Positions 1 to 64,000 of a stretch of 64,000 bases of DNA are shown here, piece by piece. Numbering within the stretch: the first letter of the stretch is position 1; the number at the start of each line of letters is the position of its first letter. The position numbers and the translations under genes were made by a program. A model generated the notes under the pieces. The model was not told the DNA's origin, did not search any database, and saw only the letters and a list, made by a program, of their open reading frames with translations. Source of the DNA: Chloroflexota bacterium (lineage in GTDB: Bacteria > Chloroflexota > Dehalococcoidia > UBA6926); assembly GCA_026713485.1 (NCBI GenBank), contig JAPOOK010000003.1, positions 1 through 64,000 of the forward strand. The letters run 5' to 3'.

Positions 1-2
1 CC

Positions 3-470
3 ATCGGCGATCAGTACGGCATCTACGGCTTCTCCGGCTATGGCCGCGAAAACGTCGAGTTCTACAGCGTCAAGGGCCTGGAGGAGCAATTCTCAGACCG
101 CGTTGCCAAGCGCATCGATGGCATTACGCCGCTGCACGCAACACGCATGGGCCCCGCCATTCGCCACGCGACCGCCAAGCTGGACGACGTCAGCGCCAAA
201 ACCAAGGTGCTGTTCCTGATCTCGGATGGCCGACCGCAGGATCGTGGGTACAGCCGCGAGGGCGCCGAAAAGGAATACGCCGTACACGATACGCACGATG
301 CGCTCGTGCAGGCCAAGGCCAAGGGCATCATTCCGTTCCTGCTCACCGTTGACCGCGCCGGCCACGATTACATGAAAGAGATGTGCGGCGACCTGCCATA
401 TGAAGTCCTCGCGGACATCGAACTCCTCCCCAAGCGCCTACCCCAGCTCTACTCCCGCTTGACGCTCTGA
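3..470 (+). CDS. VWA-domain protein, NorD/CbbO-like, C-terminal part (5' end outside window)
   Basis: Open frame from the window edge reads IGDQYGIYGFSGYGRENVEFYSVKG...TRMGPAIRHATAKL...KVLFLISDGRPQD, typical of NorD-type VWA domains. Confidence 0.8.
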   Translation: MGDQYGIYGFSGYGRENVEFYSVKGLEEQFSDRVAKRIDGITPLHATRMGPAIRHATAKLDDVSAKTKVLFLISDGRPQDRGYSREGAEKEYAVHDTHDALVQAKAKGIIPFLLTVDRAGHDYMKEMCGDLPYEVLADIELLPKRLPQLYSRLTL

Positions 471-535
471 GCTGCTTCCGAGCCCGGCACATCTGAGATC
501 TCGTTGCGTACACCTCCTTGGTGTATGCTTGGTGT

Positions 536-1066
536 ATGGCACGCACAAACATCGATATCGACGACGAAGCTTGCGCCGCAATCATGAAGCGCTACGGCCT
601 CTCCACCAAGCGAGAGGCAGTGAACTTCGCGATGCGCATGTTAAGTGGCAATCGTCTGGCCATCGAAGAGAGTCGCGCCACATATGATGCCGGAACGGAA
701 ATACAACCCGTTGAAATACAACCCCCCAGATTGCCCCGACAATTTGAAGTGGAAGACGGAATCAACTACAGGCGTGCCACAATCGAAGAGGCACGCAGGA
801 TGCGTGGGGAAGCGGATTTGGATGCGATTCCGACACGAGAGGAGTGGCTTAACAGGCCCCTTGTGCCTATGAAGCGTCCCACATTAGAGGAAATCCTTTC
901 CCTGCAGGGCAGCGGTTGGGATGGCGATCTAGATGAGATGCGCCGTAACACCCCTCAGCTTGAAGCTTGGCTCAACAGGCCGGATGACGAACCCCTGCCT
1001 AATTTAGAGGATGGATCCTCGCTGGCACCCGACAATGACCCCCCCGGAGGTCAAAGACCCCGGTGA
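536..1066 (+). CDS. vapB: VapB-type antitoxin (type II TA), unusually long
   Basis: N-terminus MARTNIDIDDEACAAIMKRYGLSTKREAVNFAMR is the VapB/DUF2191 pattern; C-terminal GSGWDGDLDEMR motif; GTGA overlap with the downstream PIN gene; the ORF-track start at 518 is probably too early. Confidence 0.85.
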   Translation: MARTNIDIDDEACAAIMKRYGLSTKREAVNFAMRMLSGNRLAIEESRATYDAGTEIQPVEIQPPRLPRQFEVEDGINYRRATIEEARRMRGEADLDAIPTREEWLNRPLVPMKRPTLEEILSLQGSGWDGDLDEMRRNTPQLEAWLNRPDDEPLPNLEDGSSLAPDNDPPGGQRPR

Positions 1067-1455
1067 TTTTGGTGGATACGTCCGCATGGATTGAATACCT
1101 TCGCGATACAGGCTCGGTGCTTAGCGTTGCACTGAATGAGCTTCCCGAAGAAGAAATTGCTACATGTGACGCTGTCCGTATGGAGTTGCTGGCAGGGGTG
1201 CGCGACGAGGCCGAATTAAGTAGGGTTTACGCGCTGCTCAGCCACGCCAATGTCATCTCCACCCTGCCCACGGATTACGATGACGCCGCAGAAATGTATC
1301 GGCAGTGCCGCCGCCAAGGTCACACAGTGCGTAAGTTGATCGACTGCCTCATCGCCGCGGTCGCGATTCGCGTGGATGTGCCGGTGCTGCACATGGATCG
1401 GGATTACGACATCCTCGCCCGGCACACACCTATGCAGTCATTCCACCTAACGTAG
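1063..1455 (+). CDS. vapC: VapC-type PIN-domain ribonuclease toxin
   Basis: MILVDTSAWIEYLRDTGS...E..AGVRDEAE...DCLIAAVAIR...LHMDRDYDILA: PIN-domain acidic residues; directly follows the VapB gene. Confidence 0.9.
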   Translation: MILVDTSAWIEYLRDTGSVLSVALNELPEEEIATCDAVRMELLAGVRDEAELSRVYALLSHANVISTLPTDYDDAAEMYRQCRRQGHTVRKLIDCLIAAVAIRVDVPVLHMDRDYDILARHTPMQSFHLT

Positions 1456-1461
1456 CCCCCC

Positions 1462-2268
1462 TCACCCCTCCGGCGTCTCCAGCATCCGCCACCATTCCGC
1501 CAGATCCGCCGCCGCCTGTAACAGCTGTAACGGGCGTCGAATTCCGTCCTCCGTAATCACGTGGTCGACGTACTCGGGCGGGATGATGTCCAGCTCGAGA
1601 GGGGCTTGGCCATTGCTGCGCGTAGGCAGCCACGGCGCCAACTTGAGTGTGTCCGCGAAGAAATGGACGGGCACAACAGGATCGCGGTTCGCCGCAGCCT
1701 CAACCAGCGCCAGCGTCCCCGGGTCCGCCGCCATCGAGCCGTCCGCCAGGAATGCGGAGCAGCCCAATAGCACAATGTCTGCGCCATCAAGATCCGTCCG
1801 GCTGTCCACTGAAGCTGACGTGGAATCCCGCGTCTCAACAATGCGGTTTCCCGCCAGCGCAATTGTTGCGCGGACGCTTTCTGAACGGCCCATCGTCACA
1901 ACAGTTGCGTTCTCCGGCAGTAGTGGTTGCCCACGTTTTGCGAGCGACGCAGGCGTGTCTCCCAGTAGCCGCGCCAGCCGTGCCACGCTCCGCGCTGCCG
2001 CCGCCATGCGGTCACCGGAGCGCGCCTCCCGCGCCGTGCGGTAGGCTGACACCCCCACGTTGCGTATCGCCACCACCTCCGGCCTCGCCTCGGCAATAGT
2101 GAACGCAATCTCACGTAGCGGCTCGGGCTCCCCGATGTACATCTCTGAGAGAGCGCGGTGCAATAGTTGCGCGCCGTTCGTTGCCAGGCTTGACGCCGTC
2201 CCCGATCGTTCTTCTCGCAGCGCCGCCGCCTCACGATGGAGGTCATCCCAGTCCATTGGCGCCCTCAT
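1462..2268 (-). CDS. eIF-2B alpha/beta/delta-like (IF-2B superfamily) protein
   Basis: Motifs VVTMGRSESVRATI, GADIVLLGCSAFLADGS, PVVPVHFFADTLK and DIIPPEYVDHVITEDGI match IF-2B family patterns. Confidence 0.75.
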   Translation of the reverse strand: MRAPMDWDDLHREAAALREERSGTASSLATNGAQLLHRALSEMYIGEPEPLREIAFTIAEARPEVVAIRNVGVSAYRTAREARSGDRMAAAARSVARLARLLGDTPASLAKRGQPLLPENATVVTMGRSESVRATIALAGNRIVETRDSTSASVDSRTDLDGADIVLLGCSAFLADGSMAADPGTLALVEAAANRDPVVPVHFFADTLKLAPWLPTRSNGQAPLELDIIPPEYVDHVITEDGIRRPLQLLQAAADLAEWWRMLETPEG

Positions 2269-3140
2269 GTGTTGCTGCCTGCCGATCGTGTGAGGATTAC
2301 GTTGTCCAGCAGTCGTGTCTTGCCGATGTGGATGGCGGTGGAGGCCATCGCGCCGTCAGCGACGTCGCCCTCGGCTTCTGCCAGCGTCAGCGGATCCGCA
2401 ACGGACACGTAGTCGATGGACGCGACGAGAGGCTCAGATTCGAGTGTTGAGCGAATCACGTCCCGTAGAGCGTCTGCACGCGCCTCGCCGGAGCGGTACA
2501 GGTCTCTCGCCGCGCACAGCGCCCGGTACACCACGGCGGCGACCTTGCGCTCCTCTGCGCTCAGGTACGTGTTGCGGCTGGACATGGCAAGGCCGTCCGG
2601 CTCCCGCACCGTCGGCCCCACAACCAGTTCTCCGGGCACGTTGAGATCGCGCATCATGCGGCGCACGACGGCGACCTGCTGGCCGTCCTTCTGCCCGAGG
2701 TATGAGCGGTCCGGTTGCACGATGTTGAACAGCTTGGTTACAACTGTCGCGACGCCTTTGAAATGAACGGGCCGCGCGGCCCCCTCAAGGCGTGAGGCGA
2801 TTTCGCCCGGCACAACATAGACATCCTGCTCCGGCGGCGGATATATCTCCTCCGGCGAGGGGTGGAAGAGCAAATCACAACCTGCCGCCTCAAGCATCGC
2901 CATGTCTCGATCAAGGTCTCGCGGGTAGGCGGCCAGGTCCTCATTGGGTCCGAATTGAGCAGGATTCACGAAGATGGACGCCGCAACGACAGCATTCTCC
3001 GCCCGCGCCATCCTCACAAGTGAAATATGGCCCTCGTGCAGAAAACCCATCGTCGGAACAAACCCAAGCGACCCCGCCGAGCGCGCAGCCTCCCGCGCCC
3101 GCCGAAACTCCTCAATCGTTCGAATCAACGCCAACGCCAT
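2265..3140 (-). CDS. panC: pantothenate synthetase
   Basis: LGFVPTMGFLHEGHISLVRMAR, SIFVNPAQFGPNEDLAAYPRDLDRD, FNIVQPDRSYLGQKDGQQ, MSSRNTYLS. Confidence 0.97.
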   Translation of the reverse strand: MALALIRTIEEFRRAREAARSAGSLGFVPTMGFLHEGHISLVRMARAENAVVAASIFVNPAQFGPNEDLAAYPRDLDRDMAMLEAAGCDLLFHPSPEEIYPPPEQDVYVVPGEIASRLEGAARPVHFKGVATVVTKLFNIVQPDRSYLGQKDGQQVAVVRRMMRDLNVPGELVVGPTVREPDGLAMSSRNTYLSAEERKVAAVVYRALCAARDLYRSGEARADALRDVIRSTLESEPLVASIDYVSVADPLTLAEAEGDVADGAMASTAIHIGKTRLLDNVILTRSAGSNT

Positions 3141-3252
3141 ACCGCCTGTTCACCCTCCTCATCTGCTCTAGATTGTAGGGGGTGAGAGAGGTTGACGAGG
3201 CACAAGGGCCGAGCAAAACTAATGTACTGCGGAAATATGGAGGTAAGGACTC

Positions 3253-3999
3253 GTGGCCAACGAATACATGAGTAGATTGACTGTTGCAGATGAAATGGTA
3301 GCTTCAATCATACGCAAGGAACATGCAGAATGGTTGGCCACGATTGAGAAAGGCCTTGGCGAATCCAATCGTGGTCTGGACGAGTTGTACGGCACATGTA
3401 AAGCGTCTGTAGGAGACTTCGAAAAGGCGCGGGTCCTGCTCGCCATCAGGGCGTTCCGGTCCCTCCGTGGAGCTCTGAATCTGCTCGAGTGCGGCTACAA
3501 TCAACAGGCTGGTGGTCTAATCCGCATGGCCATGGAAGACTTACTAGTCGTTGAAGACATTGCCACGCATCCCTCCACACTCAGCGCGCTACTTCATGGA
3601 AGCGAGGACAACAAAGAGCGATTAGGCAGGGGAGAACTAGGTCTTAATGCCATGGCCGGGCGACTATCCCCTGATACCAAGAAGGCCTGGAAAGAGGAAT
3701 ATGACAGCCTCAGCGTGTTTGCGACGCATCCAAGAGCCGAGGGATTGGCGACTCTGGTTGCCCAGAACCAAGATGGCGTTCTCCAACTCGCCGTCTATGG
3801 ACATTACAACAGACGGCAACTGTCCTCCCTCATAGAATTGACGGCGAAACAAACCATGTTCCTAATGAAGACTGTAGCCGACATGGCTTCTGGTGTAGTC
3901 GACAGTTGGCTTTCGAGTGCCGCCCCTGCGTTTCAAGCGCTTGACCAACTGATTGACGAAGTTCGAAAAGTGACAACACAACCGGAGAAGTCGGACTAA
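3253..3999 (+). CDS. hypothetical alpha-helical protein
   Basis: 248-aa ORF with GTG start and upstream GGAGGTAAGG; no family recognised with confidence. Confidence 0.6.
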   Translation: MANEYMSRLTVADEMVASIIRKEHAEWLATIEKGLGESNRGLDELYGTCKASVGDFEKARVLLAIRAFRSLRGALNLLECGYNQQAGGLIRMAMEDLLVVEDIATHPSTLSALLHGSEDNKERLGRGELGLNAMAGRLSPDTKKAWKEEYDSLSVFATHPRAEGLATLVAQNQDGVLQLAVYGHYNRRQLSSLIELTAKQTMFLMKTVADMASGVVDSWLSSAAPAFQALDQLIDEVRKVTTQPEKSD

Positions 4000-4011
4000 A
4001 GTTAACTCCTC

Positions 4012-4803
4012 CTACCACCCCGCCACAAAATCCAACTCCAGGCGGATGTTGTCCTCCAGGCTGATGATGAAGAAAAGGTCCGGAACCTCCATCTCGAACT
4101 CGCCGAACGTGAAATTCGTTTTCGCCGTGCCCGTCACGCTGGCGCCGTCGAAAGTGGCGACTGTCTGCCACGCTACCGGCCGCGTCACTTCACGCACAGT
4201 CAGATCGCCATAGATCGTGAACTCGGCATCGCCGGACGAAGGCAGCGGCCATTCAAGCCCGTCAACACTCGTGGCGACAAACACAATCTCTGGATAGGTC
4301 GCCGTCTGGATGGCATTGCGCTGCAGATAACGGTCTCGATTCTCCTCGTCGCTGCGCAGGCTCGCCGCATTCAGCACGATGCGTGAACTCTCCGGCACAA
4401 TCTCGCCGTCCGCCGAGAAGGTAAATGCGCCGGACACCTCAGATGTCTCGCCGATGGCGTCAAACGGCAGTTCAACGCTCGCGAGTTCCTCACGAATTAG
4501 ATAGCGGGCCAAGGACCCCTCTTGCAGTATTGCCGAAAGCCCTCCCGCCGGCGTCTCGACATCCGCCGAACCCCCACCCTCCGGGGTAGATGCATCATCC
4601 TCACTTGCCGGCGTAGCGTCTGGCGCAGAGACTGTTGGGACGGCAGTCGCTGTGGCTGTTGCCGTCGGACTCTCGACGGTCTCGCCGTCGCCGTCATCTG
4701 ATTCACTGCCAGTGCCACACGCCGCGACCAGCAGAGCCAGCATCAGTGCGGCGAGCGCAATCAACGACAGAATTCGAGCAGAAAGAAGGCCTTGCTTGTG
4801 CAT
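4012..4803 (-). CDS. YceI-family lipoprotein
   Basis: Start MHKQGL...LLVAACGTG (lipobox) then YceI-like segments (YLIREELASVELPFDAIGETSEVSGAFTF..., PVAWQTVATFDGASVTGTAKTNFTFGEFEMEVP). Confidence 0.85.
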   Translation of the reverse strand: MHKQGLLSARILSLIALAALMLALLVAACGTGSESDDGDGETVESPTATATATAVPTVSAPDATPASEDDASTPEGGGSADVETPAGGLSAILQEGSLARYLIREELASVELPFDAIGETSEVSGAFTFSADGEIVPESSRIVLNAASLRSDEENRDRYLQRNAIQTATYPEIVFVATSVDGLEWPLPSSGDAEFTIYGDLTVREVTRPVAWQTVATFDGASVTGTAKTNFTFGEFEMEVPDLFFIISLEDNIRLELDFVAGW

Positions 4804-4934
4804 AGAATTACCTGATCCTCGTGTACTTGTGCAGCGTCTCGGATTCCAGCATACGAACACTGAACGCCCTATGCACGCGCCGCTTTAGGTGACGCAGTAG
4901 CCTTCTGGTGGTTGAGGGGTAGAATTAACGAACG

Positions 4935-5882
4935 ATGACACTAACCGAGGCAACGACAACCTGCCGCCATTTCCTGTCCATAGCCGACCTCTCCGCCGAG
5001 GAGATTCGCGCCGTTTTGGATGCCGCCAGCGCCATCCGGTCGGGAGAACTACGACCGGACGTGGCAGGCCGCAGCCTCGTGCTGCTGTTGGAGAAGCCGT
5101 CCCTGCGCACGCGTGTCAGCTTTGAGCTCGGGATGCGTAAGATGGGCGGCCACAGCCTCAGCATGCTGCCGCAGGAAGTAGGGCTCGGCGGACGTGAACC
5201 TCCGGAGGATGTGGCGCGCGTGCTCAGTCGCTACGCGGACGTGATCGCAGCCCGTGTGAACTCACACGACACGCTGGTTGAACTGGCAAACGCCGCCGAT
5301 GTGCCTGTCATCAACGCGCTCTCGGAGATCGAGCATCCTTGCCAGATACTCGCCGACCTGCAGGCAATTCGCGAACACTTCGGCAGGTTGGAAGGCCTGA
5401 CTATTGCGTTCATCGGTGACGGCAACAACGTCGCTGCCAGCCTCGCTCTCGGTTGCGCCCTCGTCGGCGCGGAGTTCCGCATCGCGTCGCCCGCCGGCTA
5501 TGAGCTGCCCGGCGACATCGTGGCGCAAGCGACCAGGCTCGCCGGACAAGCTGGGCACGCCCCGCAACTGCTGTTGAAACCGGAAAACGCCGTTGACGGC
5601 GCGGATGTTGTTTACACAGACGTGTGGGCGAGCATGGGACAGGAGACAGAACGCGAACAGCGCACGCGTGATTTTCGGGGCTACCAGGTATCCCCGAACC
5701 TCATGGAACTCGCCGACCCCAAAGCGGTCTTCATGCATGATTTGCCCGCGCATGAGGGCGAGGAGATTTCCGAAGGCATGCTCACCCACCCGCAGTCGAT
5801 AGTCTTCAACCAGGCCGAGAACCGCATGCATGCGCAGGCCGCGCTTATTGCCATGCTGCTCGGCGCAATCCCCTCTGCCTAA
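4935..5882 (+). CDS. argF: ornithine carbamoyltransferase
   Basis: EKPSLRTRVSFELGMRKMGGHS, SLREI-like N-terminus, HPCQILADL, FIGDGNNVAASL, MHDLPAHEGEEIS. Confidence 0.96.
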   Translation: MTLTEATTTCRHFLSIADLSAEEIRAVLDAASAIRSGELRPDVAGRSLVLLLEKPSLRTRVSFELGMRKMGGHSLSMLPQEVGLGGREPPEDVARVLSRYADVIAARVNSHDTLVELANAADVPVINALSEIEHPCQILADLQAIREHFGRLEGLTIAFIGDGNNVAASLALGCALVGAEFRIASPAGYELPGDIVAQATRLAGQAGHAPQLLLKPENAVDGADVVYTDVWASMGQETEREQRTRDFRGYQVSPNLMELADPKAVFMHDLPAHEGEEISEGMLTHPQSIVFNQAENRMHAQAALIAMLLGAIPSA

Positions 5883-5893
5883 TAGGAACTGCC

Positions 5894-7267
5894 ATGACTG
5901 CCCTCGTTGAAACACGCACCGGAGTACCGCGCGGCCTGCCGACGGTCGCCATCGTTGGTCGCCCCAACGTCGGCAAATCGTCACTCTTCAACCGGATGGT
6001 CGCCGAGCGCATCGCCATCGTTGCCGATGAGCCGGGCACCACGCGGGACCGCGTCACCGCCTACGTCACTCGCGATGACCGCACCCTTGCCCTCATCGAT
6101 ACTGGCGGACTCATCCTTGGTGAAGAGCAGGGCATGACCGGGGCGATCCGGGATCAGGTCGCCGTGGCGCTCAGCGAGGCGGACGTGTTGCTTTTCGTCG
6201 TTGATGTAGACGCGGGACTCCTGCCCGCCGATGAGGAGGTGGCGGATCTCCTCCGCCGCGTCTCCAAGCCCGTCGTGCTCATTGCGAACAAGGCGGACAA
6301 CCTTCAACGGGAGCGGCTCGCGGCAGAGTTCTACGAACTCGGTATTGGCGAACCAATCATCGTTAGCGCCCACCACGGGCGCGGCCTGAACGAGATGTGG
6401 GACGGCATCATGGCCGCCTTGCCGGACGTGGAGGCGCCACCCCCCGCGCCGCAGGGCTCGATCCCCGTCGCCATTGTGGGCCGACCCAACGTCGGCAAAT
6501 CCTCGCTTGTGAATGCCATCCTCGGCCAGGAACGGGCGATGGTGCAGGACGAGCCGGGAACCACGAGAGATGCCCTCGATACCCTATTCAAATACGAGAA
6601 CCGCGAGTATCTGTTGATTGACACGGCCGGTATCCGACGACGCGGCCATATCGAGCGCGGCGTGGAGAAATTCAGCGTCGCCCGCGCCATGCAGGCTATC
6701 GAGCGCGCCGATGTCGCCGTCCTCGTCGTTGACGCCACGGAATACCTGACCGCGCAGGACCTTCACGTCGCCGGCTTCGTCCAGCAGGCGTACAAGGGCC
6801 TCGCGCTGGTCATAAACAAGTGGGATCTTGCGCAAGAGGACGAAATCGATCGGGCAGAGGTAGAGCAATTGGTGCGCGCCCGCCTAAGATTCTTCCCCTC
6901 CATGCCAATCATATTTACATCGGCCCTCCGTGGCCGCGGCGTGCGTGCCGTCCTTGACGCTGTCGCCCGCATCCAGATGGAGCGGATGACGCGTGTCACA
7001 ACAGCCCAACTGAACCGCGCCCTCCTTGATGCGCTCGCCGCCCACCCGCCCCCCTCCTCCGGGCGCAGACGACTGCAGATCTACTACGCAACTCAGGCGG
7101 AGGTGAATCCGCCCACATTCGTCTTTTTCTGCAATGACCCGACCCTGATTCATTTCTCCTACCGCCGCTATCTTGAGAATGCGCTGCGGAAACGGTTCGG
7201 ATTTGAGGGCACCTCGATCCGCCTGGTGTTCCGCGGACGCAGCCGCGATGAGGGGGAGCCGGACTAA
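5894..7267 (+). CDS. der: ribosome biogenesis GTPase Der
   Basis: Two G domains (VAIVGRPNVGKSSLFNRM; VAIVGRPNVGKSSLVNAI) and a KH-like C-terminus. Confidence 0.97.
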   Translation: MTALVETRTGVPRGLPTVAIVGRPNVGKSSLFNRMVAERIAIVADEPGTTRDRVTAYVTRDDRTLALIDTGGLILGEEQGMTGAIRDQVAVALSEADVLLFVVDVDAGLLPADEEVADLLRRVSKPVVLIANKADNLQRERLAAEFYELGIGEPIIVSAHHGRGLNEMWDGIMAALPDVEAPPPAPQGSIPVAIVGRPNVGKSSLVNAILGQERAMVQDEPGTTRDALDTLFKYENREYLLIDTAGIRRRGHIERGVEKFSVARAMQAIERADVAVLVVDATEYLTAQDLHVAGFVQQAYKGLALVINKWDLAQEDEIDRAEVEQLVRARLRFFPSMPIIFTSALRGRGVRAVLDAVARIQMERMTRVTTAQLNRALLDALAAHPPPSSGRRRLQIYYATQAEVNPPTFVFFCNDPTLIHFSYRRYLENALRKRFGFEGTSIRLVFRGRSRDEGEPD

Positions 7268-7935
7268 TGGATTTTCTTGACGAAATAACCCTCGCCGGCA
7301 TCGCTCTCACGCTCGCCGCCGCCCTCGGCAGCTACCTGCTCGGCGCAGTGCCAATTGGCCTGCTCGTGGGCAAAGTTTTTGGAAGCGTTGACGTTCGAGA
7401 ATCCGGCAGTGGTCGTACAGGGGCCACCAATGTCCTTCGGACGCTCGGGTGGAAAGCCGCCGTCCCCGTCGTCCTGCTCGACCTTTTCAAAGGGTCTGTA
7501 GCAGTGATTGCCAGCGGATTCATTGCGGACACGCCCGGCGAGGTTGCCGGCGCCGTGGCCGTTGTTGTGGGTCACAGCCGATCGGTCTTCATTGGGTTCG
7601 GCGGCGGCAGAGGCGTTATACCGGCAGGCGGTGCGGCGCTTGCCCTCGTCTGGCCCGCCGCAATCATCGGCACGATCGTCGGCATCCTAATCATCGCCCT
7701 CACACGATACGTCTCGCTCGGCTCCCTGCTCGGCACTGCGACCTGCGTGGGCATCATGGTGGCGTTCGCCGTAATGGGCTTGGCGCCACCGTTATTGGAC
7801 GCCGTCCCCTTTATCGTCGGACCGTTAGCCGTTGTGGGCGGCACGATCATCATCTACGCCCACCGCGACAACATCCAGCGCCTGATCCGTGGCACCGAAC
7901 GCCGATTCGGCCAACCGGCTGAACCGACTGCCTAG
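7267..7935 (+). CDS. plsY: glycerol-3-phosphate acyltransferase PlsY
   Basis: SYLLGAVPIGLLVGK, RESGSGRTGATNVLRTLG, VVGHSRSVFIGFGGGRGV; TAATG overlap with der. Confidence 0.93.
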   Translation: MDFLDEITLAGIALTLAAALGSYLLGAVPIGLLVGKVFGSVDVRESGSGRTGATNVLRTLGWKAAVPVVLLDLFKGSVAVIASGFIADTPGEVAGAVAVVVGHSRSVFIGFGGGRGVIPAGGAALALVWPAAIIGTIVGILIIALTRYVSLGSLLGTATCVGIMVAFAVMGLAPPLLDAVPFIVGPLAVVGGTIIIYAHRDNIQRLIRGTERRFGQPAEPTA

Positions 7936-8002
7936 CCAGTAGAGCCCTCCCTCTAGCCCTATATGGGACAATTAAGCGAATGCTTCCGGCAGGAGGTCTC
8001 GT

Positions 8003-9034
8003 GTGAGCGGGCAGACACAAAAGGCGGCGGTCATTGGCACCACCAGTTGGGGCACGACCCTTGCACTCCTGCTTGCGCGTGAGGGTGCAGATACACTCCT
8101 GTGGTCCCGTACTGAAGAGACTGCCCGCCGTATGAATGAGGCCGGCGAGAACGTCGACCGCCTCCCCGGCTTTCCCTTTCCCGATAATCTGCACGTCACT
8201 CCGTACATGTCTCAGGCCGTTTCAGATGCAGACTTGATCATCGTCTGCGTGCCGTCCCCCACATTCCACCAGAACCTGCAACGCCTAAGGGAGGGCAACC
8301 CCTCACGCGATGTTCCCATCGTCAGTGCCACCAAAGGTCTCGACCGCGTTGACGGCTTACGTATGAGTGAAGTCTTTGCCCAGGAGATGGGGCAGGACGC
8401 CCTGCGCCAATACTGTGTCATCTCCGGACCCAACCTCTCTCATGAAGTCGCCGACGGGCTCCCGTCCTCTGCGGTTGTCGCATCTGCCACGGAGGAGATG
8501 GCGGAACGTGCCCAGGCGGCGCTGACGTCAAAAGTGTTTCGCGTCTACGCAAGCACAGACGTTCCCGGAGTCGAACTTGGCGGGTCATTGAAGAACATTG
8601 TGGCCATCGGGGCCGGAATGATTGACGGCATGGGATTTGGGGACAACGCCAAAGCCGCATTCATCGCGCGCGCCATCGCGGAGATTACACGGCTTGGCAT
8701 CGCAGCGGGCGCTCAGCCCCTGACGTTTAGTGGACTTGCCGGTGTAGGTGACCTCGTGGCTACGTGCTACAGCCGCCTGTCGCGTAATCGGTATGTGGGT
8801 GAGGAGCTGGGGCGCGGACGAAACATCGCGCAAATCATTGAAGACCTGAACGAGGTCTGTGAAGGCTACAACACCACGCCCGCCGCGATCCGCCTTGCCG
8901 AGCGTCTCAACGTAGAGACGCCCATCACGTTGGAGACTCACCGCGTCCTCCATGAGGGGCTGAATCCGCGCGAGGCGATAGAGTCCCTGATGGGACGTCC
9001 TGCCACCACCGAATTCCCCGGTGAAACGCTGTAG
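8003..9034 (+). CDS. gpsA: NAD(P)-dependent glycerol-3-phosphate dehydrogenase
   Basis: VIGTTSWGTTLALLLAREG, SGPNLSHEVADGLPS, GGSLKNIVAIGAGMIDG, LAGVGDLVATCYSRLSRN. Confidence 0.96.
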   Translation: MSGQTQKAAVIGTTSWGTTLALLLAREGADTLLWSRTEETARRMNEAGENVDRLPGFPFPDNLHVTPYMSQAVSDADLIIVCVPSPTFHQNLQRLREGNPSRDVPIVSATKGLDRVDGLRMSEVFAQEMGQDALRQYCVISGPNLSHEVADGLPSSAVVASATEEMAERAQAALTSKVFRVYASTDVPGVELGGSLKNIVAIGAGMIDGMGFGDNAKAAFIARAIAEITRLGIAAGAQPLTFSGLAGVGDLVATCYSRLSRNRYVGEELGRGRNIAQIIEDLNEVCEGYNTTPAAIRLAERLNVETPITLETHRVLHEGLNPREAIESLMGRPATTEFPGETL

Positions 9035-9154
9035 CGAGCAGATACACGCGCCGCCCCACGGCATCCTGTACTATTAGAGGCAGTCACAGATTGCCGCGGC
9101 TTCTTACGCAGTCCCGCCCCGGCATACAAAAATGAATCGCGAAAAGAACCAACT

Positions 9155-10288
9155 TTGATACAGGTAGCCTCAATCGACCTGGACGACTTATCTGCTGAGA
9201 GCAGAGGCGATCCCTCCGGGATGGGCGGACACATAGCGGCATTCCCACTGCGTGTCTTGCAGGGTTGGAACGGCGTTGCAGCTCTCGCGCTGCCAGACGA
9301 ATATCGTGCCGTTCGCCACGTCGTCGTTCAGGGCATGGGCGGCTCCGCCATCGCGGGAGACATTGCCGCCGAGGCTGTGGACTCCCTTCGTGAGCCGGGG
9401 ACGGCTGGGGCGCAGATCAGTGTCTTTAGGGACTACGGCGCCCACCCATCCGTCGGCCCTGACAGCCTCGTGGTCGTCATGAGTCACTCCGGTCGTACCG
9501 AAGAGGCGCTCTCAGGAGTGGAGGCCTCACGCCTGCGTGGGGCAAAGCTCATCGTGATGACCGGCGGCGGACAGCTTGGAGAGACCGCCCGGGACATGGG
9601 CATCCCAATCGCCATGTTGCCGGAGAATGGCGGCCCCCCACGCACCTATCTCCCGTATGCGCTCGGCGCAATGCTGAGGATCTTTGTCGACCTCGGCATC
9701 GCTCTGCCTAACACGGAGCGTGCCTTGATCGATGCCGTCACCGAGCTCGAATCGCGGCAGCCGGACTTTGACGCCAGTTGCAACCGAACCGAGAACGGCC
9801 GGGTCAATCCCGCCAAAGACTTGGCGCGTGCGCTTTCTGGCCGGATTCCCGTCATCGTCAGCGCGCGCGGCCTTGCTTCCGCCGCGCGCCGCTGGAAGAC
9901 GCAAGTGAATGAGAACGCCAAGACACCCGCATGGACTGAAGAGTTGCCGGAGATGCATCACAATGCCATCGTCGGCTTTGAACAGACTAATCTCAGTGAC
10001 AACCTCGCCATCGTCCTGCTTGGACCGCCGTCAACTGCGCCGAACAGCCTCCATGACCGCTATGCGATTTCCAGGCGAATCCTCAGAGACCTCGGCGTGC
10101 CCGTCCACTGGCCTGCCCTGAGCGGCGAGACTCCACTCGCGCGTCTCCTGGAGGCGGTATTGCTGGGCGACTACGTTAGCTACTACATGGCGCTGGTGAA
10201 TGGAATCGACCCCACACCCACAGTGCCGCTGGACAGCATCAAGGCGCAGATTCGCCGCTCGACCCAAAACGAAAACCATGGAGAATAA
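9155..10288 (+). CDS. bifunctional phosphoglucose/phosphomannose isomerase
   Basis: VVQGMGGSAIAGDI, VVVMSHSGRTEEALSG, TQVNENAKTPAWTEELPEMHHNAIVGFE. Confidence 0.92.
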   Translation: MIQVASIDLDDLSAESRGDPSGMGGHIAAFPLRVLQGWNGVAALALPDEYRAVRHVVVQGMGGSAIAGDIAAEAVDSLREPGTAGAQISVFRDYGAHPSVGPDSLVVVMSHSGRTEEALSGVEASRLRGAKLIVMTGGGQLGETARDMGIPIAMLPENGGPPRTYLPYALGAMLRIFVDLGIALPNTERALIDAVTELESRQPDFDASCNRTENGRVNPAKDLARALSGRIPVIVSARGLASAARRWKTQVNENAKTPAWTEELPEMHHNAIVGFEQTNLSDNLAIVLLGPPSTAPNSLHDRYAISRRILRDLGVPVHWPALSGETPLARLLEAVLLGDYVSYYMALVNGIDPTPTVPLDSIKAQIRRSTQNENHGE

Positions 10289-10300
10289 TCCTTCACTCTT

Positions 10301-10873
10301 ATGGCTACACGCATAGGCATCATCTCAGACACCCACATTCCAAGTTCAATTCCGGAGCTCTGGCCGGAGGTTGAGATTGTCTTCAAGGATGTCGATCTTA
10401 TCCTCCATGCCGGAGACCTCATTACGACCGGCGTCGTGGACTGGCTGGAGCGCATTGCCCCGACGTACGCTGCCGAGGGCAACCATGATTACGGCCTCAG
10501 CGAGGTCGATGAGCGTATCCGCCCCAAGTGGTTCATGGAAATCGAGGGTTACAAGCTGGGCCTCGTCCACATCATTGACGGCTGGGGCACCCGCACCGCC
10601 ACAGATCTGGTGAAGACATATCTCGGGACTTTGGCGGACATCGTTGTCTGCGGCGACAGCCATTTCGAGTTCATCCGCAAAGAAGACGGAATGCTTATCA
10701 TCAACGGCGGCAGCGCCACCTACCCCCACAACCGCGAGGCTCGCCTCGGCCATGTGGTACTGCTGGACGTTGAACGGGGCAAGGAACCCGAAGCCCGCAT
10801 CATTGACCTGACCGAATACTCGATCGACGGCACGGACGGCCGAAACCGCTACTCCCGCGGAAGAACCCGATAA
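10301..10873 (+). CDS. YfcE-type metallophosphoesterase
   Basis: IGIISDTHIPSS, LILHAGDLI, AEGNHDYG, VVCGDSHFEF, LIINGGSATYP. Confidence 0.9.
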   Translation: MATRIGIISDTHIPSSIPELWPEVEIVFKDVDLILHAGDLITTGVVDWLERIAPTYAAEGNHDYGLSEVDERIRPKWFMEIEGYKLGLVHIIDGWGTRTATDLVKTYLGTLADIVVCGDSHFEFIRKEDGMLIINGGSATYPHNREARLGHVVLLDVERGKEPEARIIDLTEYSIDGTDGRNRYSRGRTR

Positions 10874-10875
10874 CG

Positions 10876-10898
10876 ACGGCGCGCGCCTACGCGCGCGC
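10876..10898. terminator. GC-only hairpin, possible terminator
   Basis: GCGCGCGC-CTAC-GCGCGCGC just after the stop of the phosphoesterase gene; no T-run, so function uncertain. Confidence 0.4.
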
Positions 10899-10946
10899 AA
10901 TCATCATTGCTACGGACTAGGAGTCTAAGCAAGAAGCTCTAAAGAG

Positions 10947-10985
10947 TACCCTCTCCCCCAAGGAGAGAGTTACGGTGATGGGCGG
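10947..10985. repeat. dispersed hairpin repeat (CCCTCTCC...GGAGAG + ACGGTGATGGG type)
   Basis: ACCCTCTCCCCCAAGGAGAGAGTTACGGTGATGGGCGG; resembles elements at 24243 and 43764. Confidence 0.55.
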
Positions 10986-10990
10986 GAAAA

Positions 10991-11311
10991 CTAGTAGCGT
11001 GGGCGACCGCCGCCGCCTCCACCGCCGCCGCCTCCACCGCCGCCGCCTCCACCACCACCGCCGCCTTCGCGGCGATCGCGGGCCTCATTCACCGTCAACT
11101 GGCGGCCTTGGTGTTCGTGGCCGTTCAGCGCGCCGATGGCGACCTCTGCCTCAGAACCGTTCGGCATTTCCACGAATCCGAAACCACGTGAGCGCATAGA
11201 GTATCGGTCAATGATTACCTGCGCTGAAGAGACCTCTCCGTGCTGCTGAAAAAGTTCCTGCAAATCCGAATCTGTCGCCTGAAAACTCAGGTTTCCGACA
11301 TATATCCTCAT
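10991..11311 (-). CDS. RRM-domain RNA-binding protein with poly-Gly tail
   Basis: MRIYVGNLSFQATDSDLQELFQQHGEVSSAQVI...RSRGFGFVEM (RNP2/RNP1) followed by about 20 Gly and GRPRY. Confidence 0.92.
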   Translation of the reverse strand: MRIYVGNLSFQATDSDLQELFQQHGEVSSAQVIIDRYSMRSRGFGFVEMPNGSEAEVAIGALNGHEHQGRQLTVNEARDRREGGGGGGGGGGGGGGGGGGGGRPRY

Positions 11312-11460
11312 TCGTACCGTCTCCCCGTCTCTAGCTACTGCTATCCCAGACTCCAGCAAAGCCATTCCGTGAGGGGGCGGCCGGCAATCTGTTGTCGGAA
11401 CCCGCTAAGTATACCGTGTACGAACCCATATAGCTCTCATTTTGACTGCCGGGTTACTCA

Positions 11461-11649
11461 ATTGACAGTGAGTATCAAGAGCTAACTTCGGGAAAAGTCA
11501 CGATTGTATTGAAAGCGAGTATCACTAAAGCAATAAGCCAATTCCATTGTCTGAGTGCGGCCAAGGCCATGTCTTCGCAGAAAGAGCAAGGACTTACACA
11601 GGAGACCGACACAAACTATTGAAAGTATGTATCAACACATGGAATTGGC
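11461..11649. repeat. three 17-bp iteron-like direct repeats plus an 11-bp inverted repeat in a non-coding region
   Basis: ATTGACAGTGAGTATCA (11461), ATTGAAAGCGAGTATCA (11508), ATTGAAAGTATGTATCA (11618); GCCAATTCCAT (11537-11547) versus ATGGAATTGGC (11639-11649). Confidence 0.75.
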
Positions 11650-11672
11650 CTGAAGTGAGGGCCGTGTGTCGG

Positions 11673-12494
11673 CTAACCTGCCGTCACCTCTCGCAAGAAT
11701 TCCAGCAACGCGTCGTTGAACGCATCCGCAGTCTCCACGTTGGGAAAGTGACCTGCCCCCGGGAGAATAACGAGCTTCGACTGTGCAATGGCCCGGTGTA
11801 TACGGACCGAGCCGCCCGGCGGCGTCAGGCGATCCTGGTCACCGCAGATGACAAGCACGGGGCACGTGAGTCCCGGGAGATCCGGCGCGACCGGGTGCGC
11901 ACCGAGTTCAGGCCCTGAAATACGCACGCCCTCTGCGTACACCTCGGGAGCGTTGCGCTCCGCCGTCGCGGTGGTGAATGCCCTGATGTCTTCCAGGTTG
12001 GACTCGATGAAGGGATCGCCCCAACTGCGCTGCGGATCAAACGGAAGTGCGCCGATGCCCTGTTCCCGAACCGTCTTGAGCATCCCGTCCCATCCTGAGA
12101 GGTATTCCTGCTTGATCTCCGCGGACGTGTCCTGGATGACCAGCGACAGCGTCTGCTCCGGGTAATCGATCGCGAACTGCTGTGAAACAAGCCCGCCAAG
12201 AGAATGCCCATGGATATGCGCTGCGCCGATGCCGATCGCCTTGAGCAGCTCCGAAAGGTCCTTGGCGAGCGTCCATCGGGAATACGCGCCGTCTGTAACC
12301 GGCACGCGCTCCGACTGACCAAATCCGCGCATGTCCCACAGCATCAGGTGGAATTCTGCGGAAAGCGCCTCAATCTGATTCTCGTACCCGCGCCCGTGAC
12401 CGCCAAGCCCGTGCGTCATCACAAACGTCGGCTTTGACGAGTCCCCGAACAGCTCATAAAACAGCTCGACCCCATTTGCCTTGATGTGCGGCAT
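11673..12494 (-). CDS. alpha/beta hydrolase
   Basis: FVMTHGLGGHGRGYENQ, HIHGHSLGGLVSQQFA nucleophile elbow, GAGHFPNVE catalytic His. Confidence 0.9.
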   Translation of the reverse strand: MPHIKANGVELFYELFGDSSKPTFVMTHGLGGHGRGYENQIEALSAEFHLMLWDMRGFGQSERVPVTDGAYSRWTLAKDLSELLKAIGIGAAHIHGHSLGGLVSQQFAIDYPEQTLSLVIQDTSAEIKQEYLSGWDGMLKTVREQGIGALPFDPQRSWGDPFIESNLEDIRAFTTATAERNAPEVYAEGVRISGPELGAHPVAPDLPGLTCPVLVICGDQDRLTPPGGSVRIHRAIAQSKLVILPGAGHFPNVETADAFNDALLEFLREVTAG

Positions 12495-12541
12495 GATTCA
12501 ATCCTCCTTTTGCGCAGTGTCCTTGTTCAGAGCCCGGCGTT

Positions 12542-13633
12542 CTACCCCAAGTCCAGACGCAGATTCAGTCGCTGCGCCACATTCCTCAGATTCTCAACAG
12601 AGTCCATGTACAACGGTATGCCATTCCGCTTGCGATCCTCAATCGTCTCGGCCTCGATATCTCCCGGAACTAGCACACTCTCAACGTCCGGCAGTGGCGG
12701 CGTCTCTCGCAGGGCAGTCATGTAGTCCGACATCGACTGCTTGAAACTGTCCGCATCCGCAAACGCGTCAATCCGCATCGCGCCAAAGAAATGGGCGGAC
12801 TGATACCCACCCGCAACCCCGGATCCCGCAATCGCCAGCCCCGGCCCCATGCCGGACAGCACGCCGCAGAGGATGTCCACGATCATCGCGAGGCCGTAGC
12901 CCTTGTATGACGAATGCTCCAGGTCGCTGCCCAACGGCAGGATGCGCCGCCCGCCCGGCCCGCGTGCCGGATTCCGCACAGGCTGCAGGTCATCCGTCAG
13001 GCCCCATCCCTCGGGAGCAAGCTTGCCCTGCCGATGATACGTGTCAAACTTTCCCGCCGAAACGACTGACGTTGCGGCATCAAAGACGAACGGCGTACCG
13101 TCCGCGGTTGGCGCGGCCATAGCGATTGGATTGGATCCAAGCCGCGGTTCCGCTCCGCCTGCCGGCAGCACGATCGGCCCGGTGTTCGTCATGCTGATGC
13201 CGATCATGTCGTGCTCGAGTGCCTGCGTCGCATACACGCCGGCGGCCCCAAAGTGGCGGCTGTTCGCCACCGTCACCCATCCGGAGCCGACCGCCCGCGC
13301 CTTCTCGATGGCAAGATTCATGGCGCGGACACCCACGCTGAGCCCTAGCCCTCCGTCGGCGTCTATGGTGGCCGTTGACGGTGATTCCGCGCGCACAATC
13401 CACTCGGGACGCGCATTCACCAACTCGTTCTCAAGTGGAGTCAGATAGAAGCGGTCGAGCCGCGCCATACCATGCGAGCCGATGCCTCGCAGGTCCGCCT
13501 CGATGAGCGTGTTGGCGGCGTTGGCGGCGTCCTCATCTGAAACGCCAAGAGCAATGAATGCCGCCACGGCAAACTCCCGCAGCGTCATTTCCGGGACGCG
13601 GATTGTTTGAGCTAGGGCCTCAGTCGAACTCAT
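12542..13633 (-). CDS. Ldh family oxidoreductase (malate/L-lactate dehydrogenase type)
   Basis: GIGSHGMARLDRF, VANSRHFGAAGVYATQALEHDMIGISMTNT, PRLGSNPIAMAAP, SYKGYGLAMIVDIL. Confidence 0.9.
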   Translation of the reverse strand: MSSTEALAQTIRVPEMTLREFAVAAFIALGVSDEDAANAANTLIEADLRGIGSHGMARLDRFYLTPLENELVNARPEWIVRAESPSTATIDADGGLGLSVGVRAMNLAIEKARAVGSGWVTVANSRHFGAAGVYATQALEHDMIGISMTNTGPIVLPAGGAEPRLGSNPIAMAAPTADGTPFVFDAATSVVSAGKFDTYHRQGKLAPEGWGLTDDLQPVRNPARGPGGRRILPLGSDLEHSSYKGYGLAMIVDILCGVLSGMGPGLAIAGSGVAGGYQSAHFFGAMRIDAFADADSFKQSMSDYMTALRETPPLPDVESVLVPGDIEAETIEDRKRNGIPLYMDSVENLRNVAQRLNLRLDLG

Positions 13634-13655
13634 GGCGGCAGGCGTCATCAGTGAC

Positions 13656-13680
13656 GGGGCGCTCTCATTGAGAACGCCCC
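13656..13680. terminator. hairpin between two minus-strand genes
   Basis: GGGGCGcTCTCattGAGAaCGCCCC. Confidence 0.45.
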
Positions 13681-13696
13681 GCGCCTGTCTGTTTCC

Positions 13697-14596
13697 TTAA
13701 CCGGGGCGCGCCTCGCGCACGCGGCCCGCCATCTCCTGGTCAACTTCCTTTGGCCACGAGCGCTTGTTCGGATCCATGACCTTGATGCTGTAGGATCCGA
13801 TGCCCTCGATTTCGATGGTGCCCGTCTCGCCGTCCTGCAGCGGGCCGATTCCCTGGTGGTTGGTGCCAAGCGCAATAACGTCGCCGGGCAGCAGTGTCAT
13901 TACCTTCGTCGCCCACTCGATCAACTCAGGGATCGTGTGCTCCAGGTCGCTCGTGTTGTAGTCGTGGCGTGGCTGATCGTCCACCCAGTACTTGATATCA
14001 AGCTCGTGAGGGTTTTCGATCTCGTCCGCCGTGACGATGCACGGGCCCATCGGAGCGCACGTGTCATAGGACTTCTGGATCATCGTCGGCCCGCGGCCGA
14101 TGCCGGCGCGGGGTGAGACGTCCATGAACGCCGTGTAGCCGAAGATGGAGTCCATCGCCTCCTCTTGCGGCACATGCTTGCTCCGCTTGCCGATGACGAG
14201 CGCCAACTCCGCCTCGTGGTGGCATATGGTGAAGGGCGTGTTTGGCAGTACGACGGTGTCGCCCGGGCCGATGATTGCCTCTGGCGACTTGAGGAACATG
14301 TCGATAGGGAAGGCGTCCCGATCCTGCCCTTCCTTATAGTTGCCGAAACAGCAGATGAGCTTGCGCGGTCGCGGCAGCGGCGCGCGCAGCTGCACCGTCG
14401 ATACCGGCACCCCTCCACCGGAATCCGCGATGTCCTCAAGGTCATCGCGCACAGATGCAAAATCCTCAATGAGGTTGATCATCACGTCCTCGACGTGAGG
14501 CCCCATGTAATCATCCGCCAGCCCGCCCAGCCCGATGACGTTGCCATCGACAAGCAGGCCGGGTCGGAAATCGTTGTACATCACCAGTTTCATTCC
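13697..14596 (-). CDS. fumarylacetoacetate hydrolase family protein
   Basis: KLICCFGNYKEG, HHEAELALVIGKRSKHV, GYTAFMDVSPR, LLPGDVIALGTNHQGIGPLQDGETGTIEIEGIG; start probably MKLVMYNDF. Confidence 0.9.
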   Translation of the reverse strand, partial: GMKLVMYNDFRPGLLVDGNVIGLGGLADDYMGPHVEDVMINLIEDFASVRDDLEDIADSGGGVPVSTVQLRAPLPRPRKLICCFGNYKEGQDRDAFPIDMFLKSPEAIIGPGDTVVLPNTPFTICHHEAELALVIGKRSKHVPQEEAMDSIFGYTAFMDVSPRAGIGRGPTMIQKSYDTCAPMGPCIVTADEIENPHELDIKYWVDDQPRHDYNTSDLEHTIPELIEWATKVMTLLPGDVIALGTNHQGIGPLQDGETGTIEIEGIGSYSIKVMDPNKRSWPKEVDQEMAGRVREARPG

Positions 14597-14744
14597 CATC
14601 CCCCTGTATGCGGTCATTCCGCTGTTAGTTCCGTTGCATCATACCGTGTCCGCGTCCCGCACGCGCCATCACAACCCCGCCCACGCCCCTGGCTGTGGTG
14701 GAGTACCCTGCACGAACCCCACAACATACGAGGATTCCACGCGG

Positions 14745-14772
14745 TTATGCACTAGATAGACTGTTATGCACT
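14745..14772 (+). promoter_or_regulatory. two DnaA-box-like 9-mers (TTATGCACT x2)
   Basis: TTATGCACT at 14745-14753 and 14764-14772, 19 bp apart, about 90 bp upstream of dnaN; 8/9 match to TTATNCACA. Confidence 0.4.
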
Positions 14773-14857
14773 TGACCCAAGTCCGCTCAACGCGGGATAC
14801 TCGCACCATATACGGGGGAAGACGGCTCGTTGGCCGTATTTTGGGAGAGACAATTCA

Positions 14858-15997
14858 ATGAAATTCTCGGTTCTCCAGGAGAATCTTCAGCGCGGACTCA
14901 CGACGGTCATGCCGGCGGTGGCAACACGGACAACGATGCCCATTACCACCCACGTCATGCTCCAGGCAGATGAATCCCGTCTGCGGCTTACCGCGACCAA
15001 CCTTGAGCTCTCCATCTCCTGCTGGATCAGCGCCAGCGTGGAGACACAGGGCTCAGTGGCAATCCCCGCCCGCCTCTTCTCTGACTACGTCTCCTCACTT
15101 CAGCGTGATCGTGTTGACCTTGATCTTGATGCGGGAACACGCCAGCTGAATATCATCTCCGGTCGATTCAACACTCATATGAGCGGGCTGGATGCCGACG
15201 ATTTTCCGCCCACGCCCGTCGTCGATGACGGTATCAACGCGGAAGTGCCGCCGGATGTCCTGCGCGCGGGTATTGACCGCGTCATCATCGCAGCCGCCAC
15301 GGAGGATTCCCGCCCCGTGCTGACCGGCGTCCACACGTCCATCGAGGGCGACAGCATCACGATGGCCGCGGCGGACGGCTTCCGTCTCGCCGTTCAAACG
15401 ACCAAGCTACCGCAAGAGGTCGGCGAAAGCGTCGATCTCATCATCCCTGCCAAATCCCTGCGCGAGCTCAACCGAATGCTGTCCGAGCAGGAAATGCCTG
15501 TCCGCGTCACCGTGAATCAGGCCAAGACGCAGGTCCAGTTCCACCTGAACAACATCGTCCTCGGCTCGCAGCTCATCCAGGGCAACTTCCCCAACTATCG
15601 GCAGCTCATTCCGGAGTCGTCCAACACGAAAACATCGGTGGAAGTTGCGGACTTTCTCCGCGCCACGAAGACCGCCTCCGTCTTTGCCAAGGAGGGCAAC
15701 GGCATCGTCCGCTTGTATATGACTCCCGGCGAGAACGAGATGGCAGGCACCATGCGGCTTGAGGCGCGCTCAGACCAGATCGGCGATCACGAGGGCGTGA
15801 TTGATGCCAACATCGGTGGAGAGGAGGCGCACATCGCCTTCAATCACCGCTATTTGGAAGACGTGCTCGGCGTGCTGAACTCCACGGCGACGCTTGAAGT
15901 CTCAGGCCCCTCCAGCCCGGGCACCATCCGCCCCGCGTCCACGGACGACGGCACGGAATACATCCACGTCGTCATGCCCATGTTCGTCCAGTGGTAG
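14858..15997 (+). CDS. dnaN: DNA polymerase III subunit beta (sliding clamp)
   Basis: MKFSVLQENLQRGLTTVMPAVATRTTMPITTHVML..., RPVLTGVHTSIEGDSITMAAADGFRLA, C-terminal YIHVVMPMFVQW. Confidence 0.96.
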   Translation: MKFSVLQENLQRGLTTVMPAVATRTTMPITTHVMLQADESRLRLTATNLELSISCWISASVETQGSVAIPARLFSDYVSSLQRDRVDLDLDAGTRQLNIISGRFNTHMSGLDADDFPPTPVVDDGINAEVPPDVLRAGIDRVIIAAATEDSRPVLTGVHTSIEGDSITMAAADGFRLAVQTTKLPQEVGESVDLIIPAKSLRELNRMLSEQEMPVRVTVNQAKTQVQFHLNNIVLGSQLIQGNFPNYRQLIPESSNTKTSVEVADFLRATKTASVFAKEGNGIVRLYMTPGENEMAGTMRLEARSDQIGDHEGVIDANIGGEEAHIAFNHRYLEDVLGVLNSTATLEVSGPSSPGTIRPASTDDGTEYIHVVMPMFVQW

Positions 15998-16056
15998 AGC
16001 GGTAAAACGGGGCTCATTCCTCTTACGACAGCCCCCTGGCCGAGCCACCCCCGGGT

Positions 16057-16578
16057 CTATAGCGCGAACGGCATCCCCTGTAGGCCCTTGAGATACCGAA
16101 TCTCGCCCAGGTGATAGTACGTGTGCCCAATGATGAAAGTCTGAAGCAGGCGTGCCAGCGTCCGATCCGGCCGCTCCTCGTCCATCACGCGATCCAGGTC
16201 GTCGTCCGTCATACCTTCGAACGCCGCGGGGATTGTCGGCCCAACCTCCGTTCCGTAGGCGCGCAAAAGCTCAAGGCCGGGGCGAAAGTCGCCAACCTGG
16301 TCCGCTGTGAAACCGGTTCCTGTTCCCTCCCCGGCCGGCATGACGAACCTCTCGTGGTAGCCCTGCGCCGTCCAGATCGTCGGCTTTGGCTCCACGGGGA
16401 TCGACTCATGGACTGCGTCATCCAGCGTGCGGGTGATGTGCCAGGCGATGAAAGCGATAGTCGTTGCGCCGGGAATCGGAGCGTAGTAGATGTGCTCCTC
16501 CGTCAGCGGTTCCAGTTCACGCAGGAGGCTCGTCTGGATCTCGCGCATCTCCCGGGTCAACACTTGTACGCCGTTCAT
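16057..16578 (-). CDS. DinB-like domain protein
   Basis: TIAFIAWHITRTLDDAVH and IIGHTYYHLGEIRYLKGL: DinB-type His motifs. Confidence 0.8.
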   Translation of the reverse strand: MNGVQVLTREMREIQTSLLRELEPLTEEHIYYAPIPGATTIAFIAWHITRTLDDAVHESIPVEPKPTIWTAQGYHERFVMPAGEGTGTGFTADQVGDFRPGLELLRAYGTEVGPTIPAAFEGMTDDDLDRVMDEERPDRTLARLLQTFIIGHTYYHLGEIRYLKGLQGMPFAL

Positions 16579-16596
16579 TACCTCACCCCCGACTGA

Positions 16597-17745
16597 CTAG
16601 CGGAACGTGTTCTTGATCCAGTCCATGAGACCGCTGCCTTCGCGCTCGCCACCGCTCCCGTTCTCAGGCGCGGCCGGCAGAGTCGACGCTAGCTGCTCCA
16701 ACAGTTGTCGCTGTTCATCAGTAAGTTGATCGGGCACGTGGACGGACGCAACCACAAAGAGGTCGCCGCGTGCGCGCTGATTCTTCGGATCGACAACGCC
16801 GCGGCCCTTAATCCTGAATGACTGCCCGGACTGCACCCCCGCCGGAATATGGAAAGGCTCGTCACCCTCCAGTGTGGGGATCGTGATTTCCGCCCCGAGC
16901 GCTGCCTGTGCGATATTGACGGGCACGCGGTGGAACAAGTGCCGTCCCTCCCGCTCAAACAGGGTGCTTGGCTTCACGTCCAACTCGATATACAGATCCC
17001 CGGGCGGCCCGCCGTTTGCGCCGGCCTCACCCTCGCCGCCGAGACGAATCCGGTTGCCCGTGTCCACCCCCGGCGGCACGGTGACGCGCACAGAGAGTTC
17101 TCGCTTGATCCGCCCGGCGCCATGGCACTCAGAGCATGGGTTCGTGATGACCTTGCCCTCGCCGTGGCACCGTCCGCAGGCGCTGATGTTCACGTACTGG
17201 CCGAAGATGCTCTGTTGGCTGCGACGAATCTCTCCGGACCCGTTGCAAGCGGAGCACGCCTCAGGCTGCGTGCCGGGTTCTGCCCCCCCGCCATTGCACG
17301 TCTGGCACAGCTCATTGCGAGAAACCTTGATGTCCTTCTCAACGCCACGGACCGCGTCCTCAAACGGCAGCTGCATCCGCATGGCGAGGTCATCGCCTCG
17401 CTGCGGTCCGCCGCGCCGCCCCTGACGCCCGCGTGCCCCGCCGAAGAACGCGTCAAAGATGTCGCCAAAGCCGCCGAATCCGGAGAACGCGTCTCCGTTG
17501 GCAAACCCGTCCGCGCCGTTCAGACCCGCGTGGCCGAAACGGTCATACGCGGCCCGTTTGCGTTCATCGCGCAGGACCTCGTACGCCTCATTGATCTCCT
17601 TGAACTTCCGCTCTGCGTCCGCGGAACGATTGCGGTCCGGGTGGTGCTCAAAGGCGAGCCGCCGGAACGCCCGCTTCACATCCTCCGGGGATGCATCGCG
17701 CGCCAGCCCAAGAACGTCGTAATAGTCTTTTTTGTTCGTTGTCAT
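16597..17745 (-). CDS. dnaJ: chaperone DnaJ
   Basis: [34 protein letters not shown], four CxxCxGxG zinc motifs. Confidence 0.97.
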
Positions 17746-17872
17746 GGCAGTAAAGCAGGAGTTGATCCGTGACGCCGCAGCACCCTCACCACATACGCCG
17801 CAACGCCGGCTGGGTCAGTTCCTCCAGTGTATACCACGCACGAATCTGTGGATTGGTCTGGCAGGTTGGCGC

Positions 17873-18601
17873 CTAGTCCTCGCCCTCCGGCACCAACTCG
17901 TGCTTCTTGTGAAAGATGCCGTACCCGATGATGATCAGCCACACGCCGCCCAGGGAGAGCAGTAAGTTGCTGATGGAGAGCAGCACCCCAAAATCAACGT
18001 CGTGCAGGTGCTGGATCAGCACCAGGTTAATGACTTCCGCCACGCCCTTGAGTGCCAGCCCATACCCCGCAAGGACGAACAGATTGAATTCCTGGAATCT
18101 CACTGCCACCCCGAGTCCGACGAGAATGCTGGCCACCGAGCCCAGCGCAAGGAATCCGAAGTGGACGCCAACCGTTGCCGCAAGAAGAGTCAGGCCCACG
18201 TCATCGCGCGTCGCCTGATCCATCCCCGGATACACGCCGTGCGTGATGACGTGTATTGCCATGTGCCGCATTCCCATCTCAATGATGTAGATGCCCCAGG
18301 CGAAGATGGTTATGCCAACCCCAACCCGCAGCGCCATATCGGCAAGACCGGGCTTGCGCGGCAGACGCAGCAAGGACCACAACCCGAACGCCATCAGGAT
18401 GATCCCAAGCATGGTGATGATGCCGGTCACATGTGTCAGGCTGTCGCTCTCCTTCCACACGTTCAGCAGGGCAAGGAAATCCGATTGCTGGACACTGTCG
18501 ATCAAGACTCCGCCGGGGGAAAACAACGTAGCTATAAACACCAGGATCATACCGACCATAAGTGCCAGGCCCGCAAATTGACTCGTTGACAGGGAATTCA
18601 T
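17873..18601 (-). CDS. multipass membrane protein, unknown function
   Basis: 242-aa ORF with several hydrophobic segments; start likely MNSLSTSQF. Confidence 0.65.
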   Translation of the reverse strand: MNSLSTSQFAGLALMVGMILVFIATLFSPGGVLIDSVQQSDFLALLNVWKESDSLTHVTGIITMLGIILMAFGLWSLLRLPRKPGLADMALRVGVGITIFAWGIYIIEMGMRHMAIHVITHGVYPGMDQATRDDVGLTLLAATVGVHFGFLALGSVASILVGLGVAVRFQEFNLFVLAGYGLALKGVAEVINLVLIQHLHDVDFGVLLSISNLLLSLGGVWLIIIGYGIFHKKHELVPEGED

Positions 18602-18763
18602 ATGGCCTCCTAACAACGTTGCTGCACGGATCGGCTCACTGAGACAACAGTATCATCTGGGCTAAAGGAGTAAGTAGGTAGTTGACAGAAGATGTGGCTG
18701 ATAGTGATACCGACCTCGCGAAGAGGGCTTAGATGCTGAAAAGGATTAGTTGCCCCGAAATGC

Positions 18764-19006
18764 TCAGAGGCTATTTCGCCACTCGTCGAACGCCGCAACG
18801 TCCTCCGGCGACGCGTGCCGGATCAATGACATCAAACGATTCATAGCGGTAACCAACTCCTGCGCGTACGTGTCGCCGGAGTCCCCGTTCTTCAGCGGCG
18901 GCCTTTCAAGCCCGGATCGCAGCGAGTTCACCCGCTCCTGCGCCGCCTTTAGTGCCCGCAGCTGCGGCGAGTCTCCGCCCCCGGCCTCATGCTCCGGCGT
19001 GCTCAT
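18764..19006 (-). CDS. small hypothetical protein (80 aa)
   Basis: Intact ORF upstream of 18.6 kb and in line with the minus-strand cluster; no family recognised. Confidence 0.45.
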   Translation of the reverse strand: MSTPEHEAGGGDSPQLRALKAAQERVNSLRSGLERPPLKNGDSGDTYAQELVTAMNRLMSLIRHASPEDVAAFDEWRNSL

Positions 19007-19038
19007 GGCGTCGTTGATACCCGCTGGTCCTGCCGCGC

Positions 19039-19683
19039 CTATGACAGGTTGATCCGCGCCCCATCGCCGACGAACGGATTATGCCGCTTCTCGTCGTTGA
19101 TCGTGGACACCTCCATGTGACCGGGTAGTACCCGCGTCTCCGGCGCCAGCGTATACAGGTGTGTCTCGATCGACTTGACGATCTCCGGCATCGATCCGCC
19201 GGGGAAATCCGTCCGACCGATGGAACCCTGGAAGAGCGTATCGCCCGTCAGCACTGCGTCCTCGTAGACGAAGCAGCTGCTCCCGGGAGTATGACCCGGC
19301 GTGTGCAGCACGCGGATCGCCGTCGTGCCCAACACCAGCTCCTGCTCGTGCTCAAGGTAGGCGTCCGCTATCGGAGAGGGCATCTCCGGCTTGCCCAGCC
19401 ACCCGTCTCCCTCTGCCAGAGCCTCCAGCATGGCCTCATCCGGCTCGCCGATCATCAGTGCAGCGTCGGCTCCGTCCATTGCCAGCCCGTTGTCGAAGGT
19501 GTGGTCGGAATGGCCGTGCGTATTCAGCACATACTTGGGCAGCAAGCCATGCGACTTCATCCACACCAGCACCGGCCCCGTCCCCTTGGCCGGATCGACG
19601 ATAGCCGCCTCCTTCGACGCCTCATCAAACACGATGTACGTGTTATTCCCCATCGGTCCCACAACGAATCTCTGAATAGGCAT
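19039..19683 (-). CDS. MBL-fold metallo-hydrolase (glyoxalase II-like)
   Basis: NTHGHSDHTFDNGLAM (HxHxDH), HTPGHTPGSSCF, TGDTLFQGSIGRTDFPGG, PGHMEVSTINDEKRHNP. Confidence 0.92.
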   Translation of the reverse strand: MPIQRFVVGPMGNNTYIVFDEASKEAAIVDPAKGTGPVLVWMKSHGLLPKYVLNTHGHSDHTFDNGLAMDGADAALMIGEPDEAMLEALAEGDGWLGKPEMPSPIADAYLEHEQELVLGTTAIRVLHTPGHTPGSSCFVYEDAVLTGDTLFQGSIGRTDFPGGSMPEIVKSIETHLYTLAPETRVLPGHMEVSTINDEKRHNPFVGDGARINLS

Positions 19684-19793
19684 ACAACTCACTCCCCAAT
19701 CTCGATAGTGAAATTGTATCGCGCCACGGAACCATGAGCCCCCTTCGTCGAGAAAGAAACGAGGCGACACAGGTGCGTTACAATACCTCGGCC

Positions 19794-20783
19794 ATGGCCG
19801 TCTCTGTAGCCCGACCATCCAGACTGCGACTCCGCCGCCCCAGCGCCGAGGCCCTGGTCTGGATCTTGACCGCAGCCCTCCTTCTCACCGGCTCTCTCAC
19901 GCCGGAACCCAACGCCGACATGCTGAGAGACGTCGGCTGGGGCATCCTGAGAATTTTGCCCGTCCTCGCCATAGCCTCCTTGCTCGCAGGTGCATTGACC
20001 CTCGGCAACTGGTCGGATCGAGCCCTCACGTGGGTGAACGGCGGCACCGCCCGTTCCGTATTGGTAGCCAGCCTCATCGGGGCAGTTACCCCGGTATGCG
20101 GCCTCGGTGTTCTTCCGCTCATCGCCTCCCTGCTACGTCGTGGAGTCCCACTCGCCCCCATCATGGCCTTCTGGGTGGCGTCACCTGTCACCGATCCCAG
20201 CATGATGATCGTCACGGGAGGCATAATCGGCGTCGACTTCGCCATAGCGAAGACTATCGCCGCATTCTGCATCGGCCTGTTCGCGGGCATCGTCACGGCC
20301 GCCCTCCCCGGCTTCCGGGGCTCGGCCCATGACCTTATGCGCGCCGAAGCCCTTGAGCAATGTGAGACTAACGAAGCCGGCCGCTCTCAATTCTGGCCGG
20401 AGGTCGTCAGCAACTCCCGCCTCGTCCTCCGTTGGCTCGCCCTGGCCCTCGTCCTGGAGGTCTTTCTCCAGAGACTGGTCCCCGGCGAGTGGATCATGTC
20501 CCTCTTTGGTTCGGATGCCGGCGCATCCGTACCCCTTGCAGTCATGGTCGGAGCGCCCATGTACCTGGACGGCTACGCCGCGCTCCCCCTCGTACGCGGT
20601 CTCCTGGAAATGGGAATGAGCTTCGGCGCAGCCCTGGCCCTCATGGTCTCCGGCGCAGCCATCAGCCTCTACGCTGCTGTCGCCGTTGTCTCAGTTGTCC
20701 GCGCCCGAGTCTTCGCCCTCTACATCATCCTCGCCCTCATAGGCGCAACCATGGTCGGCTACACCGCCAACCTCGTCGTCTAG
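19794..20783 (+). CDS. permease, SO_0444/DUF318-like
   Basis: VTPVCGLGVLPLIASLLRRGVPLAPIMAFWVASPVTDPSM, GAPMYLDGYAALPLVRGLLEMGMSFGAALALMVSGAA. Confidence 0.75.
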   Translation: MAVSVARPSRLRLRRPSAEALVWILTAALLLTGSLTPEPNADMLRDVGWGILRILPVLAIASLLAGALTLGNWSDRALTWVNGGTARSVLVASLIGAVTPVCGLGVLPLIASLLRRGVPLAPIMAFWVASPVTDPSMMIVTGGIIGVDFAIAKTIAAFCIGLFAGIVTAALPGFRGSAHDLMRAEALEQCETNEAGRSQFWPEVVSNSRLVLRWLALALVLEVFLQRLVPGEWIMSLFGSDAGASVPLAVMVGAPMYLDGYAALPLVRGLLEMGMSFGAALALMVSGAAISLYAAVAVVSVVRARVFALYIILALIGATMVGYTANLVV

Positions 20784-20792
20784 GCCCCCAAG

Positions 20793-21092
20793 TCACCCCA
20801 TCCCCACAACCTCCACCACGTGCGGCATGACCTCCGCGTCCGGGCGTGAGGTGTAGACGTACTCAGCGACGTTGTCCAACGTCCGACGGCACCCCGCCTC
20901 CGCCTGCCCCACGCATGACACGCCCAACAACGCCATGCGCGGCGAATCGTGTTCGCCAACCTCGCTGATGGAGACGTTGTAGCGGCGTTTGACGCGTTCG
21001 ATGACGCTCTTGACCACCTGCCGCTTGTCCTTCAACGAACTCGCCTCATGCAGGCGCAACTCAAGAACGGTGTAACCGACAACGATGGCCAT
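20793..21092 (-). CDS. DUF503 family protein
   Basis: LRLHEASSLKDKRQVVKSVIERVKRRYNVSISEVGEHDSPRMALLGVSCV. Confidence 0.88.
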   Translation of the reverse strand: MAIVVGYTVLELRLHEASSLKDKRQVVKSVIERVKRRYNVSISEVGEHDSPRMALLGVSCVGQAEAGCRRTLDNVAEYVYTSRPDAEVMPHVVEVVGMG

Positions 21093-21133
21093 GGGCCAAA
21101 TGTTAAGACGCGAGGCTCTTAAGTTAAGCCGCG

Positions 21134-23782
21134 CTAGACGTCCAGGTTTTGGACCTCCTGCGCGTGCGTCCGGATGAAGTTCGCCCGAGGCCGGACCTCT
21201 TCGCCCATCAGCATCTCGAACAACTCTGCGGCCTGCTGCGCGTCCTCAATCTCAACCTTGAACAGCGTCCGTGATTCCGGGTCCAGCGTGGTCTCCCACA
21301 ACTGCGTGGGGTTCATCTCTCCCAGACCCTTGTACCGCTGGATGCCCACGCCCCGCGTCGACACGTCCTCAACGATCTCCGTGAGGTCGATCATCGAGTT
21401 CAGCCGTCCCACAGCGCGCTCCCGCTTGTACACCGTCCCAACCCTGGGCAGGTGATCGCTGAGCGCCGTGGCCAGCTCCGTCATTCGTTGCGCCGCGTCC
21501 TCGTTGAAGAAATCGTGATCAAGTCGCAGCGTGCGGCCGCTCTCCGTATCCTGAATCAGGATGTACGTCTCGTTCTTGGCAGGGAATGTGGTATCCGCGT
21601 CAACATCGTCCGTTGATGCCTCGTCCTGCGCCTCGGTGGGCTCGCCTCCGAAATCGAGCAGCGACGGCTGCTGCGCGTCCGGCATCCCGGTGGGCGTCGT
21701 TGGCGCGGGCGGCGGCGCGATGGGCGTATCGTCGTACTGGAACTCCAGGATCCGCACATTGCCCAGGTCCTGAAGCGCCCGCATCAGCTCCTGCAGCGTC
21801 TCTTCGGTGGAAAGATCACGCTCGCCCGTGCGCACGGTCAGCGCCGTCGCCGTCAGCAGCGGCCACGGATAGCCCGTCGACTGCAGGTCGTTCATTGCCC
21901 GCCCCAGCCGTTGTACGGACGGCAGCACGTCTCGCACCTGCGCCTCCGTGTAGAGGATCTCCGTGTCTTGTTCCGAGCTCTCGCGGATCGTCAGGTCTTT
22001 GAGCGCCTGGTTGGTCAGCGTGTCGTTCTTCTCCTGGTCTGAATACAGCCAGTGAATGTCATTGCGGCCGATTTGTACGCGGTACAGGGGGGGCTGCGCG
22101 ATGTAGATATTGCCCGCGCGGAGCAGTGGCTGGAAATGCCGATAGAACAGCGTCAGCAGCAGGGTGCGGATATGCGCCCCGTCCACGTCCGCGTCCGTCA
22201 TGATGATGACCTTCTTGTAGCGCAGCTTGGAGAGGTCCAGACCGTCGTTCTCGTCGATCTCTGCCTCTTCTGCGCCGTTGCCGTTCCCATTCGCGTGGCC
22301 GTTGATGCCGCCGAAACCGACGCCCAACGCCGACGCGATGGCCTTGATCTCTTCGTGGCCGTACACCTTGTCGAGCCGTGCCTTTTGAACGTTCAGGATC
22401 TTGCCGCGCAGGGGCAGGATGGCCTGGAAGCGCCGATCACGCCCGCCCTTGGCGGAACCGCCGGCGGAATCACCTTCAACGAGGAAGATCTCGCAATTGT
22501 CGGGATTCTTGTCGGAGCAGTCGGCCAGCTTGCCGGGGAGGGTGGTGGACTCAAGCAGGCCCTTGCGCTGCACGCTCTCCTTGGCCTTGCGCGCGGCTTC
22601 CCGCGCGACGGCGGTATTCCTGCACTTCTCCAGGATGCGACGCGCGTCCTGCGGATGCTCCTCCAGGTACGTGGACAGACCCTCGGCCAACGTGCTCTCA
22701 ACCTGGTTCTTTACCTCCGCGTTGCCCAGCTTGCCCTTGGTCTGTCCCTCGAACTGCGGCTCAGCAAGCTTGACGCTGATAACTGCCGCGATGCCTTCGC
22801 GCACGTCCTCGCCCTGCAGGTTGCTGTCGCCGTCCTTGATGAGCTTGAACTTGCGGCCATAGTCATTCATCGCGCGGGTCAACGCCGCGCGGAAACCGGT
22901 CAGGTGCGTCCCGCCGTCCACCGTGTGGATGCAGTTTGCAAATCCGAAAACGTTCTCCTGGAAACCGTCGTTGTACTGGAGAGCAACCTCGACGTGTGTG
23001 CCGTCGATGTCCCTCTCCACGTAGATGGGCGTTTGGTGCATTGCCGTCCGCGCCGAGTTCATGTGGCGCACCAGCGATTGGATCCCGCCCTCGAAATAGA
23101 AAGTCGTCTCGTTCTCCGTCCGCTCATCGACGAAACGAATCTCCAGCCCCGGGTTCAGGTACGCCATCTCCCGGAACCGCGCCGCCAGCGTGGGGAACTC
23201 AAACGACGTGTCCTGCATGAAAATCTGCGGGTCCGGCCTGAACCAGACCGTGGTGCCCGTATCGTCCGCAGGGCCGATGGGCTCAACCGGCGCCACCGCG
23301 TCGCCCCGCGAGTATTCCTGCATGTATGTCTTCCCGTCGCGCCGCACCTCCGCCCGCAGGCTTTCCGCGAGCGCATTCACGACCGACGCGCCGACGCCGT
23401 GCAGTCCGCCGGACACCTTGTACCCGCCGCCGCCGAACTTGCCGCCCGCGTGCAGCGTGGTCATCACGGTCTCGAGGCCGGTCAGGCCCGTCTGCGGATG
23501 CTTGTCAATCGGCACGCCGCGACCGTTGTCGTCGATGCGCGCTGAGCCATCAGCAAGAATTGTCACGATAATACGATCGCAGTAGCCCGCCATCGCCTCG
23601 TCGACGGCATTGTCGACGATCTCATAGATCAGGTGGTGCAAGCCCCGCTCATCGGTGGAGCCGATGTACATGCCGGGGCGGCGGCGCACCGCCTCAAGCC
23701 CCTCGAGGACCTCGATATTGCGTGACGTGTACTCGGACGTGTCAGTCGCGGCTGCATCGCGCCGTTCCGACCGTTCTACCAT
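21134..23782 (-). CDS. gyrB: DNA gyrase subunit B (882 aa, with inserts)
   Basis: [64 protein letters not shown]-like, [41 protein letters not shown]. Confidence 0.97.
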   Translation of the reverse strand: [882 protein letters not shown]

Positions 23783-24173
23783 CTAGTTCACCCCTTTAGT
23801 GAGCGGCAATAATGCGAGTCCAGGGTGGTCGCAGGTTCACTATATGTACGTTGCCTATATGCGTACCGCGAACCGCCGCGTCTGTCGCCTGCCTCTTCCC
23901 GCGCCTTTGCGTCCGATCCACACCCTTCCGCAGAGCCGGTTCAGATACGTGTCCACGCCTGTCGTAGATACGGCCGCTACCTGCATCTATTCTACCAGAA
24001 ATTCAGATTCCGTTCAGAAAAGAGCAAGGCTGGCAGGATACCACAAGAACGACGTGCCCACGCCGCCCACGGGCATGCTCTTAACGCTTCGCCTGACATC
24101 CCGGCGACCGCCGCCGCCCGCGTTCACCCAGAGCGCAGGGAAGGAGTCAAAGCCTCGCGTGTGTCCCACCGCC

Positions 24174-24199
24174 GTCATTCCCGCGAAAACGGGAATCTT
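24174..24199. repeat. dispersed inverted repeat ATTCCCGC...GCGGGAAT-like
   Basis: GTCATTCCCGCGAAAACGGGAATCTT. Confidence 0.7.
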
Positions 24200-24242
24200 G
24201 AACACGGGGTGCAACCGGCGCCGGAATCGCCAACCGTAGGCT

Positions 24243-24278
24243 GCCCTCTCTTGTCGAGAGAGGGCGAGGGTGAGGGGT
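24243..24278. repeat. dispersed hairpin repeat (CCCTCTC...GAGAGGG + GAGGGTGAGGGG type)
   Basis: GCCCTCTCTTGTCGAGAGAGGGCGAGGGTGAGGGGT, just past the 3' end of the L25 gene. Confidence 0.65.
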
Positions 24279-24294
24279 AAGTCTGCGGAGCAGC

Positions 24295-24966
24295 CTACTC
24301 GTCGCCCGAGGACTCCTCTGCGGATGCAGCGGCCTCTGCTGCGCCTTCCTCCAGCTCGGCCTCTGCCTCAGCGTCCTCAGCCGCCATGGCCGCCGTGACG
24401 CGTGAGTGGGTCGCCCGAACGATGATCGTCTCGCCGTCAGTCAGGACCTCAACGCCCTCCGGCGCCGCGATGTCCGAAACGTACAGCGCCGTCTCCAACT
24501 CCTCCAGCTCGGACACATCCAACTCCATTGCCGACGGGATGTTGGCGGGCAGGCACTCGATGGTCACCTCGTGTGTCAGGTGCGTGATGACCGCCCCCGG
24601 CAGCCGCGCCGCGGGCGCGTCGCCAACCAGGTGCACCGGAACCGTCGTCTGCACGGCCCGGTTCATTTCCACGATATAAAAGTCAGCGTGCATGATTGCG
24701 CGCGTCACCGGGTGGCGCTGAAGGGTCCGCAGCAGAGTCTGGTGCTTCTCCCCGTCGATGGTCAGCTCAACAAGTGAACCGCGACCGCCGTCCGTGACCA
24801 GCCTGTCCAGTGCCCGACTCTCGGCCTGGAAGCTGACGGACTCTGCGCCGCGGCCATAGAGATTGGCCGGAGTAATGCCCTCACGCCGGAGCGCTTTCAC
24901 ATGGCGACCCAGAGCCTCTCGTCGCTCGCCCTCAAGGGTCAGTGTCGTTCCATTGGTGCTTGTCAT
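24295..24966 (-). CDS. rplY: 50S ribosomal protein L25/general stress protein Ctc
   Basis: GRHVKALRREGITPANLYGRGAESVSFQ, RHPVTRAIMHADFYIV, VPVHLVGDAPA; acidic/Ala-rich C-terminus. Confidence 0.93.
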   Translation of the reverse strand: MTSTNGTTLTLEGERREALGRHVKALRREGITPANLYGRGAESVSFQAESRALDRLVTDGGRGSLVELTIDGEKHQTLLRTLQRHPVTRAIMHADFYIVEMNRAVQTTVPVHLVGDAPAARLPGAVITHLTHEVTIECLPANIPSAMELDVSELEELETALYVSDIAAPEGVEVLTDGETIIVRATHSRVTAAMAAEDAEAEAELEEGAAEAAASAEESSGDE

Positions 24967-25149
24967 GGTTGTTCAGCCTTGTCTGTGCCTGCTGCGCCGC
25001 CGACAATGTTCTGCGGCGTCAAAATAAACTCTACTTTGTGACTTTTGACACAATATCGTAGCTATAAGCCCCTGGTACGGTCAAGCTCGCTCGGCTGAAC
25101 GCATACGGCACAATGTTGAAGTGAGTCAGATGCCCTATAAGAGACCCCA

Positions 25150-26406
25150 ATGACGAACGAAGACACGAAGCACGCCGCGGCAAAACCGGACGACGAGTCG
25201 CTATGGAGGTATGCCAGAGCGACAGGAATGGACCGGCGGGAATTCCTGCGCCTGCTGATTGTTGGCGGCAGTGCGCTTGTCATCGCTGCATGCTCCGGCA
25301 ACCTCTTCAAGGGGGAATCGGCTGCCCCGACGCTAACTCCCGTGGGCCAGCGGCTGTTTTTCAAGGATCCTTCCCCGTTTATCGCTCGCGACGAAGTCGG
25401 CCTGGAAGCCCGGCTGGAGAATATGCAGGGCCTGATTACGCCCAACGAGTACTTCTTCGTCCGAAACAACGGACCAACACCCGTCGTCGATGTGTCCAAT
25501 TGGCAACTGTCTATAGAAGGCGATGCGATAGCGGAGCCGCTACAACTCTCATTCGAGGAATTGCAGCGCTTGCCCAGCAGAACGTACATCTCCTACCTGG
25601 AATGTGCGGGAAATCACCGCGCTATGTTCGGTATCCTGCAGGGCCGACAATCCTCGGGGACGCAATGGGCGACAGGCGCGATTGGGAACGGAGAGTGGAC
25701 CGGAGTGTCGCTGCGAGACGTGTTGACGCTCGCCGGTATCGATGATGCTGCGGTGAGTGTGTTGCTGGTTGGCCTGGATACCGAAGCCCCTGAAAATGGC
25801 TTTCGCTATGTCTTGCCCGTCGACAAGGCGATGAATGCTGACACAGTGTTGGCCTACTCGCTGAACGGCGAGCCTCTGCCGAAGGATCATGGCTTTCCTC
25901 TCCGCGCCGTCGTGCCGGGCTGGGTCGGCAGTTCCCACATCAAATGGCTGGGTCGCATCGTCGTGTCCTCAGAGAAACTGTGGACGCGCAACAACACAAC
26001 TTCGTACGTCCTCATCGGAGACGACTACCCACCGGAAGGCGAAGCCTGCGGCAAGCCCGTGACGATGCAGGTCATTAAGAGCGCGCTTGCACTGCCATGG
26101 CCGGCGCAACTGGAGAAAGGCCAACATCACATACACGGCTACGCGCACTCGCCCGCCGGCCCTATCTCTCGGGTTGAGTGGAGCGCGGATAGCGGGCGAA
26201 CGTGGCGTGCCGCCGATCTGACTACCCCCCAGCCCGACTTTTCATGGGTCAAGTTTGAGTTCACATGGGATGCCGAGGCAGGCGAGCACACGATCATGAC
26301 TCGCGCCACCGACTCTGCCGGCAACACCCAGCCCAATCACGTGCCCTTCAACGAGAAGGGCTATCTCTTCAACCAGCCCCTTCCGCACCCCATCCGCGTG
26401 GCGTAA
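25150..26406 (+). CDS. sulfite oxidase-type molybdopterin-dependent oxidoreductase
   Basis: RREFLRLLIVGGSALVIAAC N-terminus; YLECAGNHRAMFG, GNGEWTGVSLRDVL, PVDKAMNADTVLAYSLNGEPLPKDHGFPLRAVVPGWVGSSHIKWLGRI; C-terminal dimerisation domain. Confidence 0.93.
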   Translation: MTNEDTKHAAAKPDDESLWRYARATGMDRREFLRLLIVGGSALVIAACSGNLFKGESAAPTLTPVGQRLFFKDPSPFIARDEVGLEARLENMQGLITPNEYFFVRNNGPTPVVDVSNWQLSIEGDAIAEPLQLSFEELQRLPSRTYISYLECAGNHRAMFGILQGRQSSGTQWATGAIGNGEWTGVSLRDVLTLAGIDDAAVSVLLVGLDTEAPENGFRYVLPVDKAMNADTVLAYSLNGEPLPKDHGFPLRAVVPGWVGSSHIKWLGRIVVSSEKLWTRNNTTSYVLIGDDYPPEGEACGKPVTMQVIKSALALPWPAQLEKGQHHIHGYAHSPAGPISRVEWSADSGRTWRAADLTTPQPDFSWVKFEFTWDAEAGEHTIMTRATDSAGNTQPNHVPFNEKGYLFNQPLPHPIRVA

Positions 26407-26411
26407 CGCTT

Positions 26412-27960
26412 CTACGCCGCCGCACCCAGCTCACGCGGCCGATACTGAAGGGCCTCGCTAAGGTGGCGAGATGTGATGGTTGGCTCTTCTGCCAGGTCCG
26501 CAATCGTCCGTGCCAGCTTGAGAATGCGGTGGAAGCCTCGGGCACTTAAGTGCAGTTGCTGCATCGCCGCTCGCAGAAGCCCATGCGACGCATCATCCAA
26601 CCCGCAATACTCCCGCACCTCCACTGGCCCCATGTCCGCGTTGGTCAACACGCCGGGCGAACTGCCGAAGCGCGCACGTTGTCGCGTCCGCGCTTCCTCC
26701 ACGCGGCTCCGCACGACCGCTGACGTCTCACCTATCCGGTCATCTGTCAGCTTCTCGTACTCCACGCGCGGCACATCCACAAAGATGTCGATGCGGTCCA
26801 GCAGCGGCCCGCTGATGCGGCGCTGGTAGCGGTCAATGGTCGACGGGCTGCAAGAACACGCCTTCACAACGTCCCCGTAGAACCCGCACGGGCAAGGGTT
26901 CATCGCGCCGACAAGCATGAAATTCGCCGGGAAGGTGATCGAGCCCTGGGCGCGACTTATCGTGACCGCCTTGTCCTCCAGCGGCTGCCGCAGGACCTCC
27001 AGGATGTGGTGTCCGAACTCAGGCATCTCATCGAGGAACAGGACACCGCGATGGGAAAGCGTGATCTCGCCCGGCCGCGGCCAATGTCCACCGCCCACCA
27101 GCCCCGCGTTGGAAACTGTGTAGTGCGGGGACCGGAACGGACGGGCAGAGATGAGTGGTCGCTCCGGCGGCAGCAGGCCTGCCACGCTGTAGATCTTCGT
27201 CACGTCCAGTGATTCATCCCGCGTCATCGTTGGGAGAACGGAAGGCAGGCAGCGCGCGAGCAGCGTCTTTCCACTCCCCGGCGGCCCCATCATCACCAGG
27301 TTGTGGCCGCCCGCCGCCGCAACCTCTAAAGCCCGTTTCACGTTCTCCTGCCCGCGGACGAGCGACATATCAAATCCGTCGATGGTTGCCGTTCCGCCCG
27401 GGTCTGCCGGCGGCTCCGTCTGATAGAACGGGCGGAACGACTGTTCACCGCTGATGTGCTCTACAAGTTCCCGCAGGTTGCCCGCAGGCAGCACCTCGAT
27501 GCCGTCGACGAGCGCAGCCTCCGGCGCGTCGACAGCCGGAACAACGATCTGCGTTAGGCCGCCCTCTCTCGCCAGCGCCGTCATCGGCAACACGCCCTGC
27601 GTGTGGCGCACTTGCCCCTCAAGCGAAAGCTCGCCAAGGAAACCGACCTCATCCAGCGAGAATTGTGCCCCTGCCTGCCCGGAGCCGATCAGGATACCGG
27701 CCGCTATGGGCAGATCGTAAGATGTTCCGTTCTTCTTGAGATCCGCGGGGGCGAGGGAGACTGTGATCCGACGCTGCGGAAACTCAAACCCGGAATTCCT
27801 GATTGCCGCGCGAACACGCTCCCGGGCCTCCTGGACGGCCGTGTCCGGCAGCCCCACAATCGTGAAAGCGGGCAGCCCGGGCGCGATGTCCACCTCCACC
27901 TCAACTATCGAACCCTCAAGACCAACAACCGCGCAGCTGCGCACCTGTGCCAACGTCATA
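26412..27960 (-). CDS. YifB/ComM family Mg chelatase-like AAA ATPase
   Basis: MTLAQVRSCAVVGLEGSIVEVEVDI, GPPGSGKTLLARCLPSVLP, RPFRSPHYTVSNAGLVGGG, GVLFLDEMPEF, NPCPCGFYGD. Confidence 0.95.
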
Positions 27961-28137
27961 CCAACACCTCCGACTAGCGCGCCAAATTCACCGATAACGA
28001 ACGCGCGTTCTGACGACGGTACCATGCCTTGTGCGGCATTGCAACATGCGTTCGGAAACATTCCTGCATTCCCGTGCCGCCATCACGAACTGGAGTACCA
28101 TGGAATTGGCAAAGCCCCAGGCATAAAGGCAAGCATC

Positions 28138-28269
28138 ATGATCTTTGGATATGACTACACCCACTGGCTCGTCATCGGCTCCCTGGCGCTGCTGACGGCC
28201 GCTCCTGTCATCGGTATCGCCGCCGGCTTCATCATGAGCAGGCTCAGGCGCCGCCGCGCCGCACAGTAG
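28138..28269 (+). CDS. small single-pass membrane peptide (43 aa)
   Basis: MIFGYDYTHWLVIGSLALLTAAPVIGIAAGFIMSRLRRRRAAQ; one hydrophobic helix with Arg-rich end. Confidence 0.4.
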   Translation: MIFGYDYTHWLVIGSLALLTAAPVIGIAAGFIMSRLRRRRAAQ

Positions 28270-28336
28270 GAATTCGTCTCGGCTGGTAGAGCGGCGGCCC
28301 CCGATAAGGCATGGACGGAAGCGGAAGGAACAATCC

Positions 28337-28810
28337 GTGACGCACATACTGCTGGCGGTGGACGGATCCGGCCAGGATGTGTCGTCCGTGGAGTGGTTGG
28401 GCAAGCTGTTCAGCGGCGTAGCGGCCACCGTCCAAATCACCGTGCTTCACGTTGCTCACCTCAGGATGCCCGGGCCATCCTCCATTCGGCTCGGATTCGT
28501 CCCGCGCCTTCCGTCCCGTGAAGACCTCGAAGGCATTGAACAGCAGGCTCGTACGGAGGCGGACGAGATTGTCAGTTCAGTCAAGGAAGACCTTGAGGGC
28601 TACGGCTTCACGGTGACTACCATGGTGGAATGGGGCCCGACGCCGGATGTGATTCTCGAGGTGGCCGAGGCAAACGGCTGTGACATCATTGCGATAGGTC
28701 GCCACGGCGCAGGCAAGGTGAGCGATCTCATCGCGGGCAGTGTCTCGGGCCGCGTCATACGCCGTGCCAGCGTCCCCGTCCTCATCTTGCGAGCTGATTC
28801 GCCGGAGTAG
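28337..28810 (+). CDS. universal stress protein family
   Basis: ILLAVDGSGQDVSSVEWL, CDIIAIGRHGAGKVSDLIAGSVSGRVIRRASVPVLIL. Confidence 0.92.
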   Translation: MTHILLAVDGSGQDVSSVEWLGKLFSGVAATVQITVLHVAHLRMPGPSSIRLGFVPRLPSREDLEGIEQQARTEADEIVSSVKEDLEGYGFTVTTMVEWGPTPDVILEVAEANGCDIIAIGRHGAGKVSDLIAGSVSGRVIRRASVPVLILRADSPE

Positions 28811-28821
28811 TTTTCGCGCGT

Positions 28822-29175
28822 CTAGGTAGAGGCCGGTTCCTCGAACCGTTCGATAACCTCGAACTCCAGCGCGTAGACCTCCACTTCGTCCACGGGGCTG
28901 TTGAACTTCTTCCCCTCGCTGAACTGCTCGATCCACGCCGCCTTGTCCGGCCAGCCCTCGGCCAGAGCCTCCTCCCGCGTCATATCGCCGATGCGCTGCT
29001 TCCACACTCGCGTGACGAGAATCTTGGCAAACGGTTTCTCACCGGTCATCGGCGGGCGGCGATAGAGCAGGTGCTCTGCGCCCTCTTTCGCCCGCGCCCG
29101 TGCCCACAGCTTGCGCGCCTGTGATTTCTCGCCCCGCAGAATCAGTTGAGCACTCGGTTCCTTGAACAAAATCAT
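28822..29175 (-). CDS. ASCH-domain protein
   Basis: MILFKEPSAQLILRGEKSQARKLWARARAKEGAEHLLYRRPPM...PFAKILVTRVWKQRIGDMTREEALAEGWP. Confidence 0.75.
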   Translation of the reverse strand: MILFKEPSAQLILRGEKSQARKLWARARAKEGAEHLLYRRPPMTGEKPFAKILVTRVWKQRIGDMTREEALAEGWPDKAAWIEQFSEGKKFNSPVDEVEVYALEFEVIERFEEPAST

Positions 29176-29254
29176 GCGGATACTATACAGGCGTGGCAGG
29201 CCGTCCGGTGGTCACGCCGCAATAAACGGCATTTGACACAGTTGGGAGGTAGTC

Positions 29255-29587
29255 GTGCAGCAGTTTCTCGTGCTGACCGTGGGTCGCGCTTTGGACCCGC
29301 AGGATGGAGATGAACAAACACAGGCATATATGGGTGAGTGGCAGGCGTGGCTGGGCGGCTTGGTGGCTTCCGGCGCGTTGGACTCCGGCAGACCTCTGGA
29401 GCCCGGCGGCAAGGTGGTCGATAAAGATGGCGTCAAAGACTATGTGCCCGAGGAAATTGGCATTGGCGGCTATCTGATCATCAACGCGGAATCCTTGCAG
29501 GACGCTGCGAAGATTGCGCAGGGTTCGCCGCACGTCGCCATCGGTGGAAGTGCAATCATCCGTCCCTGCCTCAGCGTCCCCCAATAA
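29255..29587 (+). CDS. YCII-related/DGPF-domain protein
   Basis: MGEWQAWLGGLVASGALDSGRPLEPGGKVV...GGYLIINAESLQDAAKIAQGSPHVAIGGSAIIRP. Confidence 0.8.
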   Translation: MQQFLVLTVGRALDPQDGDEQTQAYMGEWQAWLGGLVASGALDSGRPLEPGGKVVDKDGVKDYVPEEIGIGGYLIINAESLQDAAKIAQGSPHVAIGGSAIIRPCLSVPQ

Positions 29588-29610
29588 GGCCAGCGCGGCC
29601 TCGCAACCGG

Positions 29611-29826
29611 CTATGTGTAGATCGCAATAACGACGGCCTCAGTGGGGTCGGACGGGTCTGACGCGAAGGCCACGATGCAGGATCGGCCGGCCAGTAATTC
29701 CGAGGACGGGATGGCCCGGCTGACACGCGCCCCCGTCAGCCACGTCGGCACACTCCCGTCCAACTGAACGTCCGCCGTGAATGACGACGAATAGAATTCC
29801 TTGAGTGTGCCGCGCCTTAGCTCCAT
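29611..29826 (-). CDS. small phage-like protein, possible OB-fold/spike-type (71 aa)
   Basis: MELRRGTLKEFYSSSFTADVQLDGSVPTWLTGARVSRAIPSSELLAGRSCIVAFASDPSDPTEAVVIAIYT; starts 2 nt after the stop of the upstream cassette gene. Confidence 0.5.
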   Translation of the reverse strand: MELRRGTLKEFYSSSFTADVQLDGSVPTWLTGARVSRAIPSSELLAGRSCIVAFASDPSDPTEAVVIAIYT

Positions 29827-29828
29827 GC

Positions 29829-31814
29829 CTACACTCCGCCCAGCTCAATGTCCTGCTGATATACCGGCTGAGACGTGCCGATGTCGTAACGTGTCCTCAG
29901 ACCTGCAACCCGCAGCCGCTCGGATGCCCACCCTACTGACGGCGCGGTGACGGACACGACGTCATGCAGTTGCTGCCCGGCGTTCACGGGAACTGTGATG
30001 CGCGCAAACGGCTGCAGCACGCCGCGTGACCGAAGCTCGGCGTCTGCTCTCGTGGCCACAACCTCCGGCGTAGTCAGAGAGCGATCAACGACCTGCACCA
30101 GGAGACTGCCCACAGATTCCATCTCCCGCTGATTGACTGATTCGGCGATTGCTCCGTGCCCGTAGACTTGCACATGGTTGACAGGGGAAAGGGCGGATGA
30201 ACGCGCGACGTCCAGCAGCGCATGGTCGCCTGGCTCCCCATAGAAATAGACGGCAGGGTCAGTCTCACGCGTACGGATTGCCTCGAGCACGCCATCTGAG
30301 AAACGCAGAACATCCGGCACGCGGGACATCAGGCGGGTGATGGCAACCGCAAGGCTCTCGTTCGGGGAGATTGTGATGGCGGGATAGGTGGCCACGATGG
30401 CGGGGCTTGAGCGTGCGAGCGTCGTGGACATACCCGCCATCGTGAGCAGTTGGCTCAGGATGTTCCACACAGATGCCGTGTGCGCGGGCCACGTGAGTTG
30501 ACGCCGCGCCCGCATTTTGGCCATAAACCACCACGGGTCCTCCGCCTCAAGCACCGTTACAAGGCTGCCCCGCCGCGTCTCGCGCCTTACCTCCCGCACC
30601 CAGTAGCGTTGCGCCTGGCCCGTCTCACGCCCCGTGCCTGTTTCATATCCCCACGCAATGCTGAGTTCGTGACCCAATGGGCCGGAGCCCACGGTAACTG
30701 ACGAATCAAGCTGTGGCCCCTCTGCCAATACGAGTGTTACCGAAGCTCCGCGAGGGGTCTCTTTCATGTCCGCGGCTATGACAGACCCGGAAATATCGAT
30801 CGACGGCGTACCGATGTGCGCTCGCCACACCTCGGACGGTGTCGTCAGCCACGCAAAGGAGGCCTCGGCGGCCAAGGCAGGCCCTGTGCCTCCAATCTGG
30901 CCGAACGGCGTGGACTCGCGCCAACGATGGTCGCGAAAGCGCGCGCCCGCCGAAGCATGCGTTGTCATCGTCTGTGAGTAGCCGGCCGCTCCGCCATATG
31001 CCTCGACGAAGCTGATGCGTGGCCCGTCCGCCGCGCAGACGCCGGGATCCCGATACGTCACATCAGCACCCGGCGCCGAGGCGATCACTTCACGCAGCAT
31101 CGACCATGTTCCCGCCGTCTGAGATGAACCCGCGCCAAGGTTGCACGTCCATACACCTGACGATCTGTTTGACAGTGTCCCGCACGCCACAACCGCCCAA
31201 TCGCCGTCGATGTGACCGCAGGCGATGCCGTCCACTGTCCTCAACGAGTTGGTCCAAGCGGAGGGCGACGACCATGTTCCTGCCGTTCTTGTAATCGAGC
31301 GAACGATGCCCGTTGACTCCGCGTAGAGCAGCAATGCTCCGCCGCCCGCGCCGGACGCCGCCGCAAGCGATGTGACGTTCGCCGCCGCCGTTGCGACCGT
31401 GCGCGGCGAGCCAAACGTCAAACCGTCGTCTCGGCTCGTCCGCTCGCGGATCGTCCTCTGATTGGCTGCAACGTCAAGGACATGGATCTGTCCGTCAATC
31501 TCAGTGACTGCCACGCCTCCGGAGGCGGCCGTCTCCCCAAGGTTCTGCCACATTCCGAACTGCGAATCCGGTCCGGGAGAGGCGATTCGCTGGACAAAGA
31601 GGCCGTTCGGGTTTGCCTGGGCACGGATGCGAATGAGTGAGCCGCCGGACGTTATGACGGCGGCATGTGGTCCGACCGGCTCCTGCCCGGAGGTAAGCCG
31701 TTCCCACCGGAGCTGCGTCACACCGCCCCACCGCTCTGCGAGCATGGCGTGCACGTATGGAACCGCCGCACGGTCGCGCTGAGCAGCCAACAGTGATTCA
31801 GATAGAGAATGCAT
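29829..31814 (-). CDS. phage tail/hub-like structural protein with N-terminal Asp-box beta-propeller-like region
   Basis: Asp-box-like TSRDDGLTFGSP; C-terminal hub-like region with SRVPDVLRFSDGVLEAI...SPVNHVQVYGHG; operon with capsid and connector genes. Confidence 0.6.
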   Translation of the reverse strand: MHSLSESLLAAQRDRAAVPYVHAMLAERWGGVTQLRWERLTSGQEPVGPHAAVITSGGSLIRIRAQANPNGLFVQRIASPGPDSQFGMWQNLGETAASGGVAVTEIDGQIHVLDVAANQRTIRERTSRDDGLTFGSPRTVATAAANVTSLAAASGAGGGALLLYAESTGIVRSITRTAGTWSSPSAWTNSLRTVDGIACGHIDGDWAVVACGTLSNRSSGVWTCNLGAGSSQTAGTWSMLREVIASAPGADVTYRDPGVCAADGPRISFVEAYGGAAGYSQTMTTHASAGARFRDHRWRESTPFGQIGGTGPALAAEASFAWLTTPSEVWRAHIGTPSIDISGSVIAADMKETPRGASVTLVLAEGPQLDSSVTVGSGPLGHELSIAWGYETGTGRETGQAQRYWVREVRRETRRGSLVTVLEAEDPWWFMAKMRARRQLTWPAHTASVWNILSQLLTMAGMSTTLARSSPAIVATYPAITISPNESLAVAITRLMSRVPDVLRFSDGVLEAIRTRETDPAVYFYGEPGDHALLDVARSSALSPVNHVQVYGHGAIAESVNQREMESVGSLLVQVVDRSLTTPEVVATRADAELRSRGVLQPFARITVPVNAGQQLHDVVSVTAPSVGWASERLRVAGLRTRYDIGTSQPVYQQDIELGGV

Positions 31815-31858
31815 CTTTGGTCACCAGGGAGTTGATAGTACTGCCGAGTCCGGACGGC

Positions 31859-32476
31859 CTAGAGTTCGCCGTCGTCTTCCGGGTGGAAGAGCTTTCGCGG
31901 GCGAAAGCCGGAACGCCGGCCGATTCGCGCCAGCTGCAGCTCAAAATCTGCCATCCGCTCCTCCGCCCAAGTCAGGTACTGCCGCCACACGTCCTGTCCG
32001 CCGACGTTGAGACGATTGACCGCGTACGCTGCCCATTCCAGCGCTGCGTACGCTGCCGCGCCGGTGATTACCAGCTCCTCCAGCGCCTCAGGTAGCGTGG
32101 ACGCGGAGTCCGTCAGCCGATGAAGCGCCCCGTAATAGACAGTGACGCTCTCGCCGGCATTCGGCTCGCCGGGCAGGTTCAACAAAAGGGTGTCGCCCCA
32201 TTGGTTGAAGCGCACGCGGGACGGTGGATGCCTGCCCACGGGATATTCGACGGCCTCAACGACAACGCGATCAGTCAGGTCCGCAACCGAAACCTCCCGG
32301 CTTCCGTCTGTCAGTCCTCTTGAGACCGTCTTCTCATGCGGCGCGACCTTGGAGACCTTGGCCAGCGCTCGCTCGATGTGGCGATTCAATACATCGTCTG
32401 TCCAGCGATAGCTGTTGGCGTCCTCATCGTGCAGATCGCGCCGCACGCGCTCTCGCACCTGTCCCAGCGTGCTCAT
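31859..32476 (-). CDS. phage head-tail connector/adaptor-like protein
   Basis: MSTLGQVRERVRRDLHDEDANSYRWTDDVLNRHIERALAKVSKVAPHEK...EELVITGAAAYAALEWAAYAVNRL; AGAAGGA ribosome-binding site. Confidence 0.65.
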   Translation of the reverse strand: MSTLGQVRERVRRDLHDEDANSYRWTDDVLNRHIERALAKVSKVAPHEKTVSRGLTDGSREVSVADLTDRVVVEAVEYPVGRHPPSRVRFNQWGDTLLLNLPGEPNAGESVTVYYGALHRLTDSASTLPEALEELVITGAAAYAALEWAAYAVNRLNVGGQDVWRQYLTWAEERMADFELQLARIGRRSGFRPRKLFHPEDDGEL

Positions 32477-32522
32477 TTTCCGTCCTTCTATCCCGGGCCG
32501 AGTCCTAAAAGATTCCTGGTTG

Positions 32523-32551
32523 GTCGTCCCCGCAGGAACGCGGGGGCCGAC
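32523..32551. repeat. hairpin between capsid and connector genes
   Basis: GTCGtCCCCGCaggaacGCGGGGgcCGAC. Confidence 0.6.
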
Positions 32552-32588
32552 TGTGGGTGTTCTTCTGAAGTAATCGCGAACCGGGAAA

Positions 32589-33479
32589 TCAGTTGCGAAC
32601 CCCGGTAAGCTTGGCGAGCTTCGCCGTGTTGAAAAGGGCAAGGCTTACGTACCACTTCACGCGCGTCCGGCGTGCATCCTTTGTCTCCAGGTTGCCAACG
32701 CGTTCCACCTGCAACCCCCCGGGGGATGTAAGCCCGACGAGACTGCCCTCACCGGCTTGAAAGGCGAATACCGTGGAGCAGTCCGCGCTGGTCCCAACCG
32801 TCTGGGCATCGGAGATCCAATCATTCACGCCCACCGGGATGCCGTCGTAGTACTGCACCATCTGGCCGAGCTCATCGCGGTCGGACACCACGATTCCGGA
32901 ACCGGACGCGCGGGCGAGCGAGTTGAGCTTGCGACGTGAGCGGCGGCTCATCAGGATCATGTCCGGCTTCCCGCCCTTGACCGTGTCGATGAGTTCATCG
33001 AGCTTGTCGAGGGTCAGCGCGCCGCCGTTCTGACCCATCGTGAGGGCCTGATCGCCCGTCGCCAGGATATCGACGCCATCGAACGAGTCTTCGTCCGTAT
33101 CCGCGTTCCCGTTGATGAACGTGTCCTCGAACTTGTGCTGGATGGCACGTGCTTTCAACTGCACAACAGCCGCCTCAAGGTCCTGGATGTTGGATCGTGT
33201 CGTCGCAAGGTAATTGTCCACGTCCGCATCGCCGCCCAGGATGGAGAGCGTCGCCGTCAACTGGGTGAACGTCGGCGTACTCTCCGCCCACGAATCGCCA
33301 ACGCTGTAGAAACTGACCGTCGGCGCGGCCTTTTCCCTGTTGTAGGTGAGACCGTTCCCGACAATCTCGATGAAGGGCAGCGATTGGAGAACAGGGCTGT
33401 CCTTGATCACGGTTTCTATCACGCCCTGCAACAGGACGTCGTTGGAGAGCTTGGCTGCTTCCGTCAATGTGAGGGCCAT
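32589..33479 (-). CDS. HK97-type phage major capsid protein
   Basis: MALTLTEAAKLSNDVLLQGVIETVIKDSPVLQSLPFIEIVGNGLTYNREKAAPTVSFYSVGDSWAESTPTFTQLTATLSILGGDADVDNYL... is a recognisable major capsid protein pattern; SD GGGAGGTG upstream. Confidence 0.85.
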   Translation of the reverse strand: MALTLTEAAKLSNDVLLQGVIETVIKDSPVLQSLPFIEIVGNGLTYNREKAAPTVSFYSVGDSWAESTPTFTQLTATLSILGGDADVDNYLATTRSNIQDLEAAVVQLKARAIQHKFEDTFINGNADTDEDSFDGVDILATGDQALTMGQNGGALTLDKLDELIDTVKGGKPDMILMSRRSRRKLNSLARASGSGIVVSDRDELGQMVQYYDGIPVGVNDWISDAQTVGTSADCSTVFAFQAGEGSLVGLTSPGGLQVERVGNLETKDARRTRVKWYVSLALFNTAKLAKLTGVRN

Positions 33480-33529
33480 TCGATTCACCTCCCTGGGTGT
33501 GCTGTCAGAGCCGTATTCAATGGACGAAA

Positions 33530-33551
33530 GATAAGAACACCCGTACTTATC
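33530..33551. promoter_or_regulatory. operator-like 22-bp imperfect palindrome in divergent intergenic region
   Basis: GATAAGaACacccGTaCTTATC: GATAAGnAC/GTnCTTATC half-sites between the capsid operon and the TPR operon. Confidence 0.5.
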
Positions 33552-33627
33552 CCGCAACTCTATGTGGCACATTCATATGTCCTGTCGTGTTGCCGTCATC
33601 ACATATGGGGAGTACCCTTTTCCCTAT

Positions 33628-34971
33628 ATGCAGGACTTAATGCCGGTAATGGGTGTGCTTGCCGGGGCGTTGCTTATCGCCGTAGCAGTGCTGGAATGGC
33701 GCATGAAATTCTTTAGCAACCTCTTTCGCGGAATGTCTGAGCCCGGCAGGAACGAATCGCCGCCGGACACAGCTGTTGCTGACGTTGCCGATTCCGAGGA
33801 AGTTCATGCGGAGGTGGAGCAGGACTTCTGGCGTAGCTTTGAGCGGCAGATTGCCTCTGCCGAGCGGCGCGGGGACAACGAGGAAGCTGAGCGCCTCCGC
33901 CGGATGTATGAATCGCATGAAGAGGCATGGCGCGCCCAGCGGGCGCTAAGGAGCCGAGCCCCTTCTTCGCGGGATGCCGCCTCGCCAAATGCGTTGCAGG
34001 CGCACCTGCGACCGGAGGTGCGTCTCTTGCTGGAGCGTTCTGAAGTTCTCGAAACTTTCTCGGCGCAGGACTGGGTGTTCCGTGGCAACGCCTACCTCGC
34101 TATTGGCGAGGATGACCGAGCGGCGGCCGCATACAGGCAGGCGCTGCGGGAACTGCCGGAAGACCCCCAGATTCGTTTGCTATACGCCGTCTCGTTGCAG
34201 CGGGACGGTGAATTACGCGAATCCCTTCAGATTTATGATGCGTTGGCGTCCGCGAGCGGGGAAAACGAACCGGCGATCCTGGCCGGCCGTGGTAACGTCC
34301 TTGCTGAGATGGACAGATTTGAAGATGCCATTCGGGACTTCGATTCCGTGTTGCGCATCAACGGACAGGACGGCGACACAATCTATGACCGCGCTCGGGC
34401 CCTATCTGATTCCGGCCGGCTTGATGATGCCATCGTCGGCTTTGAGAGCGCCCGAACATACCTGTCCGACAACCCCGATCTGCACAACGATCTCGGCAAC
34501 GCGCTTGCCCTCGTGGGTCGCAATGACGAGGCCCTGCAGTCCTATGATCGGGCCATCAACCTTCGCCCTGCCTTTGCCCGCGCCCACTACAACCGTGGCG
34601 TTACCTACTCCCGCATGGGGCAGTTTGAAGACGCGGCAGACGCCTTTGAGCGTTGCCTGCGTCTTCGGTTAGACATCCCGGAAGCACACTACGGTCGGGG
34701 TGTCGCCCTTGCACGACTCGAACAGTTTCGAGATGCCGTTGCCGCATTCGACCGCGCGGTCGTCTTGCGCCCCGGCTTTGCGGACGCTCTCTTCCACAAG
34801 GCCAGGGCACAAAGCCGACTTGGCCAGACGACAGAGGCATTTGAAGCTCTGCGACAGGCGGTGACTGCCTCTCCCCCTTTGCGTGTACAAGCCAGGACGG
34901 AAACGGACTTTGGCGCGTTGTACTCGGACCCGGACATCGCGTCACGGTTTGAACAACTGATTGCATCGTGA
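33628..34971 (+). CDS. membrane-anchored TPR-repeat protein
   Basis: N-terminal hydrophobic segment LMPVMGVLAGALLIAVAVLEW, then TPR units (e.g. ALALVGRNDEALQSYDRAINLRPAFARAHYNRGVTYSRMGQFEDAADAFERCL). Confidence 0.85.
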   Translation: MQDLMPVMGVLAGALLIAVAVLEWRMKFFSNLFRGMSEPGRNESPPDTAVADVADSEEVHAEVEQDFWRSFERQIASAERRGDNEEAERLRRMYESHEEAWRAQRALRSRAPSSRDAASPNALQAHLRPEVRLLLERSEVLETFSAQDWVFRGNAYLAIGEDDRAAAAYRQALRELPEDPQIRLLYAVSLQRDGELRESLQIYDALASASGENEPAILAGRGNVLAEMDRFEDAIRDFDSVLRINGQDGDTIYDRARALSDSGRLDDAIVGFESARTYLSDNPDLHNDLGNALALVGRNDEALQSYDRAINLRPAFARAHYNRGVTYSRMGQFEDAADAFERCLRLRLDIPEAHYGRGVALARLEQFRDAVAAFDRAVVLRPGFADALFHKARAQSRLGQTTEAFEALRQAVTASPPLRVQARTETDFGALYSDPDIASRFEQLIAS

Positions 34972-35615
34972 AGACGCTTGCCGTCAGCATCGTCGTGGTG
35001 CTCATCTCGACGGTTCTTGGCATCCTGCACCTTGTCGGCCTGATCACAATCCCCTTTTCAGACATCGGCAGCGGCATCGTGACGGGCTTTATCCCGGTAG
35101 CCATCACACTCGTCGCGTTCACAGCCCTGGTCATACTGGCGCTCACCCTCCGCAACCAGGCGGAACTGCGAAACAGGGAGCTTGAATACGAGGAGGCTGC
35201 AGCCGAGGTTGACGCCGTGCGCCGACAAGGGGAGTTGGTCAACGCCATCCGCCTGCGTCTTTCTGCGGACACGGAGGATAGTGAAGAGGAACGACAGGAA
35301 CTGGCCGCAGAGTTGGTGACCGCCGCAGAGCGCTACCACACCGTCCTTCGCGGATTCATCCGCGCCCGCCCGGAGATTGCTCGCATTGAACGGGACGCCA
35401 TTGCGTCCTATCTGGCCGAGGCGGAAGCTGAGCTGCGGCGCCTCCGCGCGGATAGCTCCGCGGCATTTGAGGACATCCCGATTGTCTCTCCATTCACCGT
35501 TCCGGACTCTCCAACCCAAGGGCCTGGACCAATTGATGGTGATGCCTCGCCCCCCGGTAACTCCATTGGCGATGTCCTATCGGAAGGCGCAGACAACGGG
35601 AGACGGCGAGCGTGA
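34968..35615 (+). CDS. membrane protein with two N-terminal hydrophobic segments and a charged helical region
   Basis: SIVVVLISTVLGILHLVGLI...GFIPVAITLVAFTALVILALTLRNQ then charged helices; GTGA overlap with upstream TPR gene. Confidence 0.65.
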   Translation: MKTLAVSIVVVLISTVLGILHLVGLITIPFSDIGSGIVTGFIPVAITLVAFTALVILALTLRNQAELRNRELEYEEAAAEVDAVRRQGELVNAIRLRLSADTEDSEEERQELAAELVTAAERYHTVLRGFIRARPEIARIERDAIASYLAEAEAELRRLRADSSAAFEDIPIVSPFTVPDSPTQGPGPIDGDASPPGNSIGDVLSEGADNGRRRA

Positions 35616-37384
35616 GCCTGCCGCCCCTCCTCGATCTCCGGGGCACCGCCATTGAACTCCTTGACATGCCCCCGGACTGGCCACGCGGCGATGACTGGAT
35701 CGATGCCGACATCCTCGCCTCCCGCCTACCTGACGCCGCCGAGCAGATCGGTATCCTCCTGTACCATCTCCTCGAACAGGCTTCTGATGACAAGAACACA
35801 TCGGACTGGCTCCTTGAGGGACGCGCGTGGGCAAGCACCGGCGATTGGCTTCGTGCCCTCGTCGCCTATGAATACGCGCTTGATGGAGCAACCGACAAGC
35901 AGGCCCCGGATATCTGGTATCTGCGCGGACTGGCGCTCATGCGACAGTGGCAGTTCGATGCGGCCGTTGAATCGTTCGATTTTGCGCGCCAGAATCGCAA
36001 GATCATCGGCAAAGTGTTCTATGCAAGCGGCGTGTCCCTCTTGGCGCTGGCCAGACCGCAGGATGCCCTACGCGCATTCGATAGGGTCATCGCCGCTGAC
36101 TCAGACAACGTGGCCGCCATCACAGGACGCGCCGCGGCGCTGGCGGAACTGAGTCGATTTGACGATGCTCTACTGGCCATGGAGAGTATTCTGCGGCTTG
36201 GCTCTGACCATCCCGCTCGCGTCCTCAACAACCGCGGCAACGCACTCGTCCGGCTGCGTCGTATCGAGCCTGCCTTCGCCAGCTATCGACGTGCGATTGA
36301 AATCGATCCGAACCTGATCGAGCCGAAGGTCAACTCCGGCAACGTCTTCATGCTGGCCGGCCAGCCTCAGCAAGCGCTGACATCGTTCCAGGAGGCGCTG
36401 CACGATCATGAACCCCTGCCTGGGTTGCACGCGAACGTTGCCGCCGCCCTGACGGAGCTGGAACGTTACGATGAGGCGATTGCGGCATGTGACCGCGCCA
36501 TCGCCCTTGAGCCCGGCCACGCTCGCTCCCTGTCCACCAAGGGTCGAGCCCTGCTGGCCGTCGGCCGGGCTGAGGACGCCCTCGTTGCGCTGCAGGACGC
36601 CCTTCTCAGGCGACCTGATTACATCGAAGCGCTCGTCTATCGCGGCCTCGTCCTCAATCAGCTCGATCGGCTCGATGACGCACTCGGCACGTTCAACCTC
36701 GCGCTCCAATTGGCGGAACGACATCCGGACGCCCACCACGGACGTGGCATCGTCCTATACCGCAAGGACTTGCTGGGTGACGCGCTTAGCGAGTTTGAGC
36801 GCGCCGTGGCCATTGAGCCTCGCCACGCAGACGCGGAGAACAGCCGCGGCAACGCCTACATGGAGTTGCAGGACTATGCCGCGGCGCTGGAATCATACAA
36901 CCGCGTCCTCACGTTGCGTCCTGATGACCCGGACGCGCTGAACAACCGTGGCAACGCGCTCGCGCAGATGCGCCGCACCATGGAGGCCATCGATTCATTT
37001 GATACCGCGCTCCGTGTCGACCCGAATCACGCTGATGCCCTCTACAACAGGGGCGTTGCCTTCGCCGACGTGGGGATGCTCACGCAGGCGCTCGACTCAC
37101 TGAACGCATCGGTGCAGGCGCGCCCCGACGATTCCTCGGAGGCCCTGTTCTGGTACGCACGTGTGCTTGGGCGGCAGGGACGAGCGGAACTGGCACTGAA
37201 CGCCCTGCGTGCTGCCGTCGCCTCCAACGAGGAAGTCAGGAGCTGGATCTGGGGCCAGGAAGATTTCGACTCACTAGAAAACGATTCCCTCTGGGGCCGC
37301 CACTATCAGGCCCTGCTCAGAGGCCGCGAAACGCGGAGCACAACGGGCAACGGCCAACAAGACAACGGGACTAACGCGAAATAG
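35612..37384 (+). CDS. large TPR-repeat protein
   Basis: Many TPR units (ALLAVGRAEDALVALQDALLRRPDYIEALVYRGLVLNQLDRLDDALGTFNLAL...); GTGA overlap with upstream gene. Confidence 0.88.
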   Translation: MSLPPLLDLRGTAIELLDMPPDWPRGDDWIDADILASRLPDAAEQIGILLYHLLEQASDDKNTSDWLLEGRAWASTGDWLRALVAYEYALDGATDKQAPDIWYLRGLALMRQWQFDAAVESFDFARQNRKIIGKVFYASGVSLLALARPQDALRAFDRVIAADSDNVAAITGRAAALAELSRFDDALLAMESILRLGSDHPARVLNNRGNALVRLRRIEPAFASYRRAIEIDPNLIEPKVNSGNVFMLAGQPQQALTSFQEALHDHEPLPGLHANVAAALTELERYDEAIAACDRAIALEPGHARSLSTKGRALLAVGRAEDALVALQDALLRRPDYIEALVYRGLVLNQLDRLDDALGTFNLALQLAERHPDAHHGRGIVLYRKDLLGDALSEFERAVAIEPRHADAENSRGNAYMELQDYAAALESYNRVLTLRPDDPDALNNRGNALAQMRRTMEAIDSFDTALRVDPNHADALYNRGVAFADVGMLTQALDSLNASVQARPDDSSEALFWYARVLGRQGRAELALNALRAAVASNEEVRSWIWGQEDFDSLENDSLWGRHYQALLRGRETRSTTGNGQQDNGTNAK

Positions 37385-37414
37385 CAGGTGCGTAGGATCT
37401 AGCCAGCTCCCCCA

Positions 37415-37606
37415 TCACCCCTCGCCGCGCCCACGTTCCAGGGCAACGCTAAGCGCGATTCCGATGGCCGTGCCCAACACAATCCCTACCCACAACGGCC
37501 CCACCGTCAGGCCGATGAACAACCCGACGCCAATCCCAATGACGATGCCGACAACGGTCAGCGCCACGCCGGCAACCTTAGAAGACTCTGCCGGAGCGCA
37601 TGGCAA
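37415..37606 (-). CDS. small Gly-rich membrane protein (63 aa)
   Basis: VVGIVIGIGVGLFIGLTVGPLWVGIVLGTAIGIALSVALERGRG. Confidence 0.5.
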   Translation of the reverse strand: MPCAPAESSKVAGVALTVVGIVIGIGVGLFIGLTVGPLWVGIVLGTAIGIALSVALERGRGEG

Positions 37607-37624
37607 TGCGAGGAGAGAAGAACC

Positions 37625-38536
37625 CTATCCCCCGCTCTCCCGCGCCGCCGCCTCTTCCTCCGCCGTCCGGCCGTGGTAGCGAGCGTCGCGCTCATTGCGG
37701 AACGCCTCCCAGCCGCGGTCCTGCAGCACCTGCAGCCTCTCTCGAGTCTCATCGTCCTGCTGCGATGATGCCCACAGATCGGCAAAGGCCTCGTCATCGC
37801 GATAGTTGAGCGCCGTGCGGAACCCGCCAACCTCATACGAGCGGTTGATCAGCATCTTGTTCATCCGCACCGTCGCCGCAGGCAGTGCCGCGAGCCTCCG
37901 CGCGATGTCCATCGCCGTGTCCATCACCTTGTCCGCAGGCGCGACGCGATTCACCAACCCCATGGATAAGGCCTCCTGCGCGTCGACCATATCCCCCAGC
38001 AGCAGGATCTCCTTCGCGCGCTTGAGTGTCACCACGTACGGCGTCATCAACACCGGCGGGCCGTAGCCGTGCCGAATCTGGATCTCGCCCACCTTCGCGT
38101 CTTCCGCCAGCACTGTGAAATCGCACACGCCGGCCAACTCGAATGCCAGCCCGATGGCGTAACCGTGCACTGCGGCGATGACCGGTTTGCCCAGTTCCCA
38201 TACCGTGATGTGCGCCGCGCCGGGCGTCGCGCGCTCCAATGAATCATCGTTGGCCAGGATGCGGCGGGACGACTCTGTAATATCGCCGCCCGCGGAGAAC
38301 GCGCGACCCGCGCCGCGAATAATCACTGCGCGCACGGCATCGTCCGCGTCCGCCTGTGCGAGGGCCTCTTTCAGCGCCTGCGTCAACGCGCCGTTGATGG
38401 CATTCAGCACGCCGGGCCGATGCAGCGTCACGATGGCGATGCTGCCATCCTCTGCAGTTTCATACAGGACGGGCTGACCGCCGCTCTCATCATCAACAGG
38501 CTCCGGCGGGCCGCTCGGCCGATTTTCTTGTGTCAT
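37625..38536 (-). CDS. enoyl-CoA hydratase/isomerase family protein
   Basis: IVTLHRPGVLNAINGALTQALKEAL, IIRGAGRAFSAGGDI, PVIAAVHGYAIGLAFELAGVCDF. Confidence 0.92.
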   Translation of the reverse strand: MTQENRPSGPPEPVDDESGGQPVLYETAEDGSIAIVTLHRPGVLNAINGALTQALKEALAQADADDAVRAVIIRGAGRAFSAGGDITESSRRILANDDSLERATPGAAHITVWELGKPVIAAVHGYAIGLAFELAGVCDFTVLAEDAKVGEIQIRHGYGPPVLMTPYVVTLKRAKEILLLGDMVDAQEALSMGLVNRVAPADKVMDTAMDIARRLAALPAATVRMNKMLINRSYEVGGFRTALNYRDDEAFADLWASSQQDDETRERLQVLQDRGWEAFRNERDARYHGRTAEEEAAARESGG

Positions 38537-38546
38537 TATTTCCCCC

Positions 38547-38573
38547 GTCAATCCCGCGAAAGCGGGAATCCAG
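38547..38573. repeat. dispersed inverted repeat ATCCCGCGAAAGCGGGAATCCAG
   Basis: GTCAATCCCGCGAAAGCGGGAATCCAG. Confidence 0.75.
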
Positions 38574-38608
38574 ATATGTTGGCGTGTCGCGATTGTAGCA
38601 GGGACGTG

Positions 38609-39163
38609 CTAATCCACGTTCCCACCAATCCCCTTCACGTCCACCGCAATACCCGCCACCAGCAAATTCACCTTGTCCGCCCGCGCTGCGAAGACTTGGT
38701 TCACCCGCCCGAGGGCATCCTGAAACGCGCGGCCCAACACCGTCGGAGGCACGACGCCTTGCCCCACCTCGTTCGTCACGACGATCCATTCCGCATCAGA
38801 AGCCTCATAGGCCGCAAGCAGCCGCTCCGCCTCAGCAACTATGTGCTTCTCCACGTCCGCTTGCCCCTCCAAATCCAGGAGAAGGTTGCTGACCCAAAGC
38901 GTCAGGCAGTCGAGCAGCAGGGCGTCATGAGCAACGTCGATGCTCGCAATGGCCTCCGTGACAGCGCGAGGCTCTTCCAGTGTGTGCCAGGTAGTAGGGC
39001 GATTCCGCTTGTGGTTCTCGATGCGCCGCTGCATCTCATCGTCCAGCGCCTCCGCCGTCGCGACAAACAGAACCCGCTCATGCCGTCCGGTGAGCTTCTC
39101 CGCAAGAGCGCTCTTGCCCGAACGCGCTCCGCCGATGATGAGTGTCAGTCCCGCGCCCATCAC
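38609..39163 (-). CDS. cobU: adenosylcobinamide kinase/adenosylcobinamide-phosphate guanylyltransferase
   Basis: LTLIIGGARSGKSALAEKL, RPTTWHTLEEP, LLDCLTLWVSNLL, VVTNEVGQGVVPPTVLGRAFQDALGRVNQ. Confidence 0.95.
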   Translation of the reverse strand: MMGAGLTLIIGGARSGKSALAEKLTGRHERVLFVATAEALDDEMQRRIENHKRNRPTTWHTLEEPRAVTEAIASIDVAHDALLLDCLTLWVSNLLLDLEGQADVEKHIVAEAERLLAAYEASDAEWIVVTNEVGQGVVPPTVLGRAFQDALGRVNQVFAARADKVNLLVAGIAVDVKGIGGNVD

Positions 39164-39169
39164 GTACCC

Positions 39170-40003
39170 CTATGGCGCATATGAATCATCCCCGAAGCCA
39201 AGGTCGATGCCCTGTGCGAGCCATAGAGGTTCAAGCGGCAGAATATTCCCCAACACAATCAGTGACGCCGCCACGAGCATCGCCATTGTCGCCAGCTCAT
39301 TCACCGCGCCGTACACGTCTCCGGTCACGCCGCCGAGCCGACTTGTCGCGAATTGACCCACCACCAGTGCCACTGCGCCCGCCACAATGAGCAGGACGAC
39401 GCCCGTCGGCCCTGCTAGAACGACGGCCGCCACAGCCGCGATCACCGTCGCGATGAGCGTCTGTGCCCGCGTCCCGCCCTGCAAAAGCGCCGAACCAAGC
39501 CCGCCCTCACTCCGCGCATACGGAAACGCCGACATCGTCACCACCATCGCCCACCGCGAGAGGCAGGGGATGATTAGCAGCGCCCAAAAACGCCCCGGTG
39601 GCCAGAGAGAGACGATGGCGGCAAAGCTGATCAGATAGAGGCACAGTACACCCGCCACAGCGAACGATCCGACCCTCGGATCCCGCATGATCTCCAGCCG
39701 CCGCTCGGGATTCGCGCCGCCAAATAGCCCGTCGCACGTGTCCATGAATCCGTCCAGATGGAGCCCCCGCGTGATGACTACAAGAAAGACAATCAACAGC
39801 GCCGCGAGCAGCAGGGAAGGGAATCCGGCGCCTGTCAGCGTCCAGAACCCCTCACGCAGGACGTAATCAAAGCCCGTCAGCAGCCCGCCGATGCCGAGCC
39901 CAACCACGGGAAACCACATACGCGACCACGCGAGCGAACCCTCGCCCACACGTGGCATCGGGACGATCGTGAGAAACCCAATGGCGGCGAAGAGTCCCCT
40001 CAT
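39170..40003 (-). CDS. cobS: adenosylcobinamide-GDP ribazoletransferase
   Basis: AIGFLTIVPMP, TRGLHLDGFMDTCDGLFGGANPERRLEIMRDPRVGSFAV, LGGVTGDVYGAVNE. Confidence 0.95.
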   Translation of the reverse strand: MRGLFAAIGFLTIVPMPRVGEGSLAWSRMWFPVVGLGIGGLLTGFDYVLREGFWTLTGAGFPSLLLAALLIVFLVVITRGLHLDGFMDTCDGLFGGANPERRLEIMRDPRVGSFAVAGVLCLYLISFAAIVSLWPPGRFWALLIIPCLSRWAMVVTMSAFPYARSEGGLGSALLQGGTRAQTLIATVIAAVAAVVLAGPTGVVLLIVAGAVALVVGQFATSRLGGVTGDVYGAVNELATMAMLVAASLIVLGNILPLEPLWLAQGIDLGFGDDSYAP

Positions 40004-41076
40004 GGCTCGTCCGCCGGCCCGGACACCCCCGCCTCATCGAAAGTTGCCATATCCGACAGCGTGGCGGCTGCCGCCACGATTATCGGCATAGCAAGCGCCG
40101 CGCCCGTTCCCTCACCCAGCCGCATATACAAATCAAGTAGAGGCGTCAGTCCGAGATGCTCGAGCGCGACGCGGTGCCCCCGCTCGGCGGACAGGTGAGC
40201 AGCAATCATATAGTCCCGTGCCGACGGAGCGATGGCATTGGCTATGAGCGCCGCCGCCCCTGAAATAAACCCGTCCAGCACAACCGGCCTCCCATACGCC
40301 GCCGCCCCAATCACCACCCCCGCCAACACACCAATCTCAAACCCGCCCACTCCAGCCAGAACCGCGAGGCCGTCCGCAGGATCCGGCTTATTGACCTCAA
40401 GCGCCGTCTGGATAACCACTACCTTGTGCTCAAGTCCCGCCGCGGGACGCCCCGCACCTTCACCTGCCGTCTCCTCCGGCAGCAGGCCGGTGATAGCTGA
40501 AGTGATGGCCGCGGACGCCGTCGTGTTGCCGATGCCCATGTCGCCCGTGCCGATGAGGTCGGCACCGGACTCCACGCATTCCTGCGCAAGGCCAATACCC
40601 GCTTCAACGCACGCCAGTGCCTGCTCACGAGTCATAGCTGGACCCTGAGACATATCTGCGGTGCCACGCCCGATGCCAAGCGTCCTCAGGTCAGGGTGGG
40701 GCGGCAACTCCGTCGCGACACCCGCATCGACGATGACCTGCCGGATGCCCAACTGCCGACACATCACATTGATAGCCGCGCCGCCCGACAAGAAATTGAG
40801 AACCATCTGCGCCGTCACGTCCTGCGGGTAAGCGGTCACCCCCTGCGCCACGACGCCATGATCCGCCGCCGCAATGAGAATTGCCTTATCCCGAATCCGC
40901 GGCTGTTCTGTCCGCAGCATCCCCGCAAGCCGTATGGACAACTCTTCTAACTGCCCGAGACTCCCCGGCGGCTTGGTTAGGGTGGCCTGCCGCGCCGCCG
41001 CCCGGCTCATCGCCTCCGCGTCCGCGGGGCGAATCTCGGCAACCGCTTGCTCAAGGGACAGGGCAGGGCGCGTCAT
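40000..41076 (-). CDS. cobT: nicotinate-nucleotide--dimethylbenzimidazole phosphoribosyltransferase
   Basis: KPPGSLGQLEELSIRLAG, AADHGVVAQGVTAYPQDVTAQMVLNFLSGGAAINV, GTGDMGIGNTTASAAI. Confidence 0.96.
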   Translation of the reverse strand: MTRPALSLEQAVAEIRPADAEAMSRAAARQATLTKPPGSLGQLEELSIRLAGMLRTEQPRIRDKAILIAAADHGVVAQGVTAYPQDVTAQMVLNFLSGGAAINVMCRQLGIRQVIVDAGVATELPPHPDLRTLGIGRGTADMSQGPAMTREQALACVEAGIGLAQECVESGADLIGTGDMGIGNTTASAAITSAITGLLPEETAGEGAGRPAAGLEHKVVVIQTALEVNKPDPADGLAVLAGVGGFEIGVLAGVVIGAAAYGRPVVLDGFISGAAALIANAIAPSARDYMIAAHLSAERGHRVALEHLGLTPLLDLYMRLGEGTGAALAMPIIVAAAATLSDMATFDEAGVSGPADEP

Positions 41077-41079
41077 TGC

Positions 41080-41682
41080 TCAGAACTCGATGCCCGGCTG
41101 AGCGCGGATGCCCTGCTCATTGAACGGATGCTTGATCTCCCGCATCTCCGTCACCAGGTCGGCGTACTCAACCAATTCGTCCGGCGCATTCCGCCCCGTG
41201 ATGATCACGTGCATCATCTCCGGCCGCTGTTTCAGAACGTCGATCACGCCGTTGACGTCTATCCACCCGTACGCCAGCGGGTACGTGAACTCATCGAGGA
41301 TGATTAACTCTCGTTCGCCTGCGAGAATCGCATTGCTTGCTTCGTCCCATTGCGCTCTCGCCATGTCCGCAGACGCGTCGATATCCTTGCTCAGCCACGT
41401 GAAGCCGTCGCCCATCGCGCTCCAGGGGATGTCCAGCTTGTCCGCCGCGCGACTCTCTCCGAAACGTGAGCCGGTGTGCTTGATGAACTGGAACACCTCG
41501 GCATTCATGCCGCGCCCCCACGAGCGAAACAACACGCCAAGCGCGGCCGTCGTCTTACCCTTCCCATCGCCCGTATTCACGATGACAAGGCCCTTGCGGT
41601 TCGCAGAGCTCCCCCGCCGCGCTCCTCGCTGGGGTGCCTGCGTAGGATCGGCGTCCTGTTCTGTCATTCCCTCCCCCGTCAT
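41080..41682 (-). CDS. cobO: cob(I)yrinic acid a,c-diamide adenosyltransferase
   Basis: GLVIVNTGDGKGKTTAALGVLFRSWGRGMNAEVFQFIK, LIILDEFTYPLAYGW, HVIITGRNAPDELVEYADLVTEMREIKHPF. Confidence 0.95.
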   Translation of the reverse strand: MTGEGMTEQDADPTQAPQRGARRGSSANRKGLVIVNTGDGKGKTTAALGVLFRSWGRGMNAEVFQFIKHTGSRFGESRAADKLDIPWSAMGDGFTWLSKDIDASADMARAQWDEASNAILAGERELIILDEFTYPLAYGWIDVNGVIDVLKQRPEMMHVIITGRNAPDELVEYADLVTEMREIKHPFNEQGIRAQPGIEF

Positions 41683-41892
41683 CCGCGCGCCCTTCCTGCA
41701 AGCGCACCAGTAGGATACCCCTCTCCGCGCATTGAACACGCATAGCCGGAACGCGATGTGCCGAGGTCTCGGACAATCCAACTCCGATCGCGAACTCCGA
41801 AAAACCTTGCGCCCCCGCCGTCAATACGCCACTATTTCCCTGTCTGACGTGATTGAGCCCACGTCACCAGAAAAAGGGGTAAGGAGAAGACG

Positions 41893-42984
41893 ATGACATC
41901 AAACAACGACTCAGAATTTGAATGGGGCCCAACGCGGGAATTCGTCGGCAAGGACATCATGCTCGAGCCAAAGACCGGCATTGATGCTGTTGAGCAGAGC
42001 GGGATCCGGCGACAGATGGAAGTGCTCGAGTTCGACTGCCCGTTGCACTTCGATGAGGCCGTTGCCCGCAAGTACGGCTACGATGGCATCTTTGCGCCTG
42101 CGCACATGATTCAGGTCTTCCAGCAGGGGTCCATGTGGGAGCCGGGGATGGGGTCAATCTGGCCGACCGATGACCCGCATTATTCCAACTCAGGAACGGG
42201 CCGCGCGGGCAAGACCCTGCAGGTTCCCTCGCCCGGCACCGCCGGCTTCGTCACGGACCTTGAGGTAGAGACACTCAAGCCGCTGTACATCGGCGATCGC
42301 GTCTCGCAAGTCTCCCAAGTACTTCTTGACGTCAACCCGCGCAAGACACGAGTCGGCGACGGCGCATTCCTGCGATACGAGTACAAGTGGGAGAACCAGG
42401 GCGGCGACTCCGTTGGCCGACAGATAATGGTCAGCTACACTTATGTCCCCAATCCCCAGGCCGGCGCTGCCGCAGCTGCGGCAGGTGGTGATGGTGAGAA
42501 ACCCGCACGTGTCATCGAACCCCGCGCGAATCCGACAATCGACTGGGATTTTCAGCGCTACTGGGAGGACGTGAACGAGGGCGATGAAGTCCCCGCCGTC
42601 CACTATCCGCTGACAGTGCAGCGCATGGTCATGGCCGCGGGCGCGAATCGCGACTTCAACGCCATCCACCACAACACCCATGTGGCCCAGGAGGGCGGCG
42701 CGGCGGACATGTACGCCATGAACTACTTCCACAACGGCATGTGGGAGCGCGTCGCGAGAGAGTTCATTGGTCTTGGCGGCAAGATCAAGCAGATCGGCTC
42801 ATTCCGCATGCGCGTATTCAGCACCGTCGGCGATACCGTCGTCACGGGCGGCACTGTCAAGCGCAAGTGGCAGGAGAACGGTGAGAACCTTGTCGAGCTG
42901 GAGTTGACCTCGGTGCTGTCCACCAACGGCAACACCTCCGTCGGCCCCGGCCCCGTCATCGCCACCATGCCAAGCAAGGGCTAA
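41893..42984 (+). CDS. MaoC-like hotdog dehydratase, two-domain
   Basis: EFDCPLHFDEAVARKYGYDGIFAPAHMIQV and later QRMVMAAGANRDFNAIHHNTHVAQEGGAADMYAMNYFHNGM. Confidence 0.75.
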   Translation: MTSNNDSEFEWGPTREFVGKDIMLEPKTGIDAVEQSGIRRQMEVLEFDCPLHFDEAVARKYGYDGIFAPAHMIQVFQQGSMWEPGMGSIWPTDDPHYSNSGTGRAGKTLQVPSPGTAGFVTDLEVETLKPLYIGDRVSQVSQVLLDVNPRKTRVGDGAFLRYEYKWENQGGDSVGRQIMVSYTYVPNPQAGAAAAAAGGDGEKPARVIEPRANPTIDWDFQRYWEDVNEGDEVPAVHYPLTVQRMVMAAGANRDFNAIHHNTHVAQEGGAADMYAMNYFHNGMWERVAREFIGLGGKIKQIGSFRMRVFSTVGDTVVTGGTVKRKWQENGENLVELELTSVLSTNGNTSVGPGPVIATMPSKG

Positions 42985-43025
42985 TCGACGACCAACCACA
43001 TAGTCCCGACAAAGCAGCAAGAAAG

Positions 43026-43062
43026 CAGCCCCCGCCCTCCATAGAGAGGGCGGGGGCGCTTG
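43026..43062. terminator. strong hairpin between convergent genes (terminator)
   Basis: AGCCCCCGCCCTCcataGAGAGGGCGGGGGCGCT followed by TGTTTATT. Confidence 0.8.
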
Positions 43063-43063
43063 T

Positions 43064-43753
43064 TTATTGAGCTCGCCCCACCGATGACGCCATAAACTCA
43101 CCCACGCGCCGGCCCAGATTCATCTCCTCGCCCCACCAGAAATGGTCAGTCTGCGTCGCGATGTAGATCTCAGTCGAGCCCGGCAGCATCCCTGCTAAAC
43201 CTCGCACGCGTTCAACCGTCGCAAAGTTGTCCGCTTCGCCTGTCGCGATGAGCTTCGGCATTGTGAGAGCCGAAAGAGCCTCCTGCGATGCGTCATCCCC
43301 GATTGCCGGTGAGATTAGCGCCAACGCCGCCAGCCCCACTGCTCCACGCGCCGCGCCGAGCGCCACGCCGCCACCGAATGAATACCCTGCCAATCCGACG
43401 CGCATCTCATTGGGCAACTCATCCGCGACCGTCCCTGTCGCCAGCGCCTCAAGCGCGGCAAGCGTGTCCTCCTGTTCGCCGATGCCGTTGTCGTACGCGC
43501 CTCCGCTGCGCCCCGCGCCGCGGAAATTGAATCGCAGCGCCGCGAGCCCATAAGCCACGATGGACGAAGAAACGGCCATCACCACGTTGTTCGTCATCTC
43601 TCCGCCATACTGCGGATGCGGATGACAGATCACGACACCTGCCGTCGGCGTCGCCGCCCCCTCATCGGGCAGGTCAAGCTGCCCCTCCAGCACAATCCCG
43701 CCGCTTGAATCGATGCGAACACTCCGCGTGCGAATGGTCCTGGCCTCCTCCAT
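43064..43753 (-). CDS. alpha/beta hydrolase (dienelactone hydrolase-like)
   Basis: GVVICHPHPQYGGEMTNNVV, LRFNFRGAGRSGG, VGLAGYSFGGGVAL. Confidence 0.88.
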   Translation of the reverse strand: MEEARTIRTRSVRIDSSGGIVLEGQLDLPDEGAATPTAGVVICHPHPQYGGEMTNNVVMAVSSSIVAYGLAALRFNFRGAGRSGGAYDNGIGEQEDTLAALEALATGTVADELPNEMRVGLAGYSFGGGVALGAARGAVGLAALALISPAIGDDASQEALSALTMPKLIATGEADNFATVERVRGLAGMLPGSTEIYIATQTDHFWWGEEMNLGRRVGEFMASSVGRAQ

Positions 43754-43763
43754 GTCACCGGTT

Positions 43764-43803
43764 TTCCCTCCCCAATTGTGGGGGTGGGTCAGGGTTGGGG
43801 GGT
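43764..43803. repeat. dispersed hairpin repeat (CCCTCCCC...GGGGGTGGG + CAGGGTTGGGGGG type)
   Basis: TTCCCTCCCCAATTGTGGGGGTGGGTCAGGGTTGGGGGGT. Confidence 0.5.
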
Positions 43804-43933
43804 GCCCATCCCTAGCACAAACTTAGCATTACGAGCCCTTTACGCGCCCTTCCCCCACCCCTCTAATAGCCATCGCCCGTATAATTGTGATGGACTTCAC
43901 GAACACCACAACCAACGCGTTGGAGAGGAATGA

Positions 43934-44695
43934 ATGGTCAGCACACAAGAAAGCTCTCGCCCGGTACGCCGACTACAGCCGCAGATGGCAACGGCCCGCA
44001 TCGTCGAACGACAGAACCTCACGGAGGATCTTTGGCTCATCAAGCTGGAGCCGTCGATACCGTTCCCCTTTAAGCCAGGGCAGTACTGCACCATCGGCGC
44101 GGAGGACATTGAGCGGCCGTACTCCATAGTGTCGTCACCGGAAGAGCCGCTGATCGAGTTGTTCGTTGAGCTTGTGCCGCCGCCGGACGGCCAGCTCACG
44201 CCGGTTCTCTACAACCTGGACGTTGGCGCGGAACTGACCCTGCGCCCCAAGCCCAAGGGCATCTTCACGCTTGATCGCACCGCCAAGACGCATGTGTTCG
44301 TCTCGACGGTCACCGGAGTCGCGCCAACCGTCAGCATCCTGCGCCACGCCCTGATGACAGGTGAACACGGCGAAAGGGAGTTTCACGTCCTCGACGGCGG
44401 GAGCTACGTTGATGAACTCGCGTACCGTGACGAGCTGCAAGAACTCGCCGATATGTACGACTTCATCCACTTCACACCCACCGTTAGCCGACCGAACGAT
44501 GAGCGCAACGCCGGCTGGACGGGCGCGACAGGCCGCGTCAACACCCTCGTCGAGGACTACCTGCAGGACAACAACATCGACCCGGAGACATCCATCGTCT
44601 ACGCCTGCGGCCACCCCGGCATGATCGAGGATGTCAAAGAGCGCATGGAACGTGTCGGCTACCGCTTCAAGGAAGAGCGCTTCTGGAAGGACTAA
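43934..44695 (+). CDS. ferredoxin--NADP reductase-like flavoprotein
   Basis: FPFKPGQYCTIGAEDIERPYSIVSSPEEPLIELFVELV, FVSTVTGVAPTVSILR, YACGHPGMIEDVKERMERVGY. Confidence 0.9.
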   Translation: MVSTQESSRPVRRLQPQMATARIVERQNLTEDLWLIKLEPSIPFPFKPGQYCTIGAEDIERPYSIVSSPEEPLIELFVELVPPPDGQLTPVLYNLDVGAELTLRPKPKGIFTLDRTAKTHVFVSTVTGVAPTVSILRHALMTGEHGEREFHVLDGGSYVDELAYRDELQELADMYDFIHFTPTVSRPNDERNAGWTGATGRVNTLVEDYLQDNNIDPETSIVYACGHPGMIEDVKERMERVGYRFKEERFWKD

Positions 44696-44704
44696 TCTAA
44701 GCGC

Positions 44705-47059
44705 TTAGTCCCCCAACAGCATCTCCAGCAACAGACGCGCCCCTCGCTTGTCCAGCATCTCGTTGTTGTTGCCGCACTTGGGCGACTGCACGCATGAAGG
44801 GCAGCCCTCCTCGCACGGGCATTCATTGAGCATCGTTAGCGTCTCCTGCCACAGTTCGCGCAGCACATCGTAGCCCCGCTCCGCAATGCCCACGCCGCCC
44901 GGGATGCCGTCATAGATGAAGATGGTCGCCTCTTTCGTGTCCGGATGGTGCGGCGTCGATAGCCCGCCGATGTCGTTCCGGTCGCACAGCGCGAACAGCG
45001 GCAGCAGGCTGATGCAGGCATGTTCACAAGCGTGCAGCGCGCTTGCGACGAATGCGTCGGCAAGAGCGGAGGCTTCCTTTTCGTTCGTAGACGTGGGCGC
45101 GTGCTCTCTGAGCTTGTCGGTCAGGTTCTCTGGCACCGTCCACCACAGCCCAACCGTCTCAAAGCTTCGCGGTGGAAGATCCAGGTACCCGCGAGACAGC
45201 ACGTCATTGCGATCATGTCGGCGACGATTGAATCCGTAGACAGTTCGCGTCACGTCCACGTGCCCGACGGATGCCTTCACCGGCCCTTCAGACCTCTCCC
45301 GATCCGTCTTGAGCACGGTCATGTCCGTGTCAGCCATTGATGTTGTGTAGTACTCGACGTTCGTGCGCTGTAGCATGGCATTCCTGGACGTCAGGTTCAG
45401 CTCACTTATAAGGAACTGCTCGCCGCGGTGCAGGTACACCGCGCCCTCATGCGCGTAGGCAAACGCGTGCTCCTCCGCGATGGTCTCCAGCACTGCGCCC
45501 GTCCTCTCCTCAACGAGCACATAGTTGTCCCCGGATGTTGAACGTAGGGAGACATCGCTCGCCGGATGGGCGCCAGCCTTGGGATGCGCGTGCCACAACT
45601 CTGCGCCGCGACGCTTGCGTCCGATCAGATAGCTCTCCTGCGTGAGCCGTTCCAATGCCGCCGAGACCACCCCGTCGCCGCCAAACAGCTCGGCGTCGCC
45701 CTGTATCTCGCCGATGGGCGCCTCAACCGCCGCGCACACCAGGTGTGGGTCGAGGATGCGCGGATTCGTGGTGGAGATACGCGCGTGCTCCATGCCGCGC
45801 CGAAACAAAATATCCGGGTGCCGCGCCAGGTACTGCTCCAGCGGGTTGTCGTAGACGACCATGATGGACAGGCCGCGCTCACCTCGCCGCCCGGACCGCC
45901 CCGACTGCTGAAACGTGGACGCAAGCGAACCCGGGTAGCCGTTCAGCACCGTCGCGTCCAGATGGCCGATGTCGATGCCCAGTTCCAGCGCGTTTGTCGT
46001 CACGACGCCCGTCAACTCGCCGCTGGATAGCTTGGCCTCGATCTCCCGCCGCTCCTCTGGCACATAGCCCGCTCGGTAGGAACTCACCTGCGTATTGCCC
46101 GCTCCGTAGCGCTGCAGATTCTCCTCCGAGATCCGATACATCAACTCCGCCGCTTGCCGCGTCCGAACGAATGAAAGCGTTCTGGTACCGGTCGAGACAA
46201 GCCATGAGAACAGTTCCGCCCCCTCAACAAGCACGCTGCGGCGTATCGAGTTCGCATCGTCGATGATTGGCGGATTCCACAGCGCGAATTCCCTGCCGGC
46301 GGTCGGCGCGCCGTCGTCCGTTATTGCCGTCATGGGCAGGCCTGTCAGCGCCTCCGCGTGCTCTTTCGGGTTGCCGAGCGTGGCCGATGTGACGATGAAT
46401 TGCGGGTTTGCCCCGTAGCGACGGCAGATGCGACGCAGCCGCCGTATCAGCATCGCGATGTGGGAACCAAAGACGCCCCGGTACATGTGCCCCTCGTCGA
46501 TGACCACGAATCGCAGCCGACGCAGGAACCGTGACCACAACCTGTGGTTGGGCAGGATGCCGACGTGCAGCATCTCCGGGTTGGTGAGCAGCAAGCGCGC
46601 ATTCTTGCGGACGGCAGCGCGCTCATGCTGCGGCGTGTCGCCGTCGTAGGTGGCGGCGGGAGGCCGCACAGGCAGGGGCGCGGTCAGTTCATTAAGGGCC
46701 CGGAGCTGGTCTTGGGCGAGGGCCTTGGCCGGAAAGAGAAACAGAGCCGTCGCGCCCATGCGGGATGAATCGGCGCAGGCGTTCAGGACGGGGACGTTGT
46801 AGCAGAGGCTCTTGCCGGACGCCGTGCCCGTCGCAACGACCACATTCTTGCCCTCAAGAAGCGCGTCAATGGCCTCAGCCTGGTGGGTGTAGAAACGGTC
46901 GATTTCACGCATCTGCAGGGCGTGTTGGAGAAGCGGATTCAGAGACGCGCTAAGCCGACCGTACGCCGCCGAACTGTGCGGCATCGACTCCACGTGAACG
47001 ATCTGCCCCGCGTACCCATCGCGCGAGCGCATATCATCAAGGAAAGCCTGCGTATCCAC
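44705..47059 (-). CDS. DEAD/DEAH helicase with C-terminal zinc-binding DUF1998-type domain (MrfA/YprA-like)
   Basis: VVVATGTASGKSLCYNVPVLNA, VIDEGHMYRGVFG, GYPGSLASTFQQSGRSGRRGE, CPCEEGCPSCVQSPKCGNNNEMLDK; proposed GTG start at 47059. Confidence 0.92.
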   Translation of the reverse strand: MDTQAFLDDMRSRDGYAGQIVHVESMPHSSAAYGRLSASLNPLLQHALQMREIDRFYTHQAEAIDALLEGKNVVVATGTASGKSLCYNVPVLNACADSSRMGATALFLFPAKALAQDQLRALNELTAPLPVRPPAATYDGDTPQHERAAVRKNARLLLTNPEMLHVGILPNHRLWSRFLRRLRFVVIDEGHMYRGVFGSHIAMLIRRLRRICRRYGANPQFIVTSATLGNPKEHAEALTGLPMTAITDDGAPTAGREFALWNPPIIDDANSIRRSVLVEGAELFSWLVSTGTRTLSFVRTRQAAELMYRISEENLQRYGAGNTQVSSYRAGYVPEERREIEAKLSSGELTGVVTTNALELGIDIGHLDATVLNGYPGSLASTFQQSGRSGRRGERGLSIMVVYDNPLEQYLARHPDILFRRGMEHARISTTNPRILDPHLVCAAVEAPIGEIQGDAELFGGDGVVSAALERLTQESYLIGRKRRGAELWHAHPKAGAHPASDVSLRSTSGDNYVLVEERTGAVLETIAEEHAFAYAHEGAVYLHRGEQFLISELNLTSRNAMLQRTNVEYYTTSMADTDMTVLKTDRERSEGPVKASVGHVDVTRTVYGFNRRRHDRNDVLSRGYLDLPPRSFETVGLWWTVPENLTDKLREHAPTSTNEKEASALADAFVASALHACEHACISLLPLFALCDRNDIGGLSTPHHPDTKEATIFIYDGIPGGVGIAERGYDVLRELWQETLTMLNECPCEEGCPSCVQSPKCGNNNEMLDKRGARLLLEMLLGD

Positions 47060-47088
47060 TCCCGCGCCTACCGTACCCTTCCCGCCGC

Positions 47089-47213
47089 TGTCATTCCTGC
47101 ACCCATCCCCTCCGTTCACCCTGAGCCTGTCGAAGGGATCCTGAATGGGGTGCCGCCTCCGCCATTCCTGCACCCCTGCCTGTCATTCCGAGCGCTGCGA
47201 GGAATCTAAAGCC
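47089..47213. repeat. cluster of dispersed repeat fragments
   Basis: TGTCATTCCTGCACCC...GTTCACCCTGAGCCTGTCGAAGGGATCCTGAATGGGG and TGTCATTCCGAGCGCTGCGAGGAATCTAAAGCCCCCG. Confidence 0.75.
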
Positions 47214-47463
47214 CCCGTTCCGCTCCCTCATTCTGACACACCCGTTCGACGCAGCGAGGGGGGGCGCGTTGACAGCCTTACCCGCCGCTAGCAGAATGAA
47301 CGAGCCACGGAAGGAGCGGTTCCGATATACCGCTAGCGCAAGTCGATTTTTGCGTGAAATTCGCGTGGAGACGTGGCTGACCATGTCTCCTCGCGGACTT
47401 GCGCAGCCCGCTGCCTTCCGTGGCAAACGAAGTCAACGTCTGCACACCGCGAGGGGGCACTTG

Positions 47464-48330
47464 ATGAAGCGGGTCTTACTTATTGTCGCCATTTCCTTCT
47501 TTGCACTGGTTGGGCTCTGCACTGTCCTTGTTATCGCCGTAGGACCGTCAACCGAATCAAGCCCTGAGCCTTCGGACAACCGCACAACAACGCGAACTAC
47601 GACCCAAGAGCAGGATAGGGCGACAGCGGAGCCACGCCCGACGTCCACGCCCGAACCTAGTCCTACCCCCACGCCGACAGCTACACCCCTGCCTGGTCCA
47701 GTGGCGATCAACGAATTTGCCGGTGGCGCAGAGAATCTAGGAGAGACTCTTCAGTACGGTGCCCTCTTAGAAACTGATGGGCCAGAACCAGAGATGGGCA
47801 CCTGCTTCGCATCGTTTGTGGTGGGGGCTCCACCCTTGGCAGACAGGATTGCAGGGCACATAGAGATAACTGAGCCCACAAGCCTAAGGATTCCGGAAGA
47901 TGGCCTATTGGAAGGAGAGTTCGAACCCATATGGCAATTCAATACGAACTTTTGCCAACCTTGGCGGATTGTTGAAGCGGGAATAGAATCTGGCGGCAGC
48001 CAAGAACGCGTTACGGTGGAAGGGCAACAAATGTCTGAATCCGTTGCCACCGCCGTTGCAGAAGCAGAAGAACGGAGAAGAGGATTCCATTGCCTCAGTC
48101 CATGGGACGGAAACCATGACGGGCTTGAGGCTCTGATTAGGGACAATCTGAACGATCCGGGGAGCATGGATACGGTCGTAACACGGATCACCCCTGCCGA
48201 TGAAGACGGGTATCACACGGTCGCATTGGAATTTACAGCCGAAAATGCCTTTGGTGGCAGAGTCAGATTGACAGGATACGGCCTTGTCAACAATGAGACT
48301 TGTGAGGCCACTCTAATTGGAATCGAGTAG
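47464..48330 (+). CDS. membrane-anchored/secreted protein with Thr/Pro linker
   Basis: MKRVLLIVAISFFALVGLCTVLVIAVG then PTSTPEPSPTPTPTATPLPGP linker. Confidence 0.65.
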   Translation: MKRVLLIVAISFFALVGLCTVLVIAVGPSTESSPEPSDNRTTTRTTTQEQDRATAEPRPTSTPEPSPTPTPTATPLPGPVAINEFAGGAENLGETLQYGALLETDGPEPEMGTCFASFVVGAPPLADRIAGHIEITEPTSLRIPEDGLLEGEFEPIWQFNTNFCQPWRIVEAGIESGGSQERVTVEGQQMSESVATAVAEAEERRRGFHCLSPWDGNHDGLEALIRDNLNDPGSMDTVVTRITPADEDGYHTVALEFTAENAFGGRVRLTGYGLVNNETCEATLIGIE

Positions 48331-48339
48331 AAGCCCTTA

Positions 48340-48654
48340 TTACTCCCTCTCCAGCGGCCTCACCGCGTCCACCTTGCTGCCGATGCGCTCACTCGCCACT
48401 TCAAGATCGTATTGTGATTGCAGGCCCATCCAGAGTTCCGAGGACGTGTTGAAGAACTTGCCCAGTAGCATGGCCGTCTCAGCCGTGATCGCTCTCTCGC
48501 CGCGCACGATCGCATGAATCCGCCGAGGGTCAACGCCAATCGACTTTGCGAGGCGATACTTAGTCATACCCAGCGGCTTTAGGAACTCTTCATCCAGGAT
48601 TTCGCCGGGGTGGATCGGGGGCATCTTTTCTGCGTCTTCGTCTATCTCCCACAT
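48340..48654 (-). CDS. higA: HigA-family antitoxin (XRE, addiction module)
   Basis: PPIHPGEILDEEFLKPLGMTKYRLAKSIGVDPRRIHAIVRGERAITAETAMLLGKFFNTSSELWMGLQSQYDLEVA. Confidence 0.93.
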   Translation of the reverse strand: MWEIDEDAEKMPPIHPGEILDEEFLKPLGMTKYRLAKSIGVDPRRIHAIVRGERAITAETAMLLGKFFNTSSELWMGLQSQYDLEVASERIGSKVDAVRPLERE

Positions 48655-48767
48655 GAATACAATCCTCCTGCTCTCATTGTAGTGACCAGGGGACACCTTG
48701 GATTCTTCAGCCGTGCTCACAATGACACCCCGCCCCCGTCCGCTATCATCTTCAGAGAAGTCCCGAT

Positions 48768-48790
48768 GGATTCCGGCTTTCGCCGGAATG
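48768..48790. repeat. dispersed inverted repeat
   Basis: GGATTCCGGCTTTCGCCGGAATG. Confidence 0.75.
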
Positions 48791-48832
48791 AGGGGAATGG
48801 CGAAACGGCGTTTGATTCGCGATTACGATTCA

Positions 48833-48855
48833 GATTCCCGCCTGCGCGGGAATGA
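48833..48855. repeat. dispersed inverted repeat
   Basis: AGATTCCCGCCTGCGCGGGAATGAC, just upstream of the serS ribosome-binding site. Confidence 0.75.
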
Positions 48856-48879
48856 CGTGTTTGTGGGAGGGCGTTAGAA

Positions 48880-50250
48880 ATTCTTGATAGACGGCGGATT
48901 AGGGAGGCGCACGAGGAGACCCGCAATACGCTTGCGCGGCGCGGCGATGCAGAGGCGCTCGCTCTGTTGGATGAAGTCGCCTCGCTCGATGGGGAGTGGC
49001 GCGCGTCGCAGGCGCGCGCCGATGAGCTCCGCGCTCAACTCAACACCCACTCCAAGACGTTTGGGATGCTGCGTGGGCGGGCCGGGCGGGGCGACCTGAT
49101 CGCCGATGACATCCTGTCCACCGCCGGTGTCGCGGAACTGCTCGGCGACCGAACGAGTGGTACCGCCGATGAGCTTATCGACTCACTCCAGGCCGAGTTA
49201 AGAAAATTCTCTGAAGAGGTGGATGAGGCCACAAAGCGCACGTCTGACCTCGATGACCAGATAACCCAGCGCCTCAGCTATCTGCCTAACCTCCCAGACC
49301 CGTCCGTGCCGGACGGCGAGTCTGAGGATGACAACATCGTTTCCCGGCAGTGGGGCGAACCTCGCGAGTATGATTTCGAGCCGCAACCGCATTGGGACCT
49401 CGGCCCTGCATTGGGCATCATCGACTTTGAACGCGGTGTGCGCATTGCGGGCTCCCGCTTCTACGTGTTGACCGGCTCGGCATCCAAGCTCCAGCGCTCG
49501 TTGATCCAGTGGATGCTGGATGTGCATACAAGGGAGCACGGCTACCGGGAAGTCTATCCACCCTTCGTTTCGACCCAGGAGACGCTGTTTGCCAGCGGTC
49601 AGCTACCCAAGTTCAAAGACAATGTGTACCGCGATGAGGATGATGATGTCTGGCTTGTCCCGACGGCGGAGGTGCCGCTGACGTCCATGCATCGCGGCGA
49701 GATCCTTGAGCCGGGCATGCTGCCCATCAACTACGTTGCTTACACTCCGTCGTTCCGTCGTGAGCAGATGTCCGCAGGGCGGGATATCCGCGGCATCAAG
49801 CGCGGCCACCAGTTCGACAAGGTGGAGATCTACAAGTTCACGGAGCCCGAAAACTCCCTTGAGGAGCTTGAGGTCCTGCTGGGGCACGCCGAGTCCATCC
49901 TGCGTCGCCTTGAGTTGCCATACCGCATCGTCGAGTTGTGCGCAGGCGACTTGGGACAGGCGTCGGCCAAGACGTATGACATCGAGGTGTGGGCGCCCGG
50001 CTGCGGGGAGTGGCTGGAGGTATCAAGCTGCTCCACAACGACCGACTACCAGGCGCGGCGGGCGAACATCAGGTATCGGCGGGAGGCGGGGGCGCGCCCA
50101 CAGTTTGTGCATACGCTCAACGGCTCCGGACTCGCGCTGCCCCGCGTCATGATCGCCATCATGGAGACCTACCAGCGCGCGGACGGCACCATTGAGATAC
50201 CGGAAGCCCTGCGCCCCTACACAGGATTCGCGGAGATTACCCGGGAATAG
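48880..50250 (+). CDS. serS: serine--tRNA ligase, probable ATT start codon
   Basis: In-frame extension of the ORF-track entry (48967) restores ILDRRRIREAHEETRNTLARRGDAEALALLDEVASLDGEWR; later TSxFRRE-like YTPSFRREQMSAGRDIRGIKRGHQFDKVE and NGSGLALPRVMIAIMETYQ. Confidence 0.9.
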   Translation: MLDRRRIREAHEETRNTLARRGDAEALALLDEVASLDGEWRASQARADELRAQLNTHSKTFGMLRGRAGRGDLIADDILSTAGVAELLGDRTSGTADELIDSLQAELRKFSEEVDEATKRTSDLDDQITQRLSYLPNLPDPSVPDGESEDDNIVSRQWGEPREYDFEPQPHWDLGPALGIIDFERGVRIAGSRFYVLTGSASKLQRSLIQWMLDVHTREHGYREVYPPFVSTQETLFASGQLPKFKDNVYRDEDDDVWLVPTAEVPLTSMHRGEILEPGMLPINYVAYTPSFRREQMSAGRDIRGIKRGHQFDKVEIYKFTEPENSLEELEVLLGHAESILRRLELPYRIVELCAGDLGQASAKTYDIEVWAPGCGEWLEVSSCSTTTDYQARRANIRYRREAGARPQFVHTLNGSGLALPRVMIAIMETYQRADGTIEIPEALRPYTGFAEITRE

Positions 50251-50309
50251 AACCTCAGCCGCCACCCCCGCTGGTAGTACCATATGTGAACGGAAAGGGG
50301 TGGGGATTG

Positions 50310-51455
50310 ATGCGAATCGGCGTGCTGACTGAAACTGCGCTTCGCGAGGCTCGCGTTGCGCTTGCGCCGCCGTCCGTCGCCCGATTCACCCGCACCGGAA
50401 TTGATGTCCTTATTGAGTCGGCAGCCGGTGAGCGCGCTTTCTTCACCAATGACGCATACAGCGAGGCAGGGGCGGAGATTGCCCCGGATGCCGCAAGCGT
50501 CTATGCCAACGCGGATGTCATAGCCAAGGTCGCCGCGCCGTCTGTTGGAGAAATTGAGTCGCTGCGTGACGGCCAGATCCTGATTGCCGTTCTTCAGCCG
50601 CTGACGAGCCACGAGCTAGTTCACGCGCTTGCATCGAGCAGCGTCACGTCGTTCAGCCTTGATGCCATTCCCCGCATCGCCCGGGCGCAGCCGCTGGACG
50701 TGCTTTCGTCACAGGCGTCCGTCGCCGGATACAAGGCGGCGGTCATGGCTGCCGACACTCTCGGCAAGCACCTGCCAATGATGACGACGGCGGCAGGGAC
50801 CATGCCGCCTGCGCGGGGACTTGTTCTCGGAGCGGGAGTGGCGGGGCTGCAGGCTATCGCGACGGGGCGGCGGCTCGGAGCAATCATGTCCGCCTTTGAC
50901 GTGCGCCCCGCAGTGAAGGAGCAAGTGCAGAGCCTCGGCGCGACGTTCATCGAGGACGAGGAGCTGCAGCGAGCACAGGCCGAGACGGCTGGTGGGTACG
51001 CAAGAGAACAGACGCAGGAGGAGCGCGATCGCTCGCAGGCACTCGTGAGGCGTCATGTCGGCGCGTCCGACTTCGTTATAACCACAGCGCTTGTACCGGG
51101 CCGTCCCGCGCCGAAGCTCATCACACGGGAGATGGTTGAGGACATGCAGCCGGGCTCCGTCATCGTAGATCTTGCCGCGGAGACGGGCGGAAACTGTGAA
51201 CTGACGATGCCCGGTGAGGTGATCAACTATAAGGGCGTCATCATCAACGGACCCGTCAACGTGCCGTCCTCCATGCCCGTCCATGCCAGCCTCATGTACT
51301 CCCGCAACGTCCAGAGCTTCCTGGATCTGCTCATCAAGGACGGCGAAATCGCGATTGATATGGATGACGTGATCCTGCGAGATTCACTCATCACGCAGGG
51401 CGGTGAGATCGTCCATGAAGCCACCCGCGAAGCAATGCAGGGCTCGGCGGCGTAA
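50310..51455 (+). CDS. pntA: NAD(P) transhydrogenase subunit alpha (part 1)
   Basis: MRIGVLTETALREARVALAP, VLGAGVAGLQAIATGRRLGAIMSAFDVRPAVKEQVQSLGA, GRPAPKLITREMVEDMQPGSVIVDLAAETGGN. Confidence 0.94.
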   Translation: MRIGVLTETALREARVALAPPSVARFTRTGIDVLIESAAGERAFFTNDAYSEAGAEIAPDAASVYANADVIAKVAAPSVGEIESLRDGQILIAVLQPLTSHELVHALASSSVTSFSLDAIPRIARAQPLDVLSSQASVAGYKAAVMAADTLGKHLPMMTTAAGTMPPARGLVLGAGVAGLQAIATGRRLGAIMSAFDVRPAVKEQVQSLGATFIEDEELQRAQAETAGGYAREQTQEERDRSQALVRRHVGASDFVITTALVPGRPAPKLITREMVEDMQPGSVIVDLAAETGGNCELTMPGEVINYKGVIINGPVNVPSSMPVHASLMYSRNVQSFLDLLIKDGEIAIDMDDVILRDSLITQGGEIVHEATREAMQGSAA

Positions 51456-51479
51456 CGCGCCACAAGGAGGCTGACGACA

Positions 51480-51785
51480 GTGCTTGAGGGTGGACTACTA
51501 ATCGCGATCTACGTCTTTGTGCTTGCCGGATTCATCGGCTTTGAGGTCATCACGAAGGTGCCGCCAACACTCCACACGCCTCTCATGTCCGGCGCGAATG
51601 CCATTTCAGGCATCACCATCATCGGCGCGCTGCTCATCGTCGGGTCGAGCGACGGCCTGTTGACGCAGATACTGGGCGTCGCGGCCCTCATCCTTGCCAC
51701 CATCAACGTCGTGGGCGGATTCATGGTCACCGACCGGATGCTGCGCATGTTCCGGCGCGATCGCGGACGGGAGCGGTCGTCATGA
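51480..51785 (+). CDS. NAD(P) transhydrogenase subunit alpha part 2 (membrane)
   Basis: FVLAGFIGFEVITKVPPTLHTPLMSGANAISGITIIGAL; MVTDRMLRMFR. Confidence 0.93.
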   Translation: MLEGGLLIAIYVFVLAGFIGFEVITKVPPTLHTPLMSGANAISGITIIGALLIVGSSDGLLTQILGVAALILATINVVGGFMVTDRMLRMFRRDRGRERSS

Positions 51786-53188
51786 CGCTCGATCTCGACT
51801 TAGACATCATCATCCTGTCCGCCTACCTGGTGTCGGCGGCTCTCTTCATCCTCGGACTGCGCTACATGGGCTCGCCCGCAACCGCCCGGTTCGGCAACAC
51901 GCTGGGCGCGTCCGGCATGTTGCTGGCGATCATCGTGACGCTCATCAACGAGGAGATTCTCAGGTACGAGCTCATCATTGCCGGTGTGTTGGTCGGCGGC
52001 GTCATCGGCGTGTTTTTTGCCCGGCAGGTCAAGATGACGGCGATGCCGCAGATGGTCGCCGTCTTCAACGGCTTCGGCGGCGGGGCATCCGCCCTCATCG
52101 CCGTGTCCGAGTATTTCCGACTCTATGACGCGGGCACGGAGATGTCCTTGGACACCTCCGTGACCATCATGCTTGGCGTTCTCATCGGCACCATAACGCT
52201 TTCCGGCAGCGCCATTGCGACGGGTAAGCTGCAGGAGGTCATCACGGGGCGCGCCATTCGCCTGCCCTTGCAAAATATTTTGAGCGCTATCCTGTTCGCG
52301 GTCATCATCGGACTTGCGGTCAGCCAGATTGCCTTTGAAGCCAACCCGATCCCGTTTGTAGCGCTGATTGCCCTCTGCCTCGTGCTGGGCGTCCTGCTGG
52401 TGATGCCCATCGGCGGGGCGGATATGCCCGTCGTCATTTCTCTGCTCAACTCCTACTCAGGGCTTGCCGCCGCTGCGGCCGGATTCGTGATTGGAAACCC
52501 GATACTTATTATCGCGGGCGCGCTTGTCGGCGCGGCGGGATTCATCCTGACGCAGATCATGACGCGGGCCATGCACCGCTCCCTCGCCAACGTCATGTTC
52601 GGCGCTTTCGGCGCGGGCGGCGGAGGAGCCGCGGCGAGCGGCGTTGCGGAAGGCGCGACGGTGCGAACAGGTTCTCCCGAAGACCTGGGAGTCCTGCTTG
52701 CGTATGCGGATTCGGTCATCGTCGTGCCGGGCTACGGTTTGGCTGTCGCGCAGGCGCAGCGGCAGGTGCGCGATCTTGCCGACCTGCTTGAAGATCGCGG
52801 TGTGGACGTGCGCTATGCCATTCACCCCGTCGCAGGCCGGATGCCGGGGCACATGAACGTGCTGCTGGCGGAAGTGGACGTCCCCTATGACCGCCTTTAT
52901 GACCTTGACCAGATCAATGACGAGTTTGAGCGCACGGACGTGGCAATTGTGGTGGGCGCGAATGACGTGACGAACCCGTCCGCCAGAGAGGTCACGGACA
53001 GCCCGATCTACGGCATGCCAATCCTCAACGTGGACCATGCCCGCAACATCATCGTGCTAAAGCGCTCGATGAGCCCGGGTTTTGCGGGCATCGACAACCC
53101 ACTGTTCTACAACGAGAAAACGTCTATGCTGTTTGCCGACGCCAAGGACGGTCTCAACCGCCTAATAGAAGCCGTGCAGGAGAACTGA
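51782..53188 (+). CDS. pntB: NAD(P) transhydrogenase subunit beta
   Basis: IGGADMPVVISLLNSYSGLAAAAAGFVIGN, SVIVVPGYGLAVAQAQ, RMPGHMNVLLAEVDVPYD, GANDVTNPSAR, KRSMSPGFAGIDNPLFY. Confidence 0.96.
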   Translation: MTLDLDLDIIILSAYLVSAALFILGLRYMGSPATARFGNTLGASGMLLAIIVTLINEEILRYELIIAGVLVGGVIGVFFARQVKMTAMPQMVAVFNGFGGGASALIAVSEYFRLYDAGTEMSLDTSVTIMLGVLIGTITLSGSAIATGKLQEVITGRAIRLPLQNILSAILFAVIIGLAVSQIAFEANPIPFVALIALCLVLGVLLVMPIGGADMPVVISLLNSYSGLAAAAAGFVIGNPILIIAGALVGAAGFILTQIMTRAMHRSLANVMFGAFGAGGGGAAASGVAEGATVRTGSPEDLGVLLAYADSVIVVPGYGLAVAQAQRQVRDLADLLEDRGVDVRYAIHPVAGRMPGHMNVLLAEVDVPYDRLYDLDQINDEFERTDVAIVVGANDVTNPSAREVTDSPIYGMPILNVDHARNIIVLKRSMSPGFAGIDNPLFYNEKTSMLFADAKDGLNRLIEAVQEN

Positions 53189-53210
53189 CGCGCGGCGGTC
53201 AGGTCTGACC

Positions 53211-54557
53211 ATGACAGCAACAGTGACGCCGCCCTCACGGGAACAGAGGCCCAAGACGCCATTCCTGGTACGGCGCTCTCCAATCTTCTACGGCTGGGTC
53301 ATCGTCGGCCTCACGTTCTCGACGAGCATGGTCACGGCAGGCATCAGCGGCTACGGCCTCTCATTCTTCGTCGTTCCGATGAGCGAGGCTTTGGGCGTCA
53401 CGCGGGCGGAGTTCTCCTCCATCACCCTGTTCCGGCTCGCAGCCATACCACTCTTGCCTCTGCTTGGGCTGCTCGTGGACAAACGCGAAGGCCCCCGTCT
53501 TGTGATCGTGTTCGGCAGCGCGGCAGCCGGCCTTTCCCTCGTTGCGTCCTCGTTCGTCCAGAACATGCTTCAGTTCTACCTGACGTTCGGCATCTTCTTT
53601 GGGGTCGCGATGATGGCGATGGGAGGGCAGCTTGTCGGCCCCGCCGTCCTTGCAAAGTGGTTCGTCAAGCGGCGCGCCCGTGTAATGGCCATCAGCGCCA
53701 TCGGCATCTCCGGCGGCGGCTTTGTCATCGCCCCCATCGCCGGTCAACTCGTCGAGCAGTTTGGCTGGCGCGACGCGTGGGTGATTCTCGGTATCGGCAT
53801 GATCCTCATCATCACGCCTGCCGCCGCCCTGTTTATGCGCAGGCAGCCGAGCGACGTCGGCCTTGTGCCGGACGGTATTCCACAAGCGAACCCGGCGCGT
53901 GAAGGCATGACGGCTGAAGAGGCCGCCGCCCTGTCGTCAAGCGAACCCTACGAGTACCCATGGACCGTGCGAGAGGCGGCGCGCACCGGTGCTTTCTGGG
54001 CGCTGCTGGCCGCGCAGGTGTTGTCCCTCGCCTCACTGATGCCGATTCTCTTCCACCAGGTAGCGTATATGCAGGACAAGGGTTTCGACCTTGGGGATGC
54101 GACCCTCGCGGCGACGATACTGGCCGGGTTCGCCATCCTGGGCAAGATTGTGTACGGCGCGATCGTGGAGCGCGTCCATGTGCGATGGGTCTTGGCGATG
54201 TCGATGATTCCCGCCGGGCTTTCAGTTCTTTTCCTCGTTGGTAGCGCAAGCCTGGAAATGCTGCTGGTCTATGCCGTTGTGCACGGTCTGACGATGGGCG
54301 GATTCATGCCTTTAATGAACGTGGCGCTCGCCCAGTACTTTGGACGGCAGCACATGGGGGCGATACGGGGCGCATTCACGCCTCTCGCTAATATCGTGGG
54401 CGCGGTCAGCCCGTTCGGCGCCGGCCTGATGTTTGAGCGGTTCGGGAACTATGACATTTCCTTTGTTCTGGCCGGCGCGGGCTGGTTCTTCGGCGGCGTC
54501 ATCGTCCTGCTGGCACGGGAGCCGCGGGAACCGACAGTTGTTGCGAAGACGCTATAA
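53211..54557 (+). CDS. MFS transporter
   Basis: FYGWVIVGLTFSTSMVTAGISGYGLSFFVVPMSEALGVTRAEFS; 12-TM-like; QPSDVGLVPDG. Confidence 0.9.
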   Translation: MTATVTPPSREQRPKTPFLVRRSPIFYGWVIVGLTFSTSMVTAGISGYGLSFFVVPMSEALGVTRAEFSSITLFRLAAIPLLPLLGLLVDKREGPRLVIVFGSAAAGLSLVASSFVQNMLQFYLTFGIFFGVAMMAMGGQLVGPAVLAKWFVKRRARVMAISAIGISGGGFVIAPIAGQLVEQFGWRDAWVILGIGMILIITPAAALFMRRQPSDVGLVPDGIPQANPAREGMTAEEAAALSSSEPYEYPWTVREAARTGAFWALLAAQVLSLASLMPILFHQVAYMQDKGFDLGDATLAATILAGFAILGKIVYGAIVERVHVRWVLAMSMIPAGLSVLFLVGSASLEMLLVYAVVHGLTMGGFMPLMNVALAQYFGRQHMGAIRGAFTPLANIVGAVSPFGAGLMFERFGNYDISFVLAGAGWFFGGVIVLLAREPREPTVVAKTL

Positions 54558-54592
54558 TCGCTAGCGTCGGTGCTACGACAAGTGAATACATT

Positions 54593-55930
54593 GTGACCGC
54601 AGAAAATCCCCCCCGGCCTCGCAGAACGCCTTTTCCCGTTCGCAATATCCCATTCTTCTACGGGTGGGTGATTCTCGGCATCACGTTCTCCAGCAACATG
54701 ATCACGGCCGGTATCAACGGCTATGGAATCTCGTTTTTCGTCGTGCCGATGAGCGAGGCTCTTGATGTAACCCGTGCCGAGTTCTCGGCTATCTCCCTGT
54801 TCCGCCTCGCCGCCATTCCCGTCATCCCGATAGTCGGAATGATGCTCGACAAGCGCGAGGGCCCGCGTTATGTGGTGATATTTGCCAGTATCGCCGCGGG
54901 CCTTGCCCTAATTGCCGCCGCATATGTGCAGGCAATATGGCAGTTCTACATCGTCTTTGGCATCGTGTTCGGCATCGTTGCGACCACCATGAACTGGCAG
55001 CTTCTGGGCGCGGCAATCCTGGCCAAGTGGTTTGTCAGGATGCGTGGCCGCGTCATGGCAATCAGCACGGTCGGGATATCGACGGGCGGATTCGTCATCG
55101 CCCCAATCGCCGGCCTGCTCATTGACACAATCGGATGGCGCGGGGCCTGGGCAATTCTTGGCATCGGTATTCTGGTCGTTCTTACACCCATAGCCATCAT
55201 CTTTATGCGGCGGCAGCCGAGTGACGTTGGGCTGGTTCCGGACGGGATCCCGCAAGAAGCGGTACGTGATGAAGCAGCGACCGGCGCCGGAGGCGTCACG
55301 GTTGCTGGCGGCGAACCGTATGAGTATCCGTGGACGGTTCGCGAGGCCCTGGGAACAGCGGCCTTTTGGGCAATGCTTGCCGCGCAGGCGCTCGGTCAAG
55401 CCGCGCTTTTTGGAGTCCTCTTTCACCAGGTTGCGTATATGCAGGACAAGGGACTCAGCGTTGCCGATGCGACCCTCATCGCTACCGTGCTTGCAGGCGT
55501 CGCGATTCCCAGCAAGATGATCTACGGCTTCCTGGCCGAGCGATTCCCGCCGCGGATGATGCTGGCGGCAGCGATGATTCCGGCAGGCTTCTTCCTGCTG
55601 CTGTTGGTGGTGGCCGCGAACCGTGAGGTGCTGCTTGTTTATGCCGTTCTTTATGGCCTCACCATGGGCGGGTTCATTCCTATGGTCAATGTTGCTCTCG
55701 CGCAGTACTTTGGCCGCGAGCACATGGGCGCGATCCGGGGAGTCGCGACACCTATAGCCAACATTGCCGGTTCTTCAGGCCCGTTCGCCGTTGGTCTCAT
55801 GTGGCAATGGCTTGGAGATTACGATGTCTCGTTCGTGTTGCTCGGCGTCTTCTGGGCCATCGGCGGCCTATTTGTGCTAACGGCGAGACAACCAAGAGCG
55901 CCGGCAGAATCGCCCGTCCCCTCCGCTTGA
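54593..55930 (+). CDS. MFS transporter, tandem paralogue of 53211-54557
   Basis: FYGWVILGITFSSNMITAGINGYGISFFVVPMSEALDVTRAEFS; near-collinear with the preceding MFS protein. Confidence 0.9.
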   Translation: MTAENPPRPRRTPFPVRNIPFFYGWVILGITFSSNMITAGINGYGISFFVVPMSEALDVTRAEFSAISLFRLAAIPVIPIVGMMLDKREGPRYVVIFASIAAGLALIAAAYVQAIWQFYIVFGIVFGIVATTMNWQLLGAAILAKWFVRMRGRVMAISTVGISTGGFVIAPIAGLLIDTIGWRGAWAILGIGILVVLTPIAIIFMRRQPSDVGLVPDGIPQEAVRDEAATGAGGVTVAGGEPYEYPWTVREALGTAAFWAMLAAQALGQAALFGVLFHQVAYMQDKGLSVADATLIATVLAGVAIPSKMIYGFLAERFPPRMMLAAAMIPAGFFLLLLVVAANREVLLVYAVLYGLTMGGFIPMVNVALAQYFGREHMGAIRGVATPIANIAGSSGPFAVGLMWQWLGDYDVSFVLLGVFWAIGGLFVLTARQPRAPAESPVPSA

Positions 55931-55980
55931 CCCCTCATCCCGTCGTTCCAATACTGATATGGCGCTCTGCGCTTAAACGC

Positions 55981-56068
55981 GGAGGGGTGGCCGAGAGGAC
56001 GAAGGCGGCTGTCTTGAAAACAGCTTTGCGGTAACCCTGCAACGCGGGTTCGAATCCCGCCCCCTCCG
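55981..56068 (+). tRNA. tRNA-Ser (anticodon TGA)
   Basis: GGAGGGG-TG-GCCGAGAGGACGAAGGC-GGCTGTCTTGAAAACAGC-long variable arm-CGCGGGTTCGAATCCCGC-CCCCTCC-G; anticodon loop CTTGAAA; CCA not encoded. Confidence 0.96.
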
Positions 56069-56187
56069 CTTGTTTTAAAGTTCGCGATTCCACCCTGGGT
56101 TGGCCTAATCGTCTGATTTCCGCGTTCCGGCGCCGGCGGTCCGGTGTTTTCCCTGTTTCCCTCTGGCATGGATTGCGCGAATGAGGT

Positions 56188-56230
56188 TTTGGATTCTTCG
56201 ATTCCGCTGCGCTGCGCTCAGAATGACAGG
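56188..56230. repeat. dispersed repeat (GAATCGAAGAATCC / CATTCTGAGCGCAGCG type)
   Basis: TTTTGGATTCTTCGATTCCGCTGCGCTGCGCTCAGAATGACAGG. Confidence 0.7.
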
Positions 56231-56367
56231 CGGTGGTGGCAGCACTGCGCCCGGAATGGCGGATGGTGGTGGCTTGCGTAGTTTCTATGTCCTGCGTAGA
56301 GGTGGTCGTGGGGCGGGAAGAGTTGAGGTTGTGCGATGGATGGTCGCGGAACTCGGGCGGTCAAGAA

Positions 56368-58470
56368 TTAGCCCGCGTCGAACCTGTCGGGGAGCATCGC
56401 TATGCTGGGAACGTCTATCGTGAACTCGTATTCGCCGTTCACCGCCTCGACCTCGTAGGAGCAGCCGTTGAGTCCGTCCCGCCAGACGAAATCGTAAGAA
56501 CGAAGCTCGAAGCTCCCTGGTGCGACAGTTGCAGTGATCCTGTTCGTTATACTAAAGCCGGAGTCTACGGTCGCTTGGAGAAGCAGATCCCCGGAGGACA
56601 GTTCTTCAACCTGGATGGCATCTCTGTATGTATGAGAGAGGATCTCCGCGATGCTGCCGGGGTCGGTGAAGCGGCCCAAATTGGCTACGGCTTTGTCTTT
56701 CACATCATTGCCCGTCCATATAGGCCACGGGGTTTCCGGCAATCTGATTACGTCCGTGTCGTCGTTGTAGAAGCGCATGGCGCCCTTATTGACGTACCTC
56801 TCATACGTACCCCACTCGAGGGGGTACGAGTCGCCATTGTCACAGTTGTTGGAGATCCTGAGTGTGAACCGTGCAGGTGCCGCAATGAGCCGTTGCCAGA
56901 TACCTCTCGCAGTGGCATAGGGGTCGATCGGAGGGTCCAGCAGGTCATCTGCGAACACGACAATCTCTGCGACTTTTGAGATGTGCATTCCCGGCCGTAT
57001 GAGCGGGTGCGAGTACAGCGTCACAAGGTCCCTGTCCATCCTGTTCATCTGGGGGGGTGTCCCCAATCCGACGTTGCCCATGATGCTGCTCAACTGCTTC
57101 CTGTGCACCATGTCAGCCAGCGCATGCAGCGCCTCATGCATGGTTATGCCCTTGGCGCGTAGGAGCTCGCGCCTATCATCCGGGGCGTCGTCGATCTTCC
57201 AGACGGTGAATGAGGCATCCTCGATGACGTTATCCGAGACCGAGTCCTTCCATGCGCAGCCTCCGGAGTCCGTGCAGGATGCAATCTGATCGTTGGGAGG
57301 GATGCCTACATATGCCTTGAGCTGTGCGTCCTTCTTGTCGGTCACCCATTGGAATTCGAGGTTCATCAAGCGAGACAGCTCAGTCAACGTATCACGCAGT
57401 ATGTCAATGTAGAGGTCTTCCCCGGCGGGGTCCGCCCATACCTTGACAGGCTGATCGATCGCCCATTTCCTGACCGTCTCGAGCGCCCAACCCCCGCACC
57501 CCCCGATTCTGTCGCCTTCTGCCTCATAAGTGAACTGCCCCGGGCGATCGCTGAAGCATTCCCAGACATCGCGATCGACGCCGAGGATACGTTCAGGGAC
57601 CTTGAAGACCTGTTGTGGGCCGCCATCGCTGCCCTCGACCCACGCTTGCAGCGTCACCCCCATAGGGACCCGCAAGGGGAGCGTGTGGTCAGTAGGACCG
57701 TAGCCGTCCGGCAATGAGACGGCCGTCTGCTCTCCGCAGTTGGTCAGCAGATCGTTGTGCCTGTAACAGGCTACGGTGACCCGTACAGGATGTGTCCTTG
57801 GTTGATACCCGCTGTTCTCCAATGTCATCGTGGCCTCGACGCTTGCCGTGCCATCCGACCAGTATCCCAATAGACTCGTTCGAACGCCGAGTGCGTAGTC
57901 GAGGGGCTGCTTGGCGGGCACGTCGATCGTCACGTGAAATGCGGCATCGTCCGTCCACGCTTGCTCGCTGCCGATGACACGCAGGAAGCCGATGATGTCG
58001 CTGGCTCCCTGCTGAAGTCTCAACTCCATGCGGATATGTTCGCTGGCTCCAGGGGGAACCTCGTTAAACTCCACGTTTCCCGGACAATCACGGCCATCAG
58101 GGCATACCACGCCGACCTCCACTTGGCTGAAGGGCTGATCGCTCCGGTTTTCCAATCCGAGGACGAGGTGAACGGTCGCGTAGCCATCTGAATCGTAGCT
58201 GCCAATGTTCGTTGACTCGACCGACACTACGAGGACTTCAGGGTCCGGCGTCGGTGTCGGGGAGGGAGTAGGAGAAGAGGTGGGCGAGAAAGTGGCAGTT
58301 GGAGAGGGGCTGGGTGAGAAAGTGGCGGTTGGAGAAGGGCTGGTGGTGTTAGTGCCGGTCGGGGATGGTGCAACTGGCTCATCGGAACACCCGGCTAGCA
58401 GTACAGTCATGAGGATTACGCTACCGATCAGACGAACTGCGGAGGTACGGGACATCATCACCAACATTAC
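56368..58470 (-). CDS. lipoprotein with Thr/Ser/Pro linker and HEXXH (HEALH) metallopeptidase-like motif
   Basis: Signal VILMTVLLAGCSDEP (lipobox), TSPSPTATFSPSPSPTATFSPTSSPTPSPTPTPDPE linker, GITMHEALHALADMVH; start taken near MLVMMSRTSAVRLIG, approximate. Confidence 0.65.
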   Translation of the reverse strand, partial: VMLVMMSRTSAVRLIGSVILMTVLLAGCSDEPVAPSPTGTNTTSPSPTATFSPSPSPTATFSPTSSPTPSPTPTPDPEVLVVSVESTNIGSYDSDGYATVHLVLGLENRSDQPFSQVEVGVVCPDGRDCPGNVEFNEVPPGASEHIRMELRLQQGASDIIGFLRVIGSEQAWTDDAAFHVTIDVPAKQPLDYALGVRTSLLGYWSDGTASVEATMTLENSGYQPRTHPVRVTVACYRHNDLLTNCGEQTAVSLPDGYGPTDHTLPLRVPMGVTLQAWVEGSDGGPQQVFKVPERILGVDRDVWECFSDRPGQFTYEAEGDRIGGCGGWALETVRKWAIDQPVKVWADPAGEDLYIDILRDTLTELSRLMNLEFQWVTDKKDAQLKAYVGIPPNDQIASCTDSGGCAWKDSVSDNVIEDASFTVWKIDDAPDDRRELLRAKGITMHEALHALADMVHRKQLSSIMGNVGLGTPPQMNRMDRDLVTLYSHPLIRPGMHISKVAEIVVFADDLLDPPIDPYATARGIWQRLIAAPARFTLRISNNCDNGDSYPLEWGTYERYVNKGAMRFYNDDTDVIRLPETPWPIWTGNDVKDKAVANLGRFTDPGSIAEILSHTYRDAIQVEELSSGDLLLQATVDSGFSITNRITATVAPGSFELRSYDFVWRDGLNGCSYEVEAVNGEYEFTIDVPSIAMLPDRFDAG
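58286..58345. repeat. 30-bp tandem repeat (2 copies) in the lipoprotein linker
   Basis: GAGAAAGTGGCAGTTGGAGAGGGGCTGGGT / GAGAAAGTGGCGGTTGGAGAAGGGCTGGTG. Confidence 0.8.
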
Positions 58471-58639
58471 GGTGGCAATCCGTAGATTATTGGCCCTTAA
58501 CGTATTACATAATACCACCTGCATCCCCTCTGAATCCCGCACGAAGCCGGCCTCTTCGACTATCCCTCCGCTTGCGCGGTTTCCGTGTCCTGTATGACAC
58601 TACTCGTGAAAGAACTCACAGGGTGGGGGGCCTAGATAT

Positions 58640-59794
58640 ATGAAGATTCACGAATACCAGGCGAAAGAGGTGCTCAAGTCGTTCGGTGTTGCCGTGCCAA
58701 ACGGGCGCGTCGCGAGCACCGCTGATGAGGCGCGTGCCATCGCGGAAGAGCTCGGCGGCAGAGCAGTCGTCAAGGCGCAGGTTCACGCGGGTGGTCGCGG
58801 CAAGGCAGGCGGCGTTAAGGTCGTCGGTAGCCCGGATGAGGCGGCAGAGTTCGCCGCCGGTCTGCTCGGCTCCAACCTCGTCACCGCGCAGACCGGCCCG
58901 CAGGGCGTGCCCGTCAACACCGTTCTCGTTGAGGAGCCCGTCGACATTGCGCAGGAGCTCTACCTGAGTGTGACGGTGGACGGGGCGGCTAAGTCGCCCG
59001 TTATCATCGCCTCAGCTGCGGGCGGCATGGAGATCGAGGAGATCGCCGAGGAGTCGCCTGAGAAGATCACACAGGTCCACATCGATCCGCTAATCGGCTA
59101 CCAGCCGTTCGTTGGTCGTCGTGTCGCGACGGCTCTCGGCCTGGATGCTGCTCTGGCGCGTCCCTTTGGGGCGCTGCTTGGCGGCATCGTCAACGCATTC
59201 CAGAATAAGGACCTCAACCTTGTTGAGATCAACCCGCTCGTCGTCACCGGCGATGGGGCTCTTCTGGCCGCTGACGGCAAGATCGACACCGACGAGAACA
59301 GCCACTTCCGCCATCGTGACCTTGCTGAGCTGCGTGATGCCGACCAGGAGGACCCGCTCGAGCGGAATGCCAATGACAAGGGCGTGCAGTACGTGAAGCT
59401 GGACGGCGACGTTGGCTGCATGGTGAACGGCGCGGGACTTGCGATGGCAACGATGGACGTTATCGCGCAGGTTGGCCACGCGCCCGCCAACTTCCTGGAC
59501 GTTGGCGGCGGCGGCACCGAGGAGCAGGTTGCAGAGGCCTTCAAGATCATCGTCTCAGACCCGGATGTTAAGAAGGTCCTGATCAACGTCTTTGGCGGCA
59601 TCCTGCGCTGTGACGTTCTGGCGAACGGCATCGTCTCCGCCTACAAGGAAGTCGACGTGAACGTCCCCATCATCGTGCGGATGACCGGCACGAACTCTGA
59701 GGAGGGCGCGGAGATCCTGCGCAACTCGGACATCACTGTCGCCGTGGCGGCCGATCTCAACGATGCAGCCACCAAGGTCGCAGAAATCAACTAG
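58640..59794 (+). CDS. sucC: succinyl-CoA synthetase subunit beta
   Basis: MKIHEYQAKEVLKSFGVAVPNGRVA, VKAQVHAGGRGKAGGVK, NLVEINPLVVTGDG, NFLDVGGGGTEEQVAEAFKII. Confidence 0.97.
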   Translation: MKIHEYQAKEVLKSFGVAVPNGRVASTADEARAIAEELGGRAVVKAQVHAGGRGKAGGVKVVGSPDEAAEFAAGLLGSNLVTAQTGPQGVPVNTVLVEEPVDIAQELYLSVTVDGAAKSPVIIASAAGGMEIEEIAEESPEKITQVHIDPLIGYQPFVGRRVATALGLDAALARPFGALLGGIVNAFQNKDLNLVEINPLVVTGDGALLAADGKIDTDENSHFRHRDLAELRDADQEDPLERNANDKGVQYVKLDGDVGCMVNGAGLAMATMDVIAQVGHAPANFLDVGGGGTEEQVAEAFKIIVSDPDVKKVLINVFGGILRCDVLANGIVSAYKEVDVNVPIIVRMTGTNSEEGAEILRNSDITVAVAADLNDAATKVAEIN

Positions 59795-59856
59795 GGTTTT
59801 CCGCGAACGTAATTCAAACTGACAATTCCACAAAAATATTTGGGAGAACTGAATAA

Positions 59857-60747
59857 ATGAGCATTCTTGTTGGCGAAGAGACCCGCGTGCTGGTTCAAGG
59901 CATGAGCGGCCGTGAGGGAACGTTCCAGACCGAGCGGTGCATCGCCTTTGGCACCAATGTCGTGGCGGGCGTGACACCCGGACGCGGCGGCACTACGCAC
60001 ATCGAGCGCCCCATGTATGACTCCGTTCGCGATGCGGTTGAGCAGGAAGGCGCGAATGTGTCCCTCATCTTCGTTCCGGCCGCGTTCGCAACGGACGCGC
60101 TGCTTGAAGCCGCTGACGGCGGTGTCGATTTGATTGTCTGTATCACGGACGGCCTGCCGACGCTGGATATGGCGCAGGTGGCGCAGTACCTGACCAAGAA
60201 AAGCGTACGCCTTATCGGCCCCAACTGCCCCGGTCTGACGAGTGTGGCGGAGAAGCAGAAGGTCGGCATCATTCCCGGCAACATCCACGCGGAGGGCCGC
60301 ATCGGCGTCGTCTCCCGCTCCGGCACGCTGACATATGAGGCCGTTTCGCAGCTGACTGCATTAGGCATCGGGCAGTCCACGTGCGTGGGCGTTGGCGGCG
60401 ATCCCATCATCGGCATGAGGCACCGGGACATCCTTGAGCTATTCGAGAACGATCCGGACACGGACGCAGTCGTGCTCATTGGTGAGATTGGCGGCACGGC
60501 GGAGCAGGAAGCAGCGGACTACATCAAGAATCACATGAGCAAGCCGGTGACGGGGTTCATTGCGGGCGCGACTGCGCCTCCCGGACGCCGCATGGGGCAC
60601 GCGGGCGCAATCATCACGGGCACGGCGGCGACGGCAGAGGCCAAGAAACAGGCCCTGCGAGATGCCGGCTGCTACGTGTCAGACAGCCCGGGACAGATCG
60701 GCATCACCGTTCAGCGCATGTTGACGGAGCGGAGGATTTCCGCCTAG
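59857..60747 (+). CDS. sucD: succinyl-CoA synthetase subunit alpha
   Basis: [67 protein letters not shown]. Confidence 0.97.
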
Positions 60748-60832
60748 TTGGCCGGAACAGCTAACTTTTGCGCAGTGGTATTCGTTACTTAATTCACAAA
60801 CCGGCCTGCTGTTCCTGGAAAACTCTCAACAC

Positions 60833-63511
60833 ATGCTGCTGACCCGCCTCGCGCTGTTTCTTCGGCTTGTCCTGACGCCGTTCGGCGCCGTTATTGCATT
60901 CGTCGAGTCGCTTTTTGAGCGTTACGGCATGATTCCCACCCGTCTTGCTCTGCGCGTGCGGATCATAACGCTCATCCTTCTTCTGGCTCTCATCGTGGGT
61001 GGTATCTGGTCGTACACGCGGCTGCAGGTCGAGTATCTGCCGTCGGTGGATTTCCCTTTGGTCACGGTCGTCACGTTTTACCCGGGGGCGAGCCCCGATA
61101 CCGTCCTTGAGGATGTGACGATTCCGATCGAGAAGATCCTGCAGGAGCAGGAGGACGTAAAACTTGTTCAGTCCACCTCGGCGCTCAATCTGTCGGTCGT
61201 CTCTGCGGAGTTCGCGTTCGGCACGGACACGGCGGCGATTGAGGAGGCCGTGCAGGGGGAGGTTGACCAACTCCAGCTGCCACCACCCGTCGGCACGCCG
61301 AACGTTGGGCGGCTGAACTTTGAACAGTTCCCGGTGCTGCAGGTGTCGGCGAGGAGCAATCTGCCGCCAGAGGAGCTGCAAACGATTGTGGAACGCGACA
61401 TTCTCCCGCGGCTGAGGGAAGTTCCGGGCGTCGAGAGCGCGGACATTCCCGCCAACGCGGGCGGGAAAGGCGTTATCAGCCGGACGAACGGGCAGCCGAG
61501 CCTGACCATCGATGTGGTCAAAGGGGCTGACGACAACACGGTCCAGGTGGTGAACGCCGCGCTTGCGGAGCTGGACGACATCAAGGCGGGGCTGCCGGCC
61601 GACATCCAGTTCACGGAGATTTCCAACCAGGGGCCGGAGATCCAGGATTCCATCGACTCGCTGGGCCGGGAGGTGGCGCTTGGGGCATTCTTGGCCATCC
61701 TGGTGATTCTTGGGTTCCTGCTGAGCGTCCGTCCGACGTTTGTCACAGGTATCTCTATCCCTGCCAGCCTTCTTGCGGGCATCATCGTCATGAACCTACA
61801 GGGGATGAGCCTTAACGTGGTCACGCTTGGCGCTTTAGCCATCGCCGCAGGACGAGTGGTAGATGACTCCATCGTCGTGATGGAGAATATCTATCGACAC
61901 ATCCAGGATGGCGAGGACCGGCTGCACGCCGCGTTTGAAGGTACGAAAGAGGTCGCCCTGCCCATCACCATCGCAACTATGACGACGATTGCCGTCTTTG
62001 CGCCGCTTGGGTTTATCGGCGGCATCGTAAGCGAATTCTTCTTGCCGTTCGCGCTTGTGATTACCTATGCGCTGCTGGCCTCCCTGCTTGTGGCGTTGAC
62101 CGCGGTGCCAGTGCTGGCAAGCCTCCTAATCAAGAGGCACGCGACGGACACGGCTGAGGAGGTTCTTTCCCGGCGAATTATCCGTATCTACACGCCGTTG
62201 ATCACCTGGGCGCTGGGGCATCGGCTTTACACGATCCTCGGCGCAATCCTCCTGTTCGCGGGCAGCATGTCACTGCTCGCCAACATCCCCATCGGATTCC
62301 TGCCGGGGAGCGTGCAGAATGTCCTGAGCATTGAGATAGACACGCCTCCCACCACCAGCCCGGATGTTGTTGCCGGCTATCTGAATGAGGCGGAGGCACA
62401 GCTCGAGGAACTGCGGCTCGCCGGAGACGTTGAGGCGTATACATCGCAAGTTGGTGGCGGCTTCGGGTTCGGCGGGCCGGGCGGCGGCCTGACGACCATC
62501 AACATGTCGGCCCGCTTGGCGGAAGACGTAGACGCGCTGGCGATGTCTGATCGGCTGCAGGAGGCGTTTTCCGGCCCCGACCGCACGGTCTTTATCGAAC
62601 AGGCGCAGGGCGGCGGGCCGCCGGCGGGCGGACTAGAGGTCCGGCTGATCAGCGAGGACTACTTGCGGCTCATCGAGGCGTCCGACAGACTCATTGGCCC
62701 GGTGGCCGAGCTTGACGGCGTCATCAACGTCCGTTCCGATGCCATAGAAATTTCTGGGTCGAACCCACTCGGCGCTGCGTTTATTCCCATCACTCGCATC
62801 GATGGGCGGCGCACGGTGACAATCTCCGGCGTCATCACGGCGCAGGACACGAGGGCTGTGAGCGCAGAGATCGACCGTATAGTCGACGAGGTGGGGCTGC
62901 CGCCGGGTGTGGAGCGCGAGACGGGCGGTGTGTTCAGCGACATCCAAGAGGTCTTCACGCAGATGGTCATCGCCATGGGCATCGGCGCAGTGCTCGTCTA
63001 TGCGGTGATGTTCGTGGCGCAGCGTTCATTCATAACTCCAATGATTATCCTGATCGCCGTGCCGCTGGCGTTCACGGGCGCAATAACCGCATTGTTCCTC
63101 ACCGGACGGGCGCTCAGCCTGCCGGGTCTGATGGGACTGCTGATGCTGATCGGATTGGTCGTCACCAACGCCGTCGTCCTGATCGCCTTTGTGGACCAAG
63201 TGCGGGGACGCGGCGCGCGTATTCGTGACGCACTTATCCAGGGCGGGCAAGCGCGCATCCGCCCCATCCTGATGACGGCGCTGACGACGAGCTTTGTGTT
63301 GCTGCCCCTCGCGCTTGAGGAGGGCCAGTCCAGCGGTATTATCGGCGCGGAGCTGGCCACGGTAATCATCGGCGGCCTGATGACATCCACTGTGCTCACG
63401 CTTGTCGTGATTCCCGTCGTCTACCGCCTCCTGCGGCGAGAGAATCGCGAATTGCCGGACACGCCACTCACAGGGAGGCAAGGCGTCGCCCCGGCGGGCG
63501 GCACTGAGTAA
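60833..63511 (+). CDS. RND-family efflux transporter permease (AcrB/HAE1-like, 892 aa)
   Basis: LQVEYLPSVDFPLVTVVTFYPGASPDTVLEDVTIPIE, GRVVDDSIVVMENIYRHIQDGE, FAPLGFIGGIVSEFFLPFALVITYAL, GLVVTNAVVLIAFVDQ. Confidence 0.93.
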   Translation: MLLTRLALFLRLVLTPFGAVIAFVESLFERYGMIPTRLALRVRIITLILLLALIVGGIWSYTRLQVEYLPSVDFPLVTVVTFYPGASPDTVLEDVTIPIEKILQEQEDVKLVQSTSALNLSVVSAEFAFGTDTAAIEEAVQGEVDQLQLPPPVGTPNVGRLNFEQFPVLQVSARSNLPPEELQTIVERDILPRLREVPGVESADIPANAGGKGVISRTNGQPSLTIDVVKGADDNTVQVVNAALAELDDIKAGLPADIQFTEISNQGPEIQDSIDSLGREVALGAFLAILVILGFLLSVRPTFVTGISIPASLLAGIIVMNLQGMSLNVVTLGALAIAAGRVVDDSIVVMENIYRHIQDGEDRLHAAFEGTKEVALPITIATMTTIAVFAPLGFIGGIVSEFFLPFALVITYALLASLLVALTAVPVLASLLIKRHATDTAEEVLSRRIIRIYTPLITWALGHRLYTILGAILLFAGSMSLLANIPIGFLPGSVQNVLSIEIDTPPTTSPDVVAGYLNEAEAQLEELRLAGDVEAYTSQVGGGFGFGGPGGGLTTINMSARLAEDVDALAMSDRLQEAFSGPDRTVFIEQAQGGGPPAGGLEVRLISEDYLRLIEASDRLIGPVAELDGVINVRSDAIEISGSNPLGAAFIPITRIDGRRTVTISGVITAQDTRAVSAEIDRIVDEVGLPPGVERETGGVFSDIQEVFTQMVIAMGIGAVLVYAVMFVAQRSFITPMIILIAVPLAFTGAITALFLTGRALSLPGLMGLLMLIGLVVTNAVVLIAFVDQVRGRGARIRDALIQGGQARIRPILMTALTTSFVLLPLALEEGQSSGIIGAELATVIIGGLMTSTVLTLVVIPVVYRLLRRENRELPDTPLTGRQGVAPAGGTE

Positions 63512-63517
63512 GACCGC

Positions 63518-64000
63518 TCACCCCTCGCCGAATAGCCCATTCTCCATGTCTTCAGAGTCGGAAACCGGCGGTATCAGCCGGGCGTAGACCTCACGAGGCG
63601 CGAGGTGGCGGCGGAGTCTCGGCGAAAGCAACTCCCATCGCCGCATCCACCATGCTCCTTCTCTAAGTGCCGTCGTGTAGCACCGTGCGGCTTCCAGCCG
63701 TTGTGCCAGGACACCCCGCACATCAATGGTCGTCGTTGGCCGCTGCGACTCCTGTGCGATCCGCAGGGCGTCACGCACGTCGTCCAGGTTCTTTCGCCGC
63801 GTCAACCGTCCGATACGCAGTCCAGCCGCGAGTTGTCGCCGACCAAAGACTGCAGCGTAGAGGCGCGGCGCGGTGACGCCCGTCATCGATCCGACGGCCT
63901 GCAGGGTGGCCGCTCCGGTGAGGATGTGGTTGAGGTTGCCGGTGGCGCCGGTCGCGTCGAAGGTTATGACGACGTCGGGGCGGAGTCCACGGAGTTCGGC
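63518..64000 (-). CDS. PIG-L/LmbE-like deacetylase family protein, C-terminal part (5' end outside window)
   Basis: Frame stays open to the window edge: AELRGLRPDVVITFDATGATGNLNHILTGAATLQAVGSM..., resembling the PIG-L RPDVVxTF..G..GHxDHxx segment. Confidence 0.6.
   Translation of the reverse strand, partial: AELRGLRPDVVITFDATGATGNLNHILTGAATLQAVGSMTGVTAPRLYAAVFGRRQLAAGLRIGRLTRRKNLDDVRDALRIAQESQRPTTTIDVRGVLAQRLEAARCYTTALREGAWWMRRWELLSPRLRRHLAPREVYARLIPPVSDSEDMENGLFGEG

Follow-up and report, generated by a model that had tools for sequence, protein, structure and literature searches.

A candidate gene transfer agent of Dehalococcoidia encoded at three separate host loci

A four-gene phage cassette in a Dehalococcoidia genome was found to be one part of a multi-locus, host-inherited phage-particle system, and we consider it likely that this system works as a gene transfer agent (GTA). 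An earlier note on the same DNA had left three options, a domesticated particle-forming cassette, part of a dispersed GTA system, or a phage remnant that has not yet decayed. The dispersed GTA is best supported, by the presence of packaging and scaffold genes elsewhere in the genome, conserved loci, purifying selection and class-wide co-occurrence, and the other two are less so. The bacterium thus probably makes its own DNA-carrying particles, and we describe the system as GTA-like, a candidate GTA: the formation of particles, the packaging of random DNA and its delivery are predictions from the genes, and the comparison with RcGTA covered its chains in the PDB.

The capsid locus

The cassette lies in the window, that is, the whole stretch of 64,000 nucleotides analysed, which belongs to a 1.9 Mb assembly (G000; 72 contigs, 91% complete). 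Four intact minus-strand ORFs in tight order had been described in it, with gaps of 112, 44 and 2 nt, Shine-Dalgarno sites before the first two genes and cellular genes on both sides, and all of this was confirmed: the sequence GGAGGTG lies ahead of the capsid gene and AAGGA ahead of that for the adaptor, host TPR genes (33562..37384, plus strand) form one boundary of the locus, and ASCH (minus strand) and YCII (plus strand) genes form the other (28822..29587). The first ORF (32589..33479, minus strand) encodes a major capsid protein of 296 aa with the HK97 fold and of the epsilon15 gp7 type (phrog_212, E 6e-71), the only capsid gene in G000. The protein exceeded the curated cut-offs of the Pfam families Phage_capsid, GP7 and SU10_MCP and scored 208 bits against the NCBIfam model MCP_gp7_epsi_15 (cut-off 75); against the PDB, the single sequence was unmatched and the capsid profile gave a marginal match. 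The second ORF (31859..32476, minus strand, 205 aa), previously labelled a connector, is correctly so named, as it is a head-tail adaptor of the SU10 type that scored above the cut-off of PF24175 (SU10_adaptor).

The remaining two proteins, of 661 aa (29829..31814, minus strand) and 71 aa (29611..29826, minus strand), had no family match (for the larger, none above 0.1), and they were characterised from AF2 models. Foldseek aligned the model of the larger protein, built from 27 homologues (pLDDT 90, pTM 0.84), with the hub fold as found in Mu gp44, VgrG and contractile-injection baseplates; separate matches, superposed with large rmsd, were to the Photorhabdus PLL/PHL propeller lectins. The match of this confident model to phage hub structures bears out the earlier label of hub, and we read the protein as a tail hub of the gp27/gp44 fold with an inserted lectin-like beta-propeller (approximately residues 45-335). 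The rate of evolution is slightly higher in the propeller half than in the hub half, and a tblastn search with the hub against described phages matched nothing. The 71-aa protein was modelled as a five-strand barrel (pLDDT 91), for which the structural matches were mostly generic OB folds, including a Mu baseplate chain and P2 gpV; it is a probable tail tip. An OB-fold ORF follows the hub gene throughout the class, and in two relatives (L115 and L084) the OB domain runs on into a longer C-terminal part that looks fibre-like by eye.

Locating the packaging and scaffold genes

Profiles built from related loci located the packaging and scaffold genes of G000 on two other contigs. TerL (C22:4807-6183; E 5e-173, above the Terminase_6C cut-off), the portal (C22:3004-4296; E 1e-193, above the SPP1_portal cut-off) and the scaffold (C52:19716-20240; E 2e-27) are each the sole copy in the genome. 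The TerL and portal matches on C22 ruled out a genome devoid of packaging genes, and the match on C52 ruled out the suspected loss of the scaffold. Thus, the earlier observation that there is no terminase or portal holds within the window, and the nearest 29 kb or so on either side of the capsid locus contain no packaging gene, since the whole 64-kb window is free of one; genome-wide it fails, as does the description of the cassette as being without packaging genes, because TerS, TerL and the portal are all on C22. The same note had reasoned that packaging genes present elsewhere as an ordinary prophage would speak against its reading; they are indeed elsewhere, but not in a prophage-like form. 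An ordinary prophage, a contiguous element with an integrase, was ruled out by the split over three contigs and by the lack of an integrase homologue in the neighbouring stretches examined. A prohead protease is not expected for a scaffold-type head.

The gene order on C22 is TerS, a 109-aa ORF, TerL, a cysteine-rich helix-turn-helix protein and the portal, with a Rex-type repressor gene and the ATP-synthase operon as neighbours; on C52, the scaffold gene adjoins an SbcD-like exonuclease gene (the host gene names on both contigs were read off the protein sequences, without a family search). The TerL protein has a Walker A-like motif (ARQAGKNE), a Walker B motif (LLEIDE) and acidic nuclease residues. 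The TerS proteins are 109-162 aa long and align with their family profiles from about position 66-124 onwards, and a search of them for a helix-turn-helix or other DNA-binding domain detected none. GTA small terminases are generally reported to lack a DNA-binding domain (PMC11841831), and a TerS of this kind would make the choice of DNA unspecific. The helix-turn-helix protein, which in this family of loci is invariably found between TerL and the portal (L132, 4332-4889), could act as a regulator or contribute the DNA binding. Two further small ORFs are conserved: the 109-aa ORF between TerS and TerL (L132, 6243-6572), which has a coiled coil and a hydrophobic C-terminus and is holin-like by eye only, and a 60-aa ORF just upstream of TerS (L132, 6951-7133).

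Conservation, selection and descent

The earlier note had proposed looking for the cassette at the same place in related genomes and estimating dN/dS on orthologues. For this, two congeneric species were compared. In G002, the host genes next to each of the three loci are those of G000; in G001, the neighbours are the same for the parts covered by its contigs, the portal being cut by a contig end. At the TPR boundary of the capsid locus, the neighbours are shared with G002, and the first TPR gene with G001 also. No homologue of the integrase of related phages was present near the loci in the genome stretches examined. Nei-Gojobori pairwise estimates of omega, which are approximate at such dS, were low for every gene. 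In the comparisons of G000 with G002 and G001, respectively, they were 0.06 and 0.08 for the capsid (congener range 0.06-0.09), 0.03 and 0.14 for the adaptor (0.03-0.15), 0.15 and 0.21 for the hub (0.15-0.22), 0.11 and 0.13 for TerL, and 0.17 and 0.17 for the scaffold; the portal, compared with G002 only, gave 0.10. For G000-G002, dS was 0.5-0.7, near the values of flanking host genes; for G000-G001, it was mostly 0.9-1.3. A pair of closed genomes (G086-G272) gave an omega of 0.07 for the capsid, 0.09 for the adaptor, 0.18 for the portal, 0.23 for the hub and 0.32 for TerL. These results indicate that the three loci are kept intact by purifying selection.

Among 100 relatives, the capsid gene was present in 46, TerL in 60 and the portal in 54, mostly as one copy; 39 had all three and 36 had none (Fisher p 1e-9 to 3e-17 for co-occurrence, uncorrected for shared ancestry, most genomes being of different genera). 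The fullest clusters (L190, L191 and L196) run TerS-TerL-HTH-portal-scaffold-capsid-adaptor-hub-OB amid host genes. Host-type genes separate the portal from the scaffold in L194, and toxin-antitoxin-like genes (by eye) lie between the same two genes in the otherwise intact cluster L190 (9664-10681). In other relatives, the distance between modules ranges from a few kb to several hundred: the capsid and TerL genes are about 600 kb from each other in the closed chromosomes G168 and G198, 112 kb separate portal and capsid in G065, and two TerL copies lie 44 and 115 kb from the capsid in G072. Two full-length TerL copies were found in a few genomes (G072, G183 and G328). An intact capsid gene was present in seven of the eight sampled genomes of genus g65, which is taken as Dehalogenimonas. 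The capsid gene is broken in G049 and G099, and these together with G018 and G054 have broken or partial sets. In the closed genomes G143 and G018, which we take to be Dehalococcoides, a common deletion (L246, 6472-8534, and L148, 7022-9127, respectively) removed the capsid gene and fused the portal to hub residues; TerS and TerL have an omega of 0.07-0.10 there, and the hub fragment is also under constraint. In a sample of 301 genomes drawn from the whole phylum, 92 had a TerL of this family, including nearly every sampled genome in some families; outside the class, the matches could be either GTA-like loci or phages.

With the outliers G087 and G036 left out, the capsid tree shared 8 clades with the rpoB tree and the TerL and portal trees 11 each, out of 24-27, against a mean of less than 0.4 when names were shuffled, and the shared clades were mostly at family level or slightly deeper. 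TerL and portal distances correlated with those of rpoB; capsid and adaptor distances did not, and integrase-bearing relatives (L077, L043, L067, L084 and L089) were scattered over a larger capsid tree. On these trees, recent descent is vertical, and deep history may have included several captures or replacements, a possibility raised by the capsid and adaptor not tracking rpoB and by the scattered integrase-bearing relatives. Some IMG/VR contigs (L058-L062), which lack an integrase, fall inside the Dehalococcoidia capsid clade and may be host fragments labelled as virus.

One of the integrase-bearing relatives, L077 (IMGVR_UViG_3300029267_002955, 1-14875), has an exact terminal repeat of 144 bp and is thus apparently a complete circle of 14,875 bp. 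It encodes an integrase, HNH, TerS, TerL, portal, scaffold, a capsid protein 61% identical to that of the window, adaptor, hub and OB protein; no ORF other than the hub would fit a tape measure, and a tail-tube gene is also absent. Apparently, then, a related phage makes do with this structural set, so that the dispersed set looks complete; the window genome is short of mobility genes alone, as a domesticated particle should be.

Interpretation and known systems

If the proteins act as their families do, the scaffold and capsid protein would assemble a procapsid on the portal, and TerL, together with a TerS that has no detectable DNA-binding domain, would load the head with host DNA. The adaptor would then close the small head and bear a short tail consisting of hub and OB-fold tip. 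The particles would be released, bind a cell-surface glycan through the propeller of the hub and deliver the DNA to relatives. As the genes are dispersed over at least three distant places, the system's own genome is likely not packaged whole.

A domesticated particle might instead do another job, for example killing or signalling among kin, forming a shell or interfering with phages. The hub does resemble those of contractile-injection baseplates and bears a lectin-like propeller, and the constraint on TerS and TerL after the loss of the capsid in G018 and G143 suggests that parts can serve another role. However, TerL, TerS and the portal are otherwise kept and constrained together with the capsid, an empty shell or a tail weapon would need none of them, and the loci have no linked gene for a sheath, tube or toxin; we regard such a role as unlikely. 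It is more unlikely still that the loci are slowly decaying remnants of old prophages without a present function. Such decay would account for the broken or partial sets in several relatives, and gene content, in which GTAs and remnants are alike, does not distinguish them (PMC11841831). It does not sit well with genes that are intact in three congeners (apart from the contig-cut portal of G001) and have an omega well below 1 at a dS of 0.5-1.3, with an intact capsid gene in almost all genomes of g65, or with unlinked genes that are retained or lost jointly across the class.

The interleaving of integrase-bearing relatives in the capsid tree and the duplicate TerL genes of three genomes could also be explained by recurrent integration of a small active phage, each locus being a fresh or fragmented prophage. 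Very little probability attaches to this, since the same loci and neighbours occur in three species (in G001 as far as its contigs cover), family-level clades agree with rpoB, the copy number is mostly one, and the genes of a prophage would not scatter across hundreds of kb. Several observations nevertheless count against the GTA reading. The constraint on TerS and TerL in G018 and G143 is not predicted by a pure particle function unless the capsid loss is recent. The capsid genes of G049 and G099 are broken, a k-mer search found no promoter motif common to the three loci, an unsystematic search identified no lysis gene, and the behaviour of the capsid and adaptor in the trees points the same way.

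It is quite possible, if a little short of probable, that Chloroflexota carry an ancient, widespread GTA whose ancestor was a minimal phage of 15 kb that had no tail-tube genes, with its head, packaging and scaffold loci separate and held by selection. Few GTAs have been described, from a small number of lineages, and we know of none in Dehalogenimonas or many uncultured lineages; no description of a GTA from Chloroflexota or Dehalococcoidia was found in the open-licence literature. Dehalococcoidia matter for dehalogenation and for the subsurface and marine carbon cycle. If the GTA reading is true, it would add to the known GTAs a deep bacterial phylum and a new phage ancestor whose gene set is unusually small, and would offer a possible route of DNA exchange in dehalogenating, subsurface and marine organisms. 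The idea is testable in culture, as there are closed Dehalogenimonas genomes with the set, and Dehalococcoides-like genomes provide natural loss lineages. The findings also suggest that virus collections may contain host-encoded fragments of such loci.

The criteria proposed for GTAs are phage-derived particles, endogenised genes, vertical inheritance, packaging of mostly random host DNA, incomplete packaging of the agent's own genome, and delivery (PMC9662315). Here, the genes are fully endogenised, at three loci that are embedded among host genes and keep their positions in congeners, and they have diversified with the host within the genus and at family level. TerS shares the GTA trait of having no detectable DNA-binding domain (PMC11841831). 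The proteins are derived from tailed phages; they are known from genes alone, which counts against the GTA reading, the particle, its packaged DNA and its transfer all being predicted. The system resembles RcGTA (Rhodogtaviriformidae), the genes of which are spread over five loci (PMC9662315), in having structural and packaging genes of tailed-phage origin at multiple loci, no integrase, and conservation in a large bacterial group. It differs from RcGTA in its phage ancestry (an epsilon15/SU10-type head), in its phylum, in being recognised so far only as genes, and in its set, in which no tube or tape-measure gene was found; the PDB matches of the capsid, TerL and portal profiles included no RcGTA chain. 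With encapsulins it shares an HK97-fold shell protein retained by the cell, but it keeps a portal, terminase, scaffold, adaptor and hub and has no linked cargo enzyme, and an encapsulin was ruled out by the phage capsid family membership and the co-occurrence with portal and TerL. Podoviruses of the epsilon15/SU10 type have the same capsid and adaptor families and a scaffold-based head without a protease gene, whereas here a Mu/T4-type hub carrying a propeller takes the place of the podovirus nozzle as tail protein, and the system is dispersed and inherited by the host. L077 has TerS, TerL, portal, scaffold, capsid, adaptor, hub and OB protein in common with it; the phage is compact, with an integrase and HNH, and the system of the window has neither and is set out over three loci.
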